The notes beneath the pieces were generated by a model, which was not told where the DNA came from, did no database searches, and saw nothing but the letters and a program-made list of their open reading frames with translations. This document shows, piece by piece, positions 1-61,253 of a DNA stretch of 61,253 bases (positions are counted from its first letter, which is position 1; the number at the start of each line of letters is the position of its first letter). Origin of the DNA: Candidatus Bipolaricaulota bacterium (GTDB lineage Bacteria > Bipolaricaulota > Bipolaricaulia > M55B111). Both the position numbers and the translations under genes were made by a program. The stretch is from positions 1 to 61,253 of the forward strand of contig JAIPHJ010000010.1 in the NCBI GenBank assembly GCA_021735245.1. The letters run 5' to 3'.

Positions 1-183
1 TTCAACCAGCACCCAGTTTGATATCGATTACCGGACGGTGAAAGATACTTTCACCAAAAAACCTCTTCTGTAAACTGGTTTCATTTTTGAAGTCCATATT
101 AAACTGGGTGCTGGACCAACTCTTGGTTATCAAATAAGTCCTTCGGTTAACTCTTCCCTGTTAATTTAACAAATCAAAACCGC
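1..183. repeat. Terminal direct repeat, copy A (183 bp)
   Basis: The first 183 bases recur in the same orientation as the last 183 bases of the window, with about 6 mismatches by eye. Inside the unit is a perfect 14-bp inverted repeat, CCAGCACCCAGTTT at 6-19 and its complement at 101-114. A small GGTGAAA/TTTCACC hairpin lies between the arms. There is no convincing gene. The true outer border of this copy is off the window. It could be a small non-autonomous mobile element or a dispersed intergenic repeat. Bases 184-272, up to the end of pfkA, show nothing further. Confidence 0.85.
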
Positions 184-272
184 ACAATTTTGGTTCATAT
201 TAATTGTTTTGAGAGACTAAATGTAAATTTAGAGGGAATAATTGGCCCGGCTACCTATTGAAAATGTGGATG

Positions 273-1244
273 CTATTGAGAGAGGGTCTGAGCCAGCTCG
301 TACAGCCCCATGTCTAATTCCTTATTATTGGAGAGAACTTCTGAATAGTCGATGGTTTCGATGTTGTGCCCGTTAAGACCAAGCATTACGCCACTTTTCG
401 CCTCCGACAGACACGTTACGGCTTCAGCTCCCAGACGGGAGGCGATCCCCCTGTCGTAAGCTGATGGGTTTCCGCCTCGTTGCATGTGACCGAGAACCGT
501 AACCCGAACCTCAAACCCTATCTGTTCCTTGAGATGCTTGCCGACGTGGTGGGCGGCCGAACCTTCTTTGTAGATACCCTCCGCAACGACGACGATCATG
601 TGTTGTTTTCCCCGTTTGTAACCGTTGTATATATCGCTCGCTACTTCTTCCAGGTCGTACTCCACTTCCGGGATAAGAATTTCTTCAGCTCCACCGCTTA
701 GTCCCCCCATCAGGGCGATGTAACCAGAATCCCTCCCCATGACTTCTACGATAAAAGTTCGTTCGAGGGCGGAGGCCGTGGTCCTTATTCTGTCTATCGA
801 TTCTACTACGGTGTTGAGACAGGTATCCACGCCGATTGTCATGTCGGTACCGTAGATATCGTTGTCTATCGTCGCGGGAATACAGACGGTTGGTACGCCT
901 TCCTGGTTAAGAGCTTTAGCCCCGCGAAGTGTTCCATCGCCACCTATGGCGATGATTCCCTCTATTCCTTCCCGGTGTAGGTTTCTTATCGCCTTGGTTC
1001 GTTCTTCCTTCTTTTTGAATTCAGGGGCTCGCTTGCTTCTAAGTATTGTCCCCCCCTCCTCTATTATCCCGCTGACGTCTTTGAGGTCAAAGTTCCGGAA
1101 GTCGCCAACGAGACAACCCTTGTAGCCACTATTTATACCCACTATATTCAGACCGAGCGCCTTCCCCTTTCGAACGGTTGCCCGGATGGCGGCGTTCATC
1201 CCGGGAGAGTCGCCGCCGCTGGTCAATACGCCGATTTTTTTCAT
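273..1244 (-). CDS. pfkA: ATP-dependent 6-phosphofructokinase
   Basis: Phosphorylates fructose 6-phosphate to fructose 1,6-bisphosphate in glycolysis. The 323-residue length is normal for bacterial PFK. The nucleotide loop GGDSPGMN lies at residues 10-17, GGDGT at 101-105 and the catalytic TIDND at 125-129. Gly in GGDGT, and Ala instead of Lys before TIDND, point to the ATP-type rather than the pyrophosphate-type enzyme. An upstream in-frame start would add 17 residues. The ATG at 1244 is preferred because it overlaps the stop of the upstream treT gene as ATGA (1241-1244), which suggests translational coupling. Pairing PFK with a trehalose synthase in one operon links glycolytic flux to disaccharide synthesis; that link is inference. 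Confidence 0.95.
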   Translation of the reverse strand: MKKIGVLTSGGDSPGMNAAIRATVRKGKALGLNIVGINSGYKGCLVGDFRNFDLKDVSGIIEEGGTILRSKRAPEFKKKEERTKAIRNLHREGIEGIIAIGGDGTLRGAKALNQEGVPTVCIPATIDNDIYGTDMTIGVDTCLNTVVESIDRIRTTASALERTFIVEVMGRDSGYIALMGGLSGGAEEILIPEVEYDLEEVASDIYNGYKRGKQHMIVVVAEGIYKEGSAAHHVGKHLKEQIGFEVRVTVLGHMQRGGNPSAYDRGIASRLGAEAVTCLSEAKSGVMLGLNGHNIETIDYSEVLSNNKELDMGLYELAQTLSQ

Positions 1245-2467
1245 ATAGTCCCTACCTTTGTCGACCGAAGTGTCGCCTTGATTTGCTGTATCCATTCCAG
1301 CATGAGTCGTGTAATCAGAAAGTTATTACGTACGTGATCTTTTCCGTTTTGGCCTAGCTTCTTACCGAGGCTCTGATCCTCGACAATTTTCACGATCCTC
1401 TCGGCAAATTCGTCGTAGTTTGTGGGCTGGCAGAGGTAACCGGTTTCTCCGTCGATTACCTGCAGGGGGATTCCCCCCACGTCGGATGCGACTACGGGAG
1501 TACCTTTCCAGAGAGCTTCGGTTACAGTCAACCCAAAGCCTTCCCTTAGAGATTTTTGTATTATCACGTTTGATTGACTCTGGACGGCGTTGACGAGCAA
1601 TTCGCTCTGTTTGTTAATGATATGAACGTCCTCCACGCCCTGGATTTCTTTTTGAAGATCTTGAAAAATTTCCTGACCTTCGGGATCGTCGGTGGCCGGT
1701 GCACCGAGAAGAACGAGTTGGGCGTCTATGGACTTCTTTACTTTCTTGAATACTTCGAGTACACCTTTAGGATCCTTCCATTTATCAAAACGGGACACCT
1801 GGCTTAATAGGCATCTATCCGTATCTATTCCGTTTTCCTTCAGGATTTCTTCCTGTCGGGAGCGATCCATCTCCATGTTTTTTATTGACATCGGATCTAT
1901 AGCGGGAGCGATCAGGGCCTTGTCGTTTGGTAGATCGCTCTGGGCGAACTTGTCAACCGAAAATACCGTATTGTCGTATCGAAGGATAAATTTTTTGATG
2001 TAATCCCAGGCTTCTTTGTTAGGTTCTGAAAGGTCTATATGACACCGCCAGATCCACGGTTGACGTTTTGGGTAAAAGCTTATCAGGGGTAAAGGCTGTG
2101 GGTCGTGAACTATCATAACGTCGTGTTTTATGTGGGTAAACCGGGAGAATAGTTCGTTTATCCCCGTATATATCTCCTTTTCGTGGTCATCAATTATTAC
2201 GTTTTCTCCCTGAAGAGCATTGTGCCACTTCTTCGTAATCGGAAAGAATTCCGGAGTTCCGTGAATGACCCGCCAGCCGTATTCTAGCCCCAGGTCGTTC
2301 ATTAGCGGAACAGTGGTCCAGAGCATTTCGGCTACTCCCCCTCCTGTAAAGGTGGAGTTTACGTTAAGAATCCTCTTTCCCCGTAAAGGAGTACTTTCCT
2401 TGAACAGCGTGGCGATTACCTTGTCTCCTACTATATCTCGGTAGTCCTCAAGCTTTCTTCCGTCCAT
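1241..2467 (-). CDS. treT: Trehalose synthase, TreT-type GT4 glycosyltransferase
   Basis: Predicted retaining GT-B glycosyltransferase of the TreT family, which makes trehalose directly from a nucleotide-glucose and free glucose. The 408 residues match the roughly 410 of characterised TreT proteins. Visible features are the N-terminal glycine-rich donor loop TGGGVAEML (41-49), the basic VSRFDKWKDP segment (224-233) and the GT4 EX7E motif with E309 and E317 in EGFGLTVTEAL. It shares an operon with pfkA, and its TGA stop overlaps the pfkA ATG. The 225 bases upstream separate it from otsB. With otsA/otsB next door the cell would have two trehalose routes. A trehalose phosphorylase-like activity is the main alternative; TreT fits best by length and motifs. 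Confidence 0.82.
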   Translation of the reverse strand: MDGRKLEDYRDIVGDKVIATLFKESTPLRGKRILNVNSTFTGGGVAEMLWTTVPLMNDLGLEYGWRVIHGTPEFFPITKKWHNALQGENVIIDDHEKEIYTGINELFSRFTHIKHDVMIVHDPQPLPLISFYPKRQPWIWRCHIDLSEPNKEAWDYIKKFILRYDNTVFSVDKFAQSDLPNDKALIAPAIDPMSIKNMEMDRSRQEEILKENGIDTDRCLLSQVSRFDKWKDPKGVLEVFKKVKKSIDAQLVLLGAPATDDPEGQEIFQDLQKEIQGVEDVHIINKQSELLVNAVQSQSNVIIQKSLREGFGLTVTEALWKGTPVVASDVGGIPLQVIDGETGYLCQPTNYDEFAERIVKIVEDQSLGKKLGQNGKDHVRNNFLITRLMLEWIQQIKATLRSTKVGTI

Positions 2468-2692
2468 AAGTTAGTTTTTTCCTCCATTTTGTTAGTTGGT
2501 CCCGGGGTCAGTTTACAGTCACCAGGTTTCACTGACGAGGTTATACTTCTTTTATCAATGAGAACCTAATTACCCCCGCGGTCGACAGCTGAAATCCTAC
2601 GTGACAGGTAAACAATTTTCTATAGAAGGTTACGAAATTATTCTTTTCGGTGCAAAATTTACCGCTGAAGGGAGCATGAACCCTTATTCGGT

Positions 2693-3502
2693 TTACTGAT
2701 TGGCACAAAATATTTCACTAATTAGTTCGAGGAACTTCGTAACCTCTTTCGGGCTCTTCAACCTGTACTGAGCTTCCGTCTCGGTATCTTCTCGGTTATC
2801 TACCAGTACCGGGATGCCATAATTCTGGCCCCGAAGGACGCGAAAAGCGTCTTCGTCGGTCGTATCGTCCCCGATATAAATTGTGGGTATCTCTTTGCCC
2901 CACCTGTCCTGGAGCAATTGTACGGCGTCACCCTTGTTCCAGTTACCGGGTCTAACTTCGAGCAATTCCGCTCCCTTTATGACCTCCAGGTCGGGTATCG
3001 AGTGCTCATTCCATATCCTGTAGAACCTCTCCTTTATTTTTTCTTTATTACCTTTGTATTGTCTGTAGTGAAGTACTAACCCGAATGATTTATCCTCGAT
3101 GATTATCCCCTCTTCTTTCCCTATGCTTTCCTGGAGGACGCTTTTCATGGCCGATATTGCTCTATGAGTTTCCTCGCTTGTATCAAGTTCGTGGTTTGTT
3201 CCATCTTCGAACCTTATTCTTAAGCCGTGGTTGCCCGCCAGGGTAACGTTTTCCAGTGGAACCAGTTCGGCCAACTCCTGGAACTTCCTCCCGCTTATAA
3301 TTGCGAGGTACAATCTATCAAGGTTAGCAAGTTTGGTAAGAAGTTTCTCCCTTTCGGGCGGTAAGCTTGTTTCGCTCGGGGTCCCGTTAAAGGTGACCAG
3401 GGTTCCGTCGAAGTCAGTACAGAGCAACAGACCACCCCTTCTGGCTACAATCCGGACTAATCTATTCTTAAATTCCCTGGTCAGGGGGCTGGGAAGACTC
3501 AT
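2693..3502 (-). CDS. otsB: Trehalose-6-phosphate phosphatase
   Basis: HAD-superfamily phosphatase that removes phosphate from trehalose 6-phosphate, the second step of the OtsAB pathway. Motif I DFDGTL is at residues 30-35 and gives the nucleophile and acid/base aspartates. Motif III GDDTTDEDA lies near residue 223. The 269-residue length is typical of OtsB. The start at 3502 is chosen over one 18 codons upstream because its ATG overlaps the otsA TGA as ATGA (3499-3502), the standard arrangement in an otsAB operon. If the upstream synthase uses another acceptor (see the otsA entry), this phosphatase might act on a different glucosyl phosphate. The sequence alone does not decide that. Confidence 0.9.
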   Translation of the reverse strand: MSLPSPLTREFKNRLVRIVARRGGLLLCTDFDGTLVTFNGTPSETSLPPEREKLLTKLANLDRLYLAIISGRKFQELAELVPLENVTLAGNHGLRIRFEDGTNHELDTSEETHRAISAMKSVLQESIGKEEGIIIEDKSFGLVLHYRQYKGNKEKIKERFYRIWNEHSIPDLEVIKGAELLEVRPGNWNKGDAVQLLQDRWGKEIPTIYIGDDTTDEDAFRVLRGQNYGIPVLVDNREDTETEAQYRLKSPKEVTKFLELISEIFCANQ

Positions 3503-4932
3503 CGGTTTCTGTCGTGGGTACTCAGTTCCCACTCTTCCAGGAACCTGTCCCGCCACCAGTGAATGTCCATCTGGTTAAGTTTAACTCTCATCCTGGAGAA
3601 CTTCTCTTTCTGGACCTCTTCCGGGGTATTGATTGCCTGATGGAGGGCGTCGGCAACTGCTTCCGGGTTGTAAGGATTAACCTTTATTGCCTCCGTGAGG
3701 GTTTCCGCCGCGCCGGCAAATTCTGAAAGTATGAGCATTCCTCTATCCCGGGTGGCTACGTACTCCTTGGCAACCAAATTCATTCCGTCGATTAATGGCG
3801 TTAGCAGACCGATGTCGGCCGCCATGTAGTAGGGAATCAGTTCTTTTTGAGGTAAGTGCTGGTAGAAATACCTTATTGGTACCCACGTTTCGCCTCTTAA
3901 CTCACCGTTGATTTGACTTATTAGCTGTTCTATTTTTTCCCTCATATCCTTGTATTCCTGGACCTTGGAACGGCTGGGGGAGATTCTTTCGATGAAACTT
4001 ACCTCGCCCCTGTGCTGGGGATATTCGTCGAAGAAGGTCCTGATAGCTTCCAGTCTTCTGTCTATACCTTTGGTATAATCCAGCCGGTCCACGCTTAATA
4101 CCAGCGTAGAACAGCAAAAGTCCTCCTTTAATTGTTCTGCCTTTTTCTCCTGTTCCTTCTTTCTTGAAAAGAAATCGGTATCTATTCCAAGTGGTATTGC
4201 TTTCACCACTGCTGTTTTGGAACCAATTCTCGCTATGTTTTCGCCTCGGTTGGCGGATCCTCCCAGCTTAAAAGCAGTGTCAAGGAAGTTGTGGACGAGC
4301 CAGGCGGTATGGAAACCGATAAAATCGGAATCAAGCATTCCTTCGACGATTTCCCGTTTCCAGGGAATTATTCCGAACGTCTCCCATGGGGGCCAGGGTA
4401 TGTGCCAGAAAAGGGCAATCTCCGCATCGGGTTCTTCTTCCCTGATCATCCCGGGTAATAGGGCGAGCTGGTAATCCTGGACCCAGATCTTGTCTCCGGG
4501 TTCGTATTCGGCGAGGACGCTGGTTGCGAAGCGCCTGTTTACTTTCCTGTATATCTTCCAGTAGTCTTTATCGAAATTTGCCTTGTGGGGGAAGGAATGA
4601 CAGATGGGCCAGAGGGTAGAATTGGAAAAACCATAGTAGAAACCGTTTATTTCTTTCCTGGAAAGCTCAAGTCTTTTCAGGGTATAGCCGATTTCATCAT
4701 TTGGCACCGTGACCTTATTTTCATCGTTCGTTACCTCGAAATCGGCGCTGCCCCTACCCCAGGCAACCCAGAGGTTGTTAGAGTCTTTCATCAGCGGATC
4801 GAGGCCTGTCGTTAAACCGCCGGCACGTTTTTTCTGGTTTATTTCTCCGTCATTCCGGACGTGTTGATATGGTTCCCCGTTTGAAACCACAATAAGCCGC
4901 CCGGTCTTATCCGGTTCTATCAAGATTACCAC
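3499..4932 (-). CDS. otsA: Trehalose-6-phosphate synthase (GT20), altered acceptor motif
   Basis: GT20 family enzyme, expected to transfer glucose from UDP- or ADP-glucose to glucose 6-phosphate. Conserved landmarks include GGLTTG, FSNSTLWP, FWHIP, the donor-phosphate motif DRLDYTKG, SPSRSKVQEY and DGMNLVAKEYVA, spread as in E. coli OtsA (about 474 residues). The usual VSNR near the N-terminus reads VSNG here (Gly codon GGG). This replaces the arginine equivalent to E. coli Arg9, a glucose-6-phosphate contact. The codon at 4930-4932 is GTG. A TTG at 4921-4923, preceded by GGGGTGG, is an equally good start. It overlaps otsB by 4 bases. Family assignment is firm; the exact acceptor is less so. 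Confidence 0.88.
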   Translation of the reverse strand: MVILIEPDKTGRLIVVSNGEPYQHVRNDGEINQKKRAGGLTTGLDPLMKDSNNLWVAWGRGSADFEVTNDENKVTVPNDEIGYTLKRLELSRKEINGFYYGFSNSTLWPICHSFPHKANFDKDYWKIYRKVNRRFATSVLAEYEPGDKIWVQDYQLALLPGMIREEEPDAEIALFWHIPWPPWETFGIIPWKREIVEGMLDSDFIGFHTAWLVHNFLDTAFKLGGSANRGENIARIGSKTAVVKAIPLGIDTDFFSRKKEQEKKAEQLKEDFCCSTLVLSVDRLDYTKGIDRRLEAIRTFFDEYPQHRGEVSFIERISPSRSKVQEYKDMREKIEQLISQINGELRGETWVPIRYFYQHLPQKELIPYYMAADIGLLTPLIDGMNLVAKEYVATRDRGMLILSEFAGAAETLTEAIKVNPYNPEAVADALHQAINTPEEVQKEKFSRMRVKLNQMDIHWWRDRFLEEWELSTHDRNR

Positions 4933-5102
4933 CCCGGAAGTTATCTTATCCCGTCCTTCAAATCAGGATAGCGCAACCTTTACGGTTTTGCAAAAGTTCC
5001 AATGCGCTTCGGGTTCGGTTTTTAATCGGTAATCGCCTTATCTTTCTCTGCAATGAGTTCCAGCAGAGTTACATTCGGAAAACGGTCAGGAAAAGCCTTT
5101 AA

Positions 5103-6131
5103 TCAGTTTAGAGCGTTTCGAAGCTTCCGTGCAGCCCTTTCCGGACTGACTATATTTATGTAATTCCCGGTCCCTCGTTCGAACCCGGCTGGCGTAGTTA
5201 GTCTTGGAATTATTTCGAGGTGCCAGTGATAGCTTTTCTTTAAATCTAAATCTTTTCGATTTCTCAGATAAACCGGCGCGGCCGTGTGAATCGAGTAATT
5301 GTAGGGAAAGAAATCGGTAAAGTGGTTGCTCATAGCCCTCAAGGTTAATTTCAGTGCTTCCGCCATCTGGCCGATTTCACCAGCCCCGATTTCCGGGAAA
5401 CTGCTTCGGTGTGTCTTGGGGTATAAATGCGTTTCGTAGGGAAATCTTGCACCGAACGGGACAAATACGAAGAATCCGTCGTTTTCCAGTACGGTTCTTT
5501 GTCCATCAGCTCTTTCCGCTTCCATAAGTCGGCAGTAGAGGCACTCCCTTTTTTGGTCGTGAAAGGCCCCTGCCTCCCGATATTCCGTCCGGGACATGTT
5601 CGGGACGAATGGTGTGGCAATGATCTGGCTGTGAGGATGGCTCAAAGAAGCTCCCGCCTCTTTACCCTGATTCCTAAATATACTAACGTAATCTATTTCC
5701 GGGTCGTTGGCCAGCTCCGTTGATCTTTCGATGTACGTTCGGATTACTAATTCTATCTTGTCAATTTCCAGTTCCGCCAAGCTCCCGTTATGTTTTGGAG
5801 TTTCGGCCACTACTTCGTGATAGCCAAACCCTCCCATGGACTCGAATAAATCGCTTTCTATTACCGAGGCGGTACCGTACCGGTCCAGAGCCGGATATTT
5901 ATTTGGAAAAACCCGAACTTTCCAGTCCGACTCTTTTGACTCTTCTCCCTCTCTTATAGCATAAATCTCGGGAGGAGTTTTCGATTCGTTACCCGGACAA
6001 AACGGGCAGTCCTGAACGTTTTCTTTGTTTGCTTTTCTTAATTCCGTTGAGAAATCGAACGGTCTGTCGCTCCTGGTTGGAGCTATAATCGACCACTCAT
6101 TCTTTGTAACCTCTTTTCTGATTTCTACCAT
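5103..6131 (-). CDS. galT: Galactose-1-phosphate uridylyltransferase
   Basis: HIT-superfamily nucleotidyltransferase of the Leloir pathway that exchanges UMP between UDP-glucose and galactose 1-phosphate. The active-site motif SHPHSQIIATP supplies the nucleophilic histidine. CPFC near residue 42 and CLYC near residue 200 are the usual zinc-binding or degenerate zinc sites. The 342-residue length is normal. ATG at 6131 follows a good GGAGGG site. Related proteins in thermophiles can act as UDP- or ADP-sugar pyrophosphorylases. Next to otsA and treT, the protein might supply nucleotide-glucose for trehalose synthesis; this is inference. The gene is divergent from livK across 97 bases. Confidence 0.9.
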   Translation of the reverse strand: MVEIRKEVTKNEWSIIAPTRSDRPFDFSTELRKANKENVQDCPFCPGNESKTPPEIYAIREGEESKESDWKVRVFPNKYPALDRYGTASVIESDLFESMGGFGYHEVVAETPKHNGSLAELEIDKIELVIRTYIERSTELANDPEIDYVSIFRNQGKEAGASLSHPHSQIIATPFVPNMSRTEYREAGAFHDQKRECLYCRLMEAERADGQRTVLENDGFFVFVPFGARFPYETHLYPKTHRSSFPEIGAGEIGQMAEALKLTLRAMSNHFTDFFPYNYSIHTAAPVYLRNRKDLDLKKSYHWHLEIIPRLTTPAGFERGTGNYINIVSPERAARKLRNALN

Positions 6132-6173
6132 TTTCCCTCCAGCCGCTATGGCCCGGGTATTGATAAAAAATTG

Positions 6174-6203
6174 TTGCCACGTTAGCTTTATTAAAAGTAT
6201 ACC
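6174..6203 (+). promoter_or_regulatory. Putative sigma-70-type promoter for livKHMGF
   Basis: TTGCCA (6174-6179) and TATACC (6198-6203) are separated by 18 bases and lie 25 bases before the livK start. Just before the ATG, a GGAGTT-C-AACTCC inverted repeat overlaps the Shine-Dalgarno GGAGG and could fold it into a small hairpin. Confidence 0.4.
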
Positions 6204-6228
6204 TTGTTCGGGAGGAGTTCAACTCCAT

Positions 6229-7485
6229 ATGAAAAATACCGGGAGAAGGCTGACAAGGCGATCGTTTTTGAAGGGAGTAATTGCCGGCGGTCTGAGTCTA
6301 ATGGCTGGAGGATTAAAATTTCATCGGAGCTATTCCAGCTCTCCAATAACTATCGGATTGCAGGTGGAGTTGACTGGAGGGCTAGCAACTTACGGCTACT
6401 GGCACCTTAAATCCGCCAGAGCCGCTGTAGACAGGATAAACGCCGAAGGGGGAATTGGCGGTAGAAAAGTTAAGCTGGTCCACGAGGATACCGAAACCGA
6501 CCCGACTACCGGAAGTAGAAAGATGAGGCGGCTTATTCTGAAAAGGGGAGCTGATTTTGTAATTGGCTCCCAGCACTCGGGTGTCTGTCTTGCCAGTCTA
6601 CCAGCTTCCCGGCGGTTTTCGGTTCCCTACTTCCCAATTGGCGAAGCCACCGAAATTACCGGCTCGGACGGGCACGAGTACGTATTCAGGTTGAATTGTA
6701 GCGTCGAAGCTCACGCGGAGGCCGGCTATCGATGGGTTATGAAAAACCTCGGCCCCAATTGGACGGTCCTCTATGCGGACTACGCTATGGGCCAATCCGC
6801 CGTGGAGGATTGGGGTTCAAGGCTCGAGGCTTCGGGAGGGAGAATTGTCGATAATATAGCGGTACCCCAGGGCACCGACGATTTTGGACCTTATCTCCAG
6901 AAGGTTGATCCAGAGAAATCCGACGTTCTGGTGATAATTCTTTACGGTCCCGACGCTCTGGCCTGCCTGAGAAGATCAGAGGAAATGGGGTTGAATAACG
7001 AACTGGCGTTGTTTGGAAATACGGGGAGCGTCGAAGCTCTGGATATAGATTTTTCCGGGGCCGAAGGTCTCTGGTCTATAACAAATTACCCCCGGTGTCT
7101 GGAAGGAAGTCCGGTGGAACTGAAAGACGCAAACCGTGCATTCAGGGAGATGGTTGGGGTAAGCTCCGACGGGCGAGGCTCTAAGGGAAGGATAGTAGAT
7201 GCTTCCCACTTCTGGGTTCCCTGGGAAGGAGTAAATCTCTTGAAAGAAGCTATGGAGTCCGCTGGCTGGGAGGGAAATGGAGATAATTCGAGGTTGATTG
7301 AAAAGCTGGAAGGAATAAATATCCACGGTTCAGTGGACTATCCTCAGGGGAGTAAGTATATAAGAGCCGCGGACCACCAGGGATTTCACTCTCAGTACAT
7401 TCAGCGGGTGGAGGACGGAGAACTGGAAATCAAAACCGAACTTTCACCCGAAGACAGTGAATACGAGCCGAACGCCGAACTATAA
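6229..7485 (+). CDS. livK: ABC transporter substrate-binding protein, LivK/BraC type, with Tat-like signal
   Basis: Periplasmic or extracellular solute-binding protein (type 1 fold, Peripla_BP_6) feeding the adjacent LivHMGF permease. The N-terminus contains RRLTRRSFLKG followed by a hydrophobic run, which matches the twin-arginine signal pattern; most LivK proteins use a Sec signal. The mature part begins near ITIGLQVELTGGLATYG, a classic start for this family, and the 418-residue length fits. ATG at 6229 follows GGAGGAG at a suitable distance; the open frame extends upstream into galT but has no better start. Branched-chain amino acids, other amino acids, amides and urea are all possible ligands. 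The specific ligand cannot be read from the sequence. Confidence 0.85.
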   Translation: MKNTGRRLTRRSFLKGVIAGGLSLMAGGLKFHRSYSSSPITIGLQVELTGGLATYGYWHLKSARAAVDRINAEGGIGGRKVKLVHEDTETDPTTGSRKMRRLILKRGADFVIGSQHSGVCLASLPASRRFSVPYFPIGEATEITGSDGHEYVFRLNCSVEAHAEAGYRWVMKNLGPNWTVLYADYAMGQSAVEDWGSRLEASGGRIVDNIAVPQGTDDFGPYLQKVDPEKSDVLVIILYGPDALACLRRSEEMGLNNELALFGNTGSVEALDIDFSGAEGLWSITNYPRCLEGSPVELKDANRAFREMVGVSSDGRGSKGRIVDASHFWVPWEGVNLLKEAMESAGWEGNGDNSRLIEKLEGINIHGSVDYPQGSKYIRAADHQGFHSQYIQRVEDGELEIKTELSPEDSEYEPNAEL

Positions 7486-7506
7486 TCTTTTACTCCGGAA
7501 GCCGAA

Positions 7507-8382
7507 ATGGGTCAAATATCTAAGTTAGCTTTCGGGTTGTTGAATGGAGCAACCTGGGGTACTGTTCTTGCCCTGCTGAGCTCTGGGCTGAACGTAGTGT
7601 TTGGCCTGATGGGTACGGTAAACGTCGCCCACGGGTCGCTCTATATGGTAGGAGCTTATCTGGCCTGGATCTGTTTCGCGTCCCTGGGGTCTTTTTGGCT
7701 TTCCTTAATTGTTTCTCCCCTGGCCGTTGGGCTATTGGGTGTATTGATCGGATTACTTCTTAAACCCATCCGCAAAAACCCCATTTTATCGGTCCTGGGG
7801 ACCTTTGGGGTGACCCTCGTACTCCAGGGTTCCGCCCTCGTACTCTGGGGAGGCACGCCTCGCCGGGTTCCGCTTCCCCTCGATTCGTCTTTTTCTCTTT
7901 TTGGTACGGGATACTCCTTTTACAGGATCTTCGTGGCGATTGTATCCGGTCTGGTTTTATTCTGCCTCTGGTTCCTTGTGGAAAGAACGAAGTTTGGATT
8001 GAGTCTCAGGGCCGCCAGGGAAGATTCTGAATTGAGCAGTGCGATCGGGATACCGGTTTTTACCCTTTTCCTTCTTGGATTCGGCCTGGGTGGTGCGCTT
8101 GCCGGCGTTAGCGGTGCTCTGATTGCACCTCTGGTTTCGCTGACTCCGGGGATGGGCCTGAGGGTTTTTGCTATCGTTTTTCTTATAGTGATAGTTGGAG
8201 GTCTGGGTAAAGTTTGGCGTTCGGTGATTGTTGCAATTTCTTTTGCGGTATTCCGCGGCCTGGCCTCCGTTTTTCTGGACTCTACGAAGGGGTTGATTTT
8301 GACTTTTTTCTTCGCACTTCTGGTAATCCTGGTCAATCCGAACGTCTTAGGGCGGAGACCCGCCAATGAAAACAAAAACTAG
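7507..8382 (+). CDS. livH: Branched-chain amino acid-type ABC permease LivH
   Basis: Integral membrane subunit of the transporter, 291 residues with about eight hydrophobic segments. The N-terminal part NVVFGLMGTVNVAHGSLYMVGAYLA is written here only in outline: the segment ending in AHGSLYMVGAYLA is diagnostic of LivH. A cytoplasmic coupling loop around RAAREDSELSSAIGIP contacts the ATPases. It pairs with LivM to form the membrane channel. The gene starts 21 bases after livK and overlaps livM by 17 bases, consistent with one operon livKHMGF. Confidence 0.9.
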   Translation: MGQISKLAFGLLNGATWGTVLALLSSGLNVVFGLMGTVNVAHGSLYMVGAYLAWICFASLGSFWLSLIVSPLAVGLLGVLIGLLLKPIRKNPILSVLGTFGVTLVLQGSALVLWGGTPRRVPLPLDSSFSLFGTGYSFYRIFVAIVSGLVLFCLWFLVERTKFGLSLRAAREDSELSSAIGIPVFTLFLLGFGLGGALAGVSGALIAPLVSLTPGMGLRVFAIVFLIVIVGGLGKVWRSVIVAISFAVFRGLASVFLDSTKGLILTFFFALLVILVNPNVLGRRPANENKN

Positions 8383-9310
8383 CCGGGACGTTCGTAAGTT
8401 TATTGCTATTATGATATTGATACTTGCGGGCCTGGGGGTTTTGCCTTTCTTCGTAGGGAGGTTTCACGTAGTTCTCGTTACGGAAGCCCTGATCCTTGGA
8501 GTCTATGCCCTTTCGTTCGACTTGATCTTTGGTTACGGAGGGATGCTGAGCTTTGGCCAGTCCGTATTCTTTGGCGTTGGGGCTTATACGATATTGTACT
8601 CTTTTAAAGGCGGACTGGGGTTGGGAGTTTCCCTGTTGTTAGCGGTTTTTGTCGCCGGGATTTTTGGTCTACTGGTTGGTAGCGCGGTAGTCCGTGTCAG
8701 GGGGGCGAAGTTCTTTCTAATTACCCTCGTTGGATCCATACTATTTTACTTGCTTGCACTGGACAACCGCTGGCTGACGGGAGGGTCCGACGGGATGATT
8801 GTGCCGACTGGATTTTCCGGGTTGGCGGAGAACTATTATCTGGTACTCGGAATCAGCCTGTCAGTTATCATCTTCGCTACGGTACTTGTCAATTCTCCTC
8901 TGGGGCTCGTATTCAAGATGATTAGGGACAATGAAAGGCGGGCCGGTTTGCTGGGTTATTCGGTAGGGAGGTACAAAGTAACTGCCTTTGCGATTGGTGG
9001 AGGGTTAGCCGGTCTGGCTGGAGGTCTTTATGCCTATACTACCGGCTTTGCTTCCGCTGGCTTCTTTCACTGGACCCGTTCGGCCGACGCTGTAGTCTGG
9101 ACTATCCTTGGTGGGGCAGGGACAGTGGTTGGTCCGTTTGTCGGAGCTGCTCTGTTGACCTTCGTTCGCGAAACACTGTCGGCTATAATGGGAAATATCT
9201 ATCCGGTCATAGTGGGGGTACTTCTGATCTTAGCGGTGATTGTCTTCCCCGGGGGGTTATTTGGTCTCCTGAAAGGGGCGGTCAGGAACTTTGGTGGCTC
9301 AGATGAATGA
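8366..9310 (+). CDS. livM: Branched-chain amino acid-type ABC permease LivM
   Basis: Second membrane subunit, 314 residues, strongly hydrophobic. The segment FGYGGMLSFGQSVFFGVGAY near residues 54-73 is a LivM hallmark, and the coupling loop MIRDNERRAGLLGY lies near residue 190. Together with LivH it forms the heterodimeric pore. ATG at 8366 has a GGAG site upstream inside the livH end. The 3' end overlaps the livG start by 8 bases, so translation is probably coupled. The substrate is set by LivK and is unknown. Confidence 0.9.
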   Translation: MKTKTSRDVRKFIAIMILILAGLGVLPFFVGRFHVVLVTEALILGVYALSFDLIFGYGGMLSFGQSVFFGVGAYTILYSFKGGLGLGVSLLLAVFVAGIFGLLVGSAVVRVRGAKFFLITLVGSILFYLLALDNRWLTGGSDGMIVPTGFSGLAENYYLVLGISLSVIIFATVLVNSPLGLVFKMIRDNERRAGLLGYSVGRYKVTAFAIGGGLAGLAGGLYAYTTGFASAGFFHWTRSADAVVWTILGGAGTVVGPFVGAALLTFVRETLSAIMGNIYPVIVGVLLILAVIVFPGGLFGLLKGAVRNFGGSDE

Positions 9311-10076
9311 TACTTTGCTGGAGGTCCGGGGCCTTGGTAAGCGGTACGCCGGATTCCCGGCGCTGAATGGGGTGGATTTTTCCCTCCGGTCCGGTCAGGT
9401 TAAAGGTGTAATGGGGCCCAACGGGGCAGGAAAGAGTACCCTGTTGAAATTAATTGCCGGAGAAATCAGAGCCTCTTCGGGTTCGGTGTTTTTTGCCGGT
9501 CACCCGGTGACAAACCTCCCTGTGGATAGGATCAGCAATCGGGGAGTTTCTTATATGCCCCAGCGTCCCAGTTGCTTCCCGTCTCTTACTGTCGAGGAAA
9601 ACGTTAGGGGAGCAGCCCAGACGAGTCTGTTTTTAAGTAGAGCCGAGGACGAGTCTATTGTTAGGGCGTTGTTGGAGCTAGTTGGTCTCAGGGAAAGGGC
9701 TGGGACGACCGCGGTGGAGTTACCTTTCGGTGATAAAAGGCTCCTGGACGTGGCTATGGCCCTAGCCGGTAAACCCAGATTGCTTCTGGCCGATGAGCCG
9801 ACCGCAGGAGTGGATCGGGACGCATCAGAGAAGATACTGGAACTCCTAAGAAAAATGTCATCGCCCGACTCGAGGGGCGAGTTCGGATTGGATGGGTTGA
9901 TCTTTACCGAACACGACAGGGAAATCTTGCTTGACTTCCCTGACGAAGTCGGTTTCCTCCGGGCGGGTGAGCTAATAGTAGAGGGTTCTCCGGAACGGGT
10001 AAAGCACGAAGGTGTTGTTCAGAATTACCTTGCGGATCACCGGCATTTCGACGATCGGAAAGAGGATTTAGTGTAA
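9303..10076 (+). CDS. livG: ABC transporter ATP-binding protein LivG
   Basis: Cytoplasmic ATPase subunit paired with LivF. The Walker A motif GPNGAGKST is near residue 39, and LLLADEPTAGVD carries Walker B and the D-loop. The signature segment reads LPFGDKRLLDVA instead of LSYGDQRRLEIA, a mild departure. The H-loop is TEHD. TTG (9291), GTG (9294) and ATG (9303) are all possible starts. ATG is chosen because GGTGG lies at suitable spacing and because homologs begin close to the first conserved strand. The resulting 257 residues are typical. Confidence 0.9.
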   Translation: MNDTLLEVRGLGKRYAGFPALNGVDFSLRSGQVKGVMGPNGAGKSTLLKLIAGEIRASSGSVFFAGHPVTNLPVDRISNRGVSYMPQRPSCFPSLTVEENVRGAAQTSLFLSRAEDESIVRALLELVGLRERAGTTAVELPFGDKRLLDVAMALAGKPRLLLADEPTAGVDRDASEKILELLRKMSSPDSRGEFGLDGLIFTEHDREILLDFPDEVGFLRAGELIVEGSPERVKHEGVVQNYLADHRHFDDRKEDLV

Positions 10077-10077
10077 A

Positions 10078-10719
10078 ATGCTTGAGTTAAGGGATTTTGA
10101 GGTTAGGTACGGCAATTTTAAGGCTATAAAAAACCTGTCTTTTTCACTTGCCCGCGGTGAGGCCCTCGGATTGACCGGAAGAAACGGTGTGGGTAAAACC
10201 TCCACTCTGAAAGGAATTATCGGATTGGTCGAGACAAGGGGAAAAGTAATATTCAGGGGCGACGATTTAAGTAGTCTCGAACCGCACGACAGGGCGGCCA
10301 GAGGGATAGGATATTTGCCTCAGGAAAAGAGGATTTTCAATCAACTTACCGTGGAAGAGAACCTGAGGCTTGTAACTGAACGAGGTGGAGTAGCCCGGGT
10401 TAAAGATGAGGTCCTCGATCTATTTCCCGTGCTGAAAGGGCGGTTTAATCAAAAAGCGGGAGACTTATCGGGGGGCGAGCAGGCCATGGTGGCGATCGCT
10501 CGCCTGCTGATCCCGAGCCCCGAGTTACTGCTTCTGGACGAGCCGACTGAGGGGTTGATGCCGGAAGTGGAGAAGAGGTTGCACCGGGTCCTTGAAGATA
10601 ATTTATCTCGAAATCGTTCTGCCCTGATCGCGGGTCAGAATGCTAATTTCCTGAGAGTCTTATCCTCGAAGGTTTATCAGCTGAGTGAGGGACGGGTTGA
10701 CAGAGTTATTGAAGAATGA
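10078..10719 (+). CDS. livF: ABC transporter ATP-binding protein LivF
   Basis: Second ATPase of the liv transporter. Walker A is GRNGVGKTS near residue 34, the Q-loop is YLPQEKRIF, the signature is LSGGEQAMVAIAR and Walker B is LLLLDEPTEGLMP. LivF-type proteins typically have EGL after the Walker B DEPT, as here. At 213 residues it is about 20 shorter than most LivF proteins. Its start lies one base after the livG stop. It closes the operon; the nitroreductase downstream has its own ribosome site and perhaps its own promoter. Confidence 0.9.
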   Translation: MLELRDFEVRYGNFKAIKNLSFSLARGEALGLTGRNGVGKTSTLKGIIGLVETRGKVIFRGDDLSSLEPHDRAARGIGYLPQEKRIFNQLTVEENLRLVTERGGVARVKDEVLDLFPVLKGRFNQKAGDLSGGEQAMVAIARLLIPSPELLLLDEPTEGLMPEVEKRLHRVLEDNLSRNRSALIAGQNANFLRVLSSKVYQLSEGRVDRVIEE

Positions 10720-10749
10720 TTGGGTTCGGGCACAGGATCGGTACTTTCG

Positions 10750-10777
10750 TTGTGGTCTCGGCTGTTATCCGTACAAT
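10750..10777 (+). promoter_or_regulatory. Putative promoter for the nitroreductase gene
   Basis: TTGTGG (10750-10755) and TACAAT (10772-10777) are 16 bases apart, about 55 bases before the ATG. This would let the nitroreductase be expressed apart from liv. The sequence match is moderate. Confidence 0.35.
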
Positions 10778-10833
10778 ATTACCGGTATGGAGTGACTCTG
10801 AGGAGAAATTCACAACAACTGGAGGAGGGACCG

Positions 10834-11376
10834 ATGTTAGATAACGAGTTACTAAAGACAATTAGAGAGCGCAAGATGGTATTCAAGTTCAAGGATGAAC
10901 CCGTGGAAGAAGAAAAGCTGAATGCCGTACTCCAGGCGGGTTACTGGTCGGAAAGTTTCGGTGATTGCGAACCCTGGCAGTTCGTTGTTGTCGAGGACCC
11001 TGAGCTCAAACGGAACCTGTATGAGTTGACCAAACGGGTCACGATTTACACGGCCGGGATTAAGAACGCTCCGGTCACCGTCGCTATTGCTATTACCGGT
11101 TGTGGAACGAGTCACTTTATCGAGGAAGGGGCAGTCGCCGCTCATAATATGGCCCTGGCTGCTCACAGCCTCGGACTGGGAGCTTACTGGCTCGACGTAT
11201 ATGATCTGGAAAACAAGAAAGATTCGGTAGAGGCAGAAGCGAAGAAGATGCTGGGTCTTCCGGATGACGTTCGGTTAACCTATCTGCTTCCACTCGGTCA
11301 TCCCGATCAGGAAAGAGAAGAGACAAGAGCCAAGTTCGATGACGTGGTACATTATAACAAATACGGTAACGAATAG
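10834..11376 (+). CDS. Nitroreductase-family protein
   Basis: Predicted flavin-dependent oxidoreductase of the nitroreductase fold, 180 residues. Recognisable parts are the N-terminal RERKMVFKFKDEPV, PWQFVVVED, and the C-terminal GLPDDVRLTYLLPLGHPDQE. The N-terminus normally reads R-R-S-x-R-x-F, where Ser and the second Arg hold the FMN phosphate. Here those positions are Met and Phe, so flavin binding may be altered. ATG at 10834 is chosen because GGAGGAGGGA lies just upstream; the frame opens 38 codons earlier without a ribosome site. The physiological substrate is unknown. It is probably not part of the liv system. Confidence 0.75.
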   Translation: MLDNELLKTIRERKMVFKFKDEPVEEEKLNAVLQAGYWSESFGDCEPWQFVVVEDPELKRNLYELTKRVTIYTAGIKNAPVTVAIAITGCGTSHFIEEGAVAAHNMALAAHSLGLGAYWLDVYDLENKKDSVEAEAKKMLGLPDDVRLTYLLPLGHPDQEREETRAKFDDVVHYNKYGNE

Positions 11377-11456
11377 GATTGACGGGTAAACGGAGCTTGC
11401 TTATTTAATCTCAGCTTCTGTCTGCTTCGGTACTTAGTTACCTGGCCCTTATCTAA

Positions 11457-11538
11457 CCTACCCTGCTTACCTGGCTGCCGGTATTACCTCTACTGCTAAG
11501 ATTTAAGGTTAAATCAGTTGCCAGTTAAGCAGGGTAGG
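11457..11538. repeat. 82-bp inverted repeat between convergent genes
   Basis: Two 19-bp arms, CCTACCCTGCTTACCTGGC at 11457-11475 and its complement at 11520-11538, differ at one base and enclose 44 bases. It lies between the nitroreductase gene (+) and upp (-). As RNA it would form a long hairpin from either strand. It might serve as a bidirectional terminator, although no T-run follows, or be a small repeat element. Confidence 0.7.
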
Positions 11539-11564
11539 CGTATCCCGGGGGGCTAGTCAACCTG

Positions 11565-12194
11565 TTAGGTACCGAATAACCTATCTCCCGCGTCTCCCAG
11601 GCCGGGATGGATGTATCCTTCACTGTCTAACCTGTCGTCAACTGCTGCCGTATATACGGGAACGTTGGGGTGTTTTGCCGAGAAATTTTCTACCCCTTCC
11701 GGTGCGGCGACCAGGCATAGGAACTGAACGTTTTCTCCCCCTTCTTCTTTGACCAGTTCGACGCCTGCTTTTGCCGTCCCTCCGGTTGCCAGCATTGGGT
11801 CGACGACGATTATCTGAAATTCGTTGAGAGGCTGGGGAAGTTTCTTATAGTACTCCACCGGCTCCAGCGTCTCGTGATCCCTGTAAAGACCGATATGGCC
11901 GACTTTTGCCTTTGGTAATAGGTTTAACACGCCTTCCAGCATGCCAACGCCTGCCCGGAGAATCGGCACTAAAGCTACCTTTGTGTCGAGCGTCTTGGAG
12001 GTAGTCTTTTCCAGAGGAGTCTCGACCTCCGTCTCCGCGAGCGGGTAATTCCTTGTAATTTCGTATACCATCAGGGTCGTAAGTTCTTCCAGTATTAATC
12101 GGAAGTCCTGGTTGTCCGTATTTTTGTTTCGAAGATAAGTCAGTTTATTTTGAATTAACGGATGTCTTACGACGTTTAAGTTTTGTCCTTCCAT
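11565..12194 (-). CDS. upp: Uracil phosphoribosyltransferase
   Basis: Pyrimidine-salvage enzyme that makes UMP from uracil and PRPP in the cytoplasm. The 209 residues match the family. The PRPP-binding motif VVDPMLATGGTA is clear, and the C-terminal GLGDAGDRLFGT is the uracil-binding end typical of Upp. ATG at 12194 lies five bases after the stop of the upstream GTPase-like gene, so the two are very likely co-transcribed. GGAGG about 15 bases upstream lies inside the end of that gene. Confidence 0.95.
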   Translation of the reverse strand: MEGQNLNVVRHPLIQNKLTYLRNKNTDNQDFRLILEELTTLMVYEITRNYPLAETEVETPLEKTTSKTLDTKVALVPILRAGVGMLEGVLNLLPKAKVGHIGLYRDHETLEPVEYYKKLPQPLNEFQIIVVDPMLATGGTAKAGVELVKEEGGENVQFLCLVAAPEGVENFSAKHPNVPVYTAAVDDRLDSEGYIHPGLGDAGDRLFGT

Positions 12195-12199
12195 TAGCT

Positions 12200-13513
12200 T
12201 TATAAAACCTCCAAATTGGATAATACGTCTGCTAGAGTGGGAGAACCAATCTCCTGTAGTTCGTACGTTACTCTGGTGGTGGGTACTTCGAAGTCAATTA
12301 ACCGTCGAAGATCAATTGGCGTACCTATTACCACCGCATCCGGCGAGCAATTTTTAATCGTTGCATTTAAGTCCTCTATTTGTTCCTTTCCGTACCCCAT
12401 TGCCGGAAGCAGTTTAGGAATATGGGGATAGGTTTTGAAAGTCTCCTTCAGAGATCCCACTGCGTGCGGTTCTGGATCGATTAGCTCTCCGGCACCGTAC
12501 TTTTTCGCAGCCAGGGTGCCCGCTCCCAGGTCCATTTCTCCGTGAGTGACGGTAGGACCGTCCTCGATCACAAGTACCCGGTTGTCGGAGATAATAGACG
12601 GATCCTCGACGGTTATAGGAGAACATGCTTCAATTATTTCCGCGTCCGGATTTAGTTTCCTTACGTTCTTTCGAACTTCGTTTACCTTATCTGGAGTGGC
12701 CGTCTCAACTTTATTGATGACTACCAGGTCCGCCATTCTTATGCTTACGTTCCCCGGGTAGTAAGTCATTTCGTGCCCCGCTCGCAGCGGATCGGCCATT
12801 ACTATACTGAAGTCCGACTCGTAAAACGAGAAGTCGTTGTTACCCCCGTCCCAGACTATGACGTCGGCTTCCTGCTCGGCCTGGCTAAGAATTTCCTCGT
12901 AATCCACCCCGGCGAAGACTAGGTTACCCCGGTCGATGTGAGGTTCGTATTCCTCCCTTTCCTCTATTGTGCAGTCGTGTTTGTCCATGTCGTCGTAAGT
13001 CTCGAAGCGCTGGGCTTTTTGAGCGACCAGGTCTCCGTAGGGCATCGGATGTCGGATGACGGCTACCTGTTTCCCCACCCCTCTTAGAATATCGGTAACT
13101 CGCCTGGTGGTCTGACTCTTGCCTGATCCTGTTCTAACTGCGGTTATCGATATTAACGGTTTGGACGATTTTAAGGTCGTATGTTGCGGGCTGAGCAGCT
13201 TGAAATCGGCCCCCGAGGCGTTTACCAGGGAAGCTCTCTCCATCACGTACTGGTGTGGTACGTCACTGTAGGAGAAAACGACCTCGTCCACGTCCTCGGC
13301 TTTTATCAGTTCGGGCAGGTCCTCTTCGGCTTCGATCGGGATCCCTTCCGGGTATAAATCGCCCGCCAGTTCCGGCGGATATTCTCTTCCCGTTATATCG
13401 GGTATCTGTGCTGCCGTGAAGGCGACTACCCGTACTTCTTCCTTTTCACGGAAGTAAGTGTTAAAGTTATGAAAGTCCCTTCCGGCGGCGCCCATTATTA
13501 TAACTTTTTTCAA
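12200..13513 (-). CDS. Cyclic 2,3-diphosphoglycerate synthetase-like P-loop protein (COG2403)
   Basis: 437-residue cytoplasmic P-loop protein resembling archaeal cyclic 2,3-diphosphoglycerate synthetase and the wider COG2403 predicted GTPases. It begins with a Rossmann-like KKVIIMGAAGRDFHNF. The P-loop is AVRTGSGKSQTTR near residue 129, and VIWDGGNNDFSF and VVINKVETA follow. The translation start is TTG at 13513, with AGGAGGGG at ideal spacing; the open frame runs much further upstream but that part looks non-coding. It lies directly upstream of upp. Bacterial members have no settled function. The product could be the osmolyte and thermoprotectant cDPG or something else. Confidence 0.75.
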   Translation of the reverse strand: MKKVIIMGAAGRDFHNFNTYFREKEEVRVVAFTAAQIPDITGREYPPELAGDLYPEGIPIEAEEDLPELIKAEDVDEVVFSYSDVPHQYVMERASLVNASGADFKLLSPQHTTLKSSKPLISITAVRTGSGKSQTTRRVTDILRGVGKQVAVIRHPMPYGDLVAQKAQRFETYDDMDKHDCTIEEREEYEPHIDRGNLVFAGVDYEEILSQAEQEADVIVWDGGNNDFSFYESDFSIVMADPLRAGHEMTYYPGNVSIRMADLVVINKVETATPDKVNEVRKNVRKLNPDAEIIEACSPITVEDPSIISDNRVLVIEDGPTVTHGEMDLGAGTLAAKKYGAGELIDPEPHAVGSLKETFKTYPHIPKLLPAMGYGKEQIEDLNATIKNCSPDAVVIGTPIDLRRLIDFEVPTTRVTYELQEIGSPTLADVLSNLEVL

Positions 13514-13671
13514 TTTAACCCCTCCTGAAAGTATTTTTCGGACGTTAAACTTCTCTAGATAGGATATAGGGTCTGCTTCTTTCGTGCAATCTTCGTGACG
13601 GTTGTGGTGCCCGGAATTCCGGAACGTCCGTACCCGTTCCAGAGGGAAGGAGTTTTCCTTGAGAAAGTTGT

Positions 13672-13700
13672 TTGAACTTGCTAATTTACTTCGATAAACT
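13672..13700 (+). promoter_or_regulatory. Putative promoter for HAD gene and sugar importer
   Basis: TTGAAC (13672-13677) and TAAACT (13695-13700) are separated by 17 bases, 38 bases before the HAD gene start. Confidence 0.4.
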
Positions 13701-13738
13701 AATAGGCCATACTCTGGCTTGAGGGTGTCCCACAAAAC

Positions 13739-14392
13739 ATGAACGTTTTTGTCACGGATATTGACAACACGATAGCCGATACAAGAGACAGGCTCCGCCG
13801 CTCTTTGGAAGCAATCGATAGAGGAAAGGTCTATGAAGAAACGGCAGATCGATACGGAGGTTTTGGAGATTATCTCGACGCGGAGGAAGAAGAAGCGTTC
13901 TGGAGTCTCTTTCTTTCGAATAGGTTTCTTTACCTGGATCGCCCAGCTCCGGGAGCCGCCGAGTTTCTCCGGAAGATTAAGAATGAAGCGGTGGAAATAG
14001 TTTACCTGACTGGAAGGCACGACGAAGAGGGTGATTCGATGAGATCCGGTACCGAGTCCTGGCTCGAGGGGCACGGATTCCCCTCACCGGATCGGTCGGG
14101 GGTAAAGCTTTTAATGAAACCAAGGAGAAAAATGGAGGACAGGAAGTTTAAACTGGCCAGGTTACGGGACGAATTTTCGGGAAAGTCCCGGGCGGGAGAG
14201 GTAATTGGTATTGGTGATCACCCTGACGATGCTTTAGTATATAATCGAGCTGGAATAAGGCCGTTTTTGCTGGATTGGCTTGGCCTGTTCTCAATTCAGG
14301 AGCTACAGAATTCGGTTTCGGGAGTAAAGATAGTTGAAGACTGGCAGGGGCTGGAGAGAGAGCTTTATGGTTCTGAAAACCGCACTCAATGA
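13739..14392 (+). CDS. HAD-superfamily hydrolase
   Basis: 217-residue HAD-like protein. The N-terminal DIDNTIAD (residues 7-14) supplies the catalytic Asp-x-Asp motif I. YLTGRHDE near residue 100 fits motif II with Thr, and GIGDHPDDALVYNRAG near 160 fits the acidic motif III/IV. It is probably a small-molecule phosphatase. Its last bases overlap the start of the downstream MalG-like permease as ATGA, so it belongs to the sugar-transporter operon and may dephosphorylate an imported or derived sugar phosphate (inference). It has no signal peptide. The Shine-Dalgarno is weak (GAGGGTG, rather far upstream). Confidence 0.7.
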   Translation: MNVFVTDIDNTIADTRDRLRRSLEAIDRGKVYEETADRYGGFGDYLDAEEEEAFWSLFLSNRFLYLDRPAPGAAEFLRKIKNEAVEIVYLTGRHDEEGDSMRSGTESWLEGHGFPSPDRSGVKLLMKPRRKMEDRKFKLARLRDEFSGKSRAGEVIGIGDHPDDALVYNRAGIRPFLLDWLGLFSIQELQNSVSGVKIVEDWQGLERELYGSENRTQ

Positions 14393-15213
14393 ATCTTCGC
14401 AAGGCACTATTTAAGATAGTTACTTACGTAGTCTTGCTGGCGCTCGTAGTGATAGTCCTCCTACCGTTTTACTGGATGGTCACTACTTCGTTTAAACCAC
14501 CCGGCGAGGTTAACGTAGTCCCGCCAAAGTGGGTACCAAGCGAATTCCACTGGCAGAATTACCTGAAGGCCTGGAACGCCGCGCCGTTCAACAGGTATTT
14601 CGTAAACTCCTTTTTCGTCTCGGTAATGACCACGATTGGCGAGGTGGTGACAACCATCTTTGCCGCTTACGCCTTCGCCAAGATGGACTTTTTTGGCAAG
14701 CGGGTCCTTTTCTTGAGCTTGCTGGGACTTATGATGTTCCCGGGTCAGCTTCGGCTAATTCCCAACTTCATGCTGGCCAGCAAAATCGGCTGGACCGATA
14801 CTTACCAGATATTGATAATCCCCTGGATTGCCTCGATATTCGGGATTTTTCTTCTCCGACAATACTTCAAGACCATACCGGACGAACTCTGGGACGCGGC
14901 CCAGCTGGACGGCTGCAGCAGGTTCAGGTTTCTCTGGAAGGTGGTCGTCCCGCTATCCAAGCCGGGAATAATTACCGTAGCCCTGTTCAAGTTCGTCGGA
15001 AGCTGGAACGCCTTCCTCTGGGTTTTAATTATGACCAATCAACCAGGCATGAGAACGATTCCGGTGGGTTTGGCGGTCTTTCGGTCGGAAGCGGGCACTC
15101 ATTTTGCCGAACTAATGGCGGCATCAACCATGGCAGTTATGCCGATCTTGATTATATTCTTCTTTGCTCAAAAACAATTCATTCAGGGAGTTGCTCGCAG
15201 TGGAATCAAATAG
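14389..15213 (+). CDS. CUT1-family carbohydrate ABC permease, MalG/UgpE type
   Basis: 274-residue inner-membrane permease with six predicted transmembrane segments. The family start LLPFYWMVTTSFKPPGEV is present, and the EAA coupling loop reads DELWDAAQLDGCSRFRFLW near residue 165. It would pair with the MalF-like permease at 17419-18363 and the binding protein at 15307. The start overlaps the HAD gene stop by four bases. The usual CUT1 order is binding protein, MalF, MalG; here MalG comes first. Confidence 0.88.
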   Translation: MNLRKALFKIVTYVVLLALVVIVLLPFYWMVTTSFKPPGEVNVVPPKWVPSEFHWQNYLKAWNAAPFNRYFVNSFFVSVMTTIGEVVTTIFAAYAFAKMDFFGKRVLFLSLLGLMMFPGQLRLIPNFMLASKIGWTDTYQILIIPWIASIFGIFLLRQYFKTIPDELWDAAQLDGCSRFRFLWKVVVPLSKPGIITVALFKFVGSWNAFLWVLIMTNQPGMRTIPVGLAVFRSEAGTHFAELMAASTMAVMPILIIFFFAQKQFIQGVARSGIK

Positions 15214-15254
15214 AGAAAAAGGGGGGTGGTGCGCTCACGATTTGAGCTATTTGA
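15206..15254 (+). other. Nested hairpin in the permease-binding protein spacer
   Basis: TCAAATAG (15206-15213) pairs with CTATTTGA (15247-15254), and inside it GCTC (15233-15236) pairs with GAGC (15244-15247). It lies at the end of the permease gene and the start of the 93-base spacer. It may act as an mRNA stability or processing element. Confidence 0.3.
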
Positions 15255-15306
15255 CTTGTGATGGTTGGTGTGAAGCGAACCCAACTTACCCAACGGAGGT
15301 GCAGTA

Positions 15307-16533
15307 ATGCCAAAAAAATTTGTAGTAACCCTAGTTGCCCTAAGTCTCGTGGTTAGTCTTAGCCTGTTTGCGGCTGGCCAGACCGAAATAACTTTCTGGC
15401 ACGCCATGCACAGGGAACATAAGGAGGCTCTGGAACATATTACGGCCCAGTTTGAAGAGGCTCACCCGGATATAAAAGTAAAGCTGGTTGATCAAGGAGG
15501 TTATGGGGAGTTAAGTCAAAAGTTAACTACTTCGGCAGCCGCAGGAAAGCTTCCTACTGCTGCTCAACAGTACGAAGACTGGACGATCCAATACGTCAAT
15601 GCCGGGATAATGAAAGGCCTGGACGACGTGGTTAGTCAGGAGACCGTGGATAATTTACCAGATGCCCTGGTCGATTCCTGCACGTTTTACGGGAAGATGT
15701 ATACGTTGCCGTTCAATAAGAGCGCCATGGTTCTGTTTTACAATACGGATTTAATTGACGAACCTCCCGATACGTGGGACGAACTTCTGGCCACGGCGAA
15801 GGAGTTGACGGTCGATAAGGACGGTGACGGTAAAATGGATCAATACGGCTTCGGGCTCCGACCGACGCCGGAGCTGTTTTCGCTATTCCACCACCAGGCT
15901 GGAGGGAGGTTCCTGAGTGATGATAAATCCGAGTTATTGATTGACTCGGAATATGGAGTCCAGGCGCTGAACTTTATGTCCGACCTCAGGGAACACAGTC
16001 TCTACCAGACGGATTACTTGAGCGGTCCATTTGGTTCAGGAAAGGTCGCCATGTATATAGGTTCATCCGCCGGTGCGCCGTACGTGGCTTCGGCAAGTGA
16101 AGGGAACCATGGTTGGGACGCGGCACCACTGCCTCACGGCTCCGCGAACGGCGACTCGATGATCCAGGGAACCAACGTTGGAGTATTTAAAGTAGGCAAC
16201 AGCGAGAAACAAATCGAAGCCGGCCTGGAATACGTTCAATTTCTAACGAAGGACAAATGGACAATCTACTGGGCTCAGAAAACCGGATATATTCCAGTTA
16301 CGTTAAGTGCTCTTAATTCCGACGACTGGCAGTCCTTCCTGGAGGAGAATCCCAAGAGAAAGGCATCAACCCAGATGATGAAGGAGGGCTTCGTTTACCC
16401 CCATCATCCTGACTGGTACTCCGTTAGGAACATATTCGGCAGCGTACTTGAGAAAACCATGCTGGGAAAGGGCGAACCCGCGGAATTGCTGGAAGAAGGA
16501 GCGGAGAAGTTCAAGAAAGAAGTCGCGAGTTAA
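15307..16533 (+). CDS. Carbohydrate ABC substrate-binding protein, UgpB/MalE type
   Basis: 408-residue exported solute-binding protein (SBP_bac_1). A Sec signal peptide covers about residues 1-23 (KKFVVTLVALSLVVSLSLFA). No lipobox Cys is visible, so the protein may be free or held by another anchor. The mature start TEITFWHAMHREHKEALEHI resembles UgpB, the glycerol-3-phosphate binder, and related binders of glycosides. ATG has ACGGAGGTG just upstream. A strong hairpin immediately downstream (16542-16569) could stabilise this mRNA segment, in keeping with the need for excess binding protein. The ligand is not determinable. Confidence 0.88.
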   Translation: MPKKFVVTLVALSLVVSLSLFAAGQTEITFWHAMHREHKEALEHITAQFEEAHPDIKVKLVDQGGYGELSQKLTTSAAAGKLPTAAQQYEDWTIQYVNAGIMKGLDDVVSQETVDNLPDALVDSCTFYGKMYTLPFNKSAMVLFYNTDLIDEPPDTWDELLATAKELTVDKDGDGKMDQYGFGLRPTPELFSLFHHQAGGRFLSDDKSELLIDSEYGVQALNFMSDLREHSLYQTDYLSGPFGSGKVAMYIGSSAGAPYVASASEGNHGWDAAPLPHGSANGDSMIQGTNVGVFKVGNSEKQIEAGLEYVQFLTKDKWTIYWAQKTGYIPVTLSALNSDDWQSFLEENPKRKASTQMMKEGFVYPHHPDWYSVRNIFGSVLEKTMLGKGEPAELLEEGAEKFKKEVAS

Positions 16534-16541
16534 TTTACTGG

Positions 16542-16569
16542 ATGGCGGGAGTTTTTTGACTCCCGCCAT
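16542..16569 (+). terminator. Strong hairpin after binding-protein gene (attenuator or 3' stabiliser)
   Basis: ATGGCGGGAGT at 16542-16552 pairs perfectly with ACTCCCGCCAT at 16559-16569 (11 bp, loop TTTTTG). Only a short T-run follows, so partial read-through into the next gene is expected. Confidence 0.6.
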
Positions 16570-16589
16570 TTCGATTGGAGGTTATTTTG

Positions 16590-17399
16590 ATGGAGGACTT
16601 TCCCTTTAGCCTGGGAGCGACGTCGTTAACTTATCCCAATCTGAACCTGGTTGAGAACGTGAGGCGGACGGCGGACGAGTTCGATCTGGTGGAGCTGACT
16701 CTGGAATATCCGAGAAACCTGCCACTCGGGGAAGAAAAAATAAGTAAACTGAACGAACTGAAGGAGAAGAAGGGGCTGGATTATTCCGTGCATCTCCCTC
16801 TCAGTATTCGGCTGGCGACGACAAATCCTCATCTCAGGAAAGCGTCAGTCGATGTGGTTGCCGAGACTTACGAAAAAGCGGAAAGACTCGAGCCTCTGCT
16901 GTATACCCTGCACGTCAGTCCGGTTTATTACCCTGGAGGTTCTCCCCTGACTCATCTGTTTGAGGTAAAACAGTTTGAAGATCAGCTGGAGGAAGCAAAA
17001 GAATCTCTGGGGGAGCTTAAAGGATATCTCGACCCGGGAAAAATTGCCGTGGAGAATTTATTCACCGACATGCAGAGGCTTCAGGGATTTTTGGATACGG
17101 AAGGTTTCAAGAGATGTTTGGACGTCGGGCACCTGGTAAAAAGGGGCGAAGATCCAGTATTGCACCACTATGAGAATTCCGGTTCGATTATAAACCTCCA
17201 CCTTCACGATGTGATAGAGGGTAACGATCACCAGCAGCTCGAGCCGGATTCCGAGAATTTAAACCTGGTCGGGCTTTTAGAAGTTCTGCAGGATAGAAGC
17301 TACAGCGGCCCGATAGTTTTGGAGCAGTTCAAGCCGGAACACCTGAGTCGGTCTCTCGAAGTTATTCGGTCAGCCTGGCAGGACGTACGTATCAGTTGA
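16590..17399 (+). CDS. CbiR-like TIM-barrel protein within sugar-transport operon
   Basis: 269-residue protein of the xylose-isomerase/AP-endonuclease-2 TIM-barrel superfamily. The opening FSLGATSLTYP, then VELTLEYPRNLP and YSVHLPLSIRLA, resembles CbiR, the phosphodiesterase that remodels cobamides. LHVSP, ENLF, CLDVGHL and LHLHD are candidate metal-ligand strands. ATG at 16590 follows GGAGG by eight bases. It sits between the binding protein and the MalF permease, so a sugar isomerase or epimerase, or a hydrolase acting on the imported compound, is as likely as cobamide remodelling. No cobamide gene is nearby. The family call is fair and the substrate open. Confidence 0.6.
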   Translation: MEDFPFSLGATSLTYPNLNLVENVRRTADEFDLVELTLEYPRNLPLGEEKISKLNELKEKKGLDYSVHLPLSIRLATTNPHLRKASVDVVAETYEKAERLEPLLYTLHVSPVYYPGGSPLTHLFEVKQFEDQLEEAKESLGELKGYLDPGKIAVENLFTDMQRLQGFLDTEGFKRCLDVGHLVKRGEDPVLHHYENSGSIINLHLHDVIEGNDHQQLEPDSENLNLVGLLEVLQDRSYSGPIVLEQFKPEHLSRSLEVIRSAWQDVRIS

Positions 17400-17418
17400 G
17401 AGGTACTGGGTATAAGGT

Positions 17419-18363
17419 ATGAGCAAACTTTTAAATAAATTTAGCGGTCTTATCGGGTACGAGGGTCGTAAACTGAAGAAGTTGAGTTTCTGGAAGGAAA
17501 CTTTCTGGGCTTATGTGTATCTTTTACCGACTCTTGCCGTGCTGGGAACTTTCTCGCTCTGGCCGATAATCAGGTCGTTCAAGATTAGCCTCTACGACTG
17601 GAACGTGCTAAGGAACACGGGAACTTTCATAGGGTTCCGGAACTATGCTGAACTGCTCTCCGACCCCGAGTTTGGGGCTGCACTCTGGCATACGGTCTAC
17701 TACGCACTCGTCAGCACTCCTCTTACGATGATTATTGCCCTGTTCATAGCAATCTTGCTGAACCAAAAACTGAGAATGAGGGGCTGGTTTAGGACCGCGT
17801 TCTTTCTCCCCTGGATAACCCCTATGGTTGCAGGTGCTTCGGTGTTTGTCTGGCTTTTCAACGCGGATTACGGTCTGATAAATCACCTCCTGGGGTTCGT
17901 CGGGCTTGGAAACCTGCGCTGGCTGAACAGTCCGGCTCTGGCTATCCCTCTGTTGATCATATTCGGGGTCTGGAAATTCCTCGGCTTTCAAGTCGTACTA
18001 TTTCTGGCGGGATTACAGAATATTCCCGAGCACTACTACGAAGCGGCGAAGGTCGACGGGGCAAACAGATTGCAGCTCTTTCGCCACGTTACTCTCCCCC
18101 TCCTCACACCCACCACCTTTTTTGTACTAATAATCTCGATGATCGGGGCGTTTAAGGTCTTCACCCAGGTATACGTGCTCTGGGCCGGGACTGCGGGTCC
18201 GCTGGATAGTGCCCAAACTATAGTGATGTTCTTCTTCCAGAAGGGATTCAACAACTTCGAGTTCGGCTATGCTTCCGCTGCCGCTTACATACTATTCCTG
18301 ATAGTATTCGTCCTTACGGCGATTAATATGAGACTTTCCAGAAAGTGGGTCCACTATCAGTAA
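17419..18363 (+). CDS. CUT1-family carbohydrate ABC permease, MalF/UgpA type
   Basis: 314-residue membrane permease. After a basic N-terminus the first transmembrane segment is WAYVYLLPTLAVLGTFSLWP. The EAA loop reads EHYYEAAKVDGANRLQLF near residue 215. It partners the MalG-like permease at 14389 and probably takes ATP hydrolysis from the MsmK/UgpC-type ATPase at 19144. It ends four bases before coaD, which runs the other way. Confidence 0.88.
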   Translation: MSKLLNKFSGLIGYEGRKLKKLSFWKETFWAYVYLLPTLAVLGTFSLWPIIRSFKISLYDWNVLRNTGTFIGFRNYAELLSDPEFGAALWHTVYYALVSTPLTMIIALFIAILLNQKLRMRGWFRTAFFLPWITPMVAGASVFVWLFNADYGLINHLLGFVGLGNLRWLNSPALAIPLLIIFGVWKFLGFQVVLFLAGLQNIPEHYYEAAKVDGANRLQLFRHVTLPLLTPTTFFVLIISMIGAFKVFTQVYVLWAGTAGPLDSAQTIVMFFFQKGFNNFEFGYASAAAYILFLIVFVLTAINMRLSRKWVHYQ

Positions 18364-18367
18364 AGAA

Positions 18368-18859
18368 TTAATCGGGAACTGAGAACTTTTCCGCGAGCTT
18401 TTTCTCGACCACCCGGGGCACGAAAGTGCTTACGTCACCACCCAGCTCCTTCACTTCCTTGACAATGCTAGAACTGAGAAAGGAATACTCCCCCGAGGTC
18501 ATGAGAAATACTGATTCTATGTTCGGAGCGAGGTCCCTGTTGGTTAGAGCCATCTGAAATTCGTATTCGAAGTCGGAGTTTGCTCTTAGACCCCGGACTA
18601 TCGATTCCCTGTCGTGGGACTTTGCACAGTTTACCAATAGACCGTCGAAGGTGATTACCTTTGAGACTCCTATACCTTCTTCCTCCAGTGCTGCCAGGGC
18701 AAGCTCCTTTCTTTCCGCGGGCGAGAACAGGGTTTCTTTCCTGGGATTTTCGACTATTCCTACTATGAGATCGTCGAAGATTTTTTCCGCTCTTTCAATT
18801 ATATCGAGATGGCCGTAGGTTATTGGGTCAAAACTTCCCGGATATAATGCCTTTGGCAT
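18368..18859 (-). CDS. coaD: Phosphopantetheine adenylyltransferase
   Basis: Coenzyme A biosynthesis, fourth step: ATP plus 4'-phosphopantetheine gives dephospho-CoA. The 163 residues are standard. The nucleotide-binding GSFDPITYGHLDI (residues 8-20) carries the TxGH motif. RESIVRGLRANSDFEYE and the C-terminal SSSIVKEV are typical CoaD. ATG at 18859 follows GGAGG. It is a single gene facing into the sugar-transport cluster, with its own strong promoter. Confidence 0.96.
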   Translation of the reverse strand: MPKALYPGSFDPITYGHLDIIERAEKIFDDLIVGIVENPRKETLFSPAERKELALAALEEEGIGVSKVITFDGLLVNCAKSHDRESIVRGLRANSDFEYEFQMALTNRDLAPNIESVFLMTSGEYSFLSSSIVKEVKELGGDVSTFVPRVVEKKLAEKFSVPD

Positions 18860-18887
18860 GATTGGGTACCTCCTGGTGTATATCTAA

Positions 18888-18916
18888 CTACTAGTTGTAC
18901 AATTTCTAACTGTCAA
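18888..18916 (-). promoter_or_regulatory. Promoter for coaD
   Basis: On the minus strand a perfect TTGACA -35 (18911-18916) is followed after 17 bases by TAGTAG (18888-18893), 28 bases upstream of the coaD ATG. Confidence 0.5.
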
Positions 18917-19143
18917 TCGAATGTTATCTTTATTATACCCACGAGTTCTCTCCAGCGAAAGCTGGGCATGCCTTTCGGGGATGGTCGTAAATGCGCTGTA
19001 GAACTTGCAAGGTCCAAAAGCAGTAGTTACACTAACAATGAAAGTATTATCTTTGACCGTGTGGTTTATGATGCAGTTATTGAAGGCTAGGATCCAATAC
19101 TTTCCCCGGTTGAAACCAATTTAGACTAATGGGAGGTTTTCGT

Positions 19144-20244
19144 ATGGCAGAAGTAAGGTTAAAGAACGTAACGAAGATGTTTGGCGACTTAAAGGCGGTG
19201 GATAGCGCCAACCTAACCATCGAGGACTCGGAGTTTATCGTGCTCGTCGGCCCTTCCGGTTGCGGAAAGACTACTACGCTCCGGTGCGTGGCGGGGCTGG
19301 AAGAGCCTACCGAAGGGGAAGTGTACATCGGTGATAGAGTAGTAAACGGTGTACCTCCTAAAGACAGAGATATAGCAATGGTATTTCAAAACTACGCCCT
19401 CTATCCCCACATGGATGTCTACAACAATATCGCCTTCGGGCTCAAACTGCGTAAATTGCCGAAAGACGAGATAGAGGAGAGGGTAAACAGGACGGCTGAA
19501 CTACTGGGCATACACGACAAGCTGGACTCAAAGCCAAAAGAGCTATCCGGAGGACAGCGCCAGAGAGTTGCCGTGGGAAGAGCAATAGCGCGAAACCCAA
19601 AGGTATTCCTGTTCGACGAGCCCCTATCCAACCTTGACGCCAAACTGAGAGTCCAGATGAGGGCCGAACTCCAGGAATTACACCACAACCTGGAAACGAC
19701 CTCGATGTACGTAACCCACGATCAGGTAGAAGCGATGACTCTGGGTAACAGAGTTGCAGTAATTGACGAAGGGATCATTCAGCAATACGCCCCGCCTCAG
19801 GAGATATACGACTACCCGAGCAACAAGTTCGTGGCAGGCTTCATAGGCAGTCCTTCGATGAACTTCCTGGATGCCCGCATAAAAGAAGAAGATGGCAATA
19901 TCTACGTCGAAGGGGATGGCTTCAAGCTGTTGTTGCCCGAGAAGATCACCGATCAGCTGGAAGGGTTGAGCGGCAAAGACGTAACGTTCGGCGTGAGACC
20001 CGAAGACCTCACGGCAGAACAGACCGTCCACGAAGGGGACAAAACCAAAAGCTTCGATACCCACGTACTGGTTACCGAACCACTTGGCGACGAGATAATC
20101 GTTCACGCCGAGGTCGGGGACCAGGAGATCGTCGCCCAGCTTGATCCAAGGGTAAAAATCGAGCCCCATCAGGACGTAACCCTGTATGCGGACATGGATT
20201 ACATCCACATATTCGATAAGGAAACGGGAGACGCAATAGTTTAA
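19144..20244 (+). CDS. Carbohydrate ABC transporter ATPase, UgpC/MsmK/MalK type
   Basis: 366-residue ATPase with an N-terminal nucleotide-binding domain and a C-terminal TOBE/OB regulatory part. Walker A is GPSGCGKTT near residue 37, the Q-loop is FQNYALYPHM, the signature is LSGGQRQRVAVGRA, Walker B is VFLFDEPLSNLD and the H-loop is THDQ. ATG at 19144 is chosen because GGAGG lies seven bases upstream; an ATG five codons earlier contains that site. It is the only CUT1 ATPase in the window, so it probably energises the importer at 14389-18363 and may serve others, as MsmK does. Confidence 0.93.
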   Translation: MAEVRLKNVTKMFGDLKAVDSANLTIEDSEFIVLVGPSGCGKTTTLRCVAGLEEPTEGEVYIGDRVVNGVPPKDRDIAMVFQNYALYPHMDVYNNIAFGLKLRKLPKDEIEERVNRTAELLGIHDKLDSKPKELSGGQRQRVAVGRAIARNPKVFLFDEPLSNLDAKLRVQMRAELQELHHNLETTSMYVTHDQVEAMTLGNRVAVIDEGIIQQYAPPQEIYDYPSNKFVAGFIGSPSMNFLDARIKEEDGNIYVEGDGFKLLLPEKITDQLEGLSGKDVTFGVRPEDLTAEQTVHEGDKTKSFDTHVLVTEPLGDEIIVHAEVGDQEIVAQLDPRVKIEPHQDVTLYADMDYIHIFDKETGDAIV

Positions 20245-20309
20245 ACTGTCACATCGGGAGTTATTTTTAGGGAGTTATTTTTACCTTAATTTCCAAGTTA
20301 TTCGACTCG

Positions 20310-20342
20310 AAGGCCTCCGGTTGGCGGGGGCCTTTGTTATTA
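20310..20342 (+). terminator. Rho-independent-type terminator after the ATPase gene
   Basis: AAGGCCTCC (20310-20318) pairs with GGGGGCCTT (20326-20334, one G-T wobble), followed by a moderately T-rich tail. Confidence 0.6.
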
Positions 20343-20382
20343 TAGCATACAGAATTAAACCGGTGGCCAGGGGTCCAGTCGG

Positions 20383-21036
20383 ATGAAACCAACGACTTTC
20401 TTCCATAAGCTGCGAGACATTTTGATTGACGGATTGGTTACGATACTGCCGATATCGATAACCGTTTACCTGCTCTGGCTGGGCTACAATCTAATAGATC
20501 GGTTCTTTGGCCGGGGTACCGTGCTTGGATCCCAGCTCAGTCGATCCCTTCAGCGCCTTTTCGGGATAGAATGGATACCCGGGTTGAGCGTTATCTACAC
20601 GGTGGTCGTAGTCTTGTTGCTTGGTTTCATCTCCCGGGTTTACCTGGGTAAGCTGGTCCAGAGGTACGTCAACCTGGCTTTAAATAAACTCCCCGTGGTA
20701 AAGAGAATATATCCCCCGGCTCAGGAAATTTCCGAAGCGATTCTGGGTCGAGGCTCCTTTTCTTCCTTCAAAGAGGTAGTCCTCATAGAGTATCCCCGGC
20801 CCGATAGTTATACTCTTGGTTTCGTAACCAATCACATCGGTGATAAAGTGTCGGTTTACATTTTTACGGCACCTGATCCGTTCACCGGTCGGGTTATTCT
20901 ATTACCGGAGGAGGACCTAACCTATCTGGACATGAAGGTAGAAGAGGGAATGAAAATGGTGATATCTATGGGGATTTCTTCTCCGGAGTCGGCGGACAAA
21001 TCTCAGAACCTCGAGGAGCTTGCTAAAACTAACTGA
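20383..21036 (+). CDS. DUF502 family membrane protein
   Basis: 217-residue membrane protein of the DUF502 family. Two strong transmembrane segments are visible: GLVTILPISITVYLLWLGY (about 16-34) and LSVIYTVVVVLLLGFI (about 68-83). They are followed by a conserved cytoplasmic part with LNKLPVVKRIYPPAQEI, YPRPDSYTLGFVTN and TAPDPFTGRVILLPEEDL, the last three being family marks. The biochemical role is unknown. The rhomboid gene follows after 21 bases, so the two may be co-transcribed. Confidence 0.85.
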   Translation: MKPTTFFHKLRDILIDGLVTILPISITVYLLWLGYNLIDRFFGRGTVLGSQLSRSLQRLFGIEWIPGLSVIYTVVVVLLLGFISRVYLGKLVQRYVNLALNKLPVVKRIYPPAQEISEAILGRGSFSSFKEVVLIEYPRPDSYTLGFVTNHIGDKVSVYIFTAPDPFTGRVILLPEEDLTYLDMKVEEGMKMVISMGISSPESADKSQNLEELAKTN

Positions 21037-21057
21037 CTCTCCCGGGAAGTGTAAACC

Positions 21058-21852
21058 TTGATTCCCATTCGCGATAGAAGACCGAGCTACCGATTCTCCT
21101 GGGTTACAGTTAGTTTGATTGCTATTAACGTAATTGTTTTTATCTTCACCCTTTCCCTTGGCACTCAACCGGATCGGACCCTAGATTTAACTAAATGGAA
21201 AGATTACGGGGTTTTGCCCTATGATTACCAGAAATTAGAGCAACCGGGGGTCACGGAGGTTCGGATCTCTCCTAAGAGAAATTTTTACTTTAAATACGGG
21301 GCAATTCCCGGCGAAATTGCTAGCTTAACGGATTTTCCTCCTGCTGTTCCCTTTCCGATTTTGTTCACTCTAATCACCTCCACCTTTCTTCACGGTGGAA
21401 TATTTCATCTGGGTGGCAACATGTTATTCCTCTGGATTTTCGGCGACAATGTAGAGGACGCGATGGGTCCGGTTCGTTTTTTATTGTTCTATTTTCTGGC
21501 CGGAATTGCCGGGGCACTCCTACAGATCGTAGCAAACAGCGGCAGTGGTACTCCGATGGTCGGGGCGTCCGGGGCGATAGCCGGGGTCATGGCCGCGTAT
21601 CTCCTGCTTTATCCCAACTCCAGGATAGTTACCCTGGTACCGATATTCTTCTTCATCACGTTTATCGAGATACCCGCGCTCATCATGGTCGGTCTGTGGT
21701 TTTTGTTCGAACTCTTTCGGGCGGTCGGACAGCCGGTAGGGAAGGTTGCCAGGCTTGCGCACGTCGGTGGGTTCATCGCGGGGGTCCTGCTGACCCCGTA
21801 TTTCAAAAAGGAATTTATAAAGATTCGGCTATGGGATTACTTGTTTAAGTGA
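21058..21852 (+). CDS. Rhomboid-family intramembrane serine protease
   Basis: 264-residue polytopic membrane protease. The catalytic serine lies in GASGAIAGVMA (near residue 168) and the histidine in AHVGGFIAGVLL near the C-terminus. HGGIFHLGGNMLFLWIFG supplies the conserved His and Asn of the oxyanion region. A long loop of about 80 residues separates the first two transmembrane segments, common in bacterial rhomboids starting MIPxRD. The start codon is TTG at 21058. The 3' end overlaps the convergent helicase gene by 8 bases. Confidence 0.9.
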   Translation: MIPIRDRRPSYRFSWVTVSLIAINVIVFIFTLSLGTQPDRTLDLTKWKDYGVLPYDYQKLEQPGVTEVRISPKRNFYFKYGAIPGEIASLTDFPPAVPFPILFTLITSTFLHGGIFHLGGNMLFLWIFGDNVEDAMGPVRFLLFYFLAGIAGALLQIVANSGSGTPMVGASGAIAGVMAAYLLLYPNSRIVTLVPIFFFITFIEIPALIMVGLWFLFELFRAVGQPVGKVARLAHVGGFIAGVLLTPYFKKEFIKIRLWDYLFK

Positions 21853-24103
21853 AGTTTTCCACGTGGGGTTCTTGACTTATCTCGCTGTAGAAATCGTTCT
21901 CTCTGACGAATTTGATAAGCTTTTCGTACGTCTCGTGGGTCGACAGAGTTCTAGAATCCCCGATCATTATTAACTTCCTTCTTGCCCTGGTTAAGGAAAC
22001 GTTCAATCTTCTTACGTCCTTGAGAAAACCGAGCTCGTCCTCTTCGTTGCTCCTGACGAACGAGATGACAATTACTTCTTTCTCTCTCCCCTGAAAACCG
22101 TCTACAGTCTTGATTTCAAGATTTTCCTCGTCGATCCTGGAGTTTAGCAGATCGATTTGATCGTCGTAGGGCGAAATAACCCCAATATTTTTCGGGGGAA
22201 GGCAATCAATTAACCACTTTTCCAGCCTGGAGACGATTGTTGCTTCAACCGGGTTCTCCCTGGACGTGGAACCGGGCCTCTGCCTTTCTCTCGCCTCGAT
22301 CTTCCCGGTATCCAAAAAACTAACCGGTCGTCCCGGACCCAGAGCTTCGAGAAACCACGAAGGTTCGGTTTCATCTATCTTATAGTTATCCTGCAATAAA
22401 CCGTCCAGCGTGTGATTGGCTACTGAACTCTCCGCCTGGAGATTCCCGTCGTAGAAATTCCGATCCGAGAATTCCATTATCTTATCGTTCATCCGAAACT
22501 GGGTGAGCAACATTTCGGTTATCGAGTTCCCCTCTCGAGAGACGAGTTTCTCAAAAGCGGTTACCTGGAGTTCGTTTTTCGCCTCTTCGGCCAGGACCGT
22601 TGGAGGAAGCTGTTTGTGATCGCCGGCCATAACAACCCGGCTCCCCTTGTTTATTGGGATCAAGCAGGAAGGTTCAGTTGCTTGAGTGGCTTCGTCAATC
22701 GCGACAACGTCGAAAGTCCAGCCTTCGAGCAGGCTGGAGCCGGCCGTGGAGTTGGTTGTACAGACGACGTCCGATTCGTCGATAATTTCGTCAATCGCTT
22801 TTTCTTCAAGCTGTTGGCTTCGTTCGTAGAGTTTGTCGATTTCTTCCTGTAATTTTAACCAGCTCGACATTTCTTTGATTTCGGACCGAGAGACACCTCT
22901 TGCACCTGCCCCCTTCCGAGCTAGCTGATGAATTTGAGAATCGCTCATGCCCCGGCGGTACCTTCCGGAGGGGAACTGATAGGAGTCCTGCTCGTCCTGG
23001 AGCAGTTGCGCTTTTTCCCTTAATTTCCGCGATCTCTGATACCTGGGGTTTTCCTGGATTTTGTAATCCAGACTGACCTCGCGCAAATCCGGAGTGACTC
23101 GGGCTGGATGCCCTACCCTGACCACATCCAGGTCCCTGTCGGTAAGGAATTCGACTACATTATCCACGGCGGTGTTGGAGGCCGCGGTTGCAAGGACCTT
23201 TTCGTTTCGACTTACCAGCTCTTCCATGAACCCGGCGAGAGTTGTCGTCTTGCCAGTACCGGGTGGGCCGTGAATACAGAAAAAAGACTCGGCGTCGACC
23301 GCTCTCCGAATCGCCTTTCTTTGAGAAGCGTCCAGATCACCGTATGGCAGGTTTAAATCGACCTCTAATACTTCTTCGATCGAGGACAGACCGATCAGTT
23401 TTTCCACCAGTTCCCGGTTGAAATGAAAAGGAAATTTTTCGAGGCCTTTCAGCATTCGCCGGTAGGTGACGTCGTTTACGTAAAGGTCCATTCTTAGGCC
23501 ATTACTCAGGAGGAAATCCTCCGGCTTGCCATCGAAGGCGACGGTAGTGGAATAGCTGGTCTGTTTGGCTACTGTTCCGGTGGGGTTGTCTTCCCTTAGC
23601 GGATCTTTTTTGGAGAGCATGACCAGATCTCCTGTCGCCAGTTCGTTTTCCGGTAGTTTCTCGCCCTCCCCCTTTCTGCTGAACTTAACCATTCTCTTCC
23701 CGCCGAGGTCTTCGCCCACGTCCTTTCCCCGAAGGTGTAGCAGTGCCCTGCCCATTTTTTCCCTTTCTCTTCCGCTGGTTTCCCTTATCTCCCGTTCGTG
23801 TCTTTCCATCTCTTCTTCCCGTTCAAGCTGGACAAGTCTCTGATATTTTTCCTTAAAGCCTTTAATCTTCTCCCAGGATCTTTGGTCCCACCGCACTACT
23901 TCCACAGTTTCTGGTCCGACGGAATCTATATTTTCCGGCCGGTAAGAGTGTTTATCGGGGAGTATTTCTACCTCGGCAAAGGTCTCATCGTGCTCGACCC
24001 GTCCGATATTTTCTGGCGTTAACGCCGTTTGGTTTACGAGGGCTCCGATTATATCTCTTACGCCTGTATCTCGAGCCAGCCCTCTAATCAAAAGATAATG
24101 CAT
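21845..24103 (-). CDS. SF1B DNA/RNA helicase, IGHMBP2/UPF1-like
   Basis: 752-residue superfamily 1B helicase. The N-terminal third has a charged, probably coiled region (ERHEREIRETSGREREK). Walker A GPPGTGKTTT is near residue 278, ATAASNTAVDNV is motif Ia, VVAIDEATQA is Walker B, GDHKQLPPTV is motif III, VDGFQGREKEVIVISFVRS is motif V and VSLTRARRKLIMIGD is motif VI. This set matches the UPF1/IGHMBP2 group seen in archaea and some bacteria. It probably unwinds or translocates on nucleic acid with 5'-3' polarity (family knowledge). ATG at 24103 has only a weak Shine-Dalgarno. Confidence 0.88.
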   Translation of the reverse strand: MHYLLIRGLARDTGVRDIIGALVNQTALTPENIGRVEHDETFAEVEILPDKHSYRPENIDSVGPETVEVVRWDQRSWEKIKGFKEKYQRLVQLEREEEMERHEREIRETSGREREKMGRALLHLRGKDVGEDLGGKRMVKFSRKGEGEKLPENELATGDLVMLSKKDPLREDNPTGTVAKQTSYSTTVAFDGKPEDFLLSNGLRMDLYVNDVTYRRMLKGLEKFPFHFNRELVEKLIGLSSIEEVLEVDLNLPYGDLDASQRKAIRRAVDAESFFCIHGPPGTGKTTTLAGFMEELVSRNEKVLATAASNTAVDNVVEFLTDRDLDVVRVGHPARVTPDLREVSLDYKIQENPRYQRSRKLREKAQLLQDEQDSYQFPSGRYRRGMSDSQIHQLARKGAGARGVSRSEIKEMSSWLKLQEEIDKLYERSQQLEEKAIDEIIDESDVVCTTNSTAGSSLLEGWTFDVVAIDEATQATEPSCLIPINKGSRVVMAGDHKQLPPTVLAEEAKNELQVTAFEKLVSREGNSITEMLLTQFRMNDKIMEFSDRNFYDGNLQAESSVANHTLDGLLQDNYKIDETEPSWFLEALGPGRPVSFLDTGKIEARERQRPGSTSRENPVEATIVSRLEKWLIDCLPPKNIGVISPYDDQIDLLNSRIDEENLEIKTVDGFQGREKEVIVISFVRSNEEDELGFLKDVRRLNVSLTRARRKLIMIGDSRTLSTHETYEKLIKFVRENDFYSEISQEPHVENFT

Positions 24104-24162
24104 TTTAAGAAATCTTCGCCATAGTTGCTCAATCTGCTTTACTGGAATCTAACCAGGGAAGG

Positions 24163-24191
24163 TTGACTTGCCGGAATGATCGAACTATACT
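24163..24191 (+). promoter_or_regulatory. Strong promoter for tRNA-Leu
   Basis: TTGACT (24163-24168), 17-base spacer, TATACT (24186-24191). The tRNA starts only nine bases later, so the 5' leader would be nearly absent. Confidence 0.7.
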
Positions 24192-24200
24192 TATTTTCCG

Positions 24201-24289
24201 GCCAGGGTGGCGGAATTGGCAGACGCGCGGGACTCAAAATCCCGTGGTCCGTTTGGACCGTGCGGGTTCGACTCCCGCCCTTGGCACCA
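24201..24289 (+). tRNA. tRNA-Leu (anticodon CAA)
   Basis: Class II tRNA. The acceptor GCCAGGG pairs with CCTTGGC. The anticodon stem CGGGA/TCCCG encloses the loop CTCAAAA with anticodon CAA, which reads UUG. The long variable arm TGGTCCGTTTGGACC forms a stem. The T arm GCGGG-TTCGACT-CCCGC is perfect. Discriminator A is followed by an encoded CCA (24287-24289). Its 3' end faces rpmB only two bases away. Confidence 0.97.
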
Positions 24290-24291
24290 GG

Positions 24292-24483
24292 TTATATAGC
24301 CTTCTTTACTTTTCCGCTTTTAATACAATCGGTGCAGACGGTCTTCCGGACCTTCTTTCCGTTTTCCCAAACTTTTACGTTCTTCAAATTCGGCTTTCGC
24401 TTCCTGCTCGTTCGCTGGTTGGAATTACTTACGTCGTTACCAAAACTCGACCCTTTACCACATACTTCGCATTTGTTTGCCAT
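24292..24483 (-). CDS. rpmB: 50S ribosomal protein L28
   Basis: 63-residue large-subunit ribosomal protein. It begins MANKCEVCGKGSSFG and carries the L28 core RKRKPNLKNVKVWENGK. Cys pairs CEVC near the start and CTDC near residue 51 form a zinc-binding C+ version. ATG at 24483 follows AAGGTGAT at good spacing. It stands alone between two tRNA/gene units, opposite to tRNA-Leu. Confidence 0.95.
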   Translation of the reverse strand: MANKCEVCGKGSSFGNDVSNSNQRTSRKRKPNLKNVKVWENGKKVRKTVCTDCIKSGKVKKAI

Positions 24484-24596
24484 CTATATCACCTTTATAT
24501 TGATTTTTAGCCATACTTTGGGAATTCCCCGCTTCTACTGGCATAGTTAACGTTCGGGATTAGACAGGTTAATTCTCTTGGCCACTGTAAAACGAC

Positions 24597-25283
24597 TCAG
24601 GACTGACTCCAGTTTATTTCAGCGATTGGTCGCTGGGCGTAAAGTGGTTCCAGTGAGGCCAGTTCGTTCTCTCCCTCTCGAATATTTTTACCTAAAAAAG
24701 CCACCTGAAGGCCTGAAGGATAGTTTAACTCTCCCTCGGATAATATCGCTTTGTCAATTTTGCTCAACTTGTTTCTGTGCCCCGGCACGGCATCTCCTAC
24801 CAGCAACACCGGATCGCTTGTATTATCTGTTTGTAGGCTTATCTTATCCTCGATTTCGTCGAGGGGAACGGATTCTTCTTCACCGATTTTTTCGCCGGCT
24901 TCGTTGAACCCGGCATAATAAACCAGGTCTCGCCTATCCTTTATCAGCGTATATACCGGCCCGGGGTAGTATTCTACCTTAGAATAGTAACAAGTCGTTA
25001 GCGGAATACCTACCAGGGGAACTCCCAGGCCGTGAGCGAGCCCCTTTGCCGAGCTGATACCTATTCTCAGCCCCGTGAAGGAGCCCGGACCTCTTGAAAC
25101 CCCTATTTTTTCTACGTCAGAGATACTCAAGTCCGATTCTTCCATCAACAATTCGATAGAAGGAAGTAGCCTTTCAGACTGACTTTCGTCGGCCCCAAAG
25201 GTAAACTCCCCGATGACTTCATCTCCGTCAATCAAACCGACTGTACCTACTTCTGTAGCCGTATCAAATCCTAACGTAAGCAT
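24597..25283 (-). CDS. tsaB: tRNA threonylcarbamoyladenosine biosynthesis protein TsaB
   Basis: 228-residue actin-fold protein that supports TsaD in making the t6A modification at position 37 of ANN-decoding tRNAs. The N-terminal LTLGFDTATEVGTVGLI and the diagnostic SRGPGSFTGLRIGISSAKGL (near residue 66) are clear. ATG at 25283 follows AAGGAG. No tsaD or tsaE lies beside it in this window. Confidence 0.92.
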   Translation of the reverse strand: MLTLGFDTATEVGTVGLIDGDEVIGEFTFGADESQSERLLPSIELLMEESDLSISDVEKIGVSRGPGSFTGLRIGISSAKGLAHGLGVPLVGIPLTTCYYSKVEYYPGPVYTLIKDRRDLVYYAGFNEAGEKIGEEESVPLDEIEDKISLQTDNTSDPVLLVGDAVPGHRNKLSKIDKAILSEGELNYPSGLQVAFLGKNIREGENELASLEPLYAQRPIAEINWSQS

Positions 25284-25428
25284 AATTCTCCTTAGATAGC
25301 CGTGATCCAGGCGGAGTAGTAGAAGACACTAAGGTAGCTTGGAACGATCAGTCAATTCTAATGGAGGGGATCGGGAGGTTCAACGATCCTGCATTAGTTA
25401 GCCTCGGTTTTCGGCCTGGATAAGGGAT

Positions 25429-25746
25429 TTACTGCTCGAACTTGACTGCCGTGCCGTAAGCGAGAATCTCCGCGGCACCGCCCATCGTCTGTGACGTGGT
25501 AAAGCGTACTTCTACGATTCCGTCCGCACCAACCTCCTCTGCTTCCTTTTCCATGCGGTAAATTGCTTCATCCCGGGCATCGCTCAGCATTTCAGTGTAG
25601 TCCTTGATTTCGCCTCCAATCAGATTGCGCAGACCGGCCAGGATGTCTCTACCAAAACCTCTTGCCCTGATAGTATTGCCCCGGACCATACCAAGACTGC
25701 TTTCGATTTCTTGTCCCACTGCTTCATCGGTTGTATATAGCTTCAC
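25429..25746 (-). CDS. UPF0145 / YbjQ-family protein
   Basis: 105-residue protein of the YbjQ/UPF0145 family, which forms pentameric rings; the function is unsettled and heavy-metal binding has been suggested. The hallmark strings GNTIRARGFGRDILAGLRN and ADGIVEVRFTT, and the end AYGTAVKFE, are present. The start codon is GTG at 25746 with GAGGAGG upstream. It is monocistronic. Confidence 0.9.
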   Translation of the reverse strand: MKLYTTDEAVGQEIESSLGMVRGNTIRARGFGRDILAGLRNLIGGEIKDYTEMLSDARDEAIYRMEKEAEEVGADGIVEVRFTTSQTMGGAAEILAYGTAVKFEQ

Positions 25747-25955
25747 TTTTTCCTCCTCTTTCTCTTTTGGGTAATTTGGTAATATGGTTGAATTCGGATC
25801 AACATCTCCCTTCTGTGTGATTAAAATTATCCGTTCTGGTATTTTTTTTGCAACAACAGCTCAAGTTTTGGACTCGCTCGATCGGTATTTGATTGTTTTA
25901 GGGGACCCCACTAGCTAGCTTCAGGTCCGTGATTTCAGTGACTGTATCTCCTTTC

Positions 25956-25984
25956 TTGAAATAGGGTTAACCGTGTGATAACAT
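25956..25984 (+). promoter_or_regulatory. Promoter for spoVG
   Basis: TTGAAA (25956-25961), exactly 17 bases, then TAACAT (25979-25984), about 40 bases before the GTG start. Apart from this the 278-base gap between the UPF0145 gene and spoVG shows nothing notable. Confidence 0.5.
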
Positions 25985-26024
25985 TTTTAAACCTAAAAGA
26001 ATAGACAAAAGGAGAGGTTTTACC

Positions 26025-26399
26025 GTGGAAATCACTAGAGTCGAAATAAGACCGATGAAGGACGAAGGGAACCTAAAGTCGTTCTGTTCTGTCGTTTTTG
26101 ACGACGTATTCATCATTCATTCGGTGAAGGTTATCGAAGGTAGCAACGGCCTGTTCGTGGCTATGCCGAGCAGAGAGGTTGGGGACGGCGAGTACCGTGA
26201 TACCGCCCACCCCATAGACAACGATTTCAGGCTGGAGTTGGAAGAGAAGGTACTCAAAAAGTACAGGGAAGAAGTTGGTGAAGAAGCGGAGGAAGGAGCC
26301 GAAGATCTCGAAACTGTAGAGGAACCCGTCGAAGAAGAGGAAGAAGAGGAAGAAGAGGAAACGGAAATAGAAGACTTGAGTTTCACTGACGAATTTTAG
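26025..26399 (+). CDS. spoVG: SpoVG-family regulator with long acidic tail
   Basis: 124-residue SpoVG protein, a site-specific nucleic-acid-binding regulator in other bacteria. The core MEITRVEIRPMKDEGNLKSF, VIEGSNGLFVAMPS and DTAHPI is canonical. After about residue 84 comes a tail of some 40 residues dominated by Glu (EEVGEEAEEGAEDLE and a run of nine Glu), ending SFTDEF. Most SpoVG proteins stop soon after the core. The start codon is GTG with GGAGAGG upstream. The tail could tune solubility in high salt or reduce DNA affinity (inference). No sporulation genes are nearby. Confidence 0.92.
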   Translation: MEITRVEIRPMKDEGNLKSFCSVVFDDVFIIHSVKVIEGSNGLFVAMPSREVGDGEYRDTAHPIDNDFRLELEEKVLKKYREEVGEEAEEGAEDLETVEEPVEEEEEEEEEETEIEDLSFTDEF

Positions 26400-26461
26400 A
26401 TTAAGTGGAGCGGTTTGTACCCATAAGGTCAGCCGTTTTTAAGATATAACTTATTATTTTA

Positions 26462-26532
26462 TAGGGCGTGGCCAAGTGGTAAGGCACAGGGTTTTGGTCC
26501 CTGGACCGGTGGTTCGAGTCCACCCGCCCTAG
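26462..26532 (+). tRNA. tRNA-Gln (anticodon UUG)
   Basis: TAGGGCG pairs with CGCCCTA, giving the U1-A72 pair expected for tRNA-Gln. The anticodon arm is CAGGG-TTTTGGT-CCCTG with anticodon TTG, and the T arm is GGTGG-TTCGAGT-CCACC. Discriminator G73 is at 26532. CCA is not encoded, unlike the tRNA-Leu of this window. A TATAAC hexamer at 26443-26448 is a possible -10 box. Confidence 0.96.
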
Positions 26533-26958
26533 CTAATTGGATCCCGGAGAAGTTCGTCCTTTCTTTGCTCTCCATCTTTCGATCATAACTATAACAATCA
26601 GTCCAAGGCCTACCCCGGAGACGTTAGCAAGCCAGTCAAGTACTGAAGCCGTTCTGTAGGGAAAGAACATCTGGGTCAGTTCAGTCAATCCACCGTAAAA
26701 TATTGATAAGGAAATAAGCCCTGCGTTCCTTTCCTCACTACTACCTGTATAGTAGCTGATTGTTCTATAACCAATCAACGTAAACAGAATAAATTCCCCT
26801 GCGTGAATTAGTTTATCGGTACCGGGAACTGTGGTAAGAGAGGGGCCTTTCTGGACGGGATATATCGAAGCGTAAAATATAATTCCGGCGTAAACGGTGA
26901 ATATTGCAGTCCAGACTGCCTTCTTTATTATTTCGGTTGGACAACTGGAATCTTTCAA
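26533..26958 (-). CDS. VanZ-like family membrane protein
   Basis: 141-residue membrane protein with four hydrophobic segments and VanZ-like features: FYASIYPVQKGP, DKLIHAGEFILFTLIGY and the conserved GGLTELTQMFFPYRTASVLDW. VanZ homologs confer slight teicoplanin resistance in enterococci, but most are of unknown role. The start is taken as TTG at 26958 because GGGAGG lies nine bases before it and it follows the upstream stop by 16 bases. An ATG at 27024 would overlap the preceding gene by 50 bases. The stop abuts the 3' end of tRNA-Gln. Confidence 0.8.
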   Translation of the reverse strand: MKDSSCPTEIIKKAVWTAIFTVYAGIIFYASIYPVQKGPSLTTVPGTDKLIHAGEFILFTLIGYRTISYYTGSSEERNAGLISLSIFYGGLTELTQMFFPYRTASVLDWLANVSGVGLGLIVIVMIERWRAKKGRTSPGSN

Positions 26959-26974
26959 TCTAGTATGCCTCCCG

Positions 26975-27721
26975 CTATTCTGTTTCACTGTAACCGCATT
27001 CCGGGCAGTTTTTGATAGTTTCATCCGTGAATTTGTTATGGATTCGGGATATCTTCAACCTGCTCCCGCACCGGGGACACCTTCTCATGGCTTCCCAGCG
27101 AACCAGGATCGCGAGTAGAAGAACTGTCGCCGCTATTCCACTGATTATGACGTAGATTAGAGGAACTCCACCGGCTTCTTTGGACGATTGATTCGTGTCC
27201 TTTTTAGGTGGAAATGCTTTTCTGTAAATGGAGTTTACGGCGTAAAGAGTTCCGGTCCTGATCTCCCCGCTGCCGGCCTTTTTTTTCAAAGTTGCCTGAT
27301 AATTTTTAAGGTCCTCGGCCGAAAATAGGTTCAACAGTGTGACAGTAAAGAATGTCCTCACTGCCCAGCCATCTTGCTCCCGGACGAATAAAAGAAAGTT
27401 TTCGTTCGGTTCCTCCTGAATCCCCCACTTCGCTCTTATCTTGGAAGCGAATATATCAGGGTTGAGGTAAGGGTCCCGGGTCGATATGAGTAGCGTTAAC
27501 CCAATTTTCTTATCTTTTAACTGGGTCAATTTTTCCTTTAGATTTCTCTGGTCCTCCATCGTGAGTATATTGGCGTAGTCGTTGAGCTGGCCGATTTGAT
27601 CCGGGAGTGAGATGGAGAGGGAAGATAATGAAACCAGGATAATAAAGCTCAAAACCAGTACGATGCTTAAACTAACCGGGTAAGCCGAACTATTTATCCG
27701 ATGTATAGAATTCGAGAACAA
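26975..27721 (-). CDS. TPM-domain membrane protein with C-terminal zinc ribbon
   Basis: 248-residue protein. A transmembrane or signal segment covers about 17-40. A TPM domain (formerly DUF477/YgcG-like) follows with NDYANILTMEDQRNLKEKL and GLTLLIS. A second transmembrane segment lies near 188-208, and a cytoplasmic tail has CPRCG and CPECG, a four-Cys zinc ribbon. TPM proteins have been tied to photosystem repair in plants and to membrane-associated processes in bacteria. The start codon is TTG at 27721, overlapping the upstream zinc-ribbon gene by 28 bases; no better start precedes the first hydrophobic segment. Confidence 0.75.
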   Translation of the reverse strand: MFSNSIHRINSSAYPVSLSIVLVLSFIILVSLSSLSISLPDQIGQLNDYANILTMEDQRNLKEKLTQLKDKKIGLTLLISTRDPYLNPDIFASKIRAKWGIQEEPNENFLLFVREQDGWAVRTFFTVTLLNLFSAEDLKNYQATLKKKAGSGEIRTGTLYAVNSIYRKAFPPKKDTNQSSKEAGGVPLIYVIISGIAATVLLLAILVRWEAMRRCPRCGSRLKISRIHNKFTDETIKNCPECGYSETE

Positions 27722-28395
27722 TTTTCACAGGTCGCTATCCCCTGAGAATCGCGCGCCTGTTTGACGGTATTTTTGCTTACGGACATCTGGCAGCCCTGGC
27801 AGACTCCGTTCTTGATCTGAACGACAGGATCATTGTTGGTGGCCCTGAGGCGGTCGTATTGGCTGACTAACCTATCGGGAATTCCTTCCAAGGCCTTCTC
27901 CCTTTTTTTCTCCAGTTCCTGAAGTTCATCGGCCATTTCTTTCTTTTTCTCTTCCAGATCCTCTATCTTTTCTTTTTTTTCGGTTATAGCCTCCCTGGTT
28001 TCCGATTTCTGTTTCTCCCTCTCTTCTTCCGTCCTATCTATCTCCATCATTATGTCAATTGCTTCGTCTTCTAGTTTTTCCATTCTCCTCGTTGAGTGCT
28101 CAATTTTCTCTTCAAGAGCCTCAGTTTCCTTGAAGCTAATGATCCCTTCGTCCAACCTTTCCTGATACTTTTTGATCTGGTCCTGGAGTTCGTCGACTTC
28201 CTGGTTCTTTTCCCTGCTTTCTTCTTTTAGCTTTTTTAATCTTTCTTCTCTTTCTTTTTCCTTTTCCTTTAACAGGCTAATTTCCTCTTCGAGGTTATCC
28301 TTCCGTTGTTCCAGTTTGTCTATCCTGAGCTTCTTTTCCCGGGTAGCGTTATCTATATCCTGAAGTTCCAGAAGTTTATTTACGTTATTATTCAA
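27694..28395 (-). CDS. Coiled-coil protein with C4-type zinc ribbon
   Basis: 233-residue protein in which about residues 5-180 form a long charged coiled coil. A C-terminal zinc ribbon with GVCQGCQMSVS and TCENCSRILY follows. This is the DUF164/C4-type zinc-ribbon family (COG1579). Family members bind nucleic acid or other factors, with no firm role. The start codon is TTG at 28395, overlapping the Nif3 gene stop (TTGA, 28392-28395), with GGAGGG upstream. The arrangement next to Nif3 is common across bacteria. Confidence 0.85.
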   Translation of the reverse strand: MNNNVNKLLELQDIDNATREKKLRIDKLEQRKDNLEEEISLLKEKEKEREERLKKLKEESREKNQEVDELQDQIKKYQERLDEGIISFKETEALEEKIEHSTRRMEKLEDEAIDIMMEIDRTEEEREKQKSETREAITEKKEKIEDLEEKKKEMADELQELEKKREKALEGIPDRLVSQYDRLRATNNDPVVQIKNGVCQGCQMSVSKNTVKQARDSQGIATCENCSRILYIG

Positions 28396-29504
28396 ATCTC
28401 AATTCCCTCCTCTTGAAATTCTATTTGTAATTCATCTCTGGTGAATCGATCCCGTAATAGATCTCTCGTCCAGGGAGTAAATACCTTTTCGGAGTGATAA
28501 TGGCCCACTTCTATTACGGTCAGTCCCATCTCGCGAGCTTCCATCCTTTCGTGGTAGTCCAGCTCGCCGGTTATTAACAGGTTTACCCCTGAACTCCTGG
28601 TCGAATTCACTACTGTCCCTCCAGAACCGGGAGAAGTAGCCACCCAGGTTACGGGACTCGAGAGGGTGCCGGAAACGGTGATTTCCTTCTCGTCCAATTG
28701 CAGTGATTCGGCCACGAAGGACTTAGCTTCTTTCGTCCCCCGGGCAGAATCCCACTTGCCGATACGACCAAGGCCCACTCCAGGCTCGGACCTTTCCGTT
28801 TCCACCAGAGAGAACCCGGGTTCTTCGTAAGGATGGGATCGTTTAAGGGCCGAAATTACCCGGTCTTTAGCCTTAGGTCCTACCAGAAAATCCAGCCTTA
28901 TTTCCTTCGTGGACCCGGGCTTATTCTTTCGCCCCTGATGAGGAGTGGCCGACTCCAGCGGTTTGAAACTGCCTTCCGCTTCCCAGCGATAGTAACTGTC
29001 TTCGTAATTTCCTACCTTTCCCGCCCCTGCGCTCTTAAGGGCTTCCACAACTGAATCTTCCTCTGCCCGGGGGACGAATACTTCCAGTTTGAACAGTTTG
29101 TTCGTCTTCATTTTTGTTAGCGGCCTCGTGGAATACAGACCCAGTGTTTCGGCCAGCCCCCGGGATAGACCACGCTCCGACCGGTCAAACGGGGTATGGA
29201 TAGAGATCAACCCTATTTCGTTCTGGATCAGGGTGAATATCTTTTCGCCCGTCACGGTCTCCCGGTTTAGGTTTTCCAGTCGGGAAAAGATAAGAGGGTG
29301 ATGGGTAAGCAGCAGGTCCACTTCTCTGCTTGCACCCTGGTCCATCAATTCCAGTGTCGGGTCGAGACCTATAAGTATTTTACTAATATTTTCCTGGTTA
29401 GGATTAACCTGAGAGCCGGAGTTATCCCAGTCGGATTCCAGGTGAGGTGGAGCAATCTCCTCGAGAAATTCGAGTAAAGCTCTATAGCGAACCAGGAAAA
29501 TCAC
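28392..29504 (-). CDS. Nif3-like dinuclear metal centre protein (YqfO type)
   Basis: About 370 residues of the NIF3/DUF34 family, thought to be a metal-dependent hydrolase such as a GTP cyclohydrolase 1 type 2 homolog. The first half has DWDNSGSQV, LTHHPLIF and SIHTPFDR with metal ligands. The middle carries the CutA-like insertion (KLEVFVPRAEEDSVVEAL to HPYEEPGFSL) that defines the longer YqfO form. The end has ITGELDYHERMEA and EVGHYHSEK. The start is uncertain: GTG (29504) is given, a TTG lies at 29543, but the best Shine-Dalgarno, GAGGTGAT, points to CTG at 29495. Confidence 0.85.
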   Translation of the reverse strand: MIFLVRYRALLEFLEEIAPPHLESDWDNSGSQVNPNQENISKILIGLDPTLELMDQGASREVDLLLTHHPLIFSRLENLNRETVTGEKIFTLIQNEIGLISIHTPFDRSERGLSRGLAETLGLYSTRPLTKMKTNKLFKLEVFVPRAEEDSVVEALKSAGAGKVGNYEDSYYRWEAEGSFKPLESATPHQGRKNKPGSTKEIRLDFLVGPKAKDRVISALKRSHPYEEPGFSLVETERSEPGVGLGRIGKWDSARGTKEAKSFVAESLQLDEKEITVSGTLSSPVTWVATSPGSGGTVVNSTRSSGVNLLITGELDYHERMEAREMGLTVIEVGHYHSEKVFTPWTRDLLRDRFTRDELQIEFQEEGIEI

Positions 29505-29581
29505 CTCGAAAAATAATATAATCTCTCGTAAGCTAAATATCAACGCAAAAGGTAGTTAGTTTCCGGCCTATCCGAAGATAT

Positions 29582-29590
29582 TTATCCACA
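29582..29590 (+). promoter_or_regulatory. Single consensus DnaA box
   Basis: TTATCCACA matches the DnaA 9-mer exactly. It stands alone, with no cluster or AT-rich unwinding region, in the divergent gap between the Nif3 and GH130 genes. It may be chance or a regulatory site. Confidence 0.3.
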
Positions 29591-29608
29591 GTTTGTTCTC
29601 TGAATTAA

Positions 29609-29637
29609 TTGGAATTGGTGTGAATTGTAGATATAAT
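29609..29637 (+). promoter_or_regulatory. Promoter for the GH130 gene
   Basis: TTGGAA (29609-29614) and a perfect TATAAT (29632-29637) are separated by 17 bases, about 34 bases before the ATG. Confidence 0.55.
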
Positions 29638-29670
29638 TCCTATAGAAACTAACTAACACGAGGTAATATA

Positions 29671-30618
29671 ATGAACTTTAGCCTGAACAACAATCCAAGA
29701 GATATTTTTAATAGATACGTGGGAAACCCAATACTGAAGGCAGATGAATGGCCTTACGTGGCAAATTCCGTCTTTAACCCCGGTGCGACCAGGCTGGACG
29801 GAGAGACCATATTGCTCTGTCGGGTCGAGGATTGCCGAGGATTTTCTCACCTTACGGTGGCCCGGAGCCAGGACGGTAAGACGGACTGGAAAGTAGATGA
29901 TAGTCCTACCTTATCCCGATCGGAGGAGTTTCACGAGGAGCAGTGGGGGTTGGAAGATCCAAGGATAGTATGGTTCAAACCATTAGAAAAGTACGCGATA
30001 ACTTATACTTCCTTCTCCCCGGCGGGACCCCAGGTTTCGCTAGCCTTCACGGAGGATTTCGAGACTTTTGATAAGCGAGGAGTGATGCTGTCACCGGAAG
30101 ACAAGGACGCTTCACTGTTTCCCCGGAAGTTCGGTGATCGGTACGTATTGATTCATCGGCCGATAGTCAGGGGAGAGCAACATATATGGATATCTTTTTC
30201 CCCAGATCTCGTACACTGGGGGGAACACGAGATATTGCTAACCAGGCGAAGCGGTTGGTGGGACGACGCAAAGGTCGGACTTGGTCCCCAGCCGATAGAA
30301 ACGGATGAGGGATGGCTGATTATCTATCACGGGGTTCGGGAGACGGCTTCAGGAAGCCTGTACAGAGTTGGTCTGGCATTACTGGACCACGAAGACCCGA
30401 CGAAAGTGATCAAACGAGCCGACCCCTGGGTGATGGGGCCAAGGGAAGATTACGAGTACAGAGGGGACGTTCCGGGTGTAGTATTTCCCACGGGAGCGGT
30501 ATTAGTGGGTGGAGAGGAAGATAAAAAGTTAAGGATTTATTACGGAGCCGCCGACTCCAGTATCGGAGTGGCTACGGCTGAATTGGACGGCCTCATGCAT
30601 TACCTGTTGGCCAGTTAG
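29671..30618 (+). CDS. GH130 family beta-mannoside phosphorylase/hydrolase
   Basis: 315-residue five-bladed beta-propeller enzyme of family GH130. The catalytic aspartate lies in WGLEDPRIVW. Other family marks are GNPILKADEWP, FNPGATRLDGETILLCRVED, HRPIV and GWLIIYHGV. GH130 enzymes phosphorolyse or hydrolyse beta-1,2- or beta-1,4-linked mannosides. No signal peptide, so cytoplasmic, which fits a phosphorylase working on intracellular oligosaccharide. The GT4 fusion protein 550 bases downstream is a natural partner for making or remodelling the same glycan (inference). ATG at 29671 has GAGGTAATAT upstream. Confidence 0.88.
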   Translation: MNFSLNNNPRDIFNRYVGNPILKADEWPYVANSVFNPGATRLDGETILLCRVEDCRGFSHLTVARSQDGKTDWKVDDSPTLSRSEEFHEEQWGLEDPRIVWFKPLEKYAITYTSFSPAGPQVSLAFTEDFETFDKRGVMLSPEDKDASLFPRKFGDRYVLIHRPIVRGEQHIWISFSPDLVHWGEHEILLTRRSGWWDDAKVGLGPQPIETDEGWLIIYHGVRETASGSLYRVGLALLDHEDPTKVIKRADPWVMGPREDYEYRGDVPGVVFPTGAVLVGGEEDKKLRIYYGAADSSIGVATAELDGLMHYLLAS

Positions 30619-31168
30619 TTCTGAATAGTTTAGTTTGCATGCTGACCCAATTACTGATTCGATCGGTTAAAGCTAACCAATCACCGGTATGACTGGCTGT
30701 CATTTGAACCTGAACGTTTTCCGAAATTGCTGGACTTCTACGGGTTAAAATAATTCCATGCTGGGTGCCGATCGTTTTTTACTACCTTAATTGAGCAGTT
30801 TTAACACACACTAGAAAGGAAGAGGTTATCGATAAAGGGTATTTTACAGCGAGATTTGGTCCCCGAGCACCTAGTTGAGAAGAGTTGTCCGGATAATAAA
30901 TGCGTAAGTTTAAGACGCAAGGCAGCCTGAGTTAATATAGTTTACTTTCTCATAACCAAGGAGCTATCCTCAACTAAGTGCTGGAGGTCTGGATGCTGGG
31001 TTGAAATTTCGTGAGAGTAGGTTGATTTTAACTTTTTTAACTTCCCCGGTGGGTGAAGCAATTAAATATCTCAAAGGGTACTTATTCCATCCTATAAACT
31101 GACTTAAAAGCTGGTCTCAAGGAAGAGAGTCTAACAATTTAGGCACTAGTTAATTTGGGGGTGGTTGT
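30619..31168. other. 550-bp gene-less region with imperfect inverted repeat
   Basis: No reading frame of interest. The main structure is GAGCACCTAGTTGAG (30865-30879), facing its complement at 30969-30983 with two mismatches, which encloses a 119-bp unit. Inside is a small TGCGT/ACGCA hairpin (30901-30919). The arms resemble the CCAGCACCCAGTTT arms of the terminal repeats. The rest is AT-rich, without a clear promoter before the GT4 gene. It could be a diverged member of the same repeat family. Confidence 0.5.
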
Positions 31169-33496
31169 ATGACCGATGAAAAAATTGGTAAGACTTCCGT
31201 CACGTTTCTAGCCACTTATCCGCCCAGGAAATGCGGGATCGGGACTTTTACTCACGACTTAGCCAGGAACGTATCCCAAAGATACGGAGAAGAACTATCC
31301 GCAAAAGGTAAAGTTAAAATCGCGGCTCTAAACGATCGGCCCGAAGGCTACGAGTACGGACCGGAAGTGGGATTCGAAATAAACGCCCAGAACAAGCTTG
31401 ATTATCGAAGGGCCGCGGACTACGTAAATCTATCCGATACCAGGGTCGTCAACGTTCAGCACGAGTACGGGATCTTTGGTGGGGAAGACGGGGAAAACCT
31501 CCTGACCTTCCTGGAAGTTGTAAGAAAACCCGTAATATCAACGCTTCATACAATACTTAAGAACCCCTCGGACCACCAGCGGGAGGTTCTTAAAGAGGTT
31601 TGTGGGCTATCGACGGAAGTCGTCGTGCTTGCCAACAAAGGCAAAGATTTGCTTCGGGACGTCTACGACGTACCACCGGACAAAGTTTCGATGATTCCCC
31701 ACGGTGCACCTGACGTACCTTTTTTGGATACTTCTTATTACAAAGAGGACTACGGAATAGAGGGTCGTTCGGTGATACTTACCTTTGGACTGCTGGGCCC
31801 CAATAAAGGCATAGAAGTTGCAATTGAAGCTATGCAGCGGGTTGCCAAGGAATTTCCCGAATCTCTCTACATAGTTCTGGGGGCCACCCACCCTCACGTA
31901 AAAAAAGAGAGGGGCGAAGAGTATAGGCTGAACCTGGAACGGATGGTAAGGGAGAGGGGACTTCAGAATAACGTGGTATTTCACGAGATGTTCGTGCCGC
32001 TGGACGAACTAAAGAAGTACCTGGTTACGAGCGATATTTACCTTACCCCCTACCTCTCTCGGGAGCAGATCTCATCAGGAACTCTAGCTTATGCAGTTGC
32101 TCTTGGTAATGCCGTGGTTTCCACGCCTTACTGGTATGCTGAAGAAATGCTGGCTGACGGCAGGGGGAAGCTCGTTCCGTTCGAAGACCCGGACGCAACA
32201 GGGGAAGCGATTATCGACCTCCTGGCAAATGAGGGAAAGCGGCAGTCTATGAGAAGGAAGGCCTATCAGTTTGGCAGGGATATGATATGGCATTCGGTGG
32301 CGGCCAAGTACCAGGAGAAGTACGACGAGGCGATAAAGAAATACAAGAAAGACGCCAGAGTATCTTTCGGCAGCCAGGTCGATCCCAGCGATAGTCTTCC
32401 CGATTTGCCGGAAGTGAATATAGATTACTTAAAAACCCTGACTGACGATACTGGAATCTATCAACACGCTTCTTATACCGTCCCGAACAGAAAATTTGGA
32501 TATACGACCGACGATAACGCCCGGGGTGCAATAGTTGCTCTCGACCAGTGGAAGGTCTTCGGTGACGATTCTGCCCTGGACTTGCTCCGAACCTATCTAT
32601 CGTTCCTTGGGTCAGCTATCGATCCCGGGTCCGGGCAGGCGAGAAATTACCTATCTTTCGACAGACAGTGGGAGCGGGAGGAAAAGACCGAGGATGCTCA
32701 CGGGCGGTTGGTCTGGGCGGCAGGCACGTTGATCGGAAAGAGGCCTAACGAAGCCCTGGTTGGCTACGGGAATCAGCTATTTCATCGGGCAGTTGACCCG
32801 ATCAGTGATTTTACCTCTCCTCGTGCCTGGGCCTTCTGTATCATGGGAATCAGGAGATATCTCGACAAGTTCGAAGGTGACAGGAACGCGAAATTACTGG
32901 GAACGTCTCTTGCGAATAAATTGCTGGAGAGGTTTAAAGAAAATTCTTCAGAGGACTGGGTCTGGCCCGAGGACAGCGTTACCTACGAAAACGCTCGGTT
33001 ACCTCAGGCCCTTATTTGCTGGGGTGACTTTGCCTCGAACGAAGAGATGAGAGACTGGGGGCTGAAGAGCCTTCGCTGGTTAATGGAGATTCAAACCGAT
33101 TCCAGCAGAGGTATTATGTCGTTAATCGGCAACGACGGCTGGCTCGTTCGTGGGGAAGATAAGGCTGATTATGACCAGCAGCCGGTTGAGGTAGCAGCGT
33201 TGATCGACGCAAATTGGCAGGCCTGGAAAGCGACTGAATCCAGGGTTTATCTGGAAAACATCTACAGGGCTTTCAACTGGTTTTTGGGGAAAAACGATCT
33301 TGGCGTCACCCTGTACGACTTTCGGAGCGGTGGGTGCAGGGACGGATTGCATCCTTCTCGTGTAAACGAAAACGAGGGAGCGGAGTCGACTATTTCCTGG
33401 CTCATGTCGCTCCAGAGAATGTATAAATTAATGGGTGAATTAAAGAGCAATTCTGAATCAAAGCAGGAATCCGGAACTGCGACCGGCGGAGAGTAG
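31169..33496 (+). CDS. GT4 glycosyltransferase fused to an all-helical glycosidase-like domain
   Basis: 775 residues in two parts. Residues 1 to about 395 are a GT-B glycosyltransferase: TFLATYPPRKCGIGTFTHDL at the N-terminus, VVNVQHEYGIFGGEDG, and SREQISSGTLAYAVALGNAVVSTPYWYAEE near the donor site. Residues about 420-760 are an alpha-helical repeat domain with YTTDDNARGAIVALDQW, VWPEDSVTYENARLPQAL and QQPVEVAALID, resembling (alpha/alpha)6 barrels. The fusion recurs near GH130 genes in several phyla (family knowledge) and probably builds a mannose-containing oligosaccharide. ATG follows GGGGGTGG. It lacks signal and membrane segments. Confidence 0.8.
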   Translation: MTDEKIGKTSVTFLATYPPRKCGIGTFTHDLARNVSQRYGEELSAKGKVKIAALNDRPEGYEYGPEVGFEINAQNKLDYRRAADYVNLSDTRVVNVQHEYGIFGGEDGENLLTFLEVVRKPVISTLHTILKNPSDHQREVLKEVCGLSTEVVVLANKGKDLLRDVYDVPPDKVSMIPHGAPDVPFLDTSYYKEDYGIEGRSVILTFGLLGPNKGIEVAIEAMQRVAKEFPESLYIVLGATHPHVKKERGEEYRLNLERMVRERGLQNNVVFHEMFVPLDELKKYLVTSDIYLTPYLSREQISSGTLAYAVALGNAVVSTPYWYAEEMLADGRGKLVPFEDPDATGEAIIDLLANEGKRQSMRRKAYQFGRDMIWHSVAAKYQEKYDEAIKKYKKDARVSFGSQVDPSDSLPDLPEVNIDYLKTLTDDTGIYQHASYTVPNRKFGYTTDDNARGAIVALDQWKVFGDDSALDLLRTYLSFLGSAIDPGSGQARNYLSFDRQWEREEKTEDAHGRLVWAAGTLIGKRPNEALVGYGNQLFHRAVDPISDFTSPRAWAFCIMGIRRYLDKFEGDRNAKLLGTSLANKLLERFKENSSEDWVWPEDSVTYENARLPQALICWGDFASNEEMRDWGLKSLRWLMEIQTDSSRGIMSLIGNDGWLVRGEDKADYDQQPVEVAALIDANWQAWKATESRVYLENIYRAFNWFLGKNDLGVTLYDFRSGGCRDGLHPSRVNENEGAESTISWLMSLQRMYKLMGELKSNSESKQESGTATGGE

Positions 33497-33546
33497 GGGT
33501 GAATAGCGACGTTTTAAGTTATGGATTATTTAATAGGGGTGAGAAT

Positions 33547-34773
33547 ATGAAGCTGGGAGGTTTGGGGAATAAGAGTTACGGACTTACTGTTTTTTGGGTT
33601 TTTTTACTGGTGGTTGTGTTAGCCTCCACTGCCTTTTCCGCTGAGGGGCAGGGGCTTGACGAACCTCTTTGGGGGCCGTATCTCACGCTGAAGGACGATT
33701 CGGCTCCAGTAGTAAACTGGAAGACCGAAAGTGCATCCACTGGAATTCTGGATTACGACCGGGCGGATTTCTATCTCGAACAAAATAAGTTGAGACAGAG
33801 TTCCGAGGAGCCGGAGGCTGGAGGACTTTTCCATCAGGTCAAGCTGGATAGGCTGACACCGGGGGTGGAGTACGTCTACAGAATCGGTAAGGACTCCGGG
33901 GGTGAGGAGGTCAATTACTTTGGAAGTCCGAAACCTGAGACCGATGGCTTTTCCTTTTTCGTATACGGGGACACCAGAACATGCCCCAGGAGACATAGGC
34001 TCGTCGCCTCGGAAATGGCCCTGGACCCTTTCGATCCTTCGTTCATTATTCATACGGGAGATCTAGTTGAAAGTCCGGTTTCTAACAACTGGCGGAATTT
34101 CTTCTGGGCGATCGAGCCGTTCAGTAAGTCAACTCCGCTGGTCCCCTCGCTGGGCAACCACGAGAGAAATGACGAAAGTTATTACGAAGCATTCGGACTA
34201 CCGTCGGGGGGCGGTGACTACGGCAAGCAGTGGTATTCGTTCTCCTACGGCCGGGCTAAGTTTATAGTCCTGGATTCGAACGCAGACCAGATGGGGCTCT
34301 CGAATTTTTTGGAAGAACGTGAGTGGCTGGCCAAGGAGCTTAAAAATAATACGAAGCCGATTACCGTAGTAATATTTCACCACCCGATCTATTCTTCGGA
34401 GTACTCAGAAGGAGTGGACGCAGGGTTGGCGGATAGCTGGGGCACGCTTTTCGAAAAACACGGAGTGGACCTGGTGTTTAACGGGCATGTCCACTCTTAC
34501 GAAAGAGCAATTAAGAACGGAGTAACTTACGTGGTTACCGGAGGCGGAGGTGCTCCCACGGGTAATTTATCGTCCCGATTTGATTTCTCCCGTAGGACAA
34601 AAGGTGATTCCCTGCATTACATAAGAGTTTCAGTAGATAAGAGCCAAATAGAACTGCAAACGGTTGAGGTCGCTCGGATCAACCGGGGTGTAGAGGCCGA
34701 GAGAGTTGGATGTAACGTTGATATGGAAGCGGATAGGACCATTATAGATGAGGCCATCATTGATGGAGATTAG
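33547..34773 (+). CDS. Secreted metallophosphoesterase, purple acid phosphatase-like
   Basis: 408 residues: a signal peptide (hydrophobic run FWVFLLVVVLASTAFSA), an N-terminal fibronectin-like domain ending in LTPGVEYVYRI, then a calcineurin-type phosphatase domain. Metal and catalytic motifs are VYGDTRTC, HTGDLVE, LGNHER, FHHPIYSS and NGHVHSYER. This is the architecture of bacterial purple-acid-phosphatase-like enzymes. ATG at 33547 follows GGGGTGAG; a GTG 16 codons earlier has no good site. It follows the GT4 gene by 50 bases and may be co-transcribed. The substrate is unknown; an extracellular phosphomonoester is likely. Confidence 0.85.
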   Translation: MKLGGLGNKSYGLTVFWVFLLVVVLASTAFSAEGQGLDEPLWGPYLTLKDDSAPVVNWKTESASTGILDYDRADFYLEQNKLRQSSEEPEAGGLFHQVKLDRLTPGVEYVYRIGKDSGGEEVNYFGSPKPETDGFSFFVYGDTRTCPRRHRLVASEMALDPFDPSFIIHTGDLVESPVSNNWRNFFWAIEPFSKSTPLVPSLGNHERNDESYYEAFGLPSGGGDYGKQWYSFSYGRAKFIVLDSNADQMGLSNFLEEREWLAKELKNNTKPITVVIFHHPIYSSEYSEGVDAGLADSWGTLFEKHGVDLVFNGHVHSYERAIKNGVTYVVTGGGGAPTGNLSSRFDFSRRTKGDSLHYIRVSVDKSQIELQTVEVARINRGVEAERVGCNVDMEADRTIIDEAIIDGD

Positions 34774-34825
34774 CTCCGGAGTTTAGATTTATCGGTCAAT
34801 TTTAAGAGAAGGCCTTTTATTTTTC

Positions 34826-35707
34826 TTATCCGCCTTTTTCGGGGACTATTATGGTTCGAGTTCGAGGGGCAACCTCGAGGTCAGTCGGTGTTGTCCCTTC
34901 TAACTCGCCATCGAACATCTTTATTAACCGAGCTTTTGACTCTATTCTAACCTTTTTTGCCCTCAGAAATTCTATTTTTGGGTGGTCTATATGGTTTCCA
35001 CGATAAGCCTGTCTCAACGCAAGCAGAAGTTCCATCCTCCCCGCTCCGGAAATAATTGCAACGTCCAGTAAACCGTCATCCAGTTTGGCCTGAGGTACCA
35101 GTTTTAGACCCCCTGCGGTAAATCGGGAATTCGTTACGAATACTGCATTTGCTTTTTGGGTGCGTGAATTACCGTCCAGTTCCAGGTGAAACTCGTAATT
35201 GCCCAGGTCAGTTAGGGAGCGCAACAATCCGATCAGATAGATCAACGGGCCCCTTACGGGTCCCTTTTTGTATCTATTAACCCTTTCTACGACGTGGGCC
35301 GGAAACCCGACCCCCATGACGTTGAAGAACTTCCCCCGTTCAACCCCGAGGTCTACCTTTTTAGTTTCCGTGTTAACGAGGTGTTGCGTAGCTCTGGAAA
35401 CGTCCGTTGGTATACCCAGGCTCCGGGCGAAGTCGTTGCCCATCCCTGCAGGAATTATTCCGACTGGAGTGTCCGGGGACCGGATTCCGTTAAGTACTTC
35501 CCGTACGGTGCCGTCACCGCCCATTGCCACTACTCTGGCCCCTGAGGCCTCCAACTTTCCGGCAAGTTCAGTTGCGTGATCCGGAAACCTTGTTCGGACT
35601 ATCTCGTACTTTACTCCTTCGGAATCAAGGCAATGTTTTACCTTTGGCAGTACCTTGAGTGAAGTTCCCCGCCCGGCTACTGGATTGACCACGATTTTCG
35701 TTTGCAT
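34826..35707 (-). CDS. Diacylglycerol kinase/YegS-family lipid kinase
   Basis: 293-residue protein with the DAGK catalytic fold. It begins KIVVNPVAGRGTS and carries the nucleotide loop VAMGGDGTVREVLNGI near residues 60-75 and IPAGMGNDFARSLGIP near 93-108. RFTAGGLKLVPQAKLDDGLLDV belongs to the C-terminal sandwich. It probably phosphorylates diacylglycerol or a related lipid at the membrane. ATG at 35707 follows GAGGTAA. It is convergent with the phosphatase gene over 52 bases. Confidence 0.9.
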   Translation of the reverse strand: MQTKIVVNPVAGRGTSLKVLPKVKHCLDSEGVKYEIVRTRFPDHATELAGKLEASGARVVAMGGDGTVREVLNGIRSPDTPVGIIPAGMGNDFARSLGIPTDVSRATQHLVNTETKKVDLGVERGKFFNVMGVGFPAHVVERVNRYKKGPVRGPLIYLIGLLRSLTDLGNYEFHLELDGNSRTQKANAVFVTNSRFTAGGLKLVPQAKLDDGLLDVAIISGAGRMELLLALRQAYRGNHIDHPKIEFLRAKKVRIESKARLIKMFDGELEGTTPTDLEVAPRTRTIIVPEKGG

Positions 35708-35723
35708 TTACCTCACCGATTAT

Positions 35724-35738
35724 GATATAAACTATATC
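35724..35738. promoter_or_regulatory. Perfect 15-bp palindrome upstream of the lipid kinase gene
   Basis: GATATA-AAC-TATATC lies 17 bases before the start codon of the minus-strand gene, where a -10 box and operator would be expected. It could bind a repressor or simply reflect AT-rich promoter DNA. Confidence 0.35.
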
Positions 35739-35847
35739 AGATTGAGGTCGGTTACTAAAATTACCGAGAGCTTCCCGGGGCTTGTTCCGGGTATTAATCG
35801 GTTAATTTTTGTCCAAGACCTGAGTTTTGGTCCGGAATTATCGGCTC

Positions 35848-35930
35848 GCTTTTCGGCAGGTTAATAATACTGTTTATGTTAACTTATTTCTCTTGCTATA
35901 CAATAGTCATCCGGTTTTGCGCCGAAAAGC
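35848..35930. repeat. 83-bp inverted repeat in the lipid kinase-HU gap
   Basis: GCTTTTCGGC (35848-35857) and its exact complement GCCGAAAAGC (35921-35930) enclose 63 AT-rich bases that contain a GTTAA/TTAAC pair. Apart from this and the HU promoter, the 401-base gap shows no gene. Confidence 0.5.
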
Positions 35931-36024
35931 CTTGAAATCCACTGTAGGATTGATATAAAGTTAAGTTAAGGTGTGGTTGGTTAGAATTTTTGGTTAGATA
36001 TTTTGTCGGTTTTCCTTTTAATAC

Positions 36025-36054
36025 TTGGATTTTGAGGTTAAGCACTGTTATAAT
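36025..36054 (+). promoter_or_regulatory. Promoter for the HU gene
   Basis: TTGGAT (36025-36030), 18-base spacer, perfect TATAAT (36049-36054), about 55 bases before the ATG. Confidence 0.55.
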
Positions 36055-36108
36055 CCACATTACGGTTTGGTAATGTTAAATTAAACCCAACAGGAGGTTA
36101 AATTTCAC

Positions 36109-36435
36109 ATGAACAAAGGCGAGTTTGTCGACAGACTGAGTGAGGCTACTGGTTTTACCAAAAAGGATTCTAAGAAAGCGCTTGATGCGGTCATTGATAT
36201 AATTACCGAGGCACTGAAGAACAACGAAGAGGTTCTCTTAACGGGGTTCGGAAAGTTTGAAACAAGGTCCAGGAAAGCAACTGAACGAATTAATCCGCAG
36301 ACGGGCGAGAAAATTAAGGTACCGAGTAAGGTAGTTCCCGCATTCAAGACGGGCAAAAACCTCAAAGAAGGTGTCAGGGAAAGTCTGAAAGCAGTAGAAA
36401 CGAGCTCAGGGGAACTGAAAATAGAGAAGGATTAA
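36109..36435 (+). CDS. hup: HU-family nucleoid DNA-binding protein
   Basis: 108-residue histone-like protein. The dimer core MNKGEFVDRLSEATGFTKKDSKKALDAVIDII is shown only in its features: it precedes LTGFGKFETRSRKATERINPQTGEKI, the beta-arm region that wraps DNA. The C-terminus extends about 15 residues beyond the usual 90 with a mixed charged tail (KAVETSSGELKIEKD). ATG at 36109 follows CAGGAGGTT. Monocistronic, with its own promoter and a strong hairpin about 100 bases downstream. Confidence 0.95.
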   Translation: MNKGEFVDRLSEATGFTKKDSKKALDAVIDIITEALKNNEEVLLTGFGKFETRSRKATERINPQTGEKIKVPSKVVPAFKTGKNLKEGVRESLKAVETSSGELKIEKD

Positions 36436-36536
36436 CGGAAAACTCCATCATCAAGTTAACTCCCGAAGATTGACTCTGTTGGGTGTTCTAATCGAACTGG
36501 TTGGATGAGCTAGAAAATAGTCTTGATTAGACTGTT

Positions 36537-36563
36537 CGCGGGGAGTCAGGAACACTCCCCGCG
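36537..36563. terminator. GC-rich hairpin between convergent HU and lysO-like genes
   Basis: CGCGGGGAGT (36537-36546) pairs perfectly with ACTCCCCGCG (36554-36563), loop of seven bases. No T-run follows on either strand. It may still end transcription from both sides or protect the HU mRNA. Confidence 0.5.
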
Positions 36564-36699
36564 GAATAGTTGGTGGGTGAGAATATTTTCAGTTAAATTG
36601 CCCAACAGGGTTTTTTAATTCTCTGAACTAAAAGCTAATTTTAAAGGAAAAGCATTAGTTTTTCTCTTGATTTGGAAAGGGATTAACCTTTTTGGATGG

Positions 36700-37620
36700 C
36701 TAAATACGAATTAGTAAGGGTACTATCAGCGGTACCAGCGAAGATAAAACTGCGCCGCTGAAAAAGGCCGGAAGTATTATCCCTTCTCCCCATATTTCCT
36801 TCAACAGGGGAAGTGTTACGTCCATAGTAGTAGCTCCTCCCGGGGCAATACTGACTATCTTGCCGATAAACCTTGCCGTGAGCGGTAGGAGAATAAAGGT
36901 TAGCATTTCCCGGAATATATTCGCGAGGAAAGCCGTTGCGCCAAGCTCCGGTCCGTGAAGTTTCGACAGCAAGATCGCGGAAAGGCTATACCAGCCGAAC
37001 CCGGCACCCACCGCAGCCGCCTCGATCGGAGTAAGCTGGAGAAAAAAACTGATAGCTAGGGGGCCAGCTATGCTTCCCGCCGCTATGCTGATCGGTAGTA
37101 GAACAATTCTCCAGCCCAGTCCCGAGACCTGGTTGAAGATGGATTTGTTCAAACCAAGAGATATGCCTACCGCTAACAGTAATAATCCCAGAACGTAGGT
37201 TATGGTTAAATCTATTGTCCCGATAAAAGTTTCCGGGATAACCGAGTATCCTAGAAATAACCCCAATATTAGAACTGCTACGATCGATAACGTTAGCTTT
37301 AAGTCTAGTTTTGGGGATACGCCGTCCATTCCTTCGGTTCCGTCGGTAAAACTGCTGAACAGGGGAGATATCAATTTTAAAATCGTAACGCTACCGACGA
37401 TACTGCCGGCAGAAATTAATAGTGATTGAAAGCCAATATTACCGATATTTTTCAGTATTTCGCTGTCGGAACCGATTTTCGTTCCCATCAGGGTTAAGAG
37501 GAATAGTAAGGCCACACGAGAAAGAGGACCGTCGACTTTCCGGAGTAAACCTGGCCACAAATCCAGGTAGCCTATAGCAATTCCCAGAAATAACGGTAAA
37601 AGAATCATCCACAGTTCCAT
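36700..37620 (-). CDS. LysO-family (DUF340) exporter
   Basis: 306-residue membrane protein with about nine or ten hydrophobic segments, belonging to the DUF340/LysO family, whose E. coli member exports lysine. Conserved features are the GIAIGYLDLWP start, the TLMGTKIGSD loop, the AAVGAGFGWYSLSAILLSKLHGPELGA core (given in outline) and ANIFREMLTFILLPL. ATG at 37620 is preferred over the in-frame TTG just before it because GAGGGG lies at the right distance. Lysine or another cationic amino acid is the likely substrate by family. Confidence 0.82.
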   Translation of the reverse strand: MELWMILLPLFLGIAIGYLDLWPGLLRKVDGPLSRVALLFLLTLMGTKIGSDSEILKNIGNIGFQSLLISAGSIVGSVTILKLISPLFSSFTDGTEGMDGVSPKLDLKLTLSIVAVLILGLFLGYSVIPETFIGTIDLTITYVLGLLLLAVGISLGLNKSIFNQVSGLGWRIVLLPISIAAGSIAGPLAISFFLQLTPIEAAAVGAGFGWYSLSAILLSKLHGPELGATAFLANIFREMLTFILLPLTARFIGKIVSIAPGGATTMDVTLPLLKEIWGEGIILPAFFSGAVLSSLVPLIVPLLIRI

Positions 37621-38193
37621 CAATTATTCCCCTCGGCATCGTTTTAGTTGTTATTGTATCGATCCTCGCAACAGCTGTGAATGTACGGGAATTGAGCTTT
37701 TATAGCAAGGGAGAGCTTGATACCTCGAATAAATCTAATCAAACTCTGATAGAGGATAGCGTGAAAATATCCTACCGGAAGATGGGTACCAGAGGGAGCG
37801 TTTACATGGAATCGTTCAGCGGCAACCTTAAACCCCCCGATCGATTGCTTTTCGTGAGGGGCAGAATTTAGAAGAACTAAGGGAATCGTTGAGGTAGAAT
37901 ACATTACTGGAACAATTGCAGAAGGCACTCTAGCTTGCCCAATCGGACACAAATCGGGTATGTTAAACTGAGGCTTGAAGACGAAGGTTAATTAATTCGG
38001 CCTGAAAAGAGCGTCAGTTGCAGGATAGGTAGAATTCCAGAGGTCCACAGGAGACACGTCTGCTGGTTAAATTTTTTGAGACGAGCGACTATTACCGCTA
38101 AAAATCTTTATAGCGTTTGAACATTTAGCCAGGATCTGATATTCTAAATATTGATATATTAAATATCAAAATGGCATAAGCGAGGGAAACCGA
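37621..38193. other. 573-bp gene-less region with a possible decayed reading frame
   Basis: On the plus strand a frame open from before 37623 to 37871 reads IIPLGIVLVVIVSILATA, then a hydrophilic part (RELSFYSKGELD, SVKISYRKMGTRGSV, LKPPDRLLF). It looks like a membrane-anchored small protein but has no ATG, GTG or TTG before the hydrophobic part and no ribosome site. The first such codon is GTG at 37677. It may be a decayed gene or chance. The rest is AT-rich and ends in the gntR promoter. Confidence 0.3.
38117..38169 (+). promoter_or_regulatory. gntR promoter with overlapping palindromic operator
   Basis: TTGAAC (38117-38122), 17 bases, TATTCT (38140-38145). Just downstream, at the expected start of transcription, TTGATAT-ATTAA-ATATCAA (38151-38169) is a perfect palindrome around its centre. 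Its place suggests autoregulation by the GntR protein; binding is inferred. Confidence 0.45.
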
Positions 38194-38841
38194 ATGCAAT
38201 TGAATAAAGAAAGTCTTGCAGATCAAATCAGTAAGGAGATCAAAAACAGAATAATAAATGTCGAAATAAAGCAGGGGGAAAAGATAGACGTTCGCAAACT
38301 TGAAGAGGAATTTGGGGTTAGCCGGGCTCCTGTGAGAGAAGCATTGCAAAGATTAGCTGACCAAGGTCTGGTAGAAGTGAAACCAAGAGTGGGTTATTTT
38401 GCAATAAATATGACTTCCCGGCAGATTAAAGATATCTCTGAAATGAGAAAGTTATTGGAGACCTTTGCACTGAGGAAATCTTATTCCAAGATACCTAATG
38501 ATGCCCTGCAGGAGTTGAAGTCGAAAACACTAGAACTGAAAAAGAACAACTTGTCTCACGAGGAATTGAGGACACTCTTTGACGAGACCGATGAAAAATT
38601 GCATAGGATGTTCATAGATAATTCCAATAATAAATTGCTCAAGGATTTCACGGAACGGATTCACAACTTAATTGGATTAACAAGGCATTTAAACGAAAGG
38701 ATTGAAGCAGCGCTGAAGGAACACGAAAGAATTCTAGATTCCTTGCTGGAAGAAGATATGTCTCAGGCGGAAACGGCACTTAGAGAGCATCTGGATAACG
38801 TGGAACAAGAGGTCCTCGCTAATTATTCTGAAGGGAGATAA
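38194..38841 (+). CDS. GntR-family transcriptional regulator, FadR/FCD subfamily
   Basis: 215 residues: an N-terminal winged helix-turn-helix (about 10-75, with VRKLEEEFGVSRAPVREALQ given in outline and VEVKPRVGYFA as the wing) and a C-terminal all-helical FCD domain. The FCD metal set appears as DETDEKLHRM, LKEHERIL and LREHLDNV, one Asp and three His. Such regulators usually sense sugar acids or related metabolites. It precedes the inositol/uronate operon, so it is the likely local regulator, comparable in role to Thermotoga UxaR (inference). ATG at 38194 follows GAGGGAA. Confidence 0.88.
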   Translation: MQLNKESLADQISKEIKNRIINVEIKQGEKIDVRKLEEEFGVSRAPVREALQRLADQGLVEVKPRVGYFAINMTSRQIKDISEMRKLLETFALRKSYSKIPNDALQELKSKTLELKKNNLSHEELRTLFDETDEKLHRMFIDNSNNKLLKDFTERIHNLIGLTRHLNERIEAALKEHERILDSLLEEDMSQAETALREHLDNVEQEVLANYSEGR

Positions 38842-38910
38842 AAGCATTGCGTGAAGGGGGTGATTAAATCAGGAGTAGAAGTAAGAAGTCGTAGGAACTA
38901 GTATAGGTGT

Positions 38911-38957
38911 GTCCGGAAGTACCTCTTTGTAAGGTCCGGACGGAACAGTATTATAAC
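38911..38957 (+). promoter_or_regulatory. Putative promoter/operator of the inositol operon
   Basis: GTCCGGA (38911-38917) and TCCGGAC (38935-38941) form an inverted repeat. A TTGTAA (38927-38932) and TATAAC (38952-38957) pair, 19 bases apart, overlaps it. The layout suits a repressor site on the promoter; spacing is long, so this is tentative. Confidence 0.3.
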
Positions 38958-38981
38958 CAAATATTATTTGTAGGGGGTTTT

Positions 38982-39980
38982 ATGATGAATAAAAAATTAA
39001 AATCCAGTTTACTTGTCGTACTTTTGATTGGTGTAGCCTTAGTAGGGAGTTTCGCAACCGTCCACAGTCAGGATGTTATAAAAGACCAATATCACATTAG
39101 AGTAGTAGTCCATGGTGGAATAGCTGACCCATTCTGGAAGGTGGTTGAAAAGGGTGTTAAGGAAGCAGCTGCAAATCACGATGATCTTAAAGTGACCTAT
39201 TCAGGACCTTCGAGCTACGACTTTACTGAATTTATATCAACGCTTGAGTCCTCAATTGCTGCCGACCCGGACGCTTTAGTCGTTACGTTGACTCAGCCGC
39301 CAGCCATGGACGACATTCTTCGACCCGCGATAAAGGATGGTTTACCGGTGATCGGGATAAATGCCCCGGACCTCAGGTCTCGTGACAAGCGTATACCGGT
39401 ATTGACCTACGTAGGTATGGATAGCCACTTTATTGGAGTTAAGGCGGCTCGGGAATCGATGAAGCGGATTGAAGGTCTCGAAAGAGGATTATACGTCAAC
39501 CATCATCCCGGTGCTCGGAATATTGAGGCCAGGGGGAATGGATGGGTAGAAACCCTCGAAGCTAATGGAGTAGAGGCAGGCACGTTAGATATTGGAGTGG
39601 AACCGGCTCAAGGAGCAGAACTTGTCGTTAACTACCTGACAAGGCACCCTGACACAGGTGTCATATTCAGCGGTAATACTCAGAGGACAGAAGCGATAAT
39701 AAAGAGGTTGGAAGACGAAGGGTATGACGTTGGAAAAGACATCAAAATCTGTCAGATGGACATTTCCCCTACTATTCTTGATTACATCCGAGACGGAAAG
39801 ATTATGTTCACCCTCGACCAGCAACAGTATATGCAGGGATATTTGGGTGTGGAACTTGCGTATCTAAACGCCAAACTCGGATTAGCCCCTCCACCTGCAC
39901 CTGTTTCTACTGGTCCGTCGGTCATTACGAAGGCAGACGTCTCGACCTTGGAAAAACTAGCAGACAAGGATTACAGATAA
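38982..39980 (+). CDS. CUT2-family sugar-binding protein, RbsB type
   Basis: 332-residue exported solute-binding protein (Peripla_BP_4). A Sec signal spans about residues 1-30 (LLVVLLIGVALVGSFATVHS). The mature protein begins YHIRVVVHGGIADPFWKVV, typical of ribose/inositol-type binders, and continues with SSIAADPDALVVTL and the hinge segments VIGINAPD and GVIFSGNTQ. Two ATGs in tandem (38982, 38985) follow a GGGGG site. The open frame starts 25 codons earlier without a ribosome site. Position at the head of an inositol catabolic operon suggests inositol or a related polyol as ligand. A true terminator follows at once. Confidence 0.87.
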   Translation: MMNKKLKSSLLVVLLIGVALVGSFATVHSQDVIKDQYHIRVVVHGGIADPFWKVVEKGVKEAAANHDDLKVTYSGPSSYDFTEFISTLESSIAADPDALVVTLTQPPAMDDILRPAIKDGLPVIGINAPDLRSRDKRIPVLTYVGMDSHFIGVKAARESMKRIEGLERGLYVNHHPGARNIEARGNGWVETLEANGVEAGTLDIGVEPAQGAELVVNYLTRHPDTGVIFSGNTQRTEAIIKRLEDEGYDVGKDIKICQMDISPTILDYIRDGKIMFTLDQQQYMQGYLGVELAYLNAKLGLAPPPAPVSTGPSVITKADVSTLEKLADKDYR

Positions 39981-39997
39981 CCTCGTTATCAAACTGA

Positions 39998-40036
39998 GTG
40001 GGGCGAGTTACTTTCACGGCTCGCCCCGCTTTTTTA
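39998..40036 (+). terminator. Strong intrinsic terminator after the binding-protein gene
   Basis: GGGGCGAG (40000-40007) pairs with CTCGCCCC (40020-40027), extendable to about 10 bp, followed by six T then AATTTT. It would favour binding-protein transcripts, with partial read-through to the permease genes. Confidence 0.8.
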
Positions 40037-40092
40037 ATTTTCATCGCTCGACGTAGGCGAGTAGTAAAAATATACGGGAGAGTGGTCATATC

Positions 40093-41082
40093 TTGGAAGA
40101 TTCAGGAGAAGACGGCCTGACAAAGAGTTTGTTCAAACGTCTTCGCCGCCGCCCCGAGTTAGGTGCTGTAGTGGCTTTTGCCGTATTGTTTTTGATTTTT
40201 TCCGGGTTGAGTCCACGGTTTGCTACCCTCAATAACCTTAGCGGTGTCCTGACCCTGACAGCCGAGCTGGGTATTATGACGATCGGGATATCGTTCTTGA
40301 TGATTGCGGGGGAATTCGACCTCTCCGTTAGCAGTGTATATGCAATGGGTGGTTTTTTATACGTGATTTTGGTGAACGCTCTGGACTTCCCCCTGGGTGC
40401 AATAATTGCCTTCGTATTGGCAATCTCGTTTGGGGCGGTTATCGGATTCATAAATGGAATGATTACCCTGAGGGCGGGGATACCCTCTTTTATCACCACC
40501 CTTGGAATGTTGATGTTTCTCCGGGGCTTGCTGGTTGGGATAACCGGGGGGAGTTCGGTGGTAATTACCGAGGACTCGATAATTAACGAGGTGTTGACTG
40601 ATTACTTTTTCCTCAAATTTCGTCCTTCTCACCTCTGGTTTCTGGGGATTATCGTGTTGTTTACGATAATTTTGACCAAAACGACATATGGAAACCACGT
40701 TTTAGCTACGGGTGGAAATAAGAAAGTAGCCCGGACGATGGGAGTGAACGTGGAGTGGGTAAAAATAAAGAACTTTATGGCTTCAGGGATGCTGGCTGCT
40801 TTTGCGGGTACGATTGCAATAAATAGGTTCAGTCTGGCAAACGCTGCTTTCGGCCAACAAATGGAACTAGAAGCGATAGCTTCGGCAGTCATCGGTGGGA
40901 CGTTAATGACCGGCGGGTACGGGACTGTGATTGGAGCCGCCTTTGGAGCCTCGATAATGGGTATGGTCCGTTCCGGTTTAGTTCTGGTTGGCGCTCCGTC
41001 CTATTGGTACCAGGCTTTTGTAGGGGCAATTTTAATAATAGCCGCCACGATTAATCTAAAGCTAAGCGGGCTGAAGAGTTAA
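40093..41082 (+). CDS. CUT2-family sugar ABC permease, RbsC type
   Basis: 329-residue membrane permease with about eight to ten hydrophobic segments. It has the family strings ELGIMTIGISFLMIAGEFDLS near residue 55 (outline), FINGMITLRAGIPSFITTLG near 118-137 and GGTLMTGGYGTVIGAAFGA near 275. Arg-rich start RLRRRPELG. The start codon is TTG at 40093 with GGGAGAG upstream. It forms one importer with the binding protein at 38982 and the ATPase at 41093. Confidence 0.87.
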   Translation: MEDSGEDGLTKSLFKRLRRRPELGAVVAFAVLFLIFSGLSPRFATLNNLSGVLTLTAELGIMTIGISFLMIAGEFDLSVSSVYAMGGFLYVILVNALDFPLGAIIAFVLAISFGAVIGFINGMITLRAGIPSFITTLGMLMFLRGLLVGITGGSSVVITEDSIINEVLTDYFFLKFRPSHLWFLGIIVLFTIILTKTTYGNHVLATGGNKKVARTMGVNVEWVKIKNFMASGMLAAFAGTIAINRFSLANAAFGQQMELEAIASAVIGGTLMTGGYGTVIGAAFGASIMGMVRSGLVLVGAPSYWYQAFVGAILIIAATINLKLSGLKS

Positions 41083-41092
41083 GGGAGGAGAT

Positions 41093-41863
41093 ATGGCAAA
41101 TAACGGATCACAACCTCTGGTCGAGATGGAGGGTATCTGTAAAGATTTTGGTCCCGTGCACGCTCTTGAGGGTGTGGACATAGAGATTTCCGAAAATGAA
41201 GTTGTGGGGCTTTTGGGGGATAACGGAGCTGGAAAGTCGACTCTCATTAACATTATTTCAGGAGTTTTTCCCCCCACTAAAGGAGAATACCTCTTCCGAG
41301 GGGAGGAAGTTGATTTTTCTACACCCCGTGAAGCCCGAGAGAGGGGTATAGAGACAGTACACCAGGAATCCTCTCTGGTGGAAACAATGAGCATTGCCCG
41401 GAACTTTTTTCTCGGAAAAGAACCCACTACCGACTTTGGTCCTTTTTCCTTTTTGGATCATGGTGAGATGAATAAAGAGTCACGAAGGGTCATTTCCGAG
41501 ATAGGTGTAAAAATGAGATCTCCGGATGAATTCGTGAATATACTTTCTGGCGGAGAACGTCAAGCAATTGCAATCGGTCGGGCGATGTATTACGGAGCAG
41601 ACTTGTTAATTCTCGATGAACCTCTTCGAGCCCTTTCCATTCGAGAGCAACGCACGGTTCTTGACCACATTCGTGAGGCCCAGAGCCAGGGCGCTACAAT
41701 AATATTTATTACCCACAATGTGCACCACGTCTATCCAGTCGCGGGCAGGTTTATAATGCTGGATAATGGAAAGAAACTGGGAGCCCTTGAAAAAGAAGAC
41801 GTGGAAGATCCGGAGGACATTGCTGAGGTAATTGCACAGGGGAAAATGGAGGCGACAAGGTAG
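41093..41863 (+). CDS. Single-domain CUT2 ABC ATPase
   Basis: 256-residue ATPase. Walker A is GDNGAGKST near residue 43, the Q-loop is VHQESSLVETM, the signature is LSGGERQAIAIGRAM and the H-loop is ITHN. Walker B and D-loop read LLILDEPLRALSIRE, where CUT2 ATPases usually have LDEPTAALS. Most CUT2 ATPases are tandem duplicates of about 500 residues; this has one domain and resembles FrcA-type proteins, so it should work as a homodimer. ATG follows GGGAGGAG. It completes the importer at 38982-41863. Confidence 0.87.
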   Translation: MANNGSQPLVEMEGICKDFGPVHALEGVDIEISENEVVGLLGDNGAGKSTLINIISGVFPPTKGEYLFRGEEVDFSTPREARERGIETVHQESSLVETMSIARNFFLGKEPTTDFGPFSFLDHGEMNKESRRVISEIGVKMRSPDEFVNILSGGERQAIAIGRAMYYGADLLILDEPLRALSIREQRTVLDHIREAQSQGATIIFITHNVHHVYPVAGRFIMLDNGKKLGALEKEDVEDPEDIAEVIAQGKMEATR

Positions 41864-41902
41864 TATAAGACCTGTAGATGGAGTTAATGTATTTGGTTTT
41901 AG

Positions 41903-42046
41903 GCAATTGGCCGCGTAGAGTCTGCCAGGTCGTCATTTATCTTGATTGCTGGAAAGATGGTATTTGCTCCGAATATTCAGCCTGATGTGCTGGTAAAGGC
42001 CATTGAACCCTTAATGAAGACTTTCATTACGGCAAAAGTTAAGTAG
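41903..42046 (+). pseudogene. Possible gene remnant (47-codon C-terminal-like fragment)
   Basis: Between the ATPase and iolG a frame open from 41903 reads ESARSSFILIAGK, MVFAPNIQPDVLVKAIEPLM and KTFITAKVK, then stops at 42044-42046. The composition looks protein-like. No start codon with a ribosome site precedes it, so it may be the tail of a lost gene. I do not recognise the family. A 30-codon peptide from the internal ATG is the alternative. Confidence 0.25.
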
Positions 42047-42111
42047 GCTCTCAGTTCTATCCTTTGAAAAAGAAATGACTTCGATTTAAGTTGTTTATTC
42101 TCGGAGGAATA

Positions 42112-43128
42112 ATGAAAAATACAATAAACCTAGCGGTAATAGGAGTGGGAAGAATAGGGACTATCCACGCCAGGAACCTTGCTTTCAATATTCAGTCTGC
42201 TGAACTAAAGGCGATTTCCGACACTAGAAAAGATGCCCTGGAAGAGTGTGCCGCCAAATGTGGGGAACCAGATACGTATAAAGATTATCACGACGTTTTG
42301 TCCCGGTCGGATCTAGACGGAGTAGTGATCTGTACGTCGACTAACACACATGCTCAAATAATTAAAGACGCTGCGAAAGCCGGCAAGCACGTTTTTTGCG
42401 AAAAACCGATTGCGCTTGATCTTGACGAAATTGACGAAGCTCTGGAAGTCGTAGAGGAAGCGGGAATAAAGTTCCAGGTTGGTTTCTCCAGGAGATTCGA
42501 TCCGAGTTTCAGGCGAGCTCAGAAACGGGTTAGGGAGGGTGAAATTGGCCAGCCTAACGTCCTTAAGATAACCAGCAGGGATCCCGAACCCCCACCCATG
42601 GATTACGTAAAAGCCTCCGGGGGCTTATTTGTTGACATGACGATTCATGATTTTGACATGGCGCGGTTTATGATGCCCGGGAAAGTTAAAGAAGTCTATG
42701 CCCATGGATCCGTATTAATTGATGAAGATATTGGAGAAGTTGGGGATATAGATACTGCAGGAGTTCTGATAAAATTTGAGGACGGAGCAATAGGCCTTAT
42801 CGATAATTCCAGGAAGGCTTCTTATGGGTACGATCAGAGGTTGGAAGTGTTGGGGTCGGGGGGAAAGATAGAAGTTTCAAATCCAAGGGAAACCCAAATC
42901 GAGGTATCCGATGTCGAGGGAGCCAGGCAAGATCCGGTCCTACACTTTTTCACCGAAAGGTATCGAGAAGCTTACGAAAATGAGATGGAAGCCTATACGG
43001 AATTTATAAGAAGCGGCGAGAATTCACCTGCTTCTGGTGAAGATGGCCGTATGGCGGTGGTGTTAGCCGATGCAGCGGAAATGTCAAGAAAGGAAAACAG
43101 ACCGGTTGAACTAGACGAGATAGATTAG
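42112..43128 (+). CDS. iolG: Inositol 2-dehydrogenase (Gfo/Idh/MocA family)
   Basis: 338-residue NAD(P)-dependent dehydrogenase, expected to oxidise myo-inositol to scyllo-inosose, the entry step of the pathway. The Rossmann motif is VIGVGRIG at residues 8-15. EKPIALDLDE carries the catalytic Lys, and SGGLFVDMTIHDFDMARF carries the Asp/His pair typical of IolG. ATG at 42112 follows GGAGGAATA; the frame opens seven codons earlier. Its neighbours iolM, iolN and iolO reproduce the Thermotoga maritima inositol set, which strengthens the substrate call. Confidence 0.85.
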   Translation: MKNTINLAVIGVGRIGTIHARNLAFNIQSAELKAISDTRKDALEECAAKCGEPDTYKDYHDVLSRSDLDGVVICTSTNTHAQIIKDAAKAGKHVFCEKPIALDLDEIDEALEVVEEAGIKFQVGFSRRFDPSFRRAQKRVREGEIGQPNVLKITSRDPEPPPMDYVKASGGLFVDMTIHDFDMARFMMPGKVKEVYAHGSVLIDEDIGEVGDIDTAGVLIKFEDGAIGLIDNSRKASYGYDQRLEVLGSGGKIEVSNPRETQIEVSDVEGARQDPVLHFFTERYREAYENEMEAYTEFIRSGENSPASGEDGRMAVVLADAAEMSRKENRPVELDEID

Positions 43129-43178
43129 TTTTTGTTCGTCTCATTCACTTATAATTACAGTTAATTTAAGGAGGTCTT

Positions 43179-44339
43179 ATGAAAGCATTAGTTGTTGATG
43201 CGGACTGGGAGCCGCGAGAAGATTACGAACTCAGTGAATTTGAAAAAGAAACGGGTAAGGTAATCGAAGGTAACAACGTATGGCGTAACCCCGACATGGA
43301 GGTCCGGGACGTCGAAAAACCGACCCCCGGCGAAGGCGAAGTTCTGTTAAAAGTAAAGGCCTGCGGGGTATGCGGATCGGATATTCACTTTTACGAGACT
43401 GACGAGGACGGTTACATGCTCTATCCCGGCCTCACTAAGTTTCCAATCGCTATTGGGCACGAATTTGCCGGGGAGATAGTTGAAGTAGGGAGTGGGCCGG
43501 AGACGGAAGAATTTGAAGTTGGTGACAGAGTAACGACCGAAGAAATGGTCTGGTGTGGCCACTGTAGAGCCTGCCGAGACGGGTTACCCAACCACTGTGA
43601 AAACCTGGAAGAACTGGGCATAACAATAGACGGAGCAATGGCTGAATACATTGCCGTTCCCGCAAAGCTTTGCTGGGACGTGGATGCAATATTTGATCGC
43701 TACGACGATGAAGAGATGGCATGGGACGTGGCGGCTACCACTGAACCTACGAGCGTGGCTTACAATTCGATCTTCGAACGGGGCGAAGGTTTCCGTCCGG
43801 GATCCTACGTCGTGGTTTACGGGGCCGGTCCCATTGGCCTAGCCGCAATTCAGCTTGCTAAGTCGTCCGGTGCTTCTAAAGTAATTGCTTTTGAGATATC
43901 ACCGGAAAGGCTCGAACTGGCAGGTGAAGTTGGGGCGGATCACGCTTTCGATCCCAGAGAAGTCGACCCTACGGAAGTAGTAATGGATATCACCAACGGT
44001 GAAGGCGCCGATTTTCAGCTCGAGGCAGCCGGTGCTCCGGCTCAGACGATTCCCGAGATGGAATCTTCCGTGGCAATAAACGGAAAGATGTCTCAAGTGG
44101 GAAGGGCCGCCCAGCGAGTTCCGATGTATCTCGAGACTTTTCAGGTACGGAGAGCCCAGATATACGGAGCCCAGGGGCATTCAGGACACGGAATCTTCCC
44201 TTCAGTTATACGCATGATTGGTGCTGGATTGGTCGACAACTCGCGGATCGTAACAAGCAAGTTTGACCTCGAAGATGGCGTGGAAGCGGTCAAGCAAGCG
44301 TCGAAACGCGAAGACGGTAAAGTAATAATTAATCCTTGA
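43179..44339 (+). CDS. iolM: Zinc alcohol dehydrogenase, scyllo-inosose 3-dehydrogenase-like
   Basis: 386-residue medium-chain dehydrogenase. Catalytic zinc ligands lie in KACGVCGSDIHFYE and GHEFAGEIVEVG. The structural zinc lobe CGHCRACRDGLPNHC has four Cys. The NAD site is VYGAGPIGLAAIQLA near residue 213. In T. maritima the IolM enzyme oxidises scyllo-inosose to a diketo-inositol, and the same gene order is seen here. An extended N-terminus (about 45 residues before the GroES-like core) and acidic surface are notable. ATG follows AAGGAGG. Sorbitol or other polyol dehydrogenase is the alternative reading without context. Confidence 0.78.
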   Translation: MKALVVDADWEPREDYELSEFEKETGKVIEGNNVWRNPDMEVRDVEKPTPGEGEVLLKVKACGVCGSDIHFYETDEDGYMLYPGLTKFPIAIGHEFAGEIVEVGSGPETEEFEVGDRVTTEEMVWCGHCRACRDGLPNHCENLEELGITIDGAMAEYIAVPAKLCWDVDAIFDRYDDEEMAWDVAATTEPTSVAYNSIFERGEGFRPGSYVVVYGAGPIGLAAIQLAKSSGASKVIAFEISPERLELAGEVGADHAFDPREVDPTEVVMDITNGEGADFQLEAAGAPAQTIPEMESSVAINGKMSQVGRAAQRVPMYLETFQVRRAQIYGAQGHSGHGIFPSVIRMIGAGLVDNSRIVTSKFDLEDGVEAVKQASKREDGKVIINP

Positions 44340-44366
44340 AGTTTTCAACCCATTAAAGGAGGGAAT

Positions 44367-45470
44367 ATGTCTGAAGACCTTTGGATAACGACTGAGGACC
44401 CCGGTATTGTTTTCGAAGACACGGAAGTTGGTAGGCTGAAGAAGGAACTGTGGGACGCATCGATGGATGAAATAGACGGGATTCTTGACGAATACGGAGT
44501 ACCGTCCGAGCCCGAACTGGGGAAGGCGGGAAGCTATATCCAGACTACGCCACGCTCTGAGCTGGTCGAGAAAAGAAGAAAGAACGATATAGTTATCATT
44601 CCCGTAGGTTGTACCGAAAACCACGGGATGGCAAACGTAAGTGGCCTGGACAGCTTTATGGTGACTCAGATTGCCGAGGCACTTAGGAGATATACGGCAA
44701 AACAGGGACATCCGGTAAACCTTGCATTTAATCCACTCAATTACGGAGGCCATCCGTACCACCACCTCGGTATGCCTGGCACGGTAGTTATGCCTCAGGA
44801 AGTAGTGAGAGAAAATCTTATTTACGTTATGCTGGGCTTGTGGAACGACGGATTCAGGAAACAGATTATTATAAACAATCACGGACAGCTCTGGATGCTT
44901 GAATCCGCGCTTCACGAGTTTATGGAAAGGTATCACTTACCGGGTATATTCCAGGTAATGGACTGGCACAGAGCCGTAAGGGAGTTCTTCTTCCCCAGAG
45001 AGGGAGAAGGGGGTTTTGAGACCAACTTTGTCCATGCGGCAGAAGCGGAGACCTCCGTAGCACAGTTAATGTTCCCGGACGGAATGGTCGACATGGATTC
45101 AGCCCAGGACTCCGAAGGGGAAAGCTTCCTACCGGAAGGACACTTTGATAAATCCGTAGATCCCTATCGTCGACCCCATCGCTGGTCGGAAGGGGAGGGT
45201 CACTCCGCAATAGAGCTCGAAGGTACTCCGGAGGGTGCCGTTGGTAAGCCTACTCTGGCATCTCCTGAAAAGGCAAAGAGACCGATAGCGGCAATCCTTA
45301 AGTACCTGACGCTGGTAACCGACCAGATTATAGAGGAGTTCCCGCCCGGGGAAGTTCCACCCGTGGAAAAGATCACCCTGCGTGACGCGGACGAAATGGA
45401 GCCGTACCTGAAGGAACCGCAGAGTGAGGGCTGGAAGTCGGTTTACGAACTTCCGAGAATTGGTTTTTAG
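44367..45470 (+). CDS. iolN: Creatininase-fold diketo-inositol hydrolase-like protein
   Basis: 367-residue protein of the creatininase superfamily. IIPVGCTENHGMANVSGLDS near residue 75 and NNHGQLWMLESALHEF near 172 contain the metal-binding Glu, His and Asp residues of the fold. By position between iolM and iolO, and by analogy with T. maritima IolN, it should open the ring of the diketo-inositol to 5-keto-L-gluconate. The length, greater than simple creatininases (about 250), fits IolN. ATG follows AAAGGAGGG. A GC-rich hairpin lies 17 bases after the stop. Confidence 0.75.
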   Translation: MSEDLWITTEDPGIVFEDTEVGRLKKELWDASMDEIDGILDEYGVPSEPELGKAGSYIQTTPRSELVEKRRKNDIVIIPVGCTENHGMANVSGLDSFMVTQIAEALRRYTAKQGHPVNLAFNPLNYGGHPYHHLGMPGTVVMPQEVVRENLIYVMLGLWNDGFRKQIIINNHGQLWMLESALHEFMERYHLPGIFQVMDWHRAVREFFFPREGEGGFETNFVHAAEAETSVAQLMFPDGMVDMDSAQDSEGESFLPEGHFDKSVDPYRRPHRWSEGEGHSAIELEGTPEGAVGKPTLASPEKAKRPIAAILKYLTLVTDQIIEEFPPGEVPPVEKITLRDADEMEPYLKEPQSEGWKSVYELPRIGF

Positions 45471-45486
45471 AAAGAAAAACGAAATT

Positions 45487-45527
45487 CCCTGCCCCCGGAG
45501 GTAACTCAGGGGGCAGGGTCACTTTTT
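45487..45527 (+). terminator. Intra-operon hairpin between iolN and iolO
   Basis: CCCTGCCCCC (45487-45496) pairs perfectly with GGGGGCAGGG (45509-45518), followed by ACTTTTTC. It is terminator-like, so genes from iolO onward may be made at a lower level or under attenuation. Confidence 0.65.
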
Positions 45528-45537
45528 CGGGAGGACT

Positions 45538-46320
45538 ATGAAAAAAAGCGTAGTATTACCGGTACAGGACGAACACGGTTTATGTCCCTTTGAACCGGGT
45601 CAGCTGGATAAAGATCTAAAGTTAATATCCGAATTCGGGTACGATGGTGTAGAGCTTGGAATTACCGATCCGAATTCGGTTTCTGTAAGGAAAATAACCG
45701 AAAAATTAAGGGATAACGAACTAAAATTATCGGCACTTACTACAGGGCAGGCCTACGGGGTGGAAGGGATATCGATTACTGAGAGGGATCCCGGAAAGAG
45801 AAAAATGGCCAGGGATAGACTAAAGAGCCATATAGATTTTGCCGCCGATTTCGAAGATGTGCCCGTAATAATAGGCTCTTTACGAGGCGATGGAAAATCC
45901 AACCCACCACGGAGATGGCTGACACAGAACCTGTCGGACATTGCTCAATACGCTGAAAGCCAGAAGGTCAATATCGCTTTTGAACCATTGAACAGGTACG
46001 AATCTTCTTTGGTGAACACGGTAAAAGAGGCACTGGACGTAATTGAGGAAGTAGGTTCTCCGAGGATGGGAGTTCTGTTTGACACTTTTCATGCCAATAT
46101 CGAGGAGTCGTCCATTGCCGAAAGTATCGAGGTTGCGTCTAAGAAGTTAATATACGTCCATCTTGCCGATAGCAATCGCTGGGCACCCGGTTATGGCCAT
46201 ATAGATTTTTCAAAAGTGTTTTCGACACTGGATAATGCAGGATACGAAGGCTTTTGCTCACTAGAATCTCTTCCCAGGCCTGACAAAGAAGTATGTTTGG
46301 AAGCACCATTTGAAATCTAG
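45538..46320 (+). CDS. iolO: TIM-barrel sugar epimerase, 5-keto-L-gluconate epimerase-like
   Basis: 260-residue xylose-isomerase-like TIM barrel. Metal ligands are seen in IAFEPLNRYES (Glu), VLFDTFHANIEE (Asp/His), YVHLADSNRWAPGYGHIDF (His) and CSLESL (Glu), the pattern of tagatose/psicose-3-epimerase relatives. In the Thermotoga inositol route IolO converts 5-keto-L-gluconate to D-tagaturonate, and UxaE, which uses tagaturonate, follows directly here. ATG follows GGGAGGA right after the hairpin. Confidence 0.78.
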   Translation: MKKSVVLPVQDEHGLCPFEPGQLDKDLKLISEFGYDGVELGITDPNSVSVRKITEKLRDNELKLSALTTGQAYGVEGISITERDPGKRKMARDRLKSHIDFAADFEDVPVIIGSLRGDGKSNPPRRWLTQNLSDIAQYAESQKVNIAFEPLNRYESSLVNTVKEALDVIEEVGSPRMGVLFDTFHANIEESSIAESIEVASKKLIYVHLADSNRWAPGYGHIDFSKVFSTLDNAGYEGFCSLESLPRPDKEVCLEAPFEI

Positions 46321-46359
46321 CTTATATTGGTTTTTCGAATAGAGATAGAAGTTTAATCA

Positions 46360-47850
46360 GTGGGTGAAATTTTGAAAAAGGCAAAAAGAATCGAGAAACG
46401 ACTACCGGAGAACTACAGTATATACCGGAATTCTATCACCGGGACGGATAATACTACCTATGCTTTAGTAAGGAATTCAGGAACAGAAAAAAGACTTTAC
46501 GTTAGCGGGAGTGGTGCTCAAAGTTTCGAAGGCGAAGCAAAATCTGAAAATATAAAACTTTGTCCGCTGACCTGGGAGAATGCTCAGCAGTTGATGGACG
46601 TATTTGATTGGCTCGTTCCATCCTTTCCCTCGTCCAAACCTTCTTTTGGTTTCGGTGATCGGACCGGCCTGGCTACTCCCGGCCATAAAAGATCTCTGGG
46701 TGAACACGATGTATTTCCGATCTTTGCCCAGCAGTCGATAAGAGAAATGGAGAGGACTGGCCGAACTCCTCAGGACGTGATGAACACGGCCGTCTGGGGG
46801 GTATTTGAGGAGGGCTACCGGGAAGGATTTGCCGCGGACGCGGATCACCTGAAAACCAGGGAGTCCATAGAAGAAACTGCGGCTGTAGGCTTTAACATGT
46901 TTACCTGTGATCCGAGCGAGCACGTTACCCCCGAGGCTGATTCGATGTCGGAGGTTGAACTTGAAGAGGCGCTCCGGAAGATGGAAAGGGGTAAGGAGTT
47001 ACTGGAAAAATATTCTGGCAGGAAATTTACGGCCAGTTTACCTGGTCACGGTTACGAATTTGAGAGAATTTTCCGGTCTAATGAAGTAAAAAAGGCCATC
47101 GTTAAGTATTTTCCCGCGGTTAAATTTGCCGTGGATTCATTTGACTGGGTTTCCGAAGCTAGAAAAGGGGAGTTCATATTCGAGGTTTCGGTCGATGAAA
47201 CGGAGACGCCGACGACTCCACTTGAGCACGTATTTGTTGCCAAAGAGTTGACCGAAAGAGGTGTGGATTTGTTTAGCCTGGCCCCGAGATTCGTGGGGGA
47301 TATCGAGAAAGGGATTGATTATATAGGTGATCTCGATCGATTTGAAGAGCAACTAAAGGCCCACGCTGCGATAGCCAGATCATTTGGGGACTACAGGCTT
47401 TCCCTGCACTCTGGTTCGGATAAATTCAGTATTTATCCCTATTTTGCGGAATACCTCGGAGAGAAAGTTCACGTTAAAACAGCAGGGACAAGTTACCTGG
47501 AAGCGATACGTCTGGTGGCTGAAAAGGACCCTGATCTCTTCCGGCGGATTCACGAATTCGCCCTCGAGCGGTTTGACGAGGACAGGGCCACTTACCACGT
47601 GGAGACGGACCTTTCGGAGGTTCCCGGTCCGGGCGAACTTTCCGACGAAAAATTGCCGGACCTGTTCGACCGGGATGATCCGCGCCAGGTCTTTCACGTG
47701 ACTTATGGCTCCGTACTTAATCACCGGAAAGGTACCGAGTACGTATTCAGGGATGAAATTAAAAATCTTCTTAAAGAGTACGAGGAGAGACATTACAGGT
47801 TACTGGAGTCGCACCTTGGACATCACTTGGATTTGTTGACTCAGGGGTGA
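46360..47850 (+). CDS. uxaE: Tagaturonate/fructuronate epimerase
   Basis: 496-residue protein matching the UxaE family (formerly a conserved hypothetical), which interconverts D-tagaturonate and D-fructuronate. The motif FGFGDRTGLATPGHKRSLGE near residue 97 is characteristic, as are ADADHLKTRESIEE and LHSGSDKFSIYP. The start codon is GTG at 46360; TTG at 46372, preceded by GGGTGA, is equally plausible. No transmembrane or signal segments. Its presence shows that the pathway passes through ketouronates. The stop lies five bases before the chosen start of the SDR gene. Confidence 0.85.
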   Translation: MGEILKKAKRIEKRLPENYSIYRNSITGTDNTTYALVRNSGTEKRLYVSGSGAQSFEGEAKSENIKLCPLTWENAQQLMDVFDWLVPSFPSSKPSFGFGDRTGLATPGHKRSLGEHDVFPIFAQQSIREMERTGRTPQDVMNTAVWGVFEEGYREGFAADADHLKTRESIEETAAVGFNMFTCDPSEHVTPEADSMSEVELEEALRKMERGKELLEKYSGRKFTASLPGHGYEFERIFRSNEVKKAIVKYFPAVKFAVDSFDWVSEARKGEFIFEVSVDETETPTTPLEHVFVAKELTERGVDLFSLAPRFVGDIEKGIDYIGDLDRFEEQLKAHAAIARSFGDYRLSLHSGSDKFSIYPYFAEYLGEKVHVKTAGTSYLEAIRLVAEKDPDLFRRIHEFALERFDEDRATYHVETDLSEVPGPGELSDEKLPDLFDRDDPRQVFHVTYGSVLNHRKGTEYVFRDEIKNLLKEYEERHYRLLESHLGHHLDLLTQG

Positions 47851-47855
47851 AGGTA

Positions 47856-48680
47856 GTGGAGATCGTTGATAATTTCGATTTGAGCGGTAAAGTAGTCGTT
47901 TTAACGGGTGGAGCCGGGGTGCTCTGCTCAGAGATGGCGCGGGCACTGGTTGACGCAGGAGCTAAAGTCGCAATACTGGACGTGGACGAGGAAAGTATGG
48001 CCCAGCTGGAGGAAGAGGCTGAAAGTGACGGGTCGAATTTGGTGACTATCGAAACGAACGTCCTGGATAAGAAGAGTCTGGAGAGCGCCGCCGACAAAAT
48101 TAAGGACAGGTGGGGCCGAATAGACGTCTTGATCAACGGAGCCGGCGGAAACAGCCCGAAGGCGACGACTGGTGAGGACCAGAGCTTCTTCGACTTGCCC
48201 GAGGAAGGAGTCCAGCAGGTCTTTAACCTCAACTTTCTCGGTACTTTTCTGGCTTCGCAGGTATTTGGCGAGGTATTCGTTGAGCAGGGAGAAGGCATCA
48301 TACTCAATATATCATCCATGAATGCCTTTACCCCGCTCACCAAGATACCGGCGTATTCGGCAGCGAAGGCTGCAGTGAGTAACTTCACTCAGTGGCTCGC
48401 CGTACACATGTCTCAGAATTACTCCCCGGACATCAGAGTTAACGCCATAGCTCCGGGATTCCTGCTGACCGAACAGAATAGGTACCTACTGATAGACGAG
48501 GAAACGGGGGACCTGACCGAGCGAGGCCAGACAATAATCGACCACACGCCTATGGGCGAGTTTGGTGATCCCGAGGACCTGCTGACGACGGTTTTCTGGC
48601 TGCTCGAAGATGGTTCAAAATTCGTTCACGGGACAGTTATCCCGATAGACGGAGGATTTTCCGCTTTCAGCGGTGTCTAG
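47856..48680 (+). CDS. SDR-family reductase, probable fructuronate reductase
   Basis: 274-residue short-chain dehydrogenase. The cofactor loop is TGGAGVLCSEMA near residue 15, LDVDEE follows beta-2 and INGAGGN replaces NNAG. The catalytic set is Ser in NISSMNAF with YSAAKAAV (Tyr and Lys). In T. maritima an SDR in the UxaE cluster reduces fructuronate to D-mannonate, the best guess here. GTG at 47856 is preferred because GGGGTGA lies upstream; an earlier GTG at 47847 would overlap uxaE by four bases. Reduction of another keto-acid of the pathway is possible. Confidence 0.75.
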   Translation: MEIVDNFDLSGKVVVLTGGAGVLCSEMARALVDAGAKVAILDVDEESMAQLEEEAESDGSNLVTIETNVLDKKSLESAADKIKDRWGRIDVLINGAGGNSPKATTGEDQSFFDLPEEGVQQVFNLNFLGTFLASQVFGEVFVEQGEGIILNISSMNAFTPLTKIPAYSAAKAAVSNFTQWLAVHMSQNYSPDIRVNAIAPGFLLTEQNRYLLIDEETGDLTERGQTIIDHTPMGEFGDPEDLLTTVFWLLEDGSKFVHGTVIPIDGGFSAFSGV

Positions 48681-48689
48681 GAGGTAAAT

Positions 48690-50105
48690 ATGTCCTCAGA
48701 GGAATCGGAGTTTGGAATCATTGGCATGGCGGTTATGGGCCAGAACCTCGCCCTGAATATCGAGCAAAGCGGCTATCGAGTATCCGTTTACAACCGAACT
48801 GACTCAAAGACGAAGGATTTCAAGCAAAAGCGAGCCAGTGACAGGGATATAGTCGCTACCTATGAACTGGAAGAGTTTATCTCCTCCCTTGAGCGGCCAC
48901 GGAAGGTACTCATTCTCGTCAAAGCCGGGAAACCGGTGGACATGGTGATAGATCAATTACTTCCGCTAATGGAAGAAGGAGATATTATAATCGACGGGGG
49001 CAATTCACACTTTCAGGATACAAACCGCAGGGTCAAAAAAGTAGAAGGAGAGGGTTTGCATTATCTGGGCACCGGAATAAGTGGCGGCGAGTACGGTGCT
49101 TTACACGGCCCCTCGATCATGCCCGGCGGTCATCGCGAAGCTTACGACGAGGTCTCGGAGATATTGCGATCGGCGGCGGCCCAGACCCCCGAAGGACCTA
49201 CGTGTAAGTACCTCGGTCCCCGATCAGCCGGACATTACGTTAAAATGGTGCACAACGGTATAGAGTACGCCGTGATGCAGTCGATAGCCGAGGTCTACTG
49301 GGCTATGAAAAACTTGCTGGATCTAAGTCACGAGGATATGGCGGACCGGTTTGAAGCCTGGAATCAGCGACTTGACGCCTATTTAATGGAAATTACGGTG
49401 GAAATTCTCCGGGAAGAGGACGAAAAGACAGGGCGGCCTCTTCTCGAAGTTATTCTCGATACAGCAAAACAGAAAGGCACCGGCAAGTGGACTTCTCAGA
49501 GTGCTCTTGATCTTGGAGTCCCGGTTCCGACAATCACAGCCGCCGTTGACGCTCGTCTCCTTTCCGCTCGAAAGGATCAGCGAGGTCGTCTGGACGAGTT
49601 GTACGGTGAACTCGGTAATTATGAAACTTACGAAGGTTTCGAAGATGATCTGGGAAAAGCCCTGTACTTGTCCATAGTTACTGCCTATGCCCAGGGACTA
49701 GATCTACTTGAAGAAGCCTCGGAAGAATATAATTACGGCCTTGACATCCAGGATGTGGCCCAGATATGGAAGGACGGCTGTATAATCCGGTCCGACCTGC
49801 TGGATCCGATCTCCGAAAGTTACTCCAGCGAGGGTCTCGACACCCTTCTGGCTTCCGAGGAGTTCCAGGACGATTATCGAGAAGCTATACCCTCACTTCG
49901 CAAGGTGGTCTCGGCTCTGTCAAAAACGGATTTGATCTGTCTGGCCCTTAGTGCCAGCTTGAACTACTTCAATTCTCTGACCGCAGAAAGGCTGCCCGCA
50001 AACATGATCCAAGCTCAGAGGGATTACTTTGGGGCTCACACTTACCAAAGGGTGGACGAAGAAGGGACGTTCCATACCGAGTGGCAGGACATAAAAAACG
50101 TCTAA
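48690..50105 (+). CDS. gnd: 6-phosphogluconate dehydrogenase, decarboxylating
   Basis: 471-residue enzyme that converts 6-phosphogluconate to ribulose 5-phosphate and CO2. The cofactor loop is GMAVMGQNLALN near residue 12. YNRTDSK after beta-2 suggests NADP preference. GTGISGGEYGALHGPSIMPGG near 130-150 and VKMVHNGIEYAVMQSIAE near 190 carry the catalytic residues. The C-terminal YFGAHTYQRVDEEGTFHTEW is complete. ATG follows AGGAGG. Within the inositol/uronate operon it supplies the pentose-phosphate exit, and the kinase two genes on would make its substrate. Confidence 0.95.
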   Translation: MSSEESEFGIIGMAVMGQNLALNIEQSGYRVSVYNRTDSKTKDFKQKRASDRDIVATYELEEFISSLERPRKVLILVKAGKPVDMVIDQLLPLMEEGDIIIDGGNSHFQDTNRRVKKVEGEGLHYLGTGISGGEYGALHGPSIMPGGHREAYDEVSEILRSAAAQTPEGPTCKYLGPRSAGHYVKMVHNGIEYAVMQSIAEVYWAMKNLLDLSHEDMADRFEAWNQRLDAYLMEITVEILREEDEKTGRPLLEVILDTAKQKGTGKWTSQSALDLGVPVPTITAAVDARLLSARKDQRGRLDELYGELGNYETYEGFEDDLGKALYLSIVTAYAQGLDLLEEASEEYNYGLDIQDVAQIWKDGCIIRSDLLDPISESYSSEGLDTLLASEEFQDDYREAIPSLRKVVSALSKTDLICLALSASLNYFNSLTAERLPANMIQAQRDYFGAHTYQRVDEEGTFHTEWQDIKNV

Positions 50106-50111
50106 ATTGAG

Positions 50112-51155
50112 GTGAAGGAAATTAATTCGGTAAACGAATATCCAGAGCGGACGGCTATCGTAAATTCCAGTACTTTCGGTCGGAACTTCGAGGATCTGAT
50201 GGAGCGACTGCGATCGCTCGGCCCAGTGGAAAGTTTCCAGTTTGATCCAGACGTGAACGGGAAGAAGTTGGCCAGGAAACTGGCAGGTTACAAGTACGTA
50301 ATAGCGAGCGTTACCCCGAACTTCCTGGAAGAGTTTTTCGAGGAAAACAGTGATATCAAGCTGATTGCAAGGCACGGAATAGGTTGCGACAACGTGGACC
50401 TGGAAGCGGCGACGACGGCAGGAGTTATAGTTACACGGGTAGGGCACCAGTCCGAGAGGGACGCCGTGGCCGAACTCACACTTTCCTTGATTATGACCTG
50501 TATCCGGAACGTTATTCCGGCCAACCAGGCAGTAAAAGAAAACCAATGGGAACGAAGAAAGGAATTTGTAGGCAAGGAACTGTCGGGAATGAAAGTTGGA
50601 ATTATTGGCTACGGAAACATCGGCAGCAGAGTGGGGGAGATAATTAAGGAAGGGTTTAGGGCTGAGGTTTCCGCTTACGATCCGAACATAGCTGACGCTG
50701 TAATCGAGAAGACCGGAGTGAAGCCGGCGGGGTTTGAAGAGGTTCTGGGTAACTCCGATCTCTTAAGCTTCAACGCCTCGTTGAACAAAGAGAACTACCA
50801 CTTCGTCGGGGAAGAAGAATTCGGTCTTATGAAGGACGGCGTGATAATTGTGAATACCGCCCGAGGGGAACTGATAGATAAGTCCGCCTTCCTTAGTGCC
50901 CTTGAATCCGGCAAAGTAAGGTGTGCCGGGGTGGACGTGCTGGAGGAAGAACCACCGAGTTCCAGGAACCAGCTGAGGCGAGAGGATAACCTCTACATCC
51001 TGCCGCACGTCGGGAGTTATACGGAAAAGTCCCTAAGGGCGATGGACGAGAAGATGGTTGAAGACGTCGAAAAACTGGTTGAAGGAGAAGTACCTGAAGA
51101 AGTTGTAAACCCTAAGGTTCTCAGAGAGGGCAATCGTGCCGGGGTTAGCAAATGA
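50112..51155 (+). CDS. D-isomer-specific 2-hydroxyacid dehydrogenase
   Basis: 347-residue NAD(P)-dependent 2-hydroxyacid dehydrogenase of the SerA/GhrB superfamily. RHGIGCDNVDLEAATTAGV near residue 90, the nucleotide loop GIIGYGNIGSRVGE near 162, the catalytic Arg in NTARGELID, Glu in DVLEEEPP and His in LPHVGSYTE are intact. No C-terminal ACT domain, so a serine-pathway role is unlikely. Between gnd and the gluconokinase-like gene it may act as a 2-ketoaldonate reductase, for example to set the C2 configuration between mannonate and gluconate (inference). The start codon is GTG. It overlaps the kinase by four bases. Confidence 0.85.
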   Translation: MKEINSVNEYPERTAIVNSSTFGRNFEDLMERLRSLGPVESFQFDPDVNGKKLARKLAGYKYVIASVTPNFLEEFFEENSDIKLIARHGIGCDNVDLEAATTAGVIVTRVGHQSERDAVAELTLSLIMTCIRNVIPANQAVKENQWERRKEFVGKELSGMKVGIIGYGNIGSRVGEIIKEGFRAEVSAYDPNIADAVIEKTGVKPAGFEEVLGNSDLLSFNASLNKENYHFVGEEEFGLMKDGVIIVNTARGELIDKSAFLSALESGKVRCAGVDVLEEEPPSSRNQLRREDNLYILPHVGSYTEKSLRAMDEKMVEDVEKLVEGEVPEEVVNPKVLREGNRAGVSK

Positions 51156-52654
51156 GTTTGGCGCTAGTTGTTGACGTGGGTACTACCAATATAAAGGCGG
51201 GTCTGGTCGATCCGGAAGGTCGGGTGCTCTCCCAGGCGAGCAGGAGTCTGGAAGTTCACAGGCCGGAAAAGGGAGCGGCCGAACACGACCCGGATGAGAT
51301 CCTAGAGTCCTTTAATGAGATAGTTAGAAAAACCGTTAAAGGGAACCGCGAAGAAGTCAAAGTCCTGGGTCTGACCGGTTACCAGTTCGGGTTTCTCCCG
51401 CTGGACGAAGGCGGTGAACCACTGACCGGGGTAATGACCCTGATGGACGAGCGACCCAAGTCCGTCATGGGGGAATTCCAGAGCAGGGACGACCTCGCCG
51501 AGATTTACAATCGTACCGGCTGTCCTCCGCTGTTTGCATATCAGTTACCCAAGCTTCTCTGGCTTAAAGAGGAAAAACCGGAAATCTTCGGGAAGAGCAG
51601 ATACTTTGCCGATGTTAAGAGCTTTTTGCTAAAAAAGCTGGTTGATGATTTCGTGACCGATCCCGGAATTGCATCTTCCAGTCAGATTCTCAACATAAAT
51701 GACCTCACGTGGGACGATCAGTTGATGGAACTGGCTGGTGTTGGCAGGGATCAACTTCCCAGAGTGGGTCGCGGTGAAGAAATTCTGGGAACGCTTCGGT
51801 CCGGACTGGCGGAAGAGTTGGGACTAAAGAGTGACTTAGAAGTCGTACTCGGCGTATATGATGGAGGAGCGATGGTTTTGGGGTTGGGCGGAGTGGACGG
51901 GCAAGGTGGAGTCTGTAACCTGGGTACTACCGCTATGATTCGAACCTGCTCCGAAGAGCCGGTGCTGGACGACCCGGAGAAACGGCGGCTTCAGACTTAT
52001 GCCCTATTACCTGGTAAATGGGCGATAGGTGGGGCAATAAACAATGCGGGAGTTGGTCTTCGCTGGTTTAGGGATAACTTTCAACCTTCCGGAAACTATT
52101 CCAGTATAATTGCTGATGCCGCTAGAGTGGAGCCGGGCTCAGGAGGAGTATTTAGCCTTCCCTACTTTACTGGTGAACGGGACCCGAGAATCGGAAACAT
52201 GGCAACTGGGTCGTTCTTTGGTTTAAAAGATTATCATGAAAAAGCACATATGGCGAGGGCTATCCTGGAGGGTGTCGCCTATAGTCTAAATTTCGTCAGA
52301 GAAGCAATGATGGACAACAGTATTGAGTATAATCGAATAAGTATAGGAGGTTCCGGAGCTCGCTCGGACCTCTGGCCCCAGATTATTGCGGACGTGACAG
52401 AACTTCCCGTGCGGAAAACCCTGACGGAAGATACGACCTTGATAGGAGGAGCTATGATTGGTTATAAAGCTATGGGTCTTTACGATAGTTTGGAACAGGC
52501 CAGCGAGAAAATGGTAAAAACCGGGAAAGAATTTTCCCCGATTAGCAAGAACGTGAAGCGCTATGAGGGAGGGTACGAATTTTTCAAAGAGCTGGTAAGG
52601 GAGTTCAGTAAACTTTATCCTATGCACGACGAGAAGTTTTCGCCGGGAAGTTGA
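51152..52654 (+). CDS. gntK: FGGY-family carbohydrate kinase, gluconokinase-like
   Basis: 500-residue sugar kinase. The N-terminal ATPase phosphate loop is VVDVGTTNIKAGLVD, followed by TGYQFGFLPLD and LMDERPKS. The second domain has GVYDGGAMVLG, NLGTTAMIRT and the adenine-binding IGGSGARSDLWPQIIADV near residue 400. Next to gnd the natural reaction is gluconate to 6-phosphogluconate, as for the gluconate kinase linked to uxaE and gnd in T. maritima. Xylulose or another sugar acid cannot be excluded. ATG overlaps the previous stop as ATGA. Confidence 0.78.
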   Translation: MSLALVVDVGTTNIKAGLVDPEGRVLSQASRSLEVHRPEKGAAEHDPDEILESFNEIVRKTVKGNREEVKVLGLTGYQFGFLPLDEGGEPLTGVMTLMDERPKSVMGEFQSRDDLAEIYNRTGCPPLFAYQLPKLLWLKEEKPEIFGKSRYFADVKSFLLKKLVDDFVTDPGIASSSQILNINDLTWDDQLMELAGVGRDQLPRVGRGEEILGTLRSGLAEELGLKSDLEVVLGVYDGGAMVLGLGGVDGQGGVCNLGTTAMIRTCSEEPVLDDPEKRRLQTYALLPGKWAIGGAINNAGVGLRWFRDNFQPSGNYSSIIADAARVEPGSGGVFSLPYFTGERDPRIGNMATGSFFGLKDYHEKAHMARAILEGVAYSLNFVREAMMDNSIEYNRISIGGSGARSDLWPQIIADVTELPVRKTLTEDTTLIGGAMIGYKAMGLYDSLEQASEKMVKTGKEFSPISKNVKRYEGGYEFFKELVREFSKLYPMHDEKFSPGS

Positions 52655-52687
52655 TCGTATTGCTTTTTTGGATTGAAGGAGGTTATA

Positions 52688-53641
52688 TTGTCGAAACTAG
52701 TTGAGATCAGAGATGAGAAAGTAAAGATAAGAGACGCCTATGGGGAAGTTCTTCCGGAGCTGGGCAAGGAAGACGAAGATATAGTTGTTTTGACCGCCGA
52801 CCTGGCCGGGTCCACGCGAACCAAGTACTTCGGCCATGAGTTCCCCGATCGATTTTTCAACGTTGGGATTACTGAGGCAAACATGATGGGTATGGCTGCG
52901 GGTCTGGCCATGGAGGGTAAGAAGCCTTTTACCAGTACGTTCGCGGTATTTGCCACAGGAAAACCGTGGGAACAGGTCAGACAGACGATCGCCTATCAGT
53001 CGGCTCCGGTTCGAATAGTGGCGACTCACTCCGGAATCACCGTGGGGGAAGACGGGGCGTCCCACCAGATAATCGAGGACGTTTCCAACATGAGAGTCCT
53101 GCCCAACATGAAAGTTGTTGTACCGGCGGACGCCACTCAGACAAAAGAAGTGATCAAGACCGTCGGTGGCGAAATGGACGGTCCCGTCTACGTAAGACTG
53201 GCCCGGGCAGCTTTCCCCGTGATTTACGAGGAGTGCGACTTCGAACTGGGTAAAGCCGAGGTTCTGCGGGAGGGTAGCGACGTGTCTATCTTCGCCATGG
53301 GGTTGATGGTGGCCAATTCCCTGGACGCGGCGGAGATCCTGGAAGATAAAGGTATATCTGCTGAGGTAATAAACGTCTCTACGATCAAACCCCTCGACTC
53401 CGAAACGGTTGTTAATTCAGTCGCGAAAACGGGTGCCGCCGTAACGGCCGAGGAACATAACGTAATCGGCGGGCTGGGATCGGCGATTTCGGAGGTAGTA
53501 AGCGAGAACGAGCCGGTACCAATCAAGAGAATCGGAATTCAGGATCGGTTTGGCGAATCCGGCCCCGCCTACGAACTGGTGGAGCACTTCGGGCTTACCG
53601 CTAAAGATATTGTCAGTAAGACTGTTAGTCTTTTAAGTTAA
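52688..53641 (+). CDS. Transketolase, C-terminal subunit
   Basis: 317-residue half-size transketolase containing the pyrimidine-binding and C-terminal domains. VVLTADLAGSTRTKYF, FFNVGITEANMMGMAAGLA (with the cofactor-activating Glu), FAVFATGKPWEQVRQ, THSGITVGEDGASHQ and PADATQTKEV are clear. It needs the N-terminal subunit at 54210 to form an enzyme that moves two-carbon units between sugar phosphates. TTG at 52688 is chosen because AAGGAGG lies five bases upstream. The C-half precedes the N-half, opposite to the linear order of fused transketolase. Confidence 0.88.
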   Translation: MSKLVEIRDEKVKIRDAYGEVLPELGKEDEDIVVLTADLAGSTRTKYFGHEFPDRFFNVGITEANMMGMAAGLAMEGKKPFTSTFAVFATGKPWEQVRQTIAYQSAPVRIVATHSGITVGEDGASHQIIEDVSNMRVLPNMKVVVPADATQTKEVIKTVGGEMDGPVYVRLARAAFPVIYEECDFELGKAEVLREGSDVSIFAMGLMVANSLDAAEILEDKGISAEVINVSTIKPLDSETVVNSVAKTGAAVTAEEHNVIGGLGSAISEVVSENEPVPIKRIGIQDRFGESGPAYELVEHFGLTAKDIVSKTVSLLS

Positions 53642-53656
53642 TACTATTGTTTTTGT

Positions 53657-54116
53657 TTGGTCAGGAGCGAGGTGTTTCTGATCTTAGCTTTTGGTAACTG
53701 TTCGATAAAACCGCAGGCGATTTCCCCGGCGTGGAAATCGCTGCTTCCGATCTCGGCCTCGCTCTCCACCCTTTCTTCATTGTACTGTCACAAAGAAAGG
53801 GCACCGAACCGAGAAAATTCCAGCGACGCGGCGCATATGTTTGACCGAGCCAGGAATTACCTGATGCTTGCATCAGGTAATTCCTGGAGAGGGATATTAC
53901 CATAACGGAATGAGGTTAAATGTTTATGTGTAATGCTTACTATCAATAAGAAGCACTCTCGGGAAGGCACCAGTTTGAGCACGCGAGTCGGAAATTTCTC
54001 GGTTCGGGAAGCCCGGAGGTCAAAAGGAGGACCAACGAAAGGGTGGAACCGTGCCCGCTCGGCCTCCGATAGGATTTTCCTGAACAGTAACCAAAAGCTA
54101 TATTTACTATGACCAA
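53657..54116. repeat. 460-bp nested inverted-repeat (foldback) structure between transketolase halves
   Basis: Several nested pairs share one centre: TTGGTCA (53657-53663) with 54110-54116; AGCTTTTGGTAACTGTTC (53686-53703) with 54082-54099, one mismatch; CCGAACCGAGAAA (53804-53816) with 53995-54007; and a central perfect 18-bp palindrome at 53850-53887. Local hairpins lie at 53717-53741 (9 bp) and 53769-53801 (9 bp). Reading frames here are low-complexity shadows of the repeats with no known protein. It fills most of the 568-base gap. It may be a foldback mobile element without transposase or a structured RNA. Confidence 0.65.
53850..53887. repeat. Perfect 38-bp palindrome at the centre of the foldback
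   Basis: CCAGGAATTACCTGATGC, a TT spacer, and its exact complement. Both strands can form an 18-bp stem with a two-base turn. Confidence 0.9.
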
Positions 54117-54209
54117 TAAGAGGAAGTTTTCTGGGGTTATTAATTATCAAGTTGAGTCCCTTAATTAAGCGGGGGGGACAGTTTTGAATGATTTAAATCG
54201 GGAGGAAAC

Positions 54210-55040
54210 ATGGAAATAAATGAGTTAAAAGAAAAAGCGAATCAACTGCGAGCTGACGTGTTGAAGACGGTAACTAATGCCGACTCGGGTCATCCCGGTG
54301 GTGCACTGGGAATGGCCGATACCTGGACGGTCCTTCATTACGAGTTCCTGAACGACAAGCCCGAGGATCCCGGCTGGGAGGGGAGGGACAGGTTTATCCT
54401 CTCGAACGGACATACCTGCCCCCTGCTTTACGCGGTGCTGGCCGATAAGGGCTACTTCCCGAAGGAAGAACTTGATAACTTCCGAAAGCTCGGTGCTTTG
54501 CTTCAGGGCCACCCGTCTACGGCCAAAGGAACTCCCGGTGTTGAGTTTTCCTCCGGCTCCCTCGGTCACGGGCTTTCGTTTGGATCAGGGGTCACCCTGG
54601 CAGGTCGTCTGAACGGTCAGGACTACAGAACATACGTGTCAATTTCGGACGCCGAATGTCAGGAAGGCCAGACGTGGGAAGCTGCTGCTGTGGCGAGAGA
54701 CAAGGAGCTGGGTAATTTATGTGCGCTGCTGGACTACAACGATAGCCAGATTGACGGGAAAGTCAGCGATATCATGGACGTGGCTCCACTGGTTGAGAAG
54801 TGGGAGAGTTTTGGCTGGAGGGTCATAGAGATCGACGGCCACGACTACGGGCAAATAGAGAACGCTTACGAGAATTTTCGCGACAATAGTTCCAGGAGAG
54901 GTAAGCCCACGGTAATTGTGTCTCATAATACCCTGGGTAAGGGAGTGTCCTTCATGGAAGACGATCCAGCGTGGCACCACGGAGCGCTTTCTTCGGACCA
55001 AATGGTACAGGCACTGAAAGAGCTGGGAGTAGGGAGTTAG
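54210..55040 (+). CDS. Transketolase, N-terminal subunit
   Basis: 276-residue thiamine-diphosphate-binding half of transketolase. TNADSGHPGGALGMADTW, FILSNGHTCPLLYAVLA and SSGSLGHGLSFGSG are conserved substrate and cofactor contacts. The thiamine-diphosphate motif reads SDAECQEGQTWEA to DYNDSQIDG, where most have GDG; the metal-binding Asp and Asn are kept. ATG follows GGGAGGAAAC. It pairs with the C-half at 52688 across the foldback region. A terminator hairpin ends the operon. Confidence 0.88.
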   Translation: MEINELKEKANQLRADVLKTVTNADSGHPGGALGMADTWTVLHYEFLNDKPEDPGWEGRDRFILSNGHTCPLLYAVLADKGYFPKEELDNFRKLGALLQGHPSTAKGTPGVEFSSGSLGHGLSFGSGVTLAGRLNGQDYRTYVSISDAECQEGQTWEAAAVARDKELGNLCALLDYNDSQIDGKVSDIMDVAPLVEKWESFGWRVIEIDGHDYGQIENAYENFRDNSSRRGKPTVIVSHNTLGKGVSFMEDDPAWHHGALSSDQMVQALKELGVGS

Positions 55041-55073
55041 AAAATAGCAGTACCGTAGTTAGTGATTAATAGG

Positions 55074-55106
55074 AGAGGGCGGCCTTGTTCTTGCCGCCCT
55101 CTTTAG
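55074..55106. terminator. Bidirectional terminator between transketolase and PKD protein genes
   Basis: AGAGGGCGGC (55074-55083) pairs perfectly with GCCGCCCTCT (55093-55102), loop of nine bases, with a short T-run on the plus strand. It lies between convergent genes. Confidence 0.7.
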
Positions 55107-55125
55107 TTTGTCTATCTGTTTGGGT

Positions 55126-56397
55126 TTAGCTTTCGTTGGAGATCTCGAACTGAATCGGTCCCTGGTCGGGAGCGTTGTAGATTAACCGGTAATAGTCCGA
55201 TGACTTTCGCGCTTCAAAAGCTATCTTCCCGCGCGATATCTGGCCTTTTTCCAGAACGTTACTCCTGAAGTACTCGTCGAGGGCCGACGTAGCTAGGCTA
55301 ACCGTCTGACTCCTTCCGTCGCTCTCCTCCAGTACGAAGTTGAGTGATTTCGAGGGGTACTGGTCGTTTTCCAAAGCTCTTACGGTTATTTCTACTATCA
55401 CGAATTGTTTACCCGCGCCGGCATTCCAATCGCTTATCGTTTCGGTAAAACTGGTGTCCTGGAGTGTGATCCTGACCGATCCGTTACTTGCCGATTCTCC
55501 CAGGTAGTAGGTAGCCGGTTTTATCTCTACGGTTCTTTCCGCCGTAGCCTTTCCGTCTCGATTATCAGTTACGGTCAGCTTGACCGTGTAGGTTCCGGCC
55601 TGCTCGTAGCTGTGACTTACCTGGGACCCCCTGCTGGTTGTGCCGTCGCCGAACTCCCACAGATAAGACTCTATATTCCCGTCCGGATCACTCGAATCCT
55701 CGGCAGAAAATTCCAGAGTAACCGGAGCCGTTCCCGTATCGGAATCGAGGGTTATTGAAGCGGAAGGTAGTTCATTTTCGGGTGGCGGCTTGTTTACTGT
55801 TACGGTGGTTGACGTGGAGCCTGACAGACCGTTGTCGTCCGTGATTTGAAGTGTCGCGGTGTACTCGCCCGAAGTTTTGTATTCGTGCTCGATTACGTCG
55901 AGTATATCGCTTCCGGAAGTCGACTGATCGTCGCCAAACTCCAGGTTGTATTCTTCTATTACGCCGTCGGGATCTTCCGATCCGGAGAGGTCGAACGAGA
56001 CCTTCAGGGGGGCTTCGCCTTCCCGGGGTTCTGCCTCCAGGGCTGCCGAAGGACCACTCTCCTCCACTGTTACTGTTTGCGTTGTTGAGGCGGTCGCGCC
56101 GTCGTTGTCAGTAACCGTCAATTCCACGGTGTATTCGCCGGGACTGGAAAAACTGTGCTCTACTACTCTGCCGCCCGTCGAGGTCCCGTCGCCAAAATCC
56201 CAGTCAAAGCTGTCGACAATACCGTCCTGATCTTCTGAATTACTTGCGTCAAAAGTGACCTGGAGCGGAGCTCCCCCGGTAGTTGGGTTTGCTGAGAAGG
56301 AAGCAGTGGGTTCTTTATTGGAATTGCAACCGTTTAAACTGATCATTAAAACTGAGAAAAGAATTGCTAAAACAAGATATTTTACCGATCTTTTCAT
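55126..56397 (-). CDS. PKD-repeat lipoprotein with DUF4352-like C-terminus
   Basis: 423-residue surface lipoprotein. The signal peptide ends in a lipobox, LNGC, with Cys at residue 24. Three PKD domains follow (about 30-112, 114-200 and 210-292), each with a W/LxFGDG or FGDD core (FDWDFGDGTSTGG, YNLEFGDDQSTSG, YLWEFGDGTTSRG) and an EYTV/TYTV strand. The last 120 residues (GKQFVIVEITVRALENDQY, LNFVLEESDGR) resemble the Ig-like DUF4352 domain. It probably binds partners or polysaccharide outside the membrane. The repeats are diverged, so not a recent duplication. Confidence 0.85.
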   Translation of the reverse strand: MKRSVKYLVLAILFSVLMISLNGCNSNKEPTASFSANPTTGGAPLQVTFDASNSEDQDGIVDSFDWDFGDGTSTGGRVVEHSFSSPGEYTVELTVTDNDGATASTTQTVTVEESGPSAALEAEPREGEAPLKVSFDLSGSEDPDGVIEEYNLEFGDDQSTSGSDILDVIEHEYKTSGEYTATLQITDDNGLSGSTSTTVTVNKPPPENELPSASITLDSDTGTAPVTLEFSAEDSSDPDGNIESYLWEFGDGTTSRGSQVSHSYEQAGTYTVKLTVTDNRDGKATAERTVEIKPATYYLGESASNGSVRITLQDTSFTETISDWNAGAGKQFVIVEITVRALENDQYPSKSLNFVLEESDGRSQTVSLATSALDEYFRSNVLEKGQISRGKIAFEARKSSDYYRLIYNAPDQGPIQFEISNES

Positions 56398-56622
56398 TGG
56401 TACCTCCTGGACTGGTAAGCCTAATGAAGATTTTTTCGGCTAGGCCGTTCACTCACACATCATTATAGGCTATCCCTGTTAGAATAACATACTCAGGAAT
56501 TGATATTCAAATAACTAGGTGCTCGACTCGAAGAGACAGCCCCGACGGGTGACCTTCCTGAGCGAATAAGCCTTTTCTATCCTTTTCTATATCTTCTTGG
56601 AACCGGAGCTCCGTTGCGAGGT

Positions 56623-57273
56623 CTACTTACTCCAGCCCTCCTCGCCGACCAGGGGCAGAAAACTACAATAGGACTTTTTCTCCTTTATGATCCTTTCCCC
56701 CTCTTTAACCACCAGGACGATCCGCTGTTGCCTTCTAGACCCAGCGGGAATGACGAGTCTTCCCCGATCTTTTAGCTGGTTAATCAGGCTGTCGGGGACC
56801 CCGGGGACGGACCCGGTGCCGATAATTTTCTCGAACGGCGCTTGCTCCTTCCAGCCTTTCGTGCCGTCCCCAGTTCTGTATTTGATGTTTTCCAGACCGA
56901 GATTCCGGTGGATCTTTTTTGCCCGTTCCTGTAGTTTTCCCTTCTTTTCGACGGTGTAGACGATATCTCCAAGGGTGGCCAGCATAGCCGTCTGGTATCC
57001 GGAACCGGTACCTATTTCCAGGATACCGTCATCCGGGTTCACGTCCAGTAAATCCGACATCAGGGCGACGATGTAAGGCTGCGATATAGTCTGGCCCTCC
57101 CCGATCGGGAGCGGTCTGTCGGCATATGCCCGGTGTTTTTGATCTTTCGGGACGAAGAGGTGTCTTGGATTGGCCAGAAAAGCGTCTATCAGTCTCTCGT
57201 CGTTAATTCCCCGTTCCTTCAGCTGTTCTGCTATCATTCTCTCCAGCTCGGAGGAGTAGTTCCCTTCTTCCAT
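56623..57273 (-). CDS. pcm: Protein-L-isoaspartate O-methyltransferase
   Basis: 216-residue SAM-dependent repair methyltransferase that acts on isoaspartyl residues of aged proteins. Family strings RHLFVPKDQKHRAYADRPLPIG, GQTISQPYIVALMSDLL (outline) and the SAM loop ILEIGTGSGYQTAMLA are all present. IGTGSVPGVPDSLINQL follows near residue 155. ATG at 57273 lies one base from the DUF2007 stop, so the genes from 58279 down to 56623 form a run of three on the minus strand. Confidence 0.94.
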   Translation of the reverse strand: MEEGNYSSELERMIAEQLKERGINDERLIDAFLANPRHLFVPKDQKHRAYADRPLPIGEGQTISQPYIVALMSDLLDVNPDDGILEIGTGSGYQTAMLATLGDIVYTVEKKGKLQERAKKIHRNLGLENIKYRTGDGTKGWKEQAPFEKIIGTGSVPGVPDSLINQLKDRGRLVIPAGSRRQQRIVLVVKEGERIIKEKKSYCSFLPLVGEEGWSK

Positions 57274-57274
57274 G

Positions 57275-57511
57275 TTAGTTTGACTCCTCGTCCACCGGGG
57301 AAAAGAAATTAGCGACGATATCCCTGGACTTTTCCTCTTCTTCCTGGGGTACCATTACTCTGATTTCTCCCAGGCCGTCTACCGGGATGGGGTAGACGGA
57401 ATGTGTTATGTGGGAAGAGAGGTAACATTCGATATCGTAGTCGCCGAGAAGTTCCTTTATCATTCCCGCTTTTTGTTCGTTCCAGGTGCGGTATATCTCG
57501 ACGAACTCCAT
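57275..57511 (-). CDS. DUF2007-family small protein
   Basis: 78-residue protein of the DUF2007 putative signal-transducing family. FVEIYRTWNEQKAGMIKELL, DIECYLSS and GLGEIRVMVPQEEEEKSRDI match the ferredoxin-like domain that often occurs alone or on other proteins. Function unknown. ATG at 57511 lies six bases after the pseudouridine synthase stop, so it is translated from the same mRNA. Confidence 0.85.
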   Translation of the reverse strand: MEFVEIYRTWNEQKAGMIKELLGDYDIECYLSSHITHSVYPIPVDGLGEIRVMVPQEEEEKSRDIVANFFSPVDEESN

Positions 57512-57517
57512 TTTTTC

Positions 57518-58279
57518 TTACCCGTCCTCGCGTTGATCCAGAGCTGACTCCTTGTATTCACGCAATTTTTCCCATTCATCCGAAGAAACTCTCTGGATAT
57601 CTTCGGGAGATAGGTCTCCTAGCTCTATCGGCCCTATTGCGACTCTTCTCAACCTGACTATGGTGAGGTTCACGGCGTCCATGAGCCTCTTTATTTCGTT
57701 CTTTTTGCCTTCCGTCAGTACGAGCTCGATCTCAGTGTGTTCGTCACCCAGGTTTATAACTCCACCTTCTTTTATTCGGAGAAGATCGCCGTTATCCTCT
57801 ATTCCTTCCATAAATTGCTCGATAATCCCGCCTATTTTTCCGTGGCCCAGGTCCTCCGAAATCCACAGGTGGTAGCGTTTCTCCACTTCGTAGCGGGGAT
57901 GAGTCAGCGAGTGGACCAGTTGTCCGTCGTTACTGAGCAACAGAAGTCCTTCCGCGTCCTGGTCGAGCCTTCCCGCCCACCGGTAACCTATGAAACCTTC
58001 CGATCTCAGGGTGCGTCCGAGCGTCCTTCCGTAATGAGGATCGTCGTGGCTGCAGAGCATCCCCGTGGGTTTGTAGAACTTGTAGGCTCTCTTTTGCGGT
58101 GGGTAAGTCGGTAGGGGGTGCCCCCGAAGGTATAACCGGTCCATTTCATCCAGCACGTAGTCCTCGAACGGATTACTCTCCTCCTTCCCGTCGACGGTAA
58201 CTTCTCCCCCTTCTATCAGATCTCTCGCCTTGCGCCGCGACAGTCCCGACTGTTGCTGGACTATTTTCATTAATTTCAT
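57518..58279 (-). CDS. RluB/RsuA-type rRNA pseudouridine synthase
   Basis: 253-residue enzyme with an N-terminal S4 RNA-binding domain (LSRRKARDLIEGGEVTVDGK, about 13-32) and the RsuA/RluB catalytic domain. Active-site Asp is in YRWAGRLDQDAEGLLLLSND near residue 100. AYKFYKPTGMLCSHDD and LTEGKKNEIKRLMDAV are further family marks. It converts a uridine in 23S or 16S rRNA; the target position is not readable. ATG at 58279 is used, with another ATG three codons in. Confidence 0.9.
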   Translation of the reverse strand: MKLMKIVQQQSGLSRRKARDLIEGGEVTVDGKEESNPFEDYVLDEMDRLYLRGHPLPTYPPQKRAYKFYKPTGMLCSHDDPHYGRTLGRTLRSEGFIGYRWAGRLDQDAEGLLLLSNDGQLVHSLTHPRYEVEKRYHLWISEDLGHGKIGGIIEQFMEGIEDNGDLLRIKEGGVINLGDEHTEIELVLTEGKKNEIKRLMDAVNLTIVRLRRVAIGPIELGDLSPEDIQRVSSDEWEKLREYKESALDQREDG

Positions 58280-58485
58280 ATCTGTTTAAGGATGGTCCAG
58301 GTTCTTCCTTTTTGCAAGATCAAAATTGGGCTAGAGGTTTGATTCTCCGGACCGATAGTTCAATGGAGTTGATTGAACCTGGTAATCTTTTTTCCGATAA
58401 TCATTTGTTGGTTTAGAAGGTTTTGCTGAACTTATTAGCTGGCTATAGATGAATAGAGGAAGTTTAAGAGAGGGGGTAAATACAG

Positions 58486-59550
58486 ATGAAGAGTGAAACT
58501 GTTGATTTTCTGGAAAGATACGTTAATACCATCAGTCCGTCGGGATTTGAGGACAGGGCAGCGAAAATATGGAAAGAGGAAGCAGGGGGGTTCGCGGATA
58601 AAGTCAAAGGCGATCTACACGGTAATTCCTTTGCGGTAATAAACAAAGGGGGCAGTCCCAGGGTGATGCTTGCCGGTCATACGGACGAAATCGGTTTGAT
58701 GGTAAGCCAGATATCCGAGGGCGGTTATCTATTTTTCAACACCATCGGCGGCTGGGACCATCAAGTTCTTCCCGGCCAGAGGGTTCGGTTACGCGGGAAA
58801 GAAAAGGAAGTAATCGGGGTTGTTGGACGTAAACCGATTCACCTCCTGGAGGAAGAAGAGCAAAAGAAGGTAGTCAAACCGGAGGATCTCTGGATAGACA
58901 TAGGTGTCGAGGGAGAGGAGGAGGCGCGGGAACTGATCGAAGTAGGGTCGCCCGGAGTGCTGGATTATTCTTTTCAGAGATTGCAGGGAGATCTAGTTGC
59001 GGCACGAGGAATGGATGACAAGGGCGGGGGGTTTGTCGTGCTGGAAGTGGCTCGGAAGCTGGCTGAATTAAACCCGGGGGCCGAAATTCACGCCGTGGCG
59101 ACAGTTCAGGAGGAAATCGGGCTGCGGGGAGCGAAGACTTCTGCGTTCGGAATCAACCCTGATATCGGAATCGCTGTAGACGTAAGCCATGCCACTGATA
59201 CTCCCTCGATGGAGAAAGAAAAGAGGAAAGTTGGAGAGGCCGAAATGAACGAGGGGCCAATTCTTTCCCGGGGTCCAAACATCAACCCTGTCCTGTTAGA
59301 AAGAATGATTGATGTGGCGGAGAGCGAAGATATTTCTTATCAAATGGCCGGAGCTCCTGGCGGCACGGGAACGGATGCAAACGCGATACAGCTTACCAGG
59401 GGGGGCGTTGCCACCGGCCTGGTTTCCATTCCGAACAGATACATGCACAGTCCCTGTGAAGTCGTAAGCCTGAAGGACCTTGATAACATAATCGAGCTAA
59501 TTGCTTCTACGGTAGAACGGATAAAGGGAGAAACTTTTGAACCTTTTTAG
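58486..59550 (+). CDS. M42-family metallo-aminopeptidase
   Basis: 354-residue cytoplasmic peptidase of the M42 (FrvX/TET/glutamyl aminopeptidase) family, which forms large tetrahedral complexes. Metal ligands: His in LAGHTDEIGLM, Asp in ARGMDDKGGG, Glu pair in VQEEIGLRGAKTS, Asp in AVDVSHATD and His in NRYMHSPCE. The order and spacing are standard. ATG follows GAGAGGGGG. It probably trims peptides from N-termini. The next gene follows after 19 bases. Confidence 0.92.
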   Translation: MKSETVDFLERYVNTISPSGFEDRAAKIWKEEAGGFADKVKGDLHGNSFAVINKGGSPRVMLAGHTDEIGLMVSQISEGGYLFFNTIGGWDHQVLPGQRVRLRGKEKEVIGVVGRKPIHLLEEEEQKKVVKPEDLWIDIGVEGEEEARELIEVGSPGVLDYSFQRLQGDLVAARGMDDKGGGFVVLEVARKLAELNPGAEIHAVATVQEEIGLRGAKTSAFGINPDIGIAVDVSHATDTPSMEKEKRKVGEAEMNEGPILSRGPNINPVLLERMIDVAESEDISYQMAGAPGGTGTDANAIQLTRGGVATGLVSIPNRYMHSPCEVVSLKDLDNIIELIASTVERIKGETFEPF

Positions 59551-59569
59551 TTTGAATTAATGGTGATAA

Positions 59570-60724
59570 ATGATGACTAGCGTGAGAGAGGTAGCTTCTA
59601 ATGCCGGCGAGAGGTACGAAGAACTGAATAGTTTCGAAGCGGATCAGGAGATAACAGCGGGTTCCATGAGGATTAAATGCCACGTCAAGTTCAGGAAACC
59701 CAGGAGCATGGCCGTGGAGTACGAGGACTACCGGAGTCCGCTGGAGGATTTTGAAGTCAAGCTGTCAGGAGGGCCGGAATTCGTCGGAGAAGATCTCGTC
59801 GATTCCCGGATAATTTACGGGGGAAAGGAGACATGGATTCACCTGGTTGATAAGAACACCGCGGTTAAAAAAGATGGCAAGCTTCTTTATTCCCCGTTTG
59901 CCGGCGTAGACGTGATAGGTCAGCTGGGTTTTCTTCCCTCTCTGGTCGAAGATTTCTTACTGAAAGATGACGGAGAAGGCGAGATAAACGAACACCCGGT
60001 AAACCGGCTGGGTCTAAAGCCGAAGACCTCGAGGCGGTCTCTCTTCTTGAAAGACGAGGTATTTAACCTGGACAGAGCGGAGATAGCTCTGGACGAGGAA
60101 CTCGGATTGCCGCGAAAGATATCTTACTATCCCGGTCAGGGCGAACAGCTCAGGTTTTCGGGAAGCCAGGGAAATCCTGTCTTCGTCGAGTATTCCAACT
60201 ACGAAGTGGACGGGCTCGGCCGGGGGGACTTTCAATTCGATCCTTCGAAGGTAGACAGGGTATTCGAGGAGCAGGCGGTTTCGGAAGAAGAGTTCGAAGA
60301 AGAATTTCCGCTTTCAGTGCCAATTGTCGAAATCGAAGAAAAAGGTTACGAACGAGCTCGCGATAAAGTTTCGATCCTGAAGGACGACGAGACGGGAAGA
60401 GCGTACAGCTCGATTACTTTCCTCAAATCCGACGAGGGAGGACGGCCTACCAGTTCGGTACAGCTATTGGTCGGTAACTATCTTTCCCGGGAAATGACTC
60501 GACATCGGGCCTACATGTCCGAACACGGTGAAGAGATAGATCTAGATGGATCCTCCGCTCAGCTGGCGGATAGAAGTGAAGTGGTTAAGGATCGTTTGCC
60601 CGAGGAGTGGGAACAGGAAATCTTCGAAGTTAGCTGGCAGGGAGACGAGTCGTTTTACTTCCTGCTGGGTCAAGCAATAGAAAAGGACGAGTTACTTGAT
60701 CTCGCTCGTACTTTCCAGAGTTAA
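59570..60724 (+). CDS. LolA-like/DUF4367-like protein without visible signal peptide
   Basis: 384-residue protein. Residues 1-230 look like a LolA/RseB-type half-barrel: LNSFEADQEITAGSMRIKCHVKFRKPRSMAVEY at the start (outline), YGGKETWIHLVDKNTA, FLPSLVEDFLLKDDG and GLPRKISYYPGQGE. The last part (WEQEIFEVSWQGDESFYFLLGQAIEKDELLDLARTF in outline) resembles DUF4367. Such proteins are normally exported, but no hydrophobic leader is present and the preceding stop leaves no room for one. It may be cytoplasmic or anchored through a partner. ATG is tandem (ATGATG). Confidence 0.55.
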   Translation: MMTSVREVASNAGERYEELNSFEADQEITAGSMRIKCHVKFRKPRSMAVEYEDYRSPLEDFEVKLSGGPEFVGEDLVDSRIIYGGKETWIHLVDKNTAVKKDGKLLYSPFAGVDVIGQLGFLPSLVEDFLLKDDGEGEINEHPVNRLGLKPKTSRRSLFLKDEVFNLDRAEIALDEELGLPRKISYYPGQGEQLRFSGSQGNPVFVEYSNYEVDGLGRGDFQFDPSKVDRVFEEQAVSEEEFEEEFPLSVPIVEIEEKGYERARDKVSILKDDETGRAYSSITFLKSDEGGRPTSSVQLLVGNYLSREMTRHRAYMSEHGEEIDLDGSSAQLADRSEVVKDRLPEEWEQEIFEVSWQGDESFYFLLGQAIEKDELLDLARTFQS

Positions 60725-60848
60725 ATTTTAGGATAGCATCAGACGGAATGTGGAGTCCTTCTTGCCCTTTAGGTAGATGAGCCGTTTCGCTGACAATAAC
60801 ATCACGGCCTTTCTCTGACGAATTCCGTGGTGGTTTTCAAGAATTCAT

Positions 60849-60878
60849 AACAGGCTGGGCCTTGTGTTCCAGCCTGTT
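60849..60878 (+). terminator. Hairpin downstream of the LolA-like gene
   Basis: AACAGGCTGG (60849-60858) pairs perfectly with CCAGCCTGTT (60869-60878); no T-run follows. The remaining bases from 60725 to 61070 show no gene. Confidence 0.5.
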
Positions 60879-61070
60879 GTCGCTTGGTCTCAGTTCTTCC
60901 ACCGTCGTACGAAAGCGAAACTTAATTTAACCTAAATCATGCAATTCTCTCTCCTAAGACCAACTTATAATTCAGTCTACAGGAAAAAATAGTCCCTATT
61001 TGAGAAACTTAGTTATCTTCACCTATTAGGTGATATCTAAAGCGTTAAATCAAGTTCCTCTTCCAGGGCT

Positions 61071-61253
61071 TTCAACCAGCACCCAGTTTGATATCGATTA
61101 CCAGACGGTGAAAAATACTTTCACCAAAAAACCTCTTCTGTATACTGGTTTCATTTTTGAAGTCCATATTAAACTGGGTGCTGGACCAACTCCCGTTTAT
61201 CAAATAAGTCCTTCGGTTAACTCTTCCCTGTTAATTTAACAAATCAAAACCGC
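61071..61253. repeat. Terminal direct repeat, copy B (183 bp)
   Basis: Same orientation as bases 1-183, identical at about 177 of 183 positions. Differences cluster at positions 123-126 of the unit, with single changes elsewhere. The internal 14-bp inverted repeat is intact (61076-61089 and 61171-61184). The window stops where the similarity to copy A stops. A 69-codon frame across it is not a credible gene. Confidence 0.85.

Follow-up and report, generated by a model that had tools for sequence, protein, structure and literature searches.

The window, a 61,253-nucleotide stretch of contig JAIPHJ010000010.1 from a Candidatus Bipolaricaulota bacterium, contains eleven genes in the order iolG, iolM, iolN, iolO, uxaE, an SDR gene, gnd, a 2-hydroxyacid dehydrogenase (2HADH) gene, an FGGY kinase gene and the C and N halves of a transketolase, all on the + strand (Table 1). 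Profile searches thus recovered the order given in the preliminary description. The operon had been taken to begin at iolG, which is too late, as genes for an ABC sugar importer, headed by that of a GntR regulator, lie upstream at 38194-41863, and the cluster spans 38194-55040. From iolG to the transketolase C half, the intergenic spacing is -4 to 68 bp, and a 568-bp gap with an inverted-repeat element separates the C half from the N half. An Rfam search of the operon and the gap detected no known RNA element, and promoter and terminator signals were no more frequent in the cluster than in shuffled sequence. The ATG at 42112 is likely the start codon of IolG.

Table 1. Genes of the inositol cluster, with positions in the window and the profile models matched.
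Gene product	Position	Strand	Model or remark
GntR/FCD transcriptional regulator	38194..38841	+	PF00392, PF07729; first gene of the cluster
ABC importer, sugar-binding protein	38907..39980	+	PF13407
ABC importer, RbsC-type permease	40093..41082	+	PF02653
ABC importer ATPase	41093..41863	+	PF00005
IolG, inositol 2-dehydrogenase	42091..43128	+	TIGR04380, 450 bits (cut-off 355)
IolM, scyllo-inosose 3-dehydrogenase	43179..44339	+	NF041097, 552 bits (cut-off 450)
IolN, 3-dehydro-scyllo-inosose hydrolase	44367..45470	+	NF041098, 312 bits (cut-off 245)
IolO, 5-keto-L-gluconate epimerase (to D-tagaturonate)	45538..46320	+	NF041099, 266 bits (cut-off 300); PF01261
UxaE, tagaturonate to fructuronate epimerase	46360..47850	+	PF16257, 557 bits
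SDR-type fructuronate reductase (D-mannonate oxidoreductase)	47847..48680	+	NF006132, 381 bits (cut-off 281)
Gnd, 6-phosphogluconate dehydrogenase (decarboxylating)	48690..50105	+	NF006765, 635 bits (cut-off 413)
D-isomer-type 2-hydroxyacid dehydrogenase (2HADH)	50112..51155	+	PF02826/PF00389
FGGY kinase	51152..52654	+	PF00370/PF02782; 5' end overlaps the 2HADH gene
Transketolase, C-terminal half	52673..53641	+	PF02779, PF02780
Transketolase, N-terminal half	54210..55040	+	PF00456

Like the inositol pathway of Thermotoga maritima (IolG, IolM, IolN and IolO; TM0411-TM0416), the cluster appears to encode these four enzymes, with the same reaction order to D-tagaturonate. IolG, IolM and IolN all exceeded the curated cut-offs of the T. 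maritima-type models; for IolO, the T. maritima-type model was by far the best-scoring one, yet the score stayed under its equivalog cut-off. UxaE, fructuronate reductase and Gnd of the T. maritima-type uronate exit are also present and linked. The UxaR-regulated gnd-uxaE-uxaD-gntE-gntK cluster of T. maritima already links galacturonate to the pentose-phosphate pathway (PMC3750489, PMC7583248), and the window is predicted to share its exit from tagaturonate through fructuronate, mannonate and 6-phosphogluconate to ribulose 5-phosphate. In T. maritima, C2 is inverted by GntE, a nickel-pincer D-gluconate/mannonate 2-epimerase (PMC7583248). The iol genes of T. maritima lie apart from uxaE, gnd and gntK, whereas in the window both sets form a single operon, which includes an importer and a regulator of its own. 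Compared with the UxaR cluster, the window has a 2HADH gene beside the kinase gene and an added split transketolase, and GntE was undetected in the genome.

The joining of inositol and pentose-phosphate genes had been put forward as the special feature of this DNA. However, IolN loci of other Bipolaricaulota, of Atribacterota and of Chloroflexota also carry uxaE, gnd and gntE, which rules out a fusion peculiar to this genome. The fused iol-uxaE-SDR-gnd-gntE operons (L037, L038, L040, L101 and L133) have the upstream inositol genes and the exit in one cluster, as here, but they use GntE (nearest PDB chain of the homologue in other Bipolaricaulota, 4NAR) where the window has the 2HADH. The SDRs of the 2HADH-type and GntE-type operons of Bipolaricaulota are similar (62-64% identity). 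At the examined Bipolaricaulota gntE loci, a PPi-phosphofructokinase-like gene occupies the place expected of the sugar-acid kinase. What sets the present cluster apart is that it lacks GntE and that a 2HADH gene adjoins the kinase gene.

Reduction of fructuronate gives D-mannonate, the C2 epimer of gluconate. Phosphorylation of mannonate yields 6-phosphomannonate and not 6-phosphogluconate; the route drawn in the preliminary description, from inositol through 6-phosphogluconate to ribulose 5-phosphate, was therefore correct in outline but short of one C2 inversion. A KDG exit encoded elsewhere in the genome (mannonate or altronate dehydratase, KdgK and KdgA), with gnd and the kinase left for external gluconate, is very improbable. 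UxuA and KDPG-type aldolase gave no tblastn match in the window, where they had been described as absent, and UxuA, ManD-type enolases, Edd/IlvD and UxaA were all without a match in the genome, which is 85% complete. The uxuA, kdgK and kdgA genes that had been named as evidence against the route if found elsewhere were represented in part, by a KDPG-type aldolase encoded on contig C63 of the same genome. It lies beside a second SDR-2HADH-kinase set, with no dehydratase. At C63 and in G003, this set is accompanied by an aldolase in place of gnd, so the role of the 2HADH is possibly broader or different.

The 2HADH has both domains of the D-isomer-specific 2-hydroxyacid dehydrogenases, the conserved Arg, Glu and His, and a match in fold (AlphaFold model, pLDDT 86). 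Arg251, Glu280 and His299, which we take to be catalytic as in the family, were invariant among 13 clade members. An N18-S19-S20 loop and R87 are invariant as well and may be candidates for phosphate binding. The FGGY kinase scored 303 bits against the gluconokinase model TIGR01314, far under the cut-off of 648.55, and its nearest PDB chain is a gluconate kinase (3GBT). We propose the kinase as a candidate D-mannonate (or gluconate) 6-kinase, and the 2HADH as a candidate C2-inverting enzyme acting on 6-phosphomannonate/6-phosphogluconate. To our knowledge, known D-2-hydroxyacid dehydrogenases each use one C2 configuration, so that an epimerase of this kind would need either a second enzyme as partner or a relaxed stereospecificity, which would be unusual.

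The 2HADH belongs to a monophyletic clade found at 24 loci, most of which come from one order and hence are not independent. An FGGY kinase gene directly adjoins the 2HADH gene at 21 of the 24, gnd is present at 20 and UxaE at 14. UxuB is encoded at 16, as the SDR type (5) or the unrelated mannitol-dehydrogenase type (11), and most loci have UxuB and/or UxaE. UxuB thus differs in type between loci, which leaves 2HADH, kinase and gnd as the constant core. All three loci that lack the kinase carry mannose-family PTS genes, which would supply a phosphorylated substrate. On a Leuconostoc citreum plasmid, genes for a symporter, UxaE, UxaC, UxuB, the 2HADH and the FGGY kinase are consecutive, and gnd is present as well; a galacturonate-type operon (L142) also carries a 2HADH of the clade.

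Because the genome is incomplete, a LarA-family enzyme in its missing part could epimerise mannonate to gluconate ahead of a true gluconokinase, much as related operons solve the C2 inversion with GntE. We regard this as improbable. GntE was not found by tblastn in the window, and the 85%-complete genome had no match to PF09861 or to the GntE homologue of L038, null searches on which GntE elsewhere in the genome was rejected. GntE was also not found in the sister species G002, which has the same cassette (genome 70% complete), no clear GntE was seen in the 15 clade-bearing Thermoanaerobacterales genomes, and none of the 24 loci carries a GntE or LarA-type gene. In 8 of those 15 genomes, UxuA was not found either.

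On balance, we read 38194-55040 as probably an inositol-utilisation operon with a complete pentose-phosphate exit, in which the 2HADH takes the place of the nickel-dependent GntE. This reading is supported by the failure to detect GntE here, while related fused operons of Bipolaricaulota with similar SDRs carry it. Judging from the family models, IolG, IolM, IolN and IolO would convert inositol to D-tagaturonate, UxaE would convert this to D-fructuronate, and the SDR would reduce the latter to D-mannonate. The pattern at the 24 loci, with kinase and gnd, without GntE and with PTS genes where the kinase is missing, suggests that D-mannonate passes through 6-phosphomannonate to 6-phosphogluconate by way of the 2HADH. 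The FGGY kinase would form 6-phosphomannonate, and the 2HADH would oxidise it to 2-keto-6-phosphogluconate with NAD and re-reduce this to 6-phosphogluconate with C2 inverted. Gnd would then decarboxylate 6-phosphogluconate to ribulose 5-phosphate, for onward conversion by transketolase.

Alternatively, the 2HADH may work as a conventional reductase of 2-keto-6-phosphogluconate (or 2-ketogluconate) and so open the kinase and Gnd to 2-ketogluconate as well, with mannonate entering through an unlinked epimerase or through Gnd accepting 6-phosphomannonate. The last is conceivable, as the C2 configuration is lost on decarboxylation. Family chemistry and the nearest solved structures, which are glyoxylate/2-ketogluconate reductases, agree with such a role, and the PTS-linked copies are compatible with 2-ketogluconate import. 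We consider it unlikely, though far from negligible, as it leaves unexplained the recurrence of the clade with UxaE, UxaC and UxuB, including on the Leuconostoc plasmid and in the L142 operon.

C2 might also be inverted in two redox steps, with mannonate oxidised at C2 by one dehydrogenase, for which the SDR is a candidate, and 2-ketogluconate reduced to gluconate by the 2HADH before phosphorylation. This reduction is known in the 2HADH superfamily, and SDR, 2HADH and kinase genes adjoin each other in L143 and L144. However, no second dehydrogenase is constant: in Thermoanaerobacterales and Leuconostoc the mannitol-dehydrogenase-type UxuB replaces the SDR, which was rejected as a constant partner, and the PTS-linked copies imply phosphorylated substrates. 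We give this scheme a low probability.

Mannonate kinase and 6-phosphomannonate 2-epimerase activities, which correspond to the two steps proposed here for the FGGY kinase and the 2HADH, were detected in 2020 in extracts of Lactobacillus suebicus, with no genes assigned (PMC6978723). As in the window, its route uses UxaE, fructuronate reductase, a gluconokinase-like kinase and Gnd without mannonate dehydratase (PMC6978723). It starts at galacturonate and ends in phosphoketolase, whereas that of the window, predicted from genes, starts at inositol and has transketolase. The L. citreum plasmid combines the L. suebicus gene set with a 2HADH of the clade. More tentatively than for the operon itself, we suggest that the clade may comprise NAD-dependent C2 epimerases converting 6-phosphomannonate to 6-phosphogluconate. 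Such enzymes would replace GntE without nickel across Bipolaricaulota, lactic acid bacteria and Thermoanaerobacterales, and could account for the orphan epimerase activity of L. suebicus. L. suebicus expresses a GntE-like protein, its authors' candidate for the epimerase (PMC6978723), which counts against the 2HADH as the C2-inverting enzyme.

Anaerobes without mannonate dehydratase require C2 inversion of mannonate for uronates or inositol to enter the pentose-phosphate pathway. We know of one enzyme for this inversion, which is nickel-dependent. The 2HADH gene of the window may encode the enzyme of a reaction hitherto known from cell extracts only, and the 2HADH-kinase-gnd cassette offers a concrete, cloneable candidate pair for the L. 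suebicus activity, including from culturable Thermoanaerobacterales and Leuconostoc. If the assignment is true, epimerase action would be possible in the large 2-hydroxyacid dehydrogenase family, and the redox-neutral route would be of use in pectin fermentation. The regulator heading a galacturonate-type cluster of G002 shares 48% identity with the GntR/FCD regulator of the window.

Re-examination of the operon agreed with the gene order, from iolG to the transketolase halves, given in the preliminary description. IolG, IolM and IolN all scored above the cut-offs of curated models, IolO matched its own model best at 266 bits, below the cut-off of 300, and the assignments of UxaE and Gnd were unambiguous. 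Against the model for D-mannonate oxidoreductase the short-chain dehydrogenase (SDR) scored above cut-off and was therefore assigned as the fructuronate reductase making D-mannonate. The kinase is an FGGY kinase and fell far under the gluconokinase cut-off. Transketolase is encoded in two halves, the C half preceding the N half. The gene of a GntR-FCD regulator and three genes of a sugar ABC importer lie upstream of iolG in the same orientation, so the whole region probably forms one operon unit. Between the genes for the sugar-binding protein and the permease stands a strong terminator-like stem-loop with a T tail, a structure often met where excess binding protein is produced.

Coordinates of the features discussed
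Feature	Sequence	Position
Phosphofructokinase, trehalose synthase and glycosyltransferase genes	window	273-4932
Probable operon unit	window	38194-55040 (+)
Terminator-like stem-loop	window	39996-40031
2HADH gene	window	50112-51155
FGGY kinase gene	window	51152-52654
Element between transketolase halves	window	53685-54100
Copy of the element	G002, locus L142	14948-15324
Second kinase-2HADH set	C63, locus L144	7630-12859
Apparent PTS-linked operon	L148 (NZ_CP072711)	29976-2482, across origin
Phosphofructokinase-like site in fused inositol operon, no FGGY kinase seen	L037	6327-7625
Phosphofructokinase-like site in fused inositol operon, no FGGY kinase seen	L038	10156-11436

The joining of inositol genes to a pentose-phosphate exit, noted in the preliminary description, is not unique. 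We compared IolN loci from relatives and 80 from named genomes. Bipolaricaulota loci such as L037, L038, L040 and L042 carry contiguous iolG-M-N-O-uxaE-SDR-X-X-gnd-X, the last gene encoding a LarA-family protein. The PDB chain nearest to this protein, 4NAR, was deposited as a putative uronate isomerase; we take it to be T. maritima TM0442, the 2-epimerase GntE. In Atribacterota (L101) and Chloroflexota (L132, L133) uxaE and gntE lie with or beside iol genes, and at L096, L099 and others split transketolase genes adjoin uxaE/gntE/iol genes. UxaE occurred at 20 of the 80 named loci, Gnd and a GntE-type protein at 10 each, and UxuA at none. The gnd-uxaE-uxaD-gntE-gntK cluster of T. maritima has been described (PMC3750489), and GntE is active on D-mannonate (PMC7583248). 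The fusion is thus common and its exit already known; the interesting part of the pathway is an enzyme swap. In the fused operons of L037, L038 and relatives, where no FGGY kinase is seen, a protein resembling PPi-dependent phosphofructokinases (3K2Q, 3HNO) takes the kinase place, accompanied by a HAD-like protein; the former may be a PPi-dependent sugar-acid kinase.

D-mannonate and D-gluconate are C2 epimers. The route first proposed stands in outline as far as ribulose 5-phosphate, but it had the aldonate phosphorylated directly and left the required C2 inversion unnamed. GntE, UxuA and KDPG aldolase were not found in the window, which bears out the reported lack of the usual route end for the latter two. 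In the assembly of the Bipolaricaulota host (1.95 Mb, 83 contigs, 85% complete) there was likewise no match to UxuA, whose search had been proposed, nor to ManD-type enolases, Edd/IlvD, UxaA, any LarA-family protein or the L038 GntE homologue used as query. The gene for the D-isomer-type 2-hydroxyacid dehydrogenase (2HADH) overlaps the kinase gene and stands in the operon in place of GntE or dehydratase exits. Elimination leaves the kinase and 2HADH as the candidate enzymes for the phosphorylation and the C2 inversion. The predicted 2HADH structure (pLDDT 86) confirmed the fold, and the fold alone.

When the 2HADH of the window was used as query, close relatives within the genus were found in sister species G002 (78%), in G003 (55%) and as a second copy on another contig of the same genome, C63 (55%). 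Outside the class they occurred in one genome (G177, 51%) and Caldanaerobacter (50%). At E < 1e-85 a profile search hit 7 of 399 genomes in the phylum of Caldanaerobacter and, in its order, presumably Thermoanaerobacterales, 15 of 24. The gene is also plasmid-borne in Leuconostoc citreum and in Enterococcus faecium. In a tree, 24 copies formed one clade, separate from other 2HADHs of the same loci; many come from one order, and independent cases number perhaps about five lineages.

G002 has regulator-importer-uxaC-uxaE-SDR-gnd-2HADH-kinase-tktC-tktN, in which the exit seen in the window is joined to a hexuronate front end. Arrangements elsewhere are uxaE-2HADH-kinase-gnd-uxuB, with or without uxaC (Thermoanaerobacterales), uxaE-2HADH-kinase-gnd-SDR (G177) and symporter-uxaE-uxaC-uxuB-2HADH-kinase (L. 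citreum); in Caldanaerobacter the cassette adjoins iolM-N-G-O. Among the 24 loci, 2HADH is next to a kinase at 21, with gnd at 20, a UxuB at 16, UxaE at 14, UxuA at one and GntE at none. UxuB is of two unrelated forms, which leaves 2HADH, kinase and gnd as the core that stays constant. The three copies without a kinase all have mannose-family PTS genes, which suggests that 2HADH works on the phosphorylated acid.

From gene content, linkage, absences and the clade we infer the substrate order and an epimerase mechanism, in which 2HADH would, most simply, perform NAD-linked oxidation to 2-keto-6-phosphogluconate and then re-reduction. The 2HADH family normally handles one C2 configuration only, so strict epimerase activity would, to our knowledge, be new. 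The main rival is that 2HADH is a plain 2-keto-6-phosphogluconate reductase and Gnd uses 6-phosphomannonate directly. Cell extracts of Lactobacillus suebicus grown on galacturonate convert mannonate and ATP to 6-phosphomannonate and then 6-phosphogluconate, and this species also produces a GntE-like protein (PMC6978723); in the literature searched, 6-phosphomannonate was mentioned in that paper only.

The C63 set comprises an FGGY kinase, 2HADH, SDR, KDPG-type aldolase and another 2HADH by an ABC importer and has no dehydratase in its neighbourhood; G003 (locus L143) has a similar kinase-2HADH-SDR-aldolase set. What looks like an operon on the E. faecium plasmid, gnd-2HADH-alcohol dehydrogenase-mannose-family PTS-uxuA-HAD phosphatase, suggests that a sugar acid is taken up as its phosphate.

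The element between the transketolase halves is about 416 bp long and has terminal inverted repeats of 19 bp (AGCTTTTGGTAACTGTTC ... GAACAGTAACCAAAAGCT). In G002 the two transketolase genes flank a copy in opposite orientation that shares 84% identity over 383 bp, marking the element as invertible or re-inserted. Elsewhere in the window, genes for a phosphofructokinase, a TreT-like trehalose synthase and a family 20 glycosyltransferase (OtsA type) are clustered, which along with the acidic appearance of the proteins hints at a salt-adapted host.

Follow-up and report, generated by a model that had tools for sequence, protein, structure and literature searches.

A nested inverted repeat between two transketolase subunit genes is probably an old copy of a genus-specific, modular foldback repeat family in Candidatus Bipolaricaulota

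In a hypersaline genus of Candidatus Bipolaricaulota, the two subunit genes of a split transketolase are parted by a large nested inverted repeat, and the locus raises the question of whether this repeat is a foldback insertion or a structured RNA that controls the downstream subunit, both of which had been proposed in a preliminary description. The sequence analyzed here (the window) is a stretch of 61,253 bp from a draft MAG that is 85% complete (G000); the relatives used for comparison are likewise all draft MAGs, several of them from the Great Salt Lake (GSL). Pfam domains agree with the assignment of split transketolase genes to both sides of the repeat, and a Shine–Dalgarno-like GGGAGG is found at 54200, ahead of the downstream gene. 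Within 50112-55040, an FGGY sugar kinase and a D-isomer 2-hydroxyacid dehydrogenase precede the transketolase halves, of which the C-terminal comes first and the N-terminal second. A terminator-like stem with a T-rich tail (53659-53683; 0.7 expected by chance) follows tktC just 5' of the element. A different palindromic repeat (CCAGCACCCAG...CTGGGTGCTGG, then ACCAACTC...AAACCGC) occupies both contig ends (1-180 and 61071-61253) in diverged form; as the two copies are not identical, the contig looks like one broken by assembly at repeats rather than a circular one. The features of the locus are as follows, all on the plus strand.

52673-53641, plus: tktC, transketolase pyrimidine-binding and C-terminal subunit, a neighbor outside the element (Pfam)
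53686-54099, plus: whole element, form I (A-B-h-C-D), 414 bp (inverted repeats, fold z = -10.7)
53686-53703, plus: P1, 5' arm of the outer stem (AGCTTTTGGTAACTGTTC), partner 54082-54099 (inverted repeat, covariation)
53703-53760, plus: module A, with conserved CGATAAAACC..., a side hairpin and ...CCGATCTCGGCCTC (mapping over copies)
53717-53741, plus: P2, side hairpin (GCGATTTCC/GGAAATCGC), covarying in 28 copies (inverted repeat, covariation)
53766-53775, plus: P4, 5' arm CCACCCTTTC, partner 54037-54046 (inverted repeat, covariation)
53799-53849, plus: module B (..CCGAGAAAATTCCAGCGACGCGGCGCATATGT..) (mapping over copies)
53804-53821, plus: P5, 5' arm, partner 53990-54007 (inverted repeat, helix covariation)
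53850-53887, plus: insert h, a 38-bp palindrome at the B-C tip (inverted repeat, module mapping)
53887-54024, plus: module C (mapping over copies)
53974-53997, plus: near-invariant motif TTTGAGCACGCGAGTCGGAAATTT within module C (conservation across copies)
54045-54092, plus: module D (GGAACCGTGCCCGCTCGGCCTCCGATAGGATTTTCCTGAAC..) (mapping over copies)
54082-54099, plus: P1, 3' arm of the outer stem (GAACAGTAACCAAAAGCT) (inverted repeat)
54210-55040, plus: tktN, transketolase N-terminal TPP-binding subunit, a neighbor (Pfam)

The nested pairs and two local hairpins first reported for this gap are present where they had been placed, with bounds now refined from 53657-54116 to 53686-54099. The element begins 47 nt past the final sense codon of tktC and ends 110 nt before tktN. 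Its inverted pairs (53685-53710/54075-54100, 26 nt, 85%; 53765-53775/54037-54047, 11 nt, 100%; and 53804-53821/53990-54007, 18 nt, 94%) are nested around roughly one common center, and the local hairpins lie at 53717-53741 and 53850-53887, the latter with 18 of 18 positions paired. The predicted fold of the element reaches -178 kcal/mol, whereas shuffled sequences average -122, with 0 of 100 shuffles as good and a z score of -10.7 both as RNA and as DNA. No ORF of at least 100 aa was found inside the element in the ORF list, and neither a promoter nor an intrinsic terminator of its own scores above chance.

A search for further copies by BLASTN of the region against its own draft genome was positive, with 56 matches at ~29 loci; many of these are found where contigs end, meaning that the assembly breaks at the repeats. 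By the same method, the family was found in all five genomes of the genus, and no matches were found in 55 other relatives. A covariance model built on the outer half (A-D) only was used to scan 100 genomes of the phylum and gave 23, 24, 6, 23, and 16 matches in G000-G004, respectively, and 0 in the other 95. Nearly all copies examined are intergenic and of mixed orientation to both neighbors, and the ORFs that overlap them are short and mostly contained in the repeats themselves. Spread on phages or plasmids was rejected, as conserved 24- and 28-mers are absent from viral contigs and the repeat has no blastn match in phage and plasmid records.

Mapping of four sub-sequences across all fetched copies resolved the family into modules. 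The outer hairpin, made of A and D, comprises the long stem P1, the side hairpin P2, the tip stem P4, and conserved loops; the second hairpin, made of B and C, has P5 as its stem. Form I, that of the window copy, runs A-B-C-D and carries B-C on the A-D tip. Form II lacks B-C, and its A-D hairpin ends in either a short hairpin or a 107-bp insert (M). In form III, A-D is followed by B-C about 60 nt on. The P4 tip of other copies is empty or carries either the B-C module or the 107-bp insert, and the B-C tip carries either the 38-bp palindrome h or insert M, of which each of the six occurrences in the own genome falls either within a core or where a contig ends. The relative strand of A, B, C, and D is constant in nearly all copies, and the forms are very uneven in length, from 73 to about 480 bp. 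Clusters of other hairpins, with the core GGGCTCCCATTGCCC or GGCCGGGCACGGGGACCCGGCC and often alternating, were observed at L015, L017, L020, and L028, and such clusters occur even inside the loops of foldback elements.

Evidence of mobility is clearest in one subfamily (L117, L120, L136, and L025), which is bounded by 26-bp TIRs (GATAGTGTAG..TGTGTAAAA). Exact 8-bp direct repeats abut these TIRs in 4 copies (TAAAAATA, GCTGCTTA, GTTCCTTT, and TATTCAAT), and further TIR copies with target duplications exist beyond those four; a pattern search found 39 such TIRs in the genus and 0 with the reversed pattern as control. An intact PF00872 (IS256-family) transposase is encoded in G003 within a 1.49-kb IS (L161), of which the right TIR (GATAGTGTAGCATTAAATGTGTAAAA) matches that of the subfamily and which has an 8-bp duplication of its own (TGTTTCAC). 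Partial matches to the transposase were found in G001 and G002, and none in the 85%-complete draft of the own genome nor in G004. With these TIRs, 8-bp duplications, and a matching IS, the GATAGTGTAG subfamily is an IS256-type MITE. Numerous dispersed non-coding copies are a property of the family as a whole, whereas TIRs in common with an IS of the lineage are confined to the GATAGTGTAG subfamily. Two elements of 73 bp appear to have lost the core by deletion between short AAACC repeats. The 73-bp IS256-type MITEs at L177/L200 and L197 have a common internal junction (TTTGGAAACC joined to CATATT), and these short MITEs are probably a hairpin deletion derivative that has itself spread.

Other copies carry a second outer TIR (TCTTTCACCACCGCCGTAC) unrelated to the first, and since the same core lies within it, a single IS256 transposase cannot explain all copies. 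The form III copies L150, L154, L155, L148, and L130 lie within the second outer TIR CTCAATCYTTTCACCACYGCYGTACC, with a possible TTAA duplication at L150. No consistent TSD was found for form III copies or for those of the window type, and at the window copy itself there is neither a match to the TIRs nor a direct repeat of at least 8 bp beside 53686-54099. A drive by RAYT/Y1 transposases was rejected: Y1 genes occur in three genomes, where they are flanked by other hairpins with no A-D or B-C module beside them. Two of these loci (L157 on G000:C76 and L158 on G001:C118) have Y1_Tnp genes amid many REP-like hairpins (GGCCGGGCACGGGGACCCGGCC and relatives) and look like a RAYT–REP system in Bipolaricaulota.

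The tktC-tktN gap is short in outgroups (27-44 nt; L031, L033, and L034): the sister genus (L031) has about 44 nt, and members of other families have 27 nt. In four genus members it is 562-724 nt long. The element occupies it in all four genus members in which the gap was located, tktN being absent from the assembly of the fifth (G003). From these lengths, the insertion most likely dates to the genus stem or to an early branch within the genus. A foldback or MITE insertion, one of the two original proposals, is supported for the family by the dispersed intergenic copies, the empty arrangement in the sister genus, and the one subfamily with TIRs, TSDs, and an IS256 relative; it does not extend directly to the window copy, which has neither TIR nor TSD and the transposition of which is read from its family.

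The other proposal, a structured RNA controlling the downstream subunit, takes the element as a cis-regulatory RNA (an attenuator, processing site, or riboswitch-like leader) that sets the ratio of the transketolase subunits. In its favor, a strongly structured element splits a gene pair that is tight in outgroups and is present in the gap of 4 of 4 genus members where the gap was found. However, dozens of other gaps, unrelated to this one, carry copies that point either way, the sister genus and other families have no insert between the two genes, and in this very gap the element is inverted in two species, so no conserved orientation toward or association with tktN of the kind expected of a leader RNA was found. 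The cis-regulatory reading is largely refuted by these observations, and we give it only a very small probability.

The inversion at this site was followed across species. The element is on the plus strand in the window and at L029 and on the minus strand at L030 and L032, and its distance from tktC is 47-52 nt in all four species. The right flank at L029 aligns to those at L030 and L032 unflipped (z = 4.7 and 4.6), and flipped controls fall short of these scores; the right flank of the window gives weaker unflipped alignments (z = 2.5 and 2.2). The constant left distance and unflipped right flanks indicate that the element was turned and not its surroundings. Orientation at other orthologous sites, read from tblastx coordinates, is opposite at L022/L124, at L123/L135, and less cleanly at L014/L153, and is retained in about nine orthologous pairs. 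At L176, the two TIRs of the MITE can be told apart, and the core runs backward relative to them. In sum, cores flipped against conserved flanks occur at the transketolase site and at two or three others, and one MITE contains a flipped core as well.

The arms of the element change together. Across 28 copies, the P1 arms (pairs 4-16) are 85-90% complementary within a copy and only 53-62% complementary between different copies. In 21 distinct A-D cores, 97% of cells are paired, and the A-D helices contain 132 two-sided versus about 5 one-sided changed cells, compared with 4-17 two-sided cells in slid controls. G-T and A-C mismatches in P1 are equally frequent (9 and 10), with no strand bias. 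Homogenization of arms and inversion of the spacer are described as the two outcomes of template switching (PMC8604942), and it has been argued that template switching can produce compensatory changes spanning several bases in RNA hairpins (PMC8794818). The two-sided arm changes and spacer inversions found here are what would be expected if replication switched templates between the inverted repeats, and we infer this mechanism for elements of this family. The inverted spacers documented in PMC8604942 are only 2-5 bp, far shorter than the core of ~400 bp inverted here; with documented spacers of only a few bases, recombination or gene conversion from an inverted copy is possible for the core, as is independent insertion at the same site.

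Taken together, the window feature is probably an old copy of a genus-specific, modular foldback (MITE-like) family that spread in trans and was remodeled by template switching. Under this model, the family would have been mobilized by IS256-type transposases, and the window copy would have inserted between tktC and tktN in some ancestor belonging to the genus and later lost its outer ends, or else have arrived by way of a related element. Switching of the polymerase between arms would keep the arms complementary while their sequence drifts and could also turn the core around in place and delete or swap hairpin tips. The element would have no transketolase-specific role, adding at most a strong hairpin to a read-through transcript. 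Three points sit less easily with the MITE-like model: the conserved internal loops and the G-U excess of B-C exceed what a passive MITE needs, neither a TIR nor a TSD is detectable at the window copy, and no IS256 transposase was found in its own 85%-complete genome.

The first of these points bears on whether the family is instead a functional structured RNA, trans-acting or a retro- or ribozyme-like mobile RNA, with selected loops and MITE ends as mere vehicles. Unpaired stretches are conserved over copies and species, and long invariant loops such as TTTGAGCACGCGAGTCGGAAATTT suggest sequence-specific recognition of the RNA or DNA form. The B-C helix has 37 two-sided versus about 30 one-sided cells, and its departures from pairing favor G-U over A-C on one strand, with 26 versus 4 cells, although copies are related and cell counts overstate this excess; the departures fall in 13 and 4 columns, respectively, and tested by columns the bias is borderline (12 to 4, P = 0.08). 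Such a modest bias is possibly compatible with a functional RNA, as are the presence of one core both in "bare" copies and within two TIR containers unrelated to each other, and the relative strand that A, B, C, and D nearly always share. Against this, the A-D stems have no G-U bias (9 to 10) and change almost only on both sides, no upstream flank is conserved, and no sigma-70-like promoter was found in or just beside the window copy. Rfam covariance models gave no match at the gathering score and only chance matches at E<=5, and a known RNA family was rejected accordingly. A retron, group II, or other RT-driven element was also rejected, as a reverse transcriptase is missing from 4 of the 5 genomes and the sole one has no module near it. 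A functional RNA is therefore unlikely, with a small chance of being correct. About as doubtful is a core that is itself a selected RNA or DNA parasite, riding in several unrelated MITE containers and inverting within its host hairpin; such a parasite, given a similarly low probability, could have its second domain either within the first or next to it and would be recognized by structure rather than by a fixed terminal sequence.

Among known repeats, the MITE-like family invites comparison with several. ERIC and the bcr repeats of Bacillus cereus are likewise intergenic, imperfect palindromes with many copies per genome, but they are smaller and lack three-level nesting, a distinction drawn by description. 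A REP/BIME-like DNA-structure element, that is, a protein- or gyrase-binding palindrome kept for nucleoid function, would also be intergenic, palindromic, multi-copy, and orientation-neutral, and many orthologous sites do keep their copy across species; yet the uneven forms, deletion derivatives, and TSD-bounded insertions resemble transposition debris, and the family is confined to one genus, which makes this explanation highly improbable. IS256 (Mutator-like, PF00872) MITEs are matched in the ~26-bp TIRs like those of an IS256 element in a sister species, the exact 8-bp duplications, the intergenic location, the lack of an ORF, and the deletion derivatives, but only one subfamily here fits these features, and the conserved nested multi-hairpin core is shared with copies in another TIR container and with bare copies such as that of the window. 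The BOX elements of Streptococcus pneumoniae and S. suis (PMC3049150) resemble the family in organization, being dispersed composites with a middle module that is optional or variable in number and a predicted structured transcript, and pneumococcal repeats insert into one another (PMC10969869); unlike in BOX, the middle module here can stand next to the outer hairpin as well (A-D-B-C), and in-place flips of the core occur. Correia (CREE/NEMIS) elements of Neisseria are similarly intergenic and bounded by inverted repeats with a conserved core; their inversion is reported in a review of MITEs (PMC10969869), but promoters, IHF sites, and targeting by RNase III, all reported for Correia elements (PMC2649163, PMC3049150), were not among the features found here. 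The family is thus a new variant within the MITE or bacterial interspersed repeat kind, an intergenic modular foldback mobile repeat, and is unusual in its three-level nesting, the alternative placement of its second module, a core common to unrelated containers, and recurrent flips in place.

For the host, the transketolase element is most likely a genomic parasite and not a dedicated switch for the genes that it parts, and the transketolase riboregulator can be closed off as a false lead. The two-sided compensatory changes of the outer half, free of strand bias, are a warning that covariation alone is no proof of a functional RNA. With five genomes and up to about two dozen core matches in each, the family offers a natural data set for the evolution of large palindromes in bacteria, in which arms drift together, cores turn in place, and tips are swapped or deleted.
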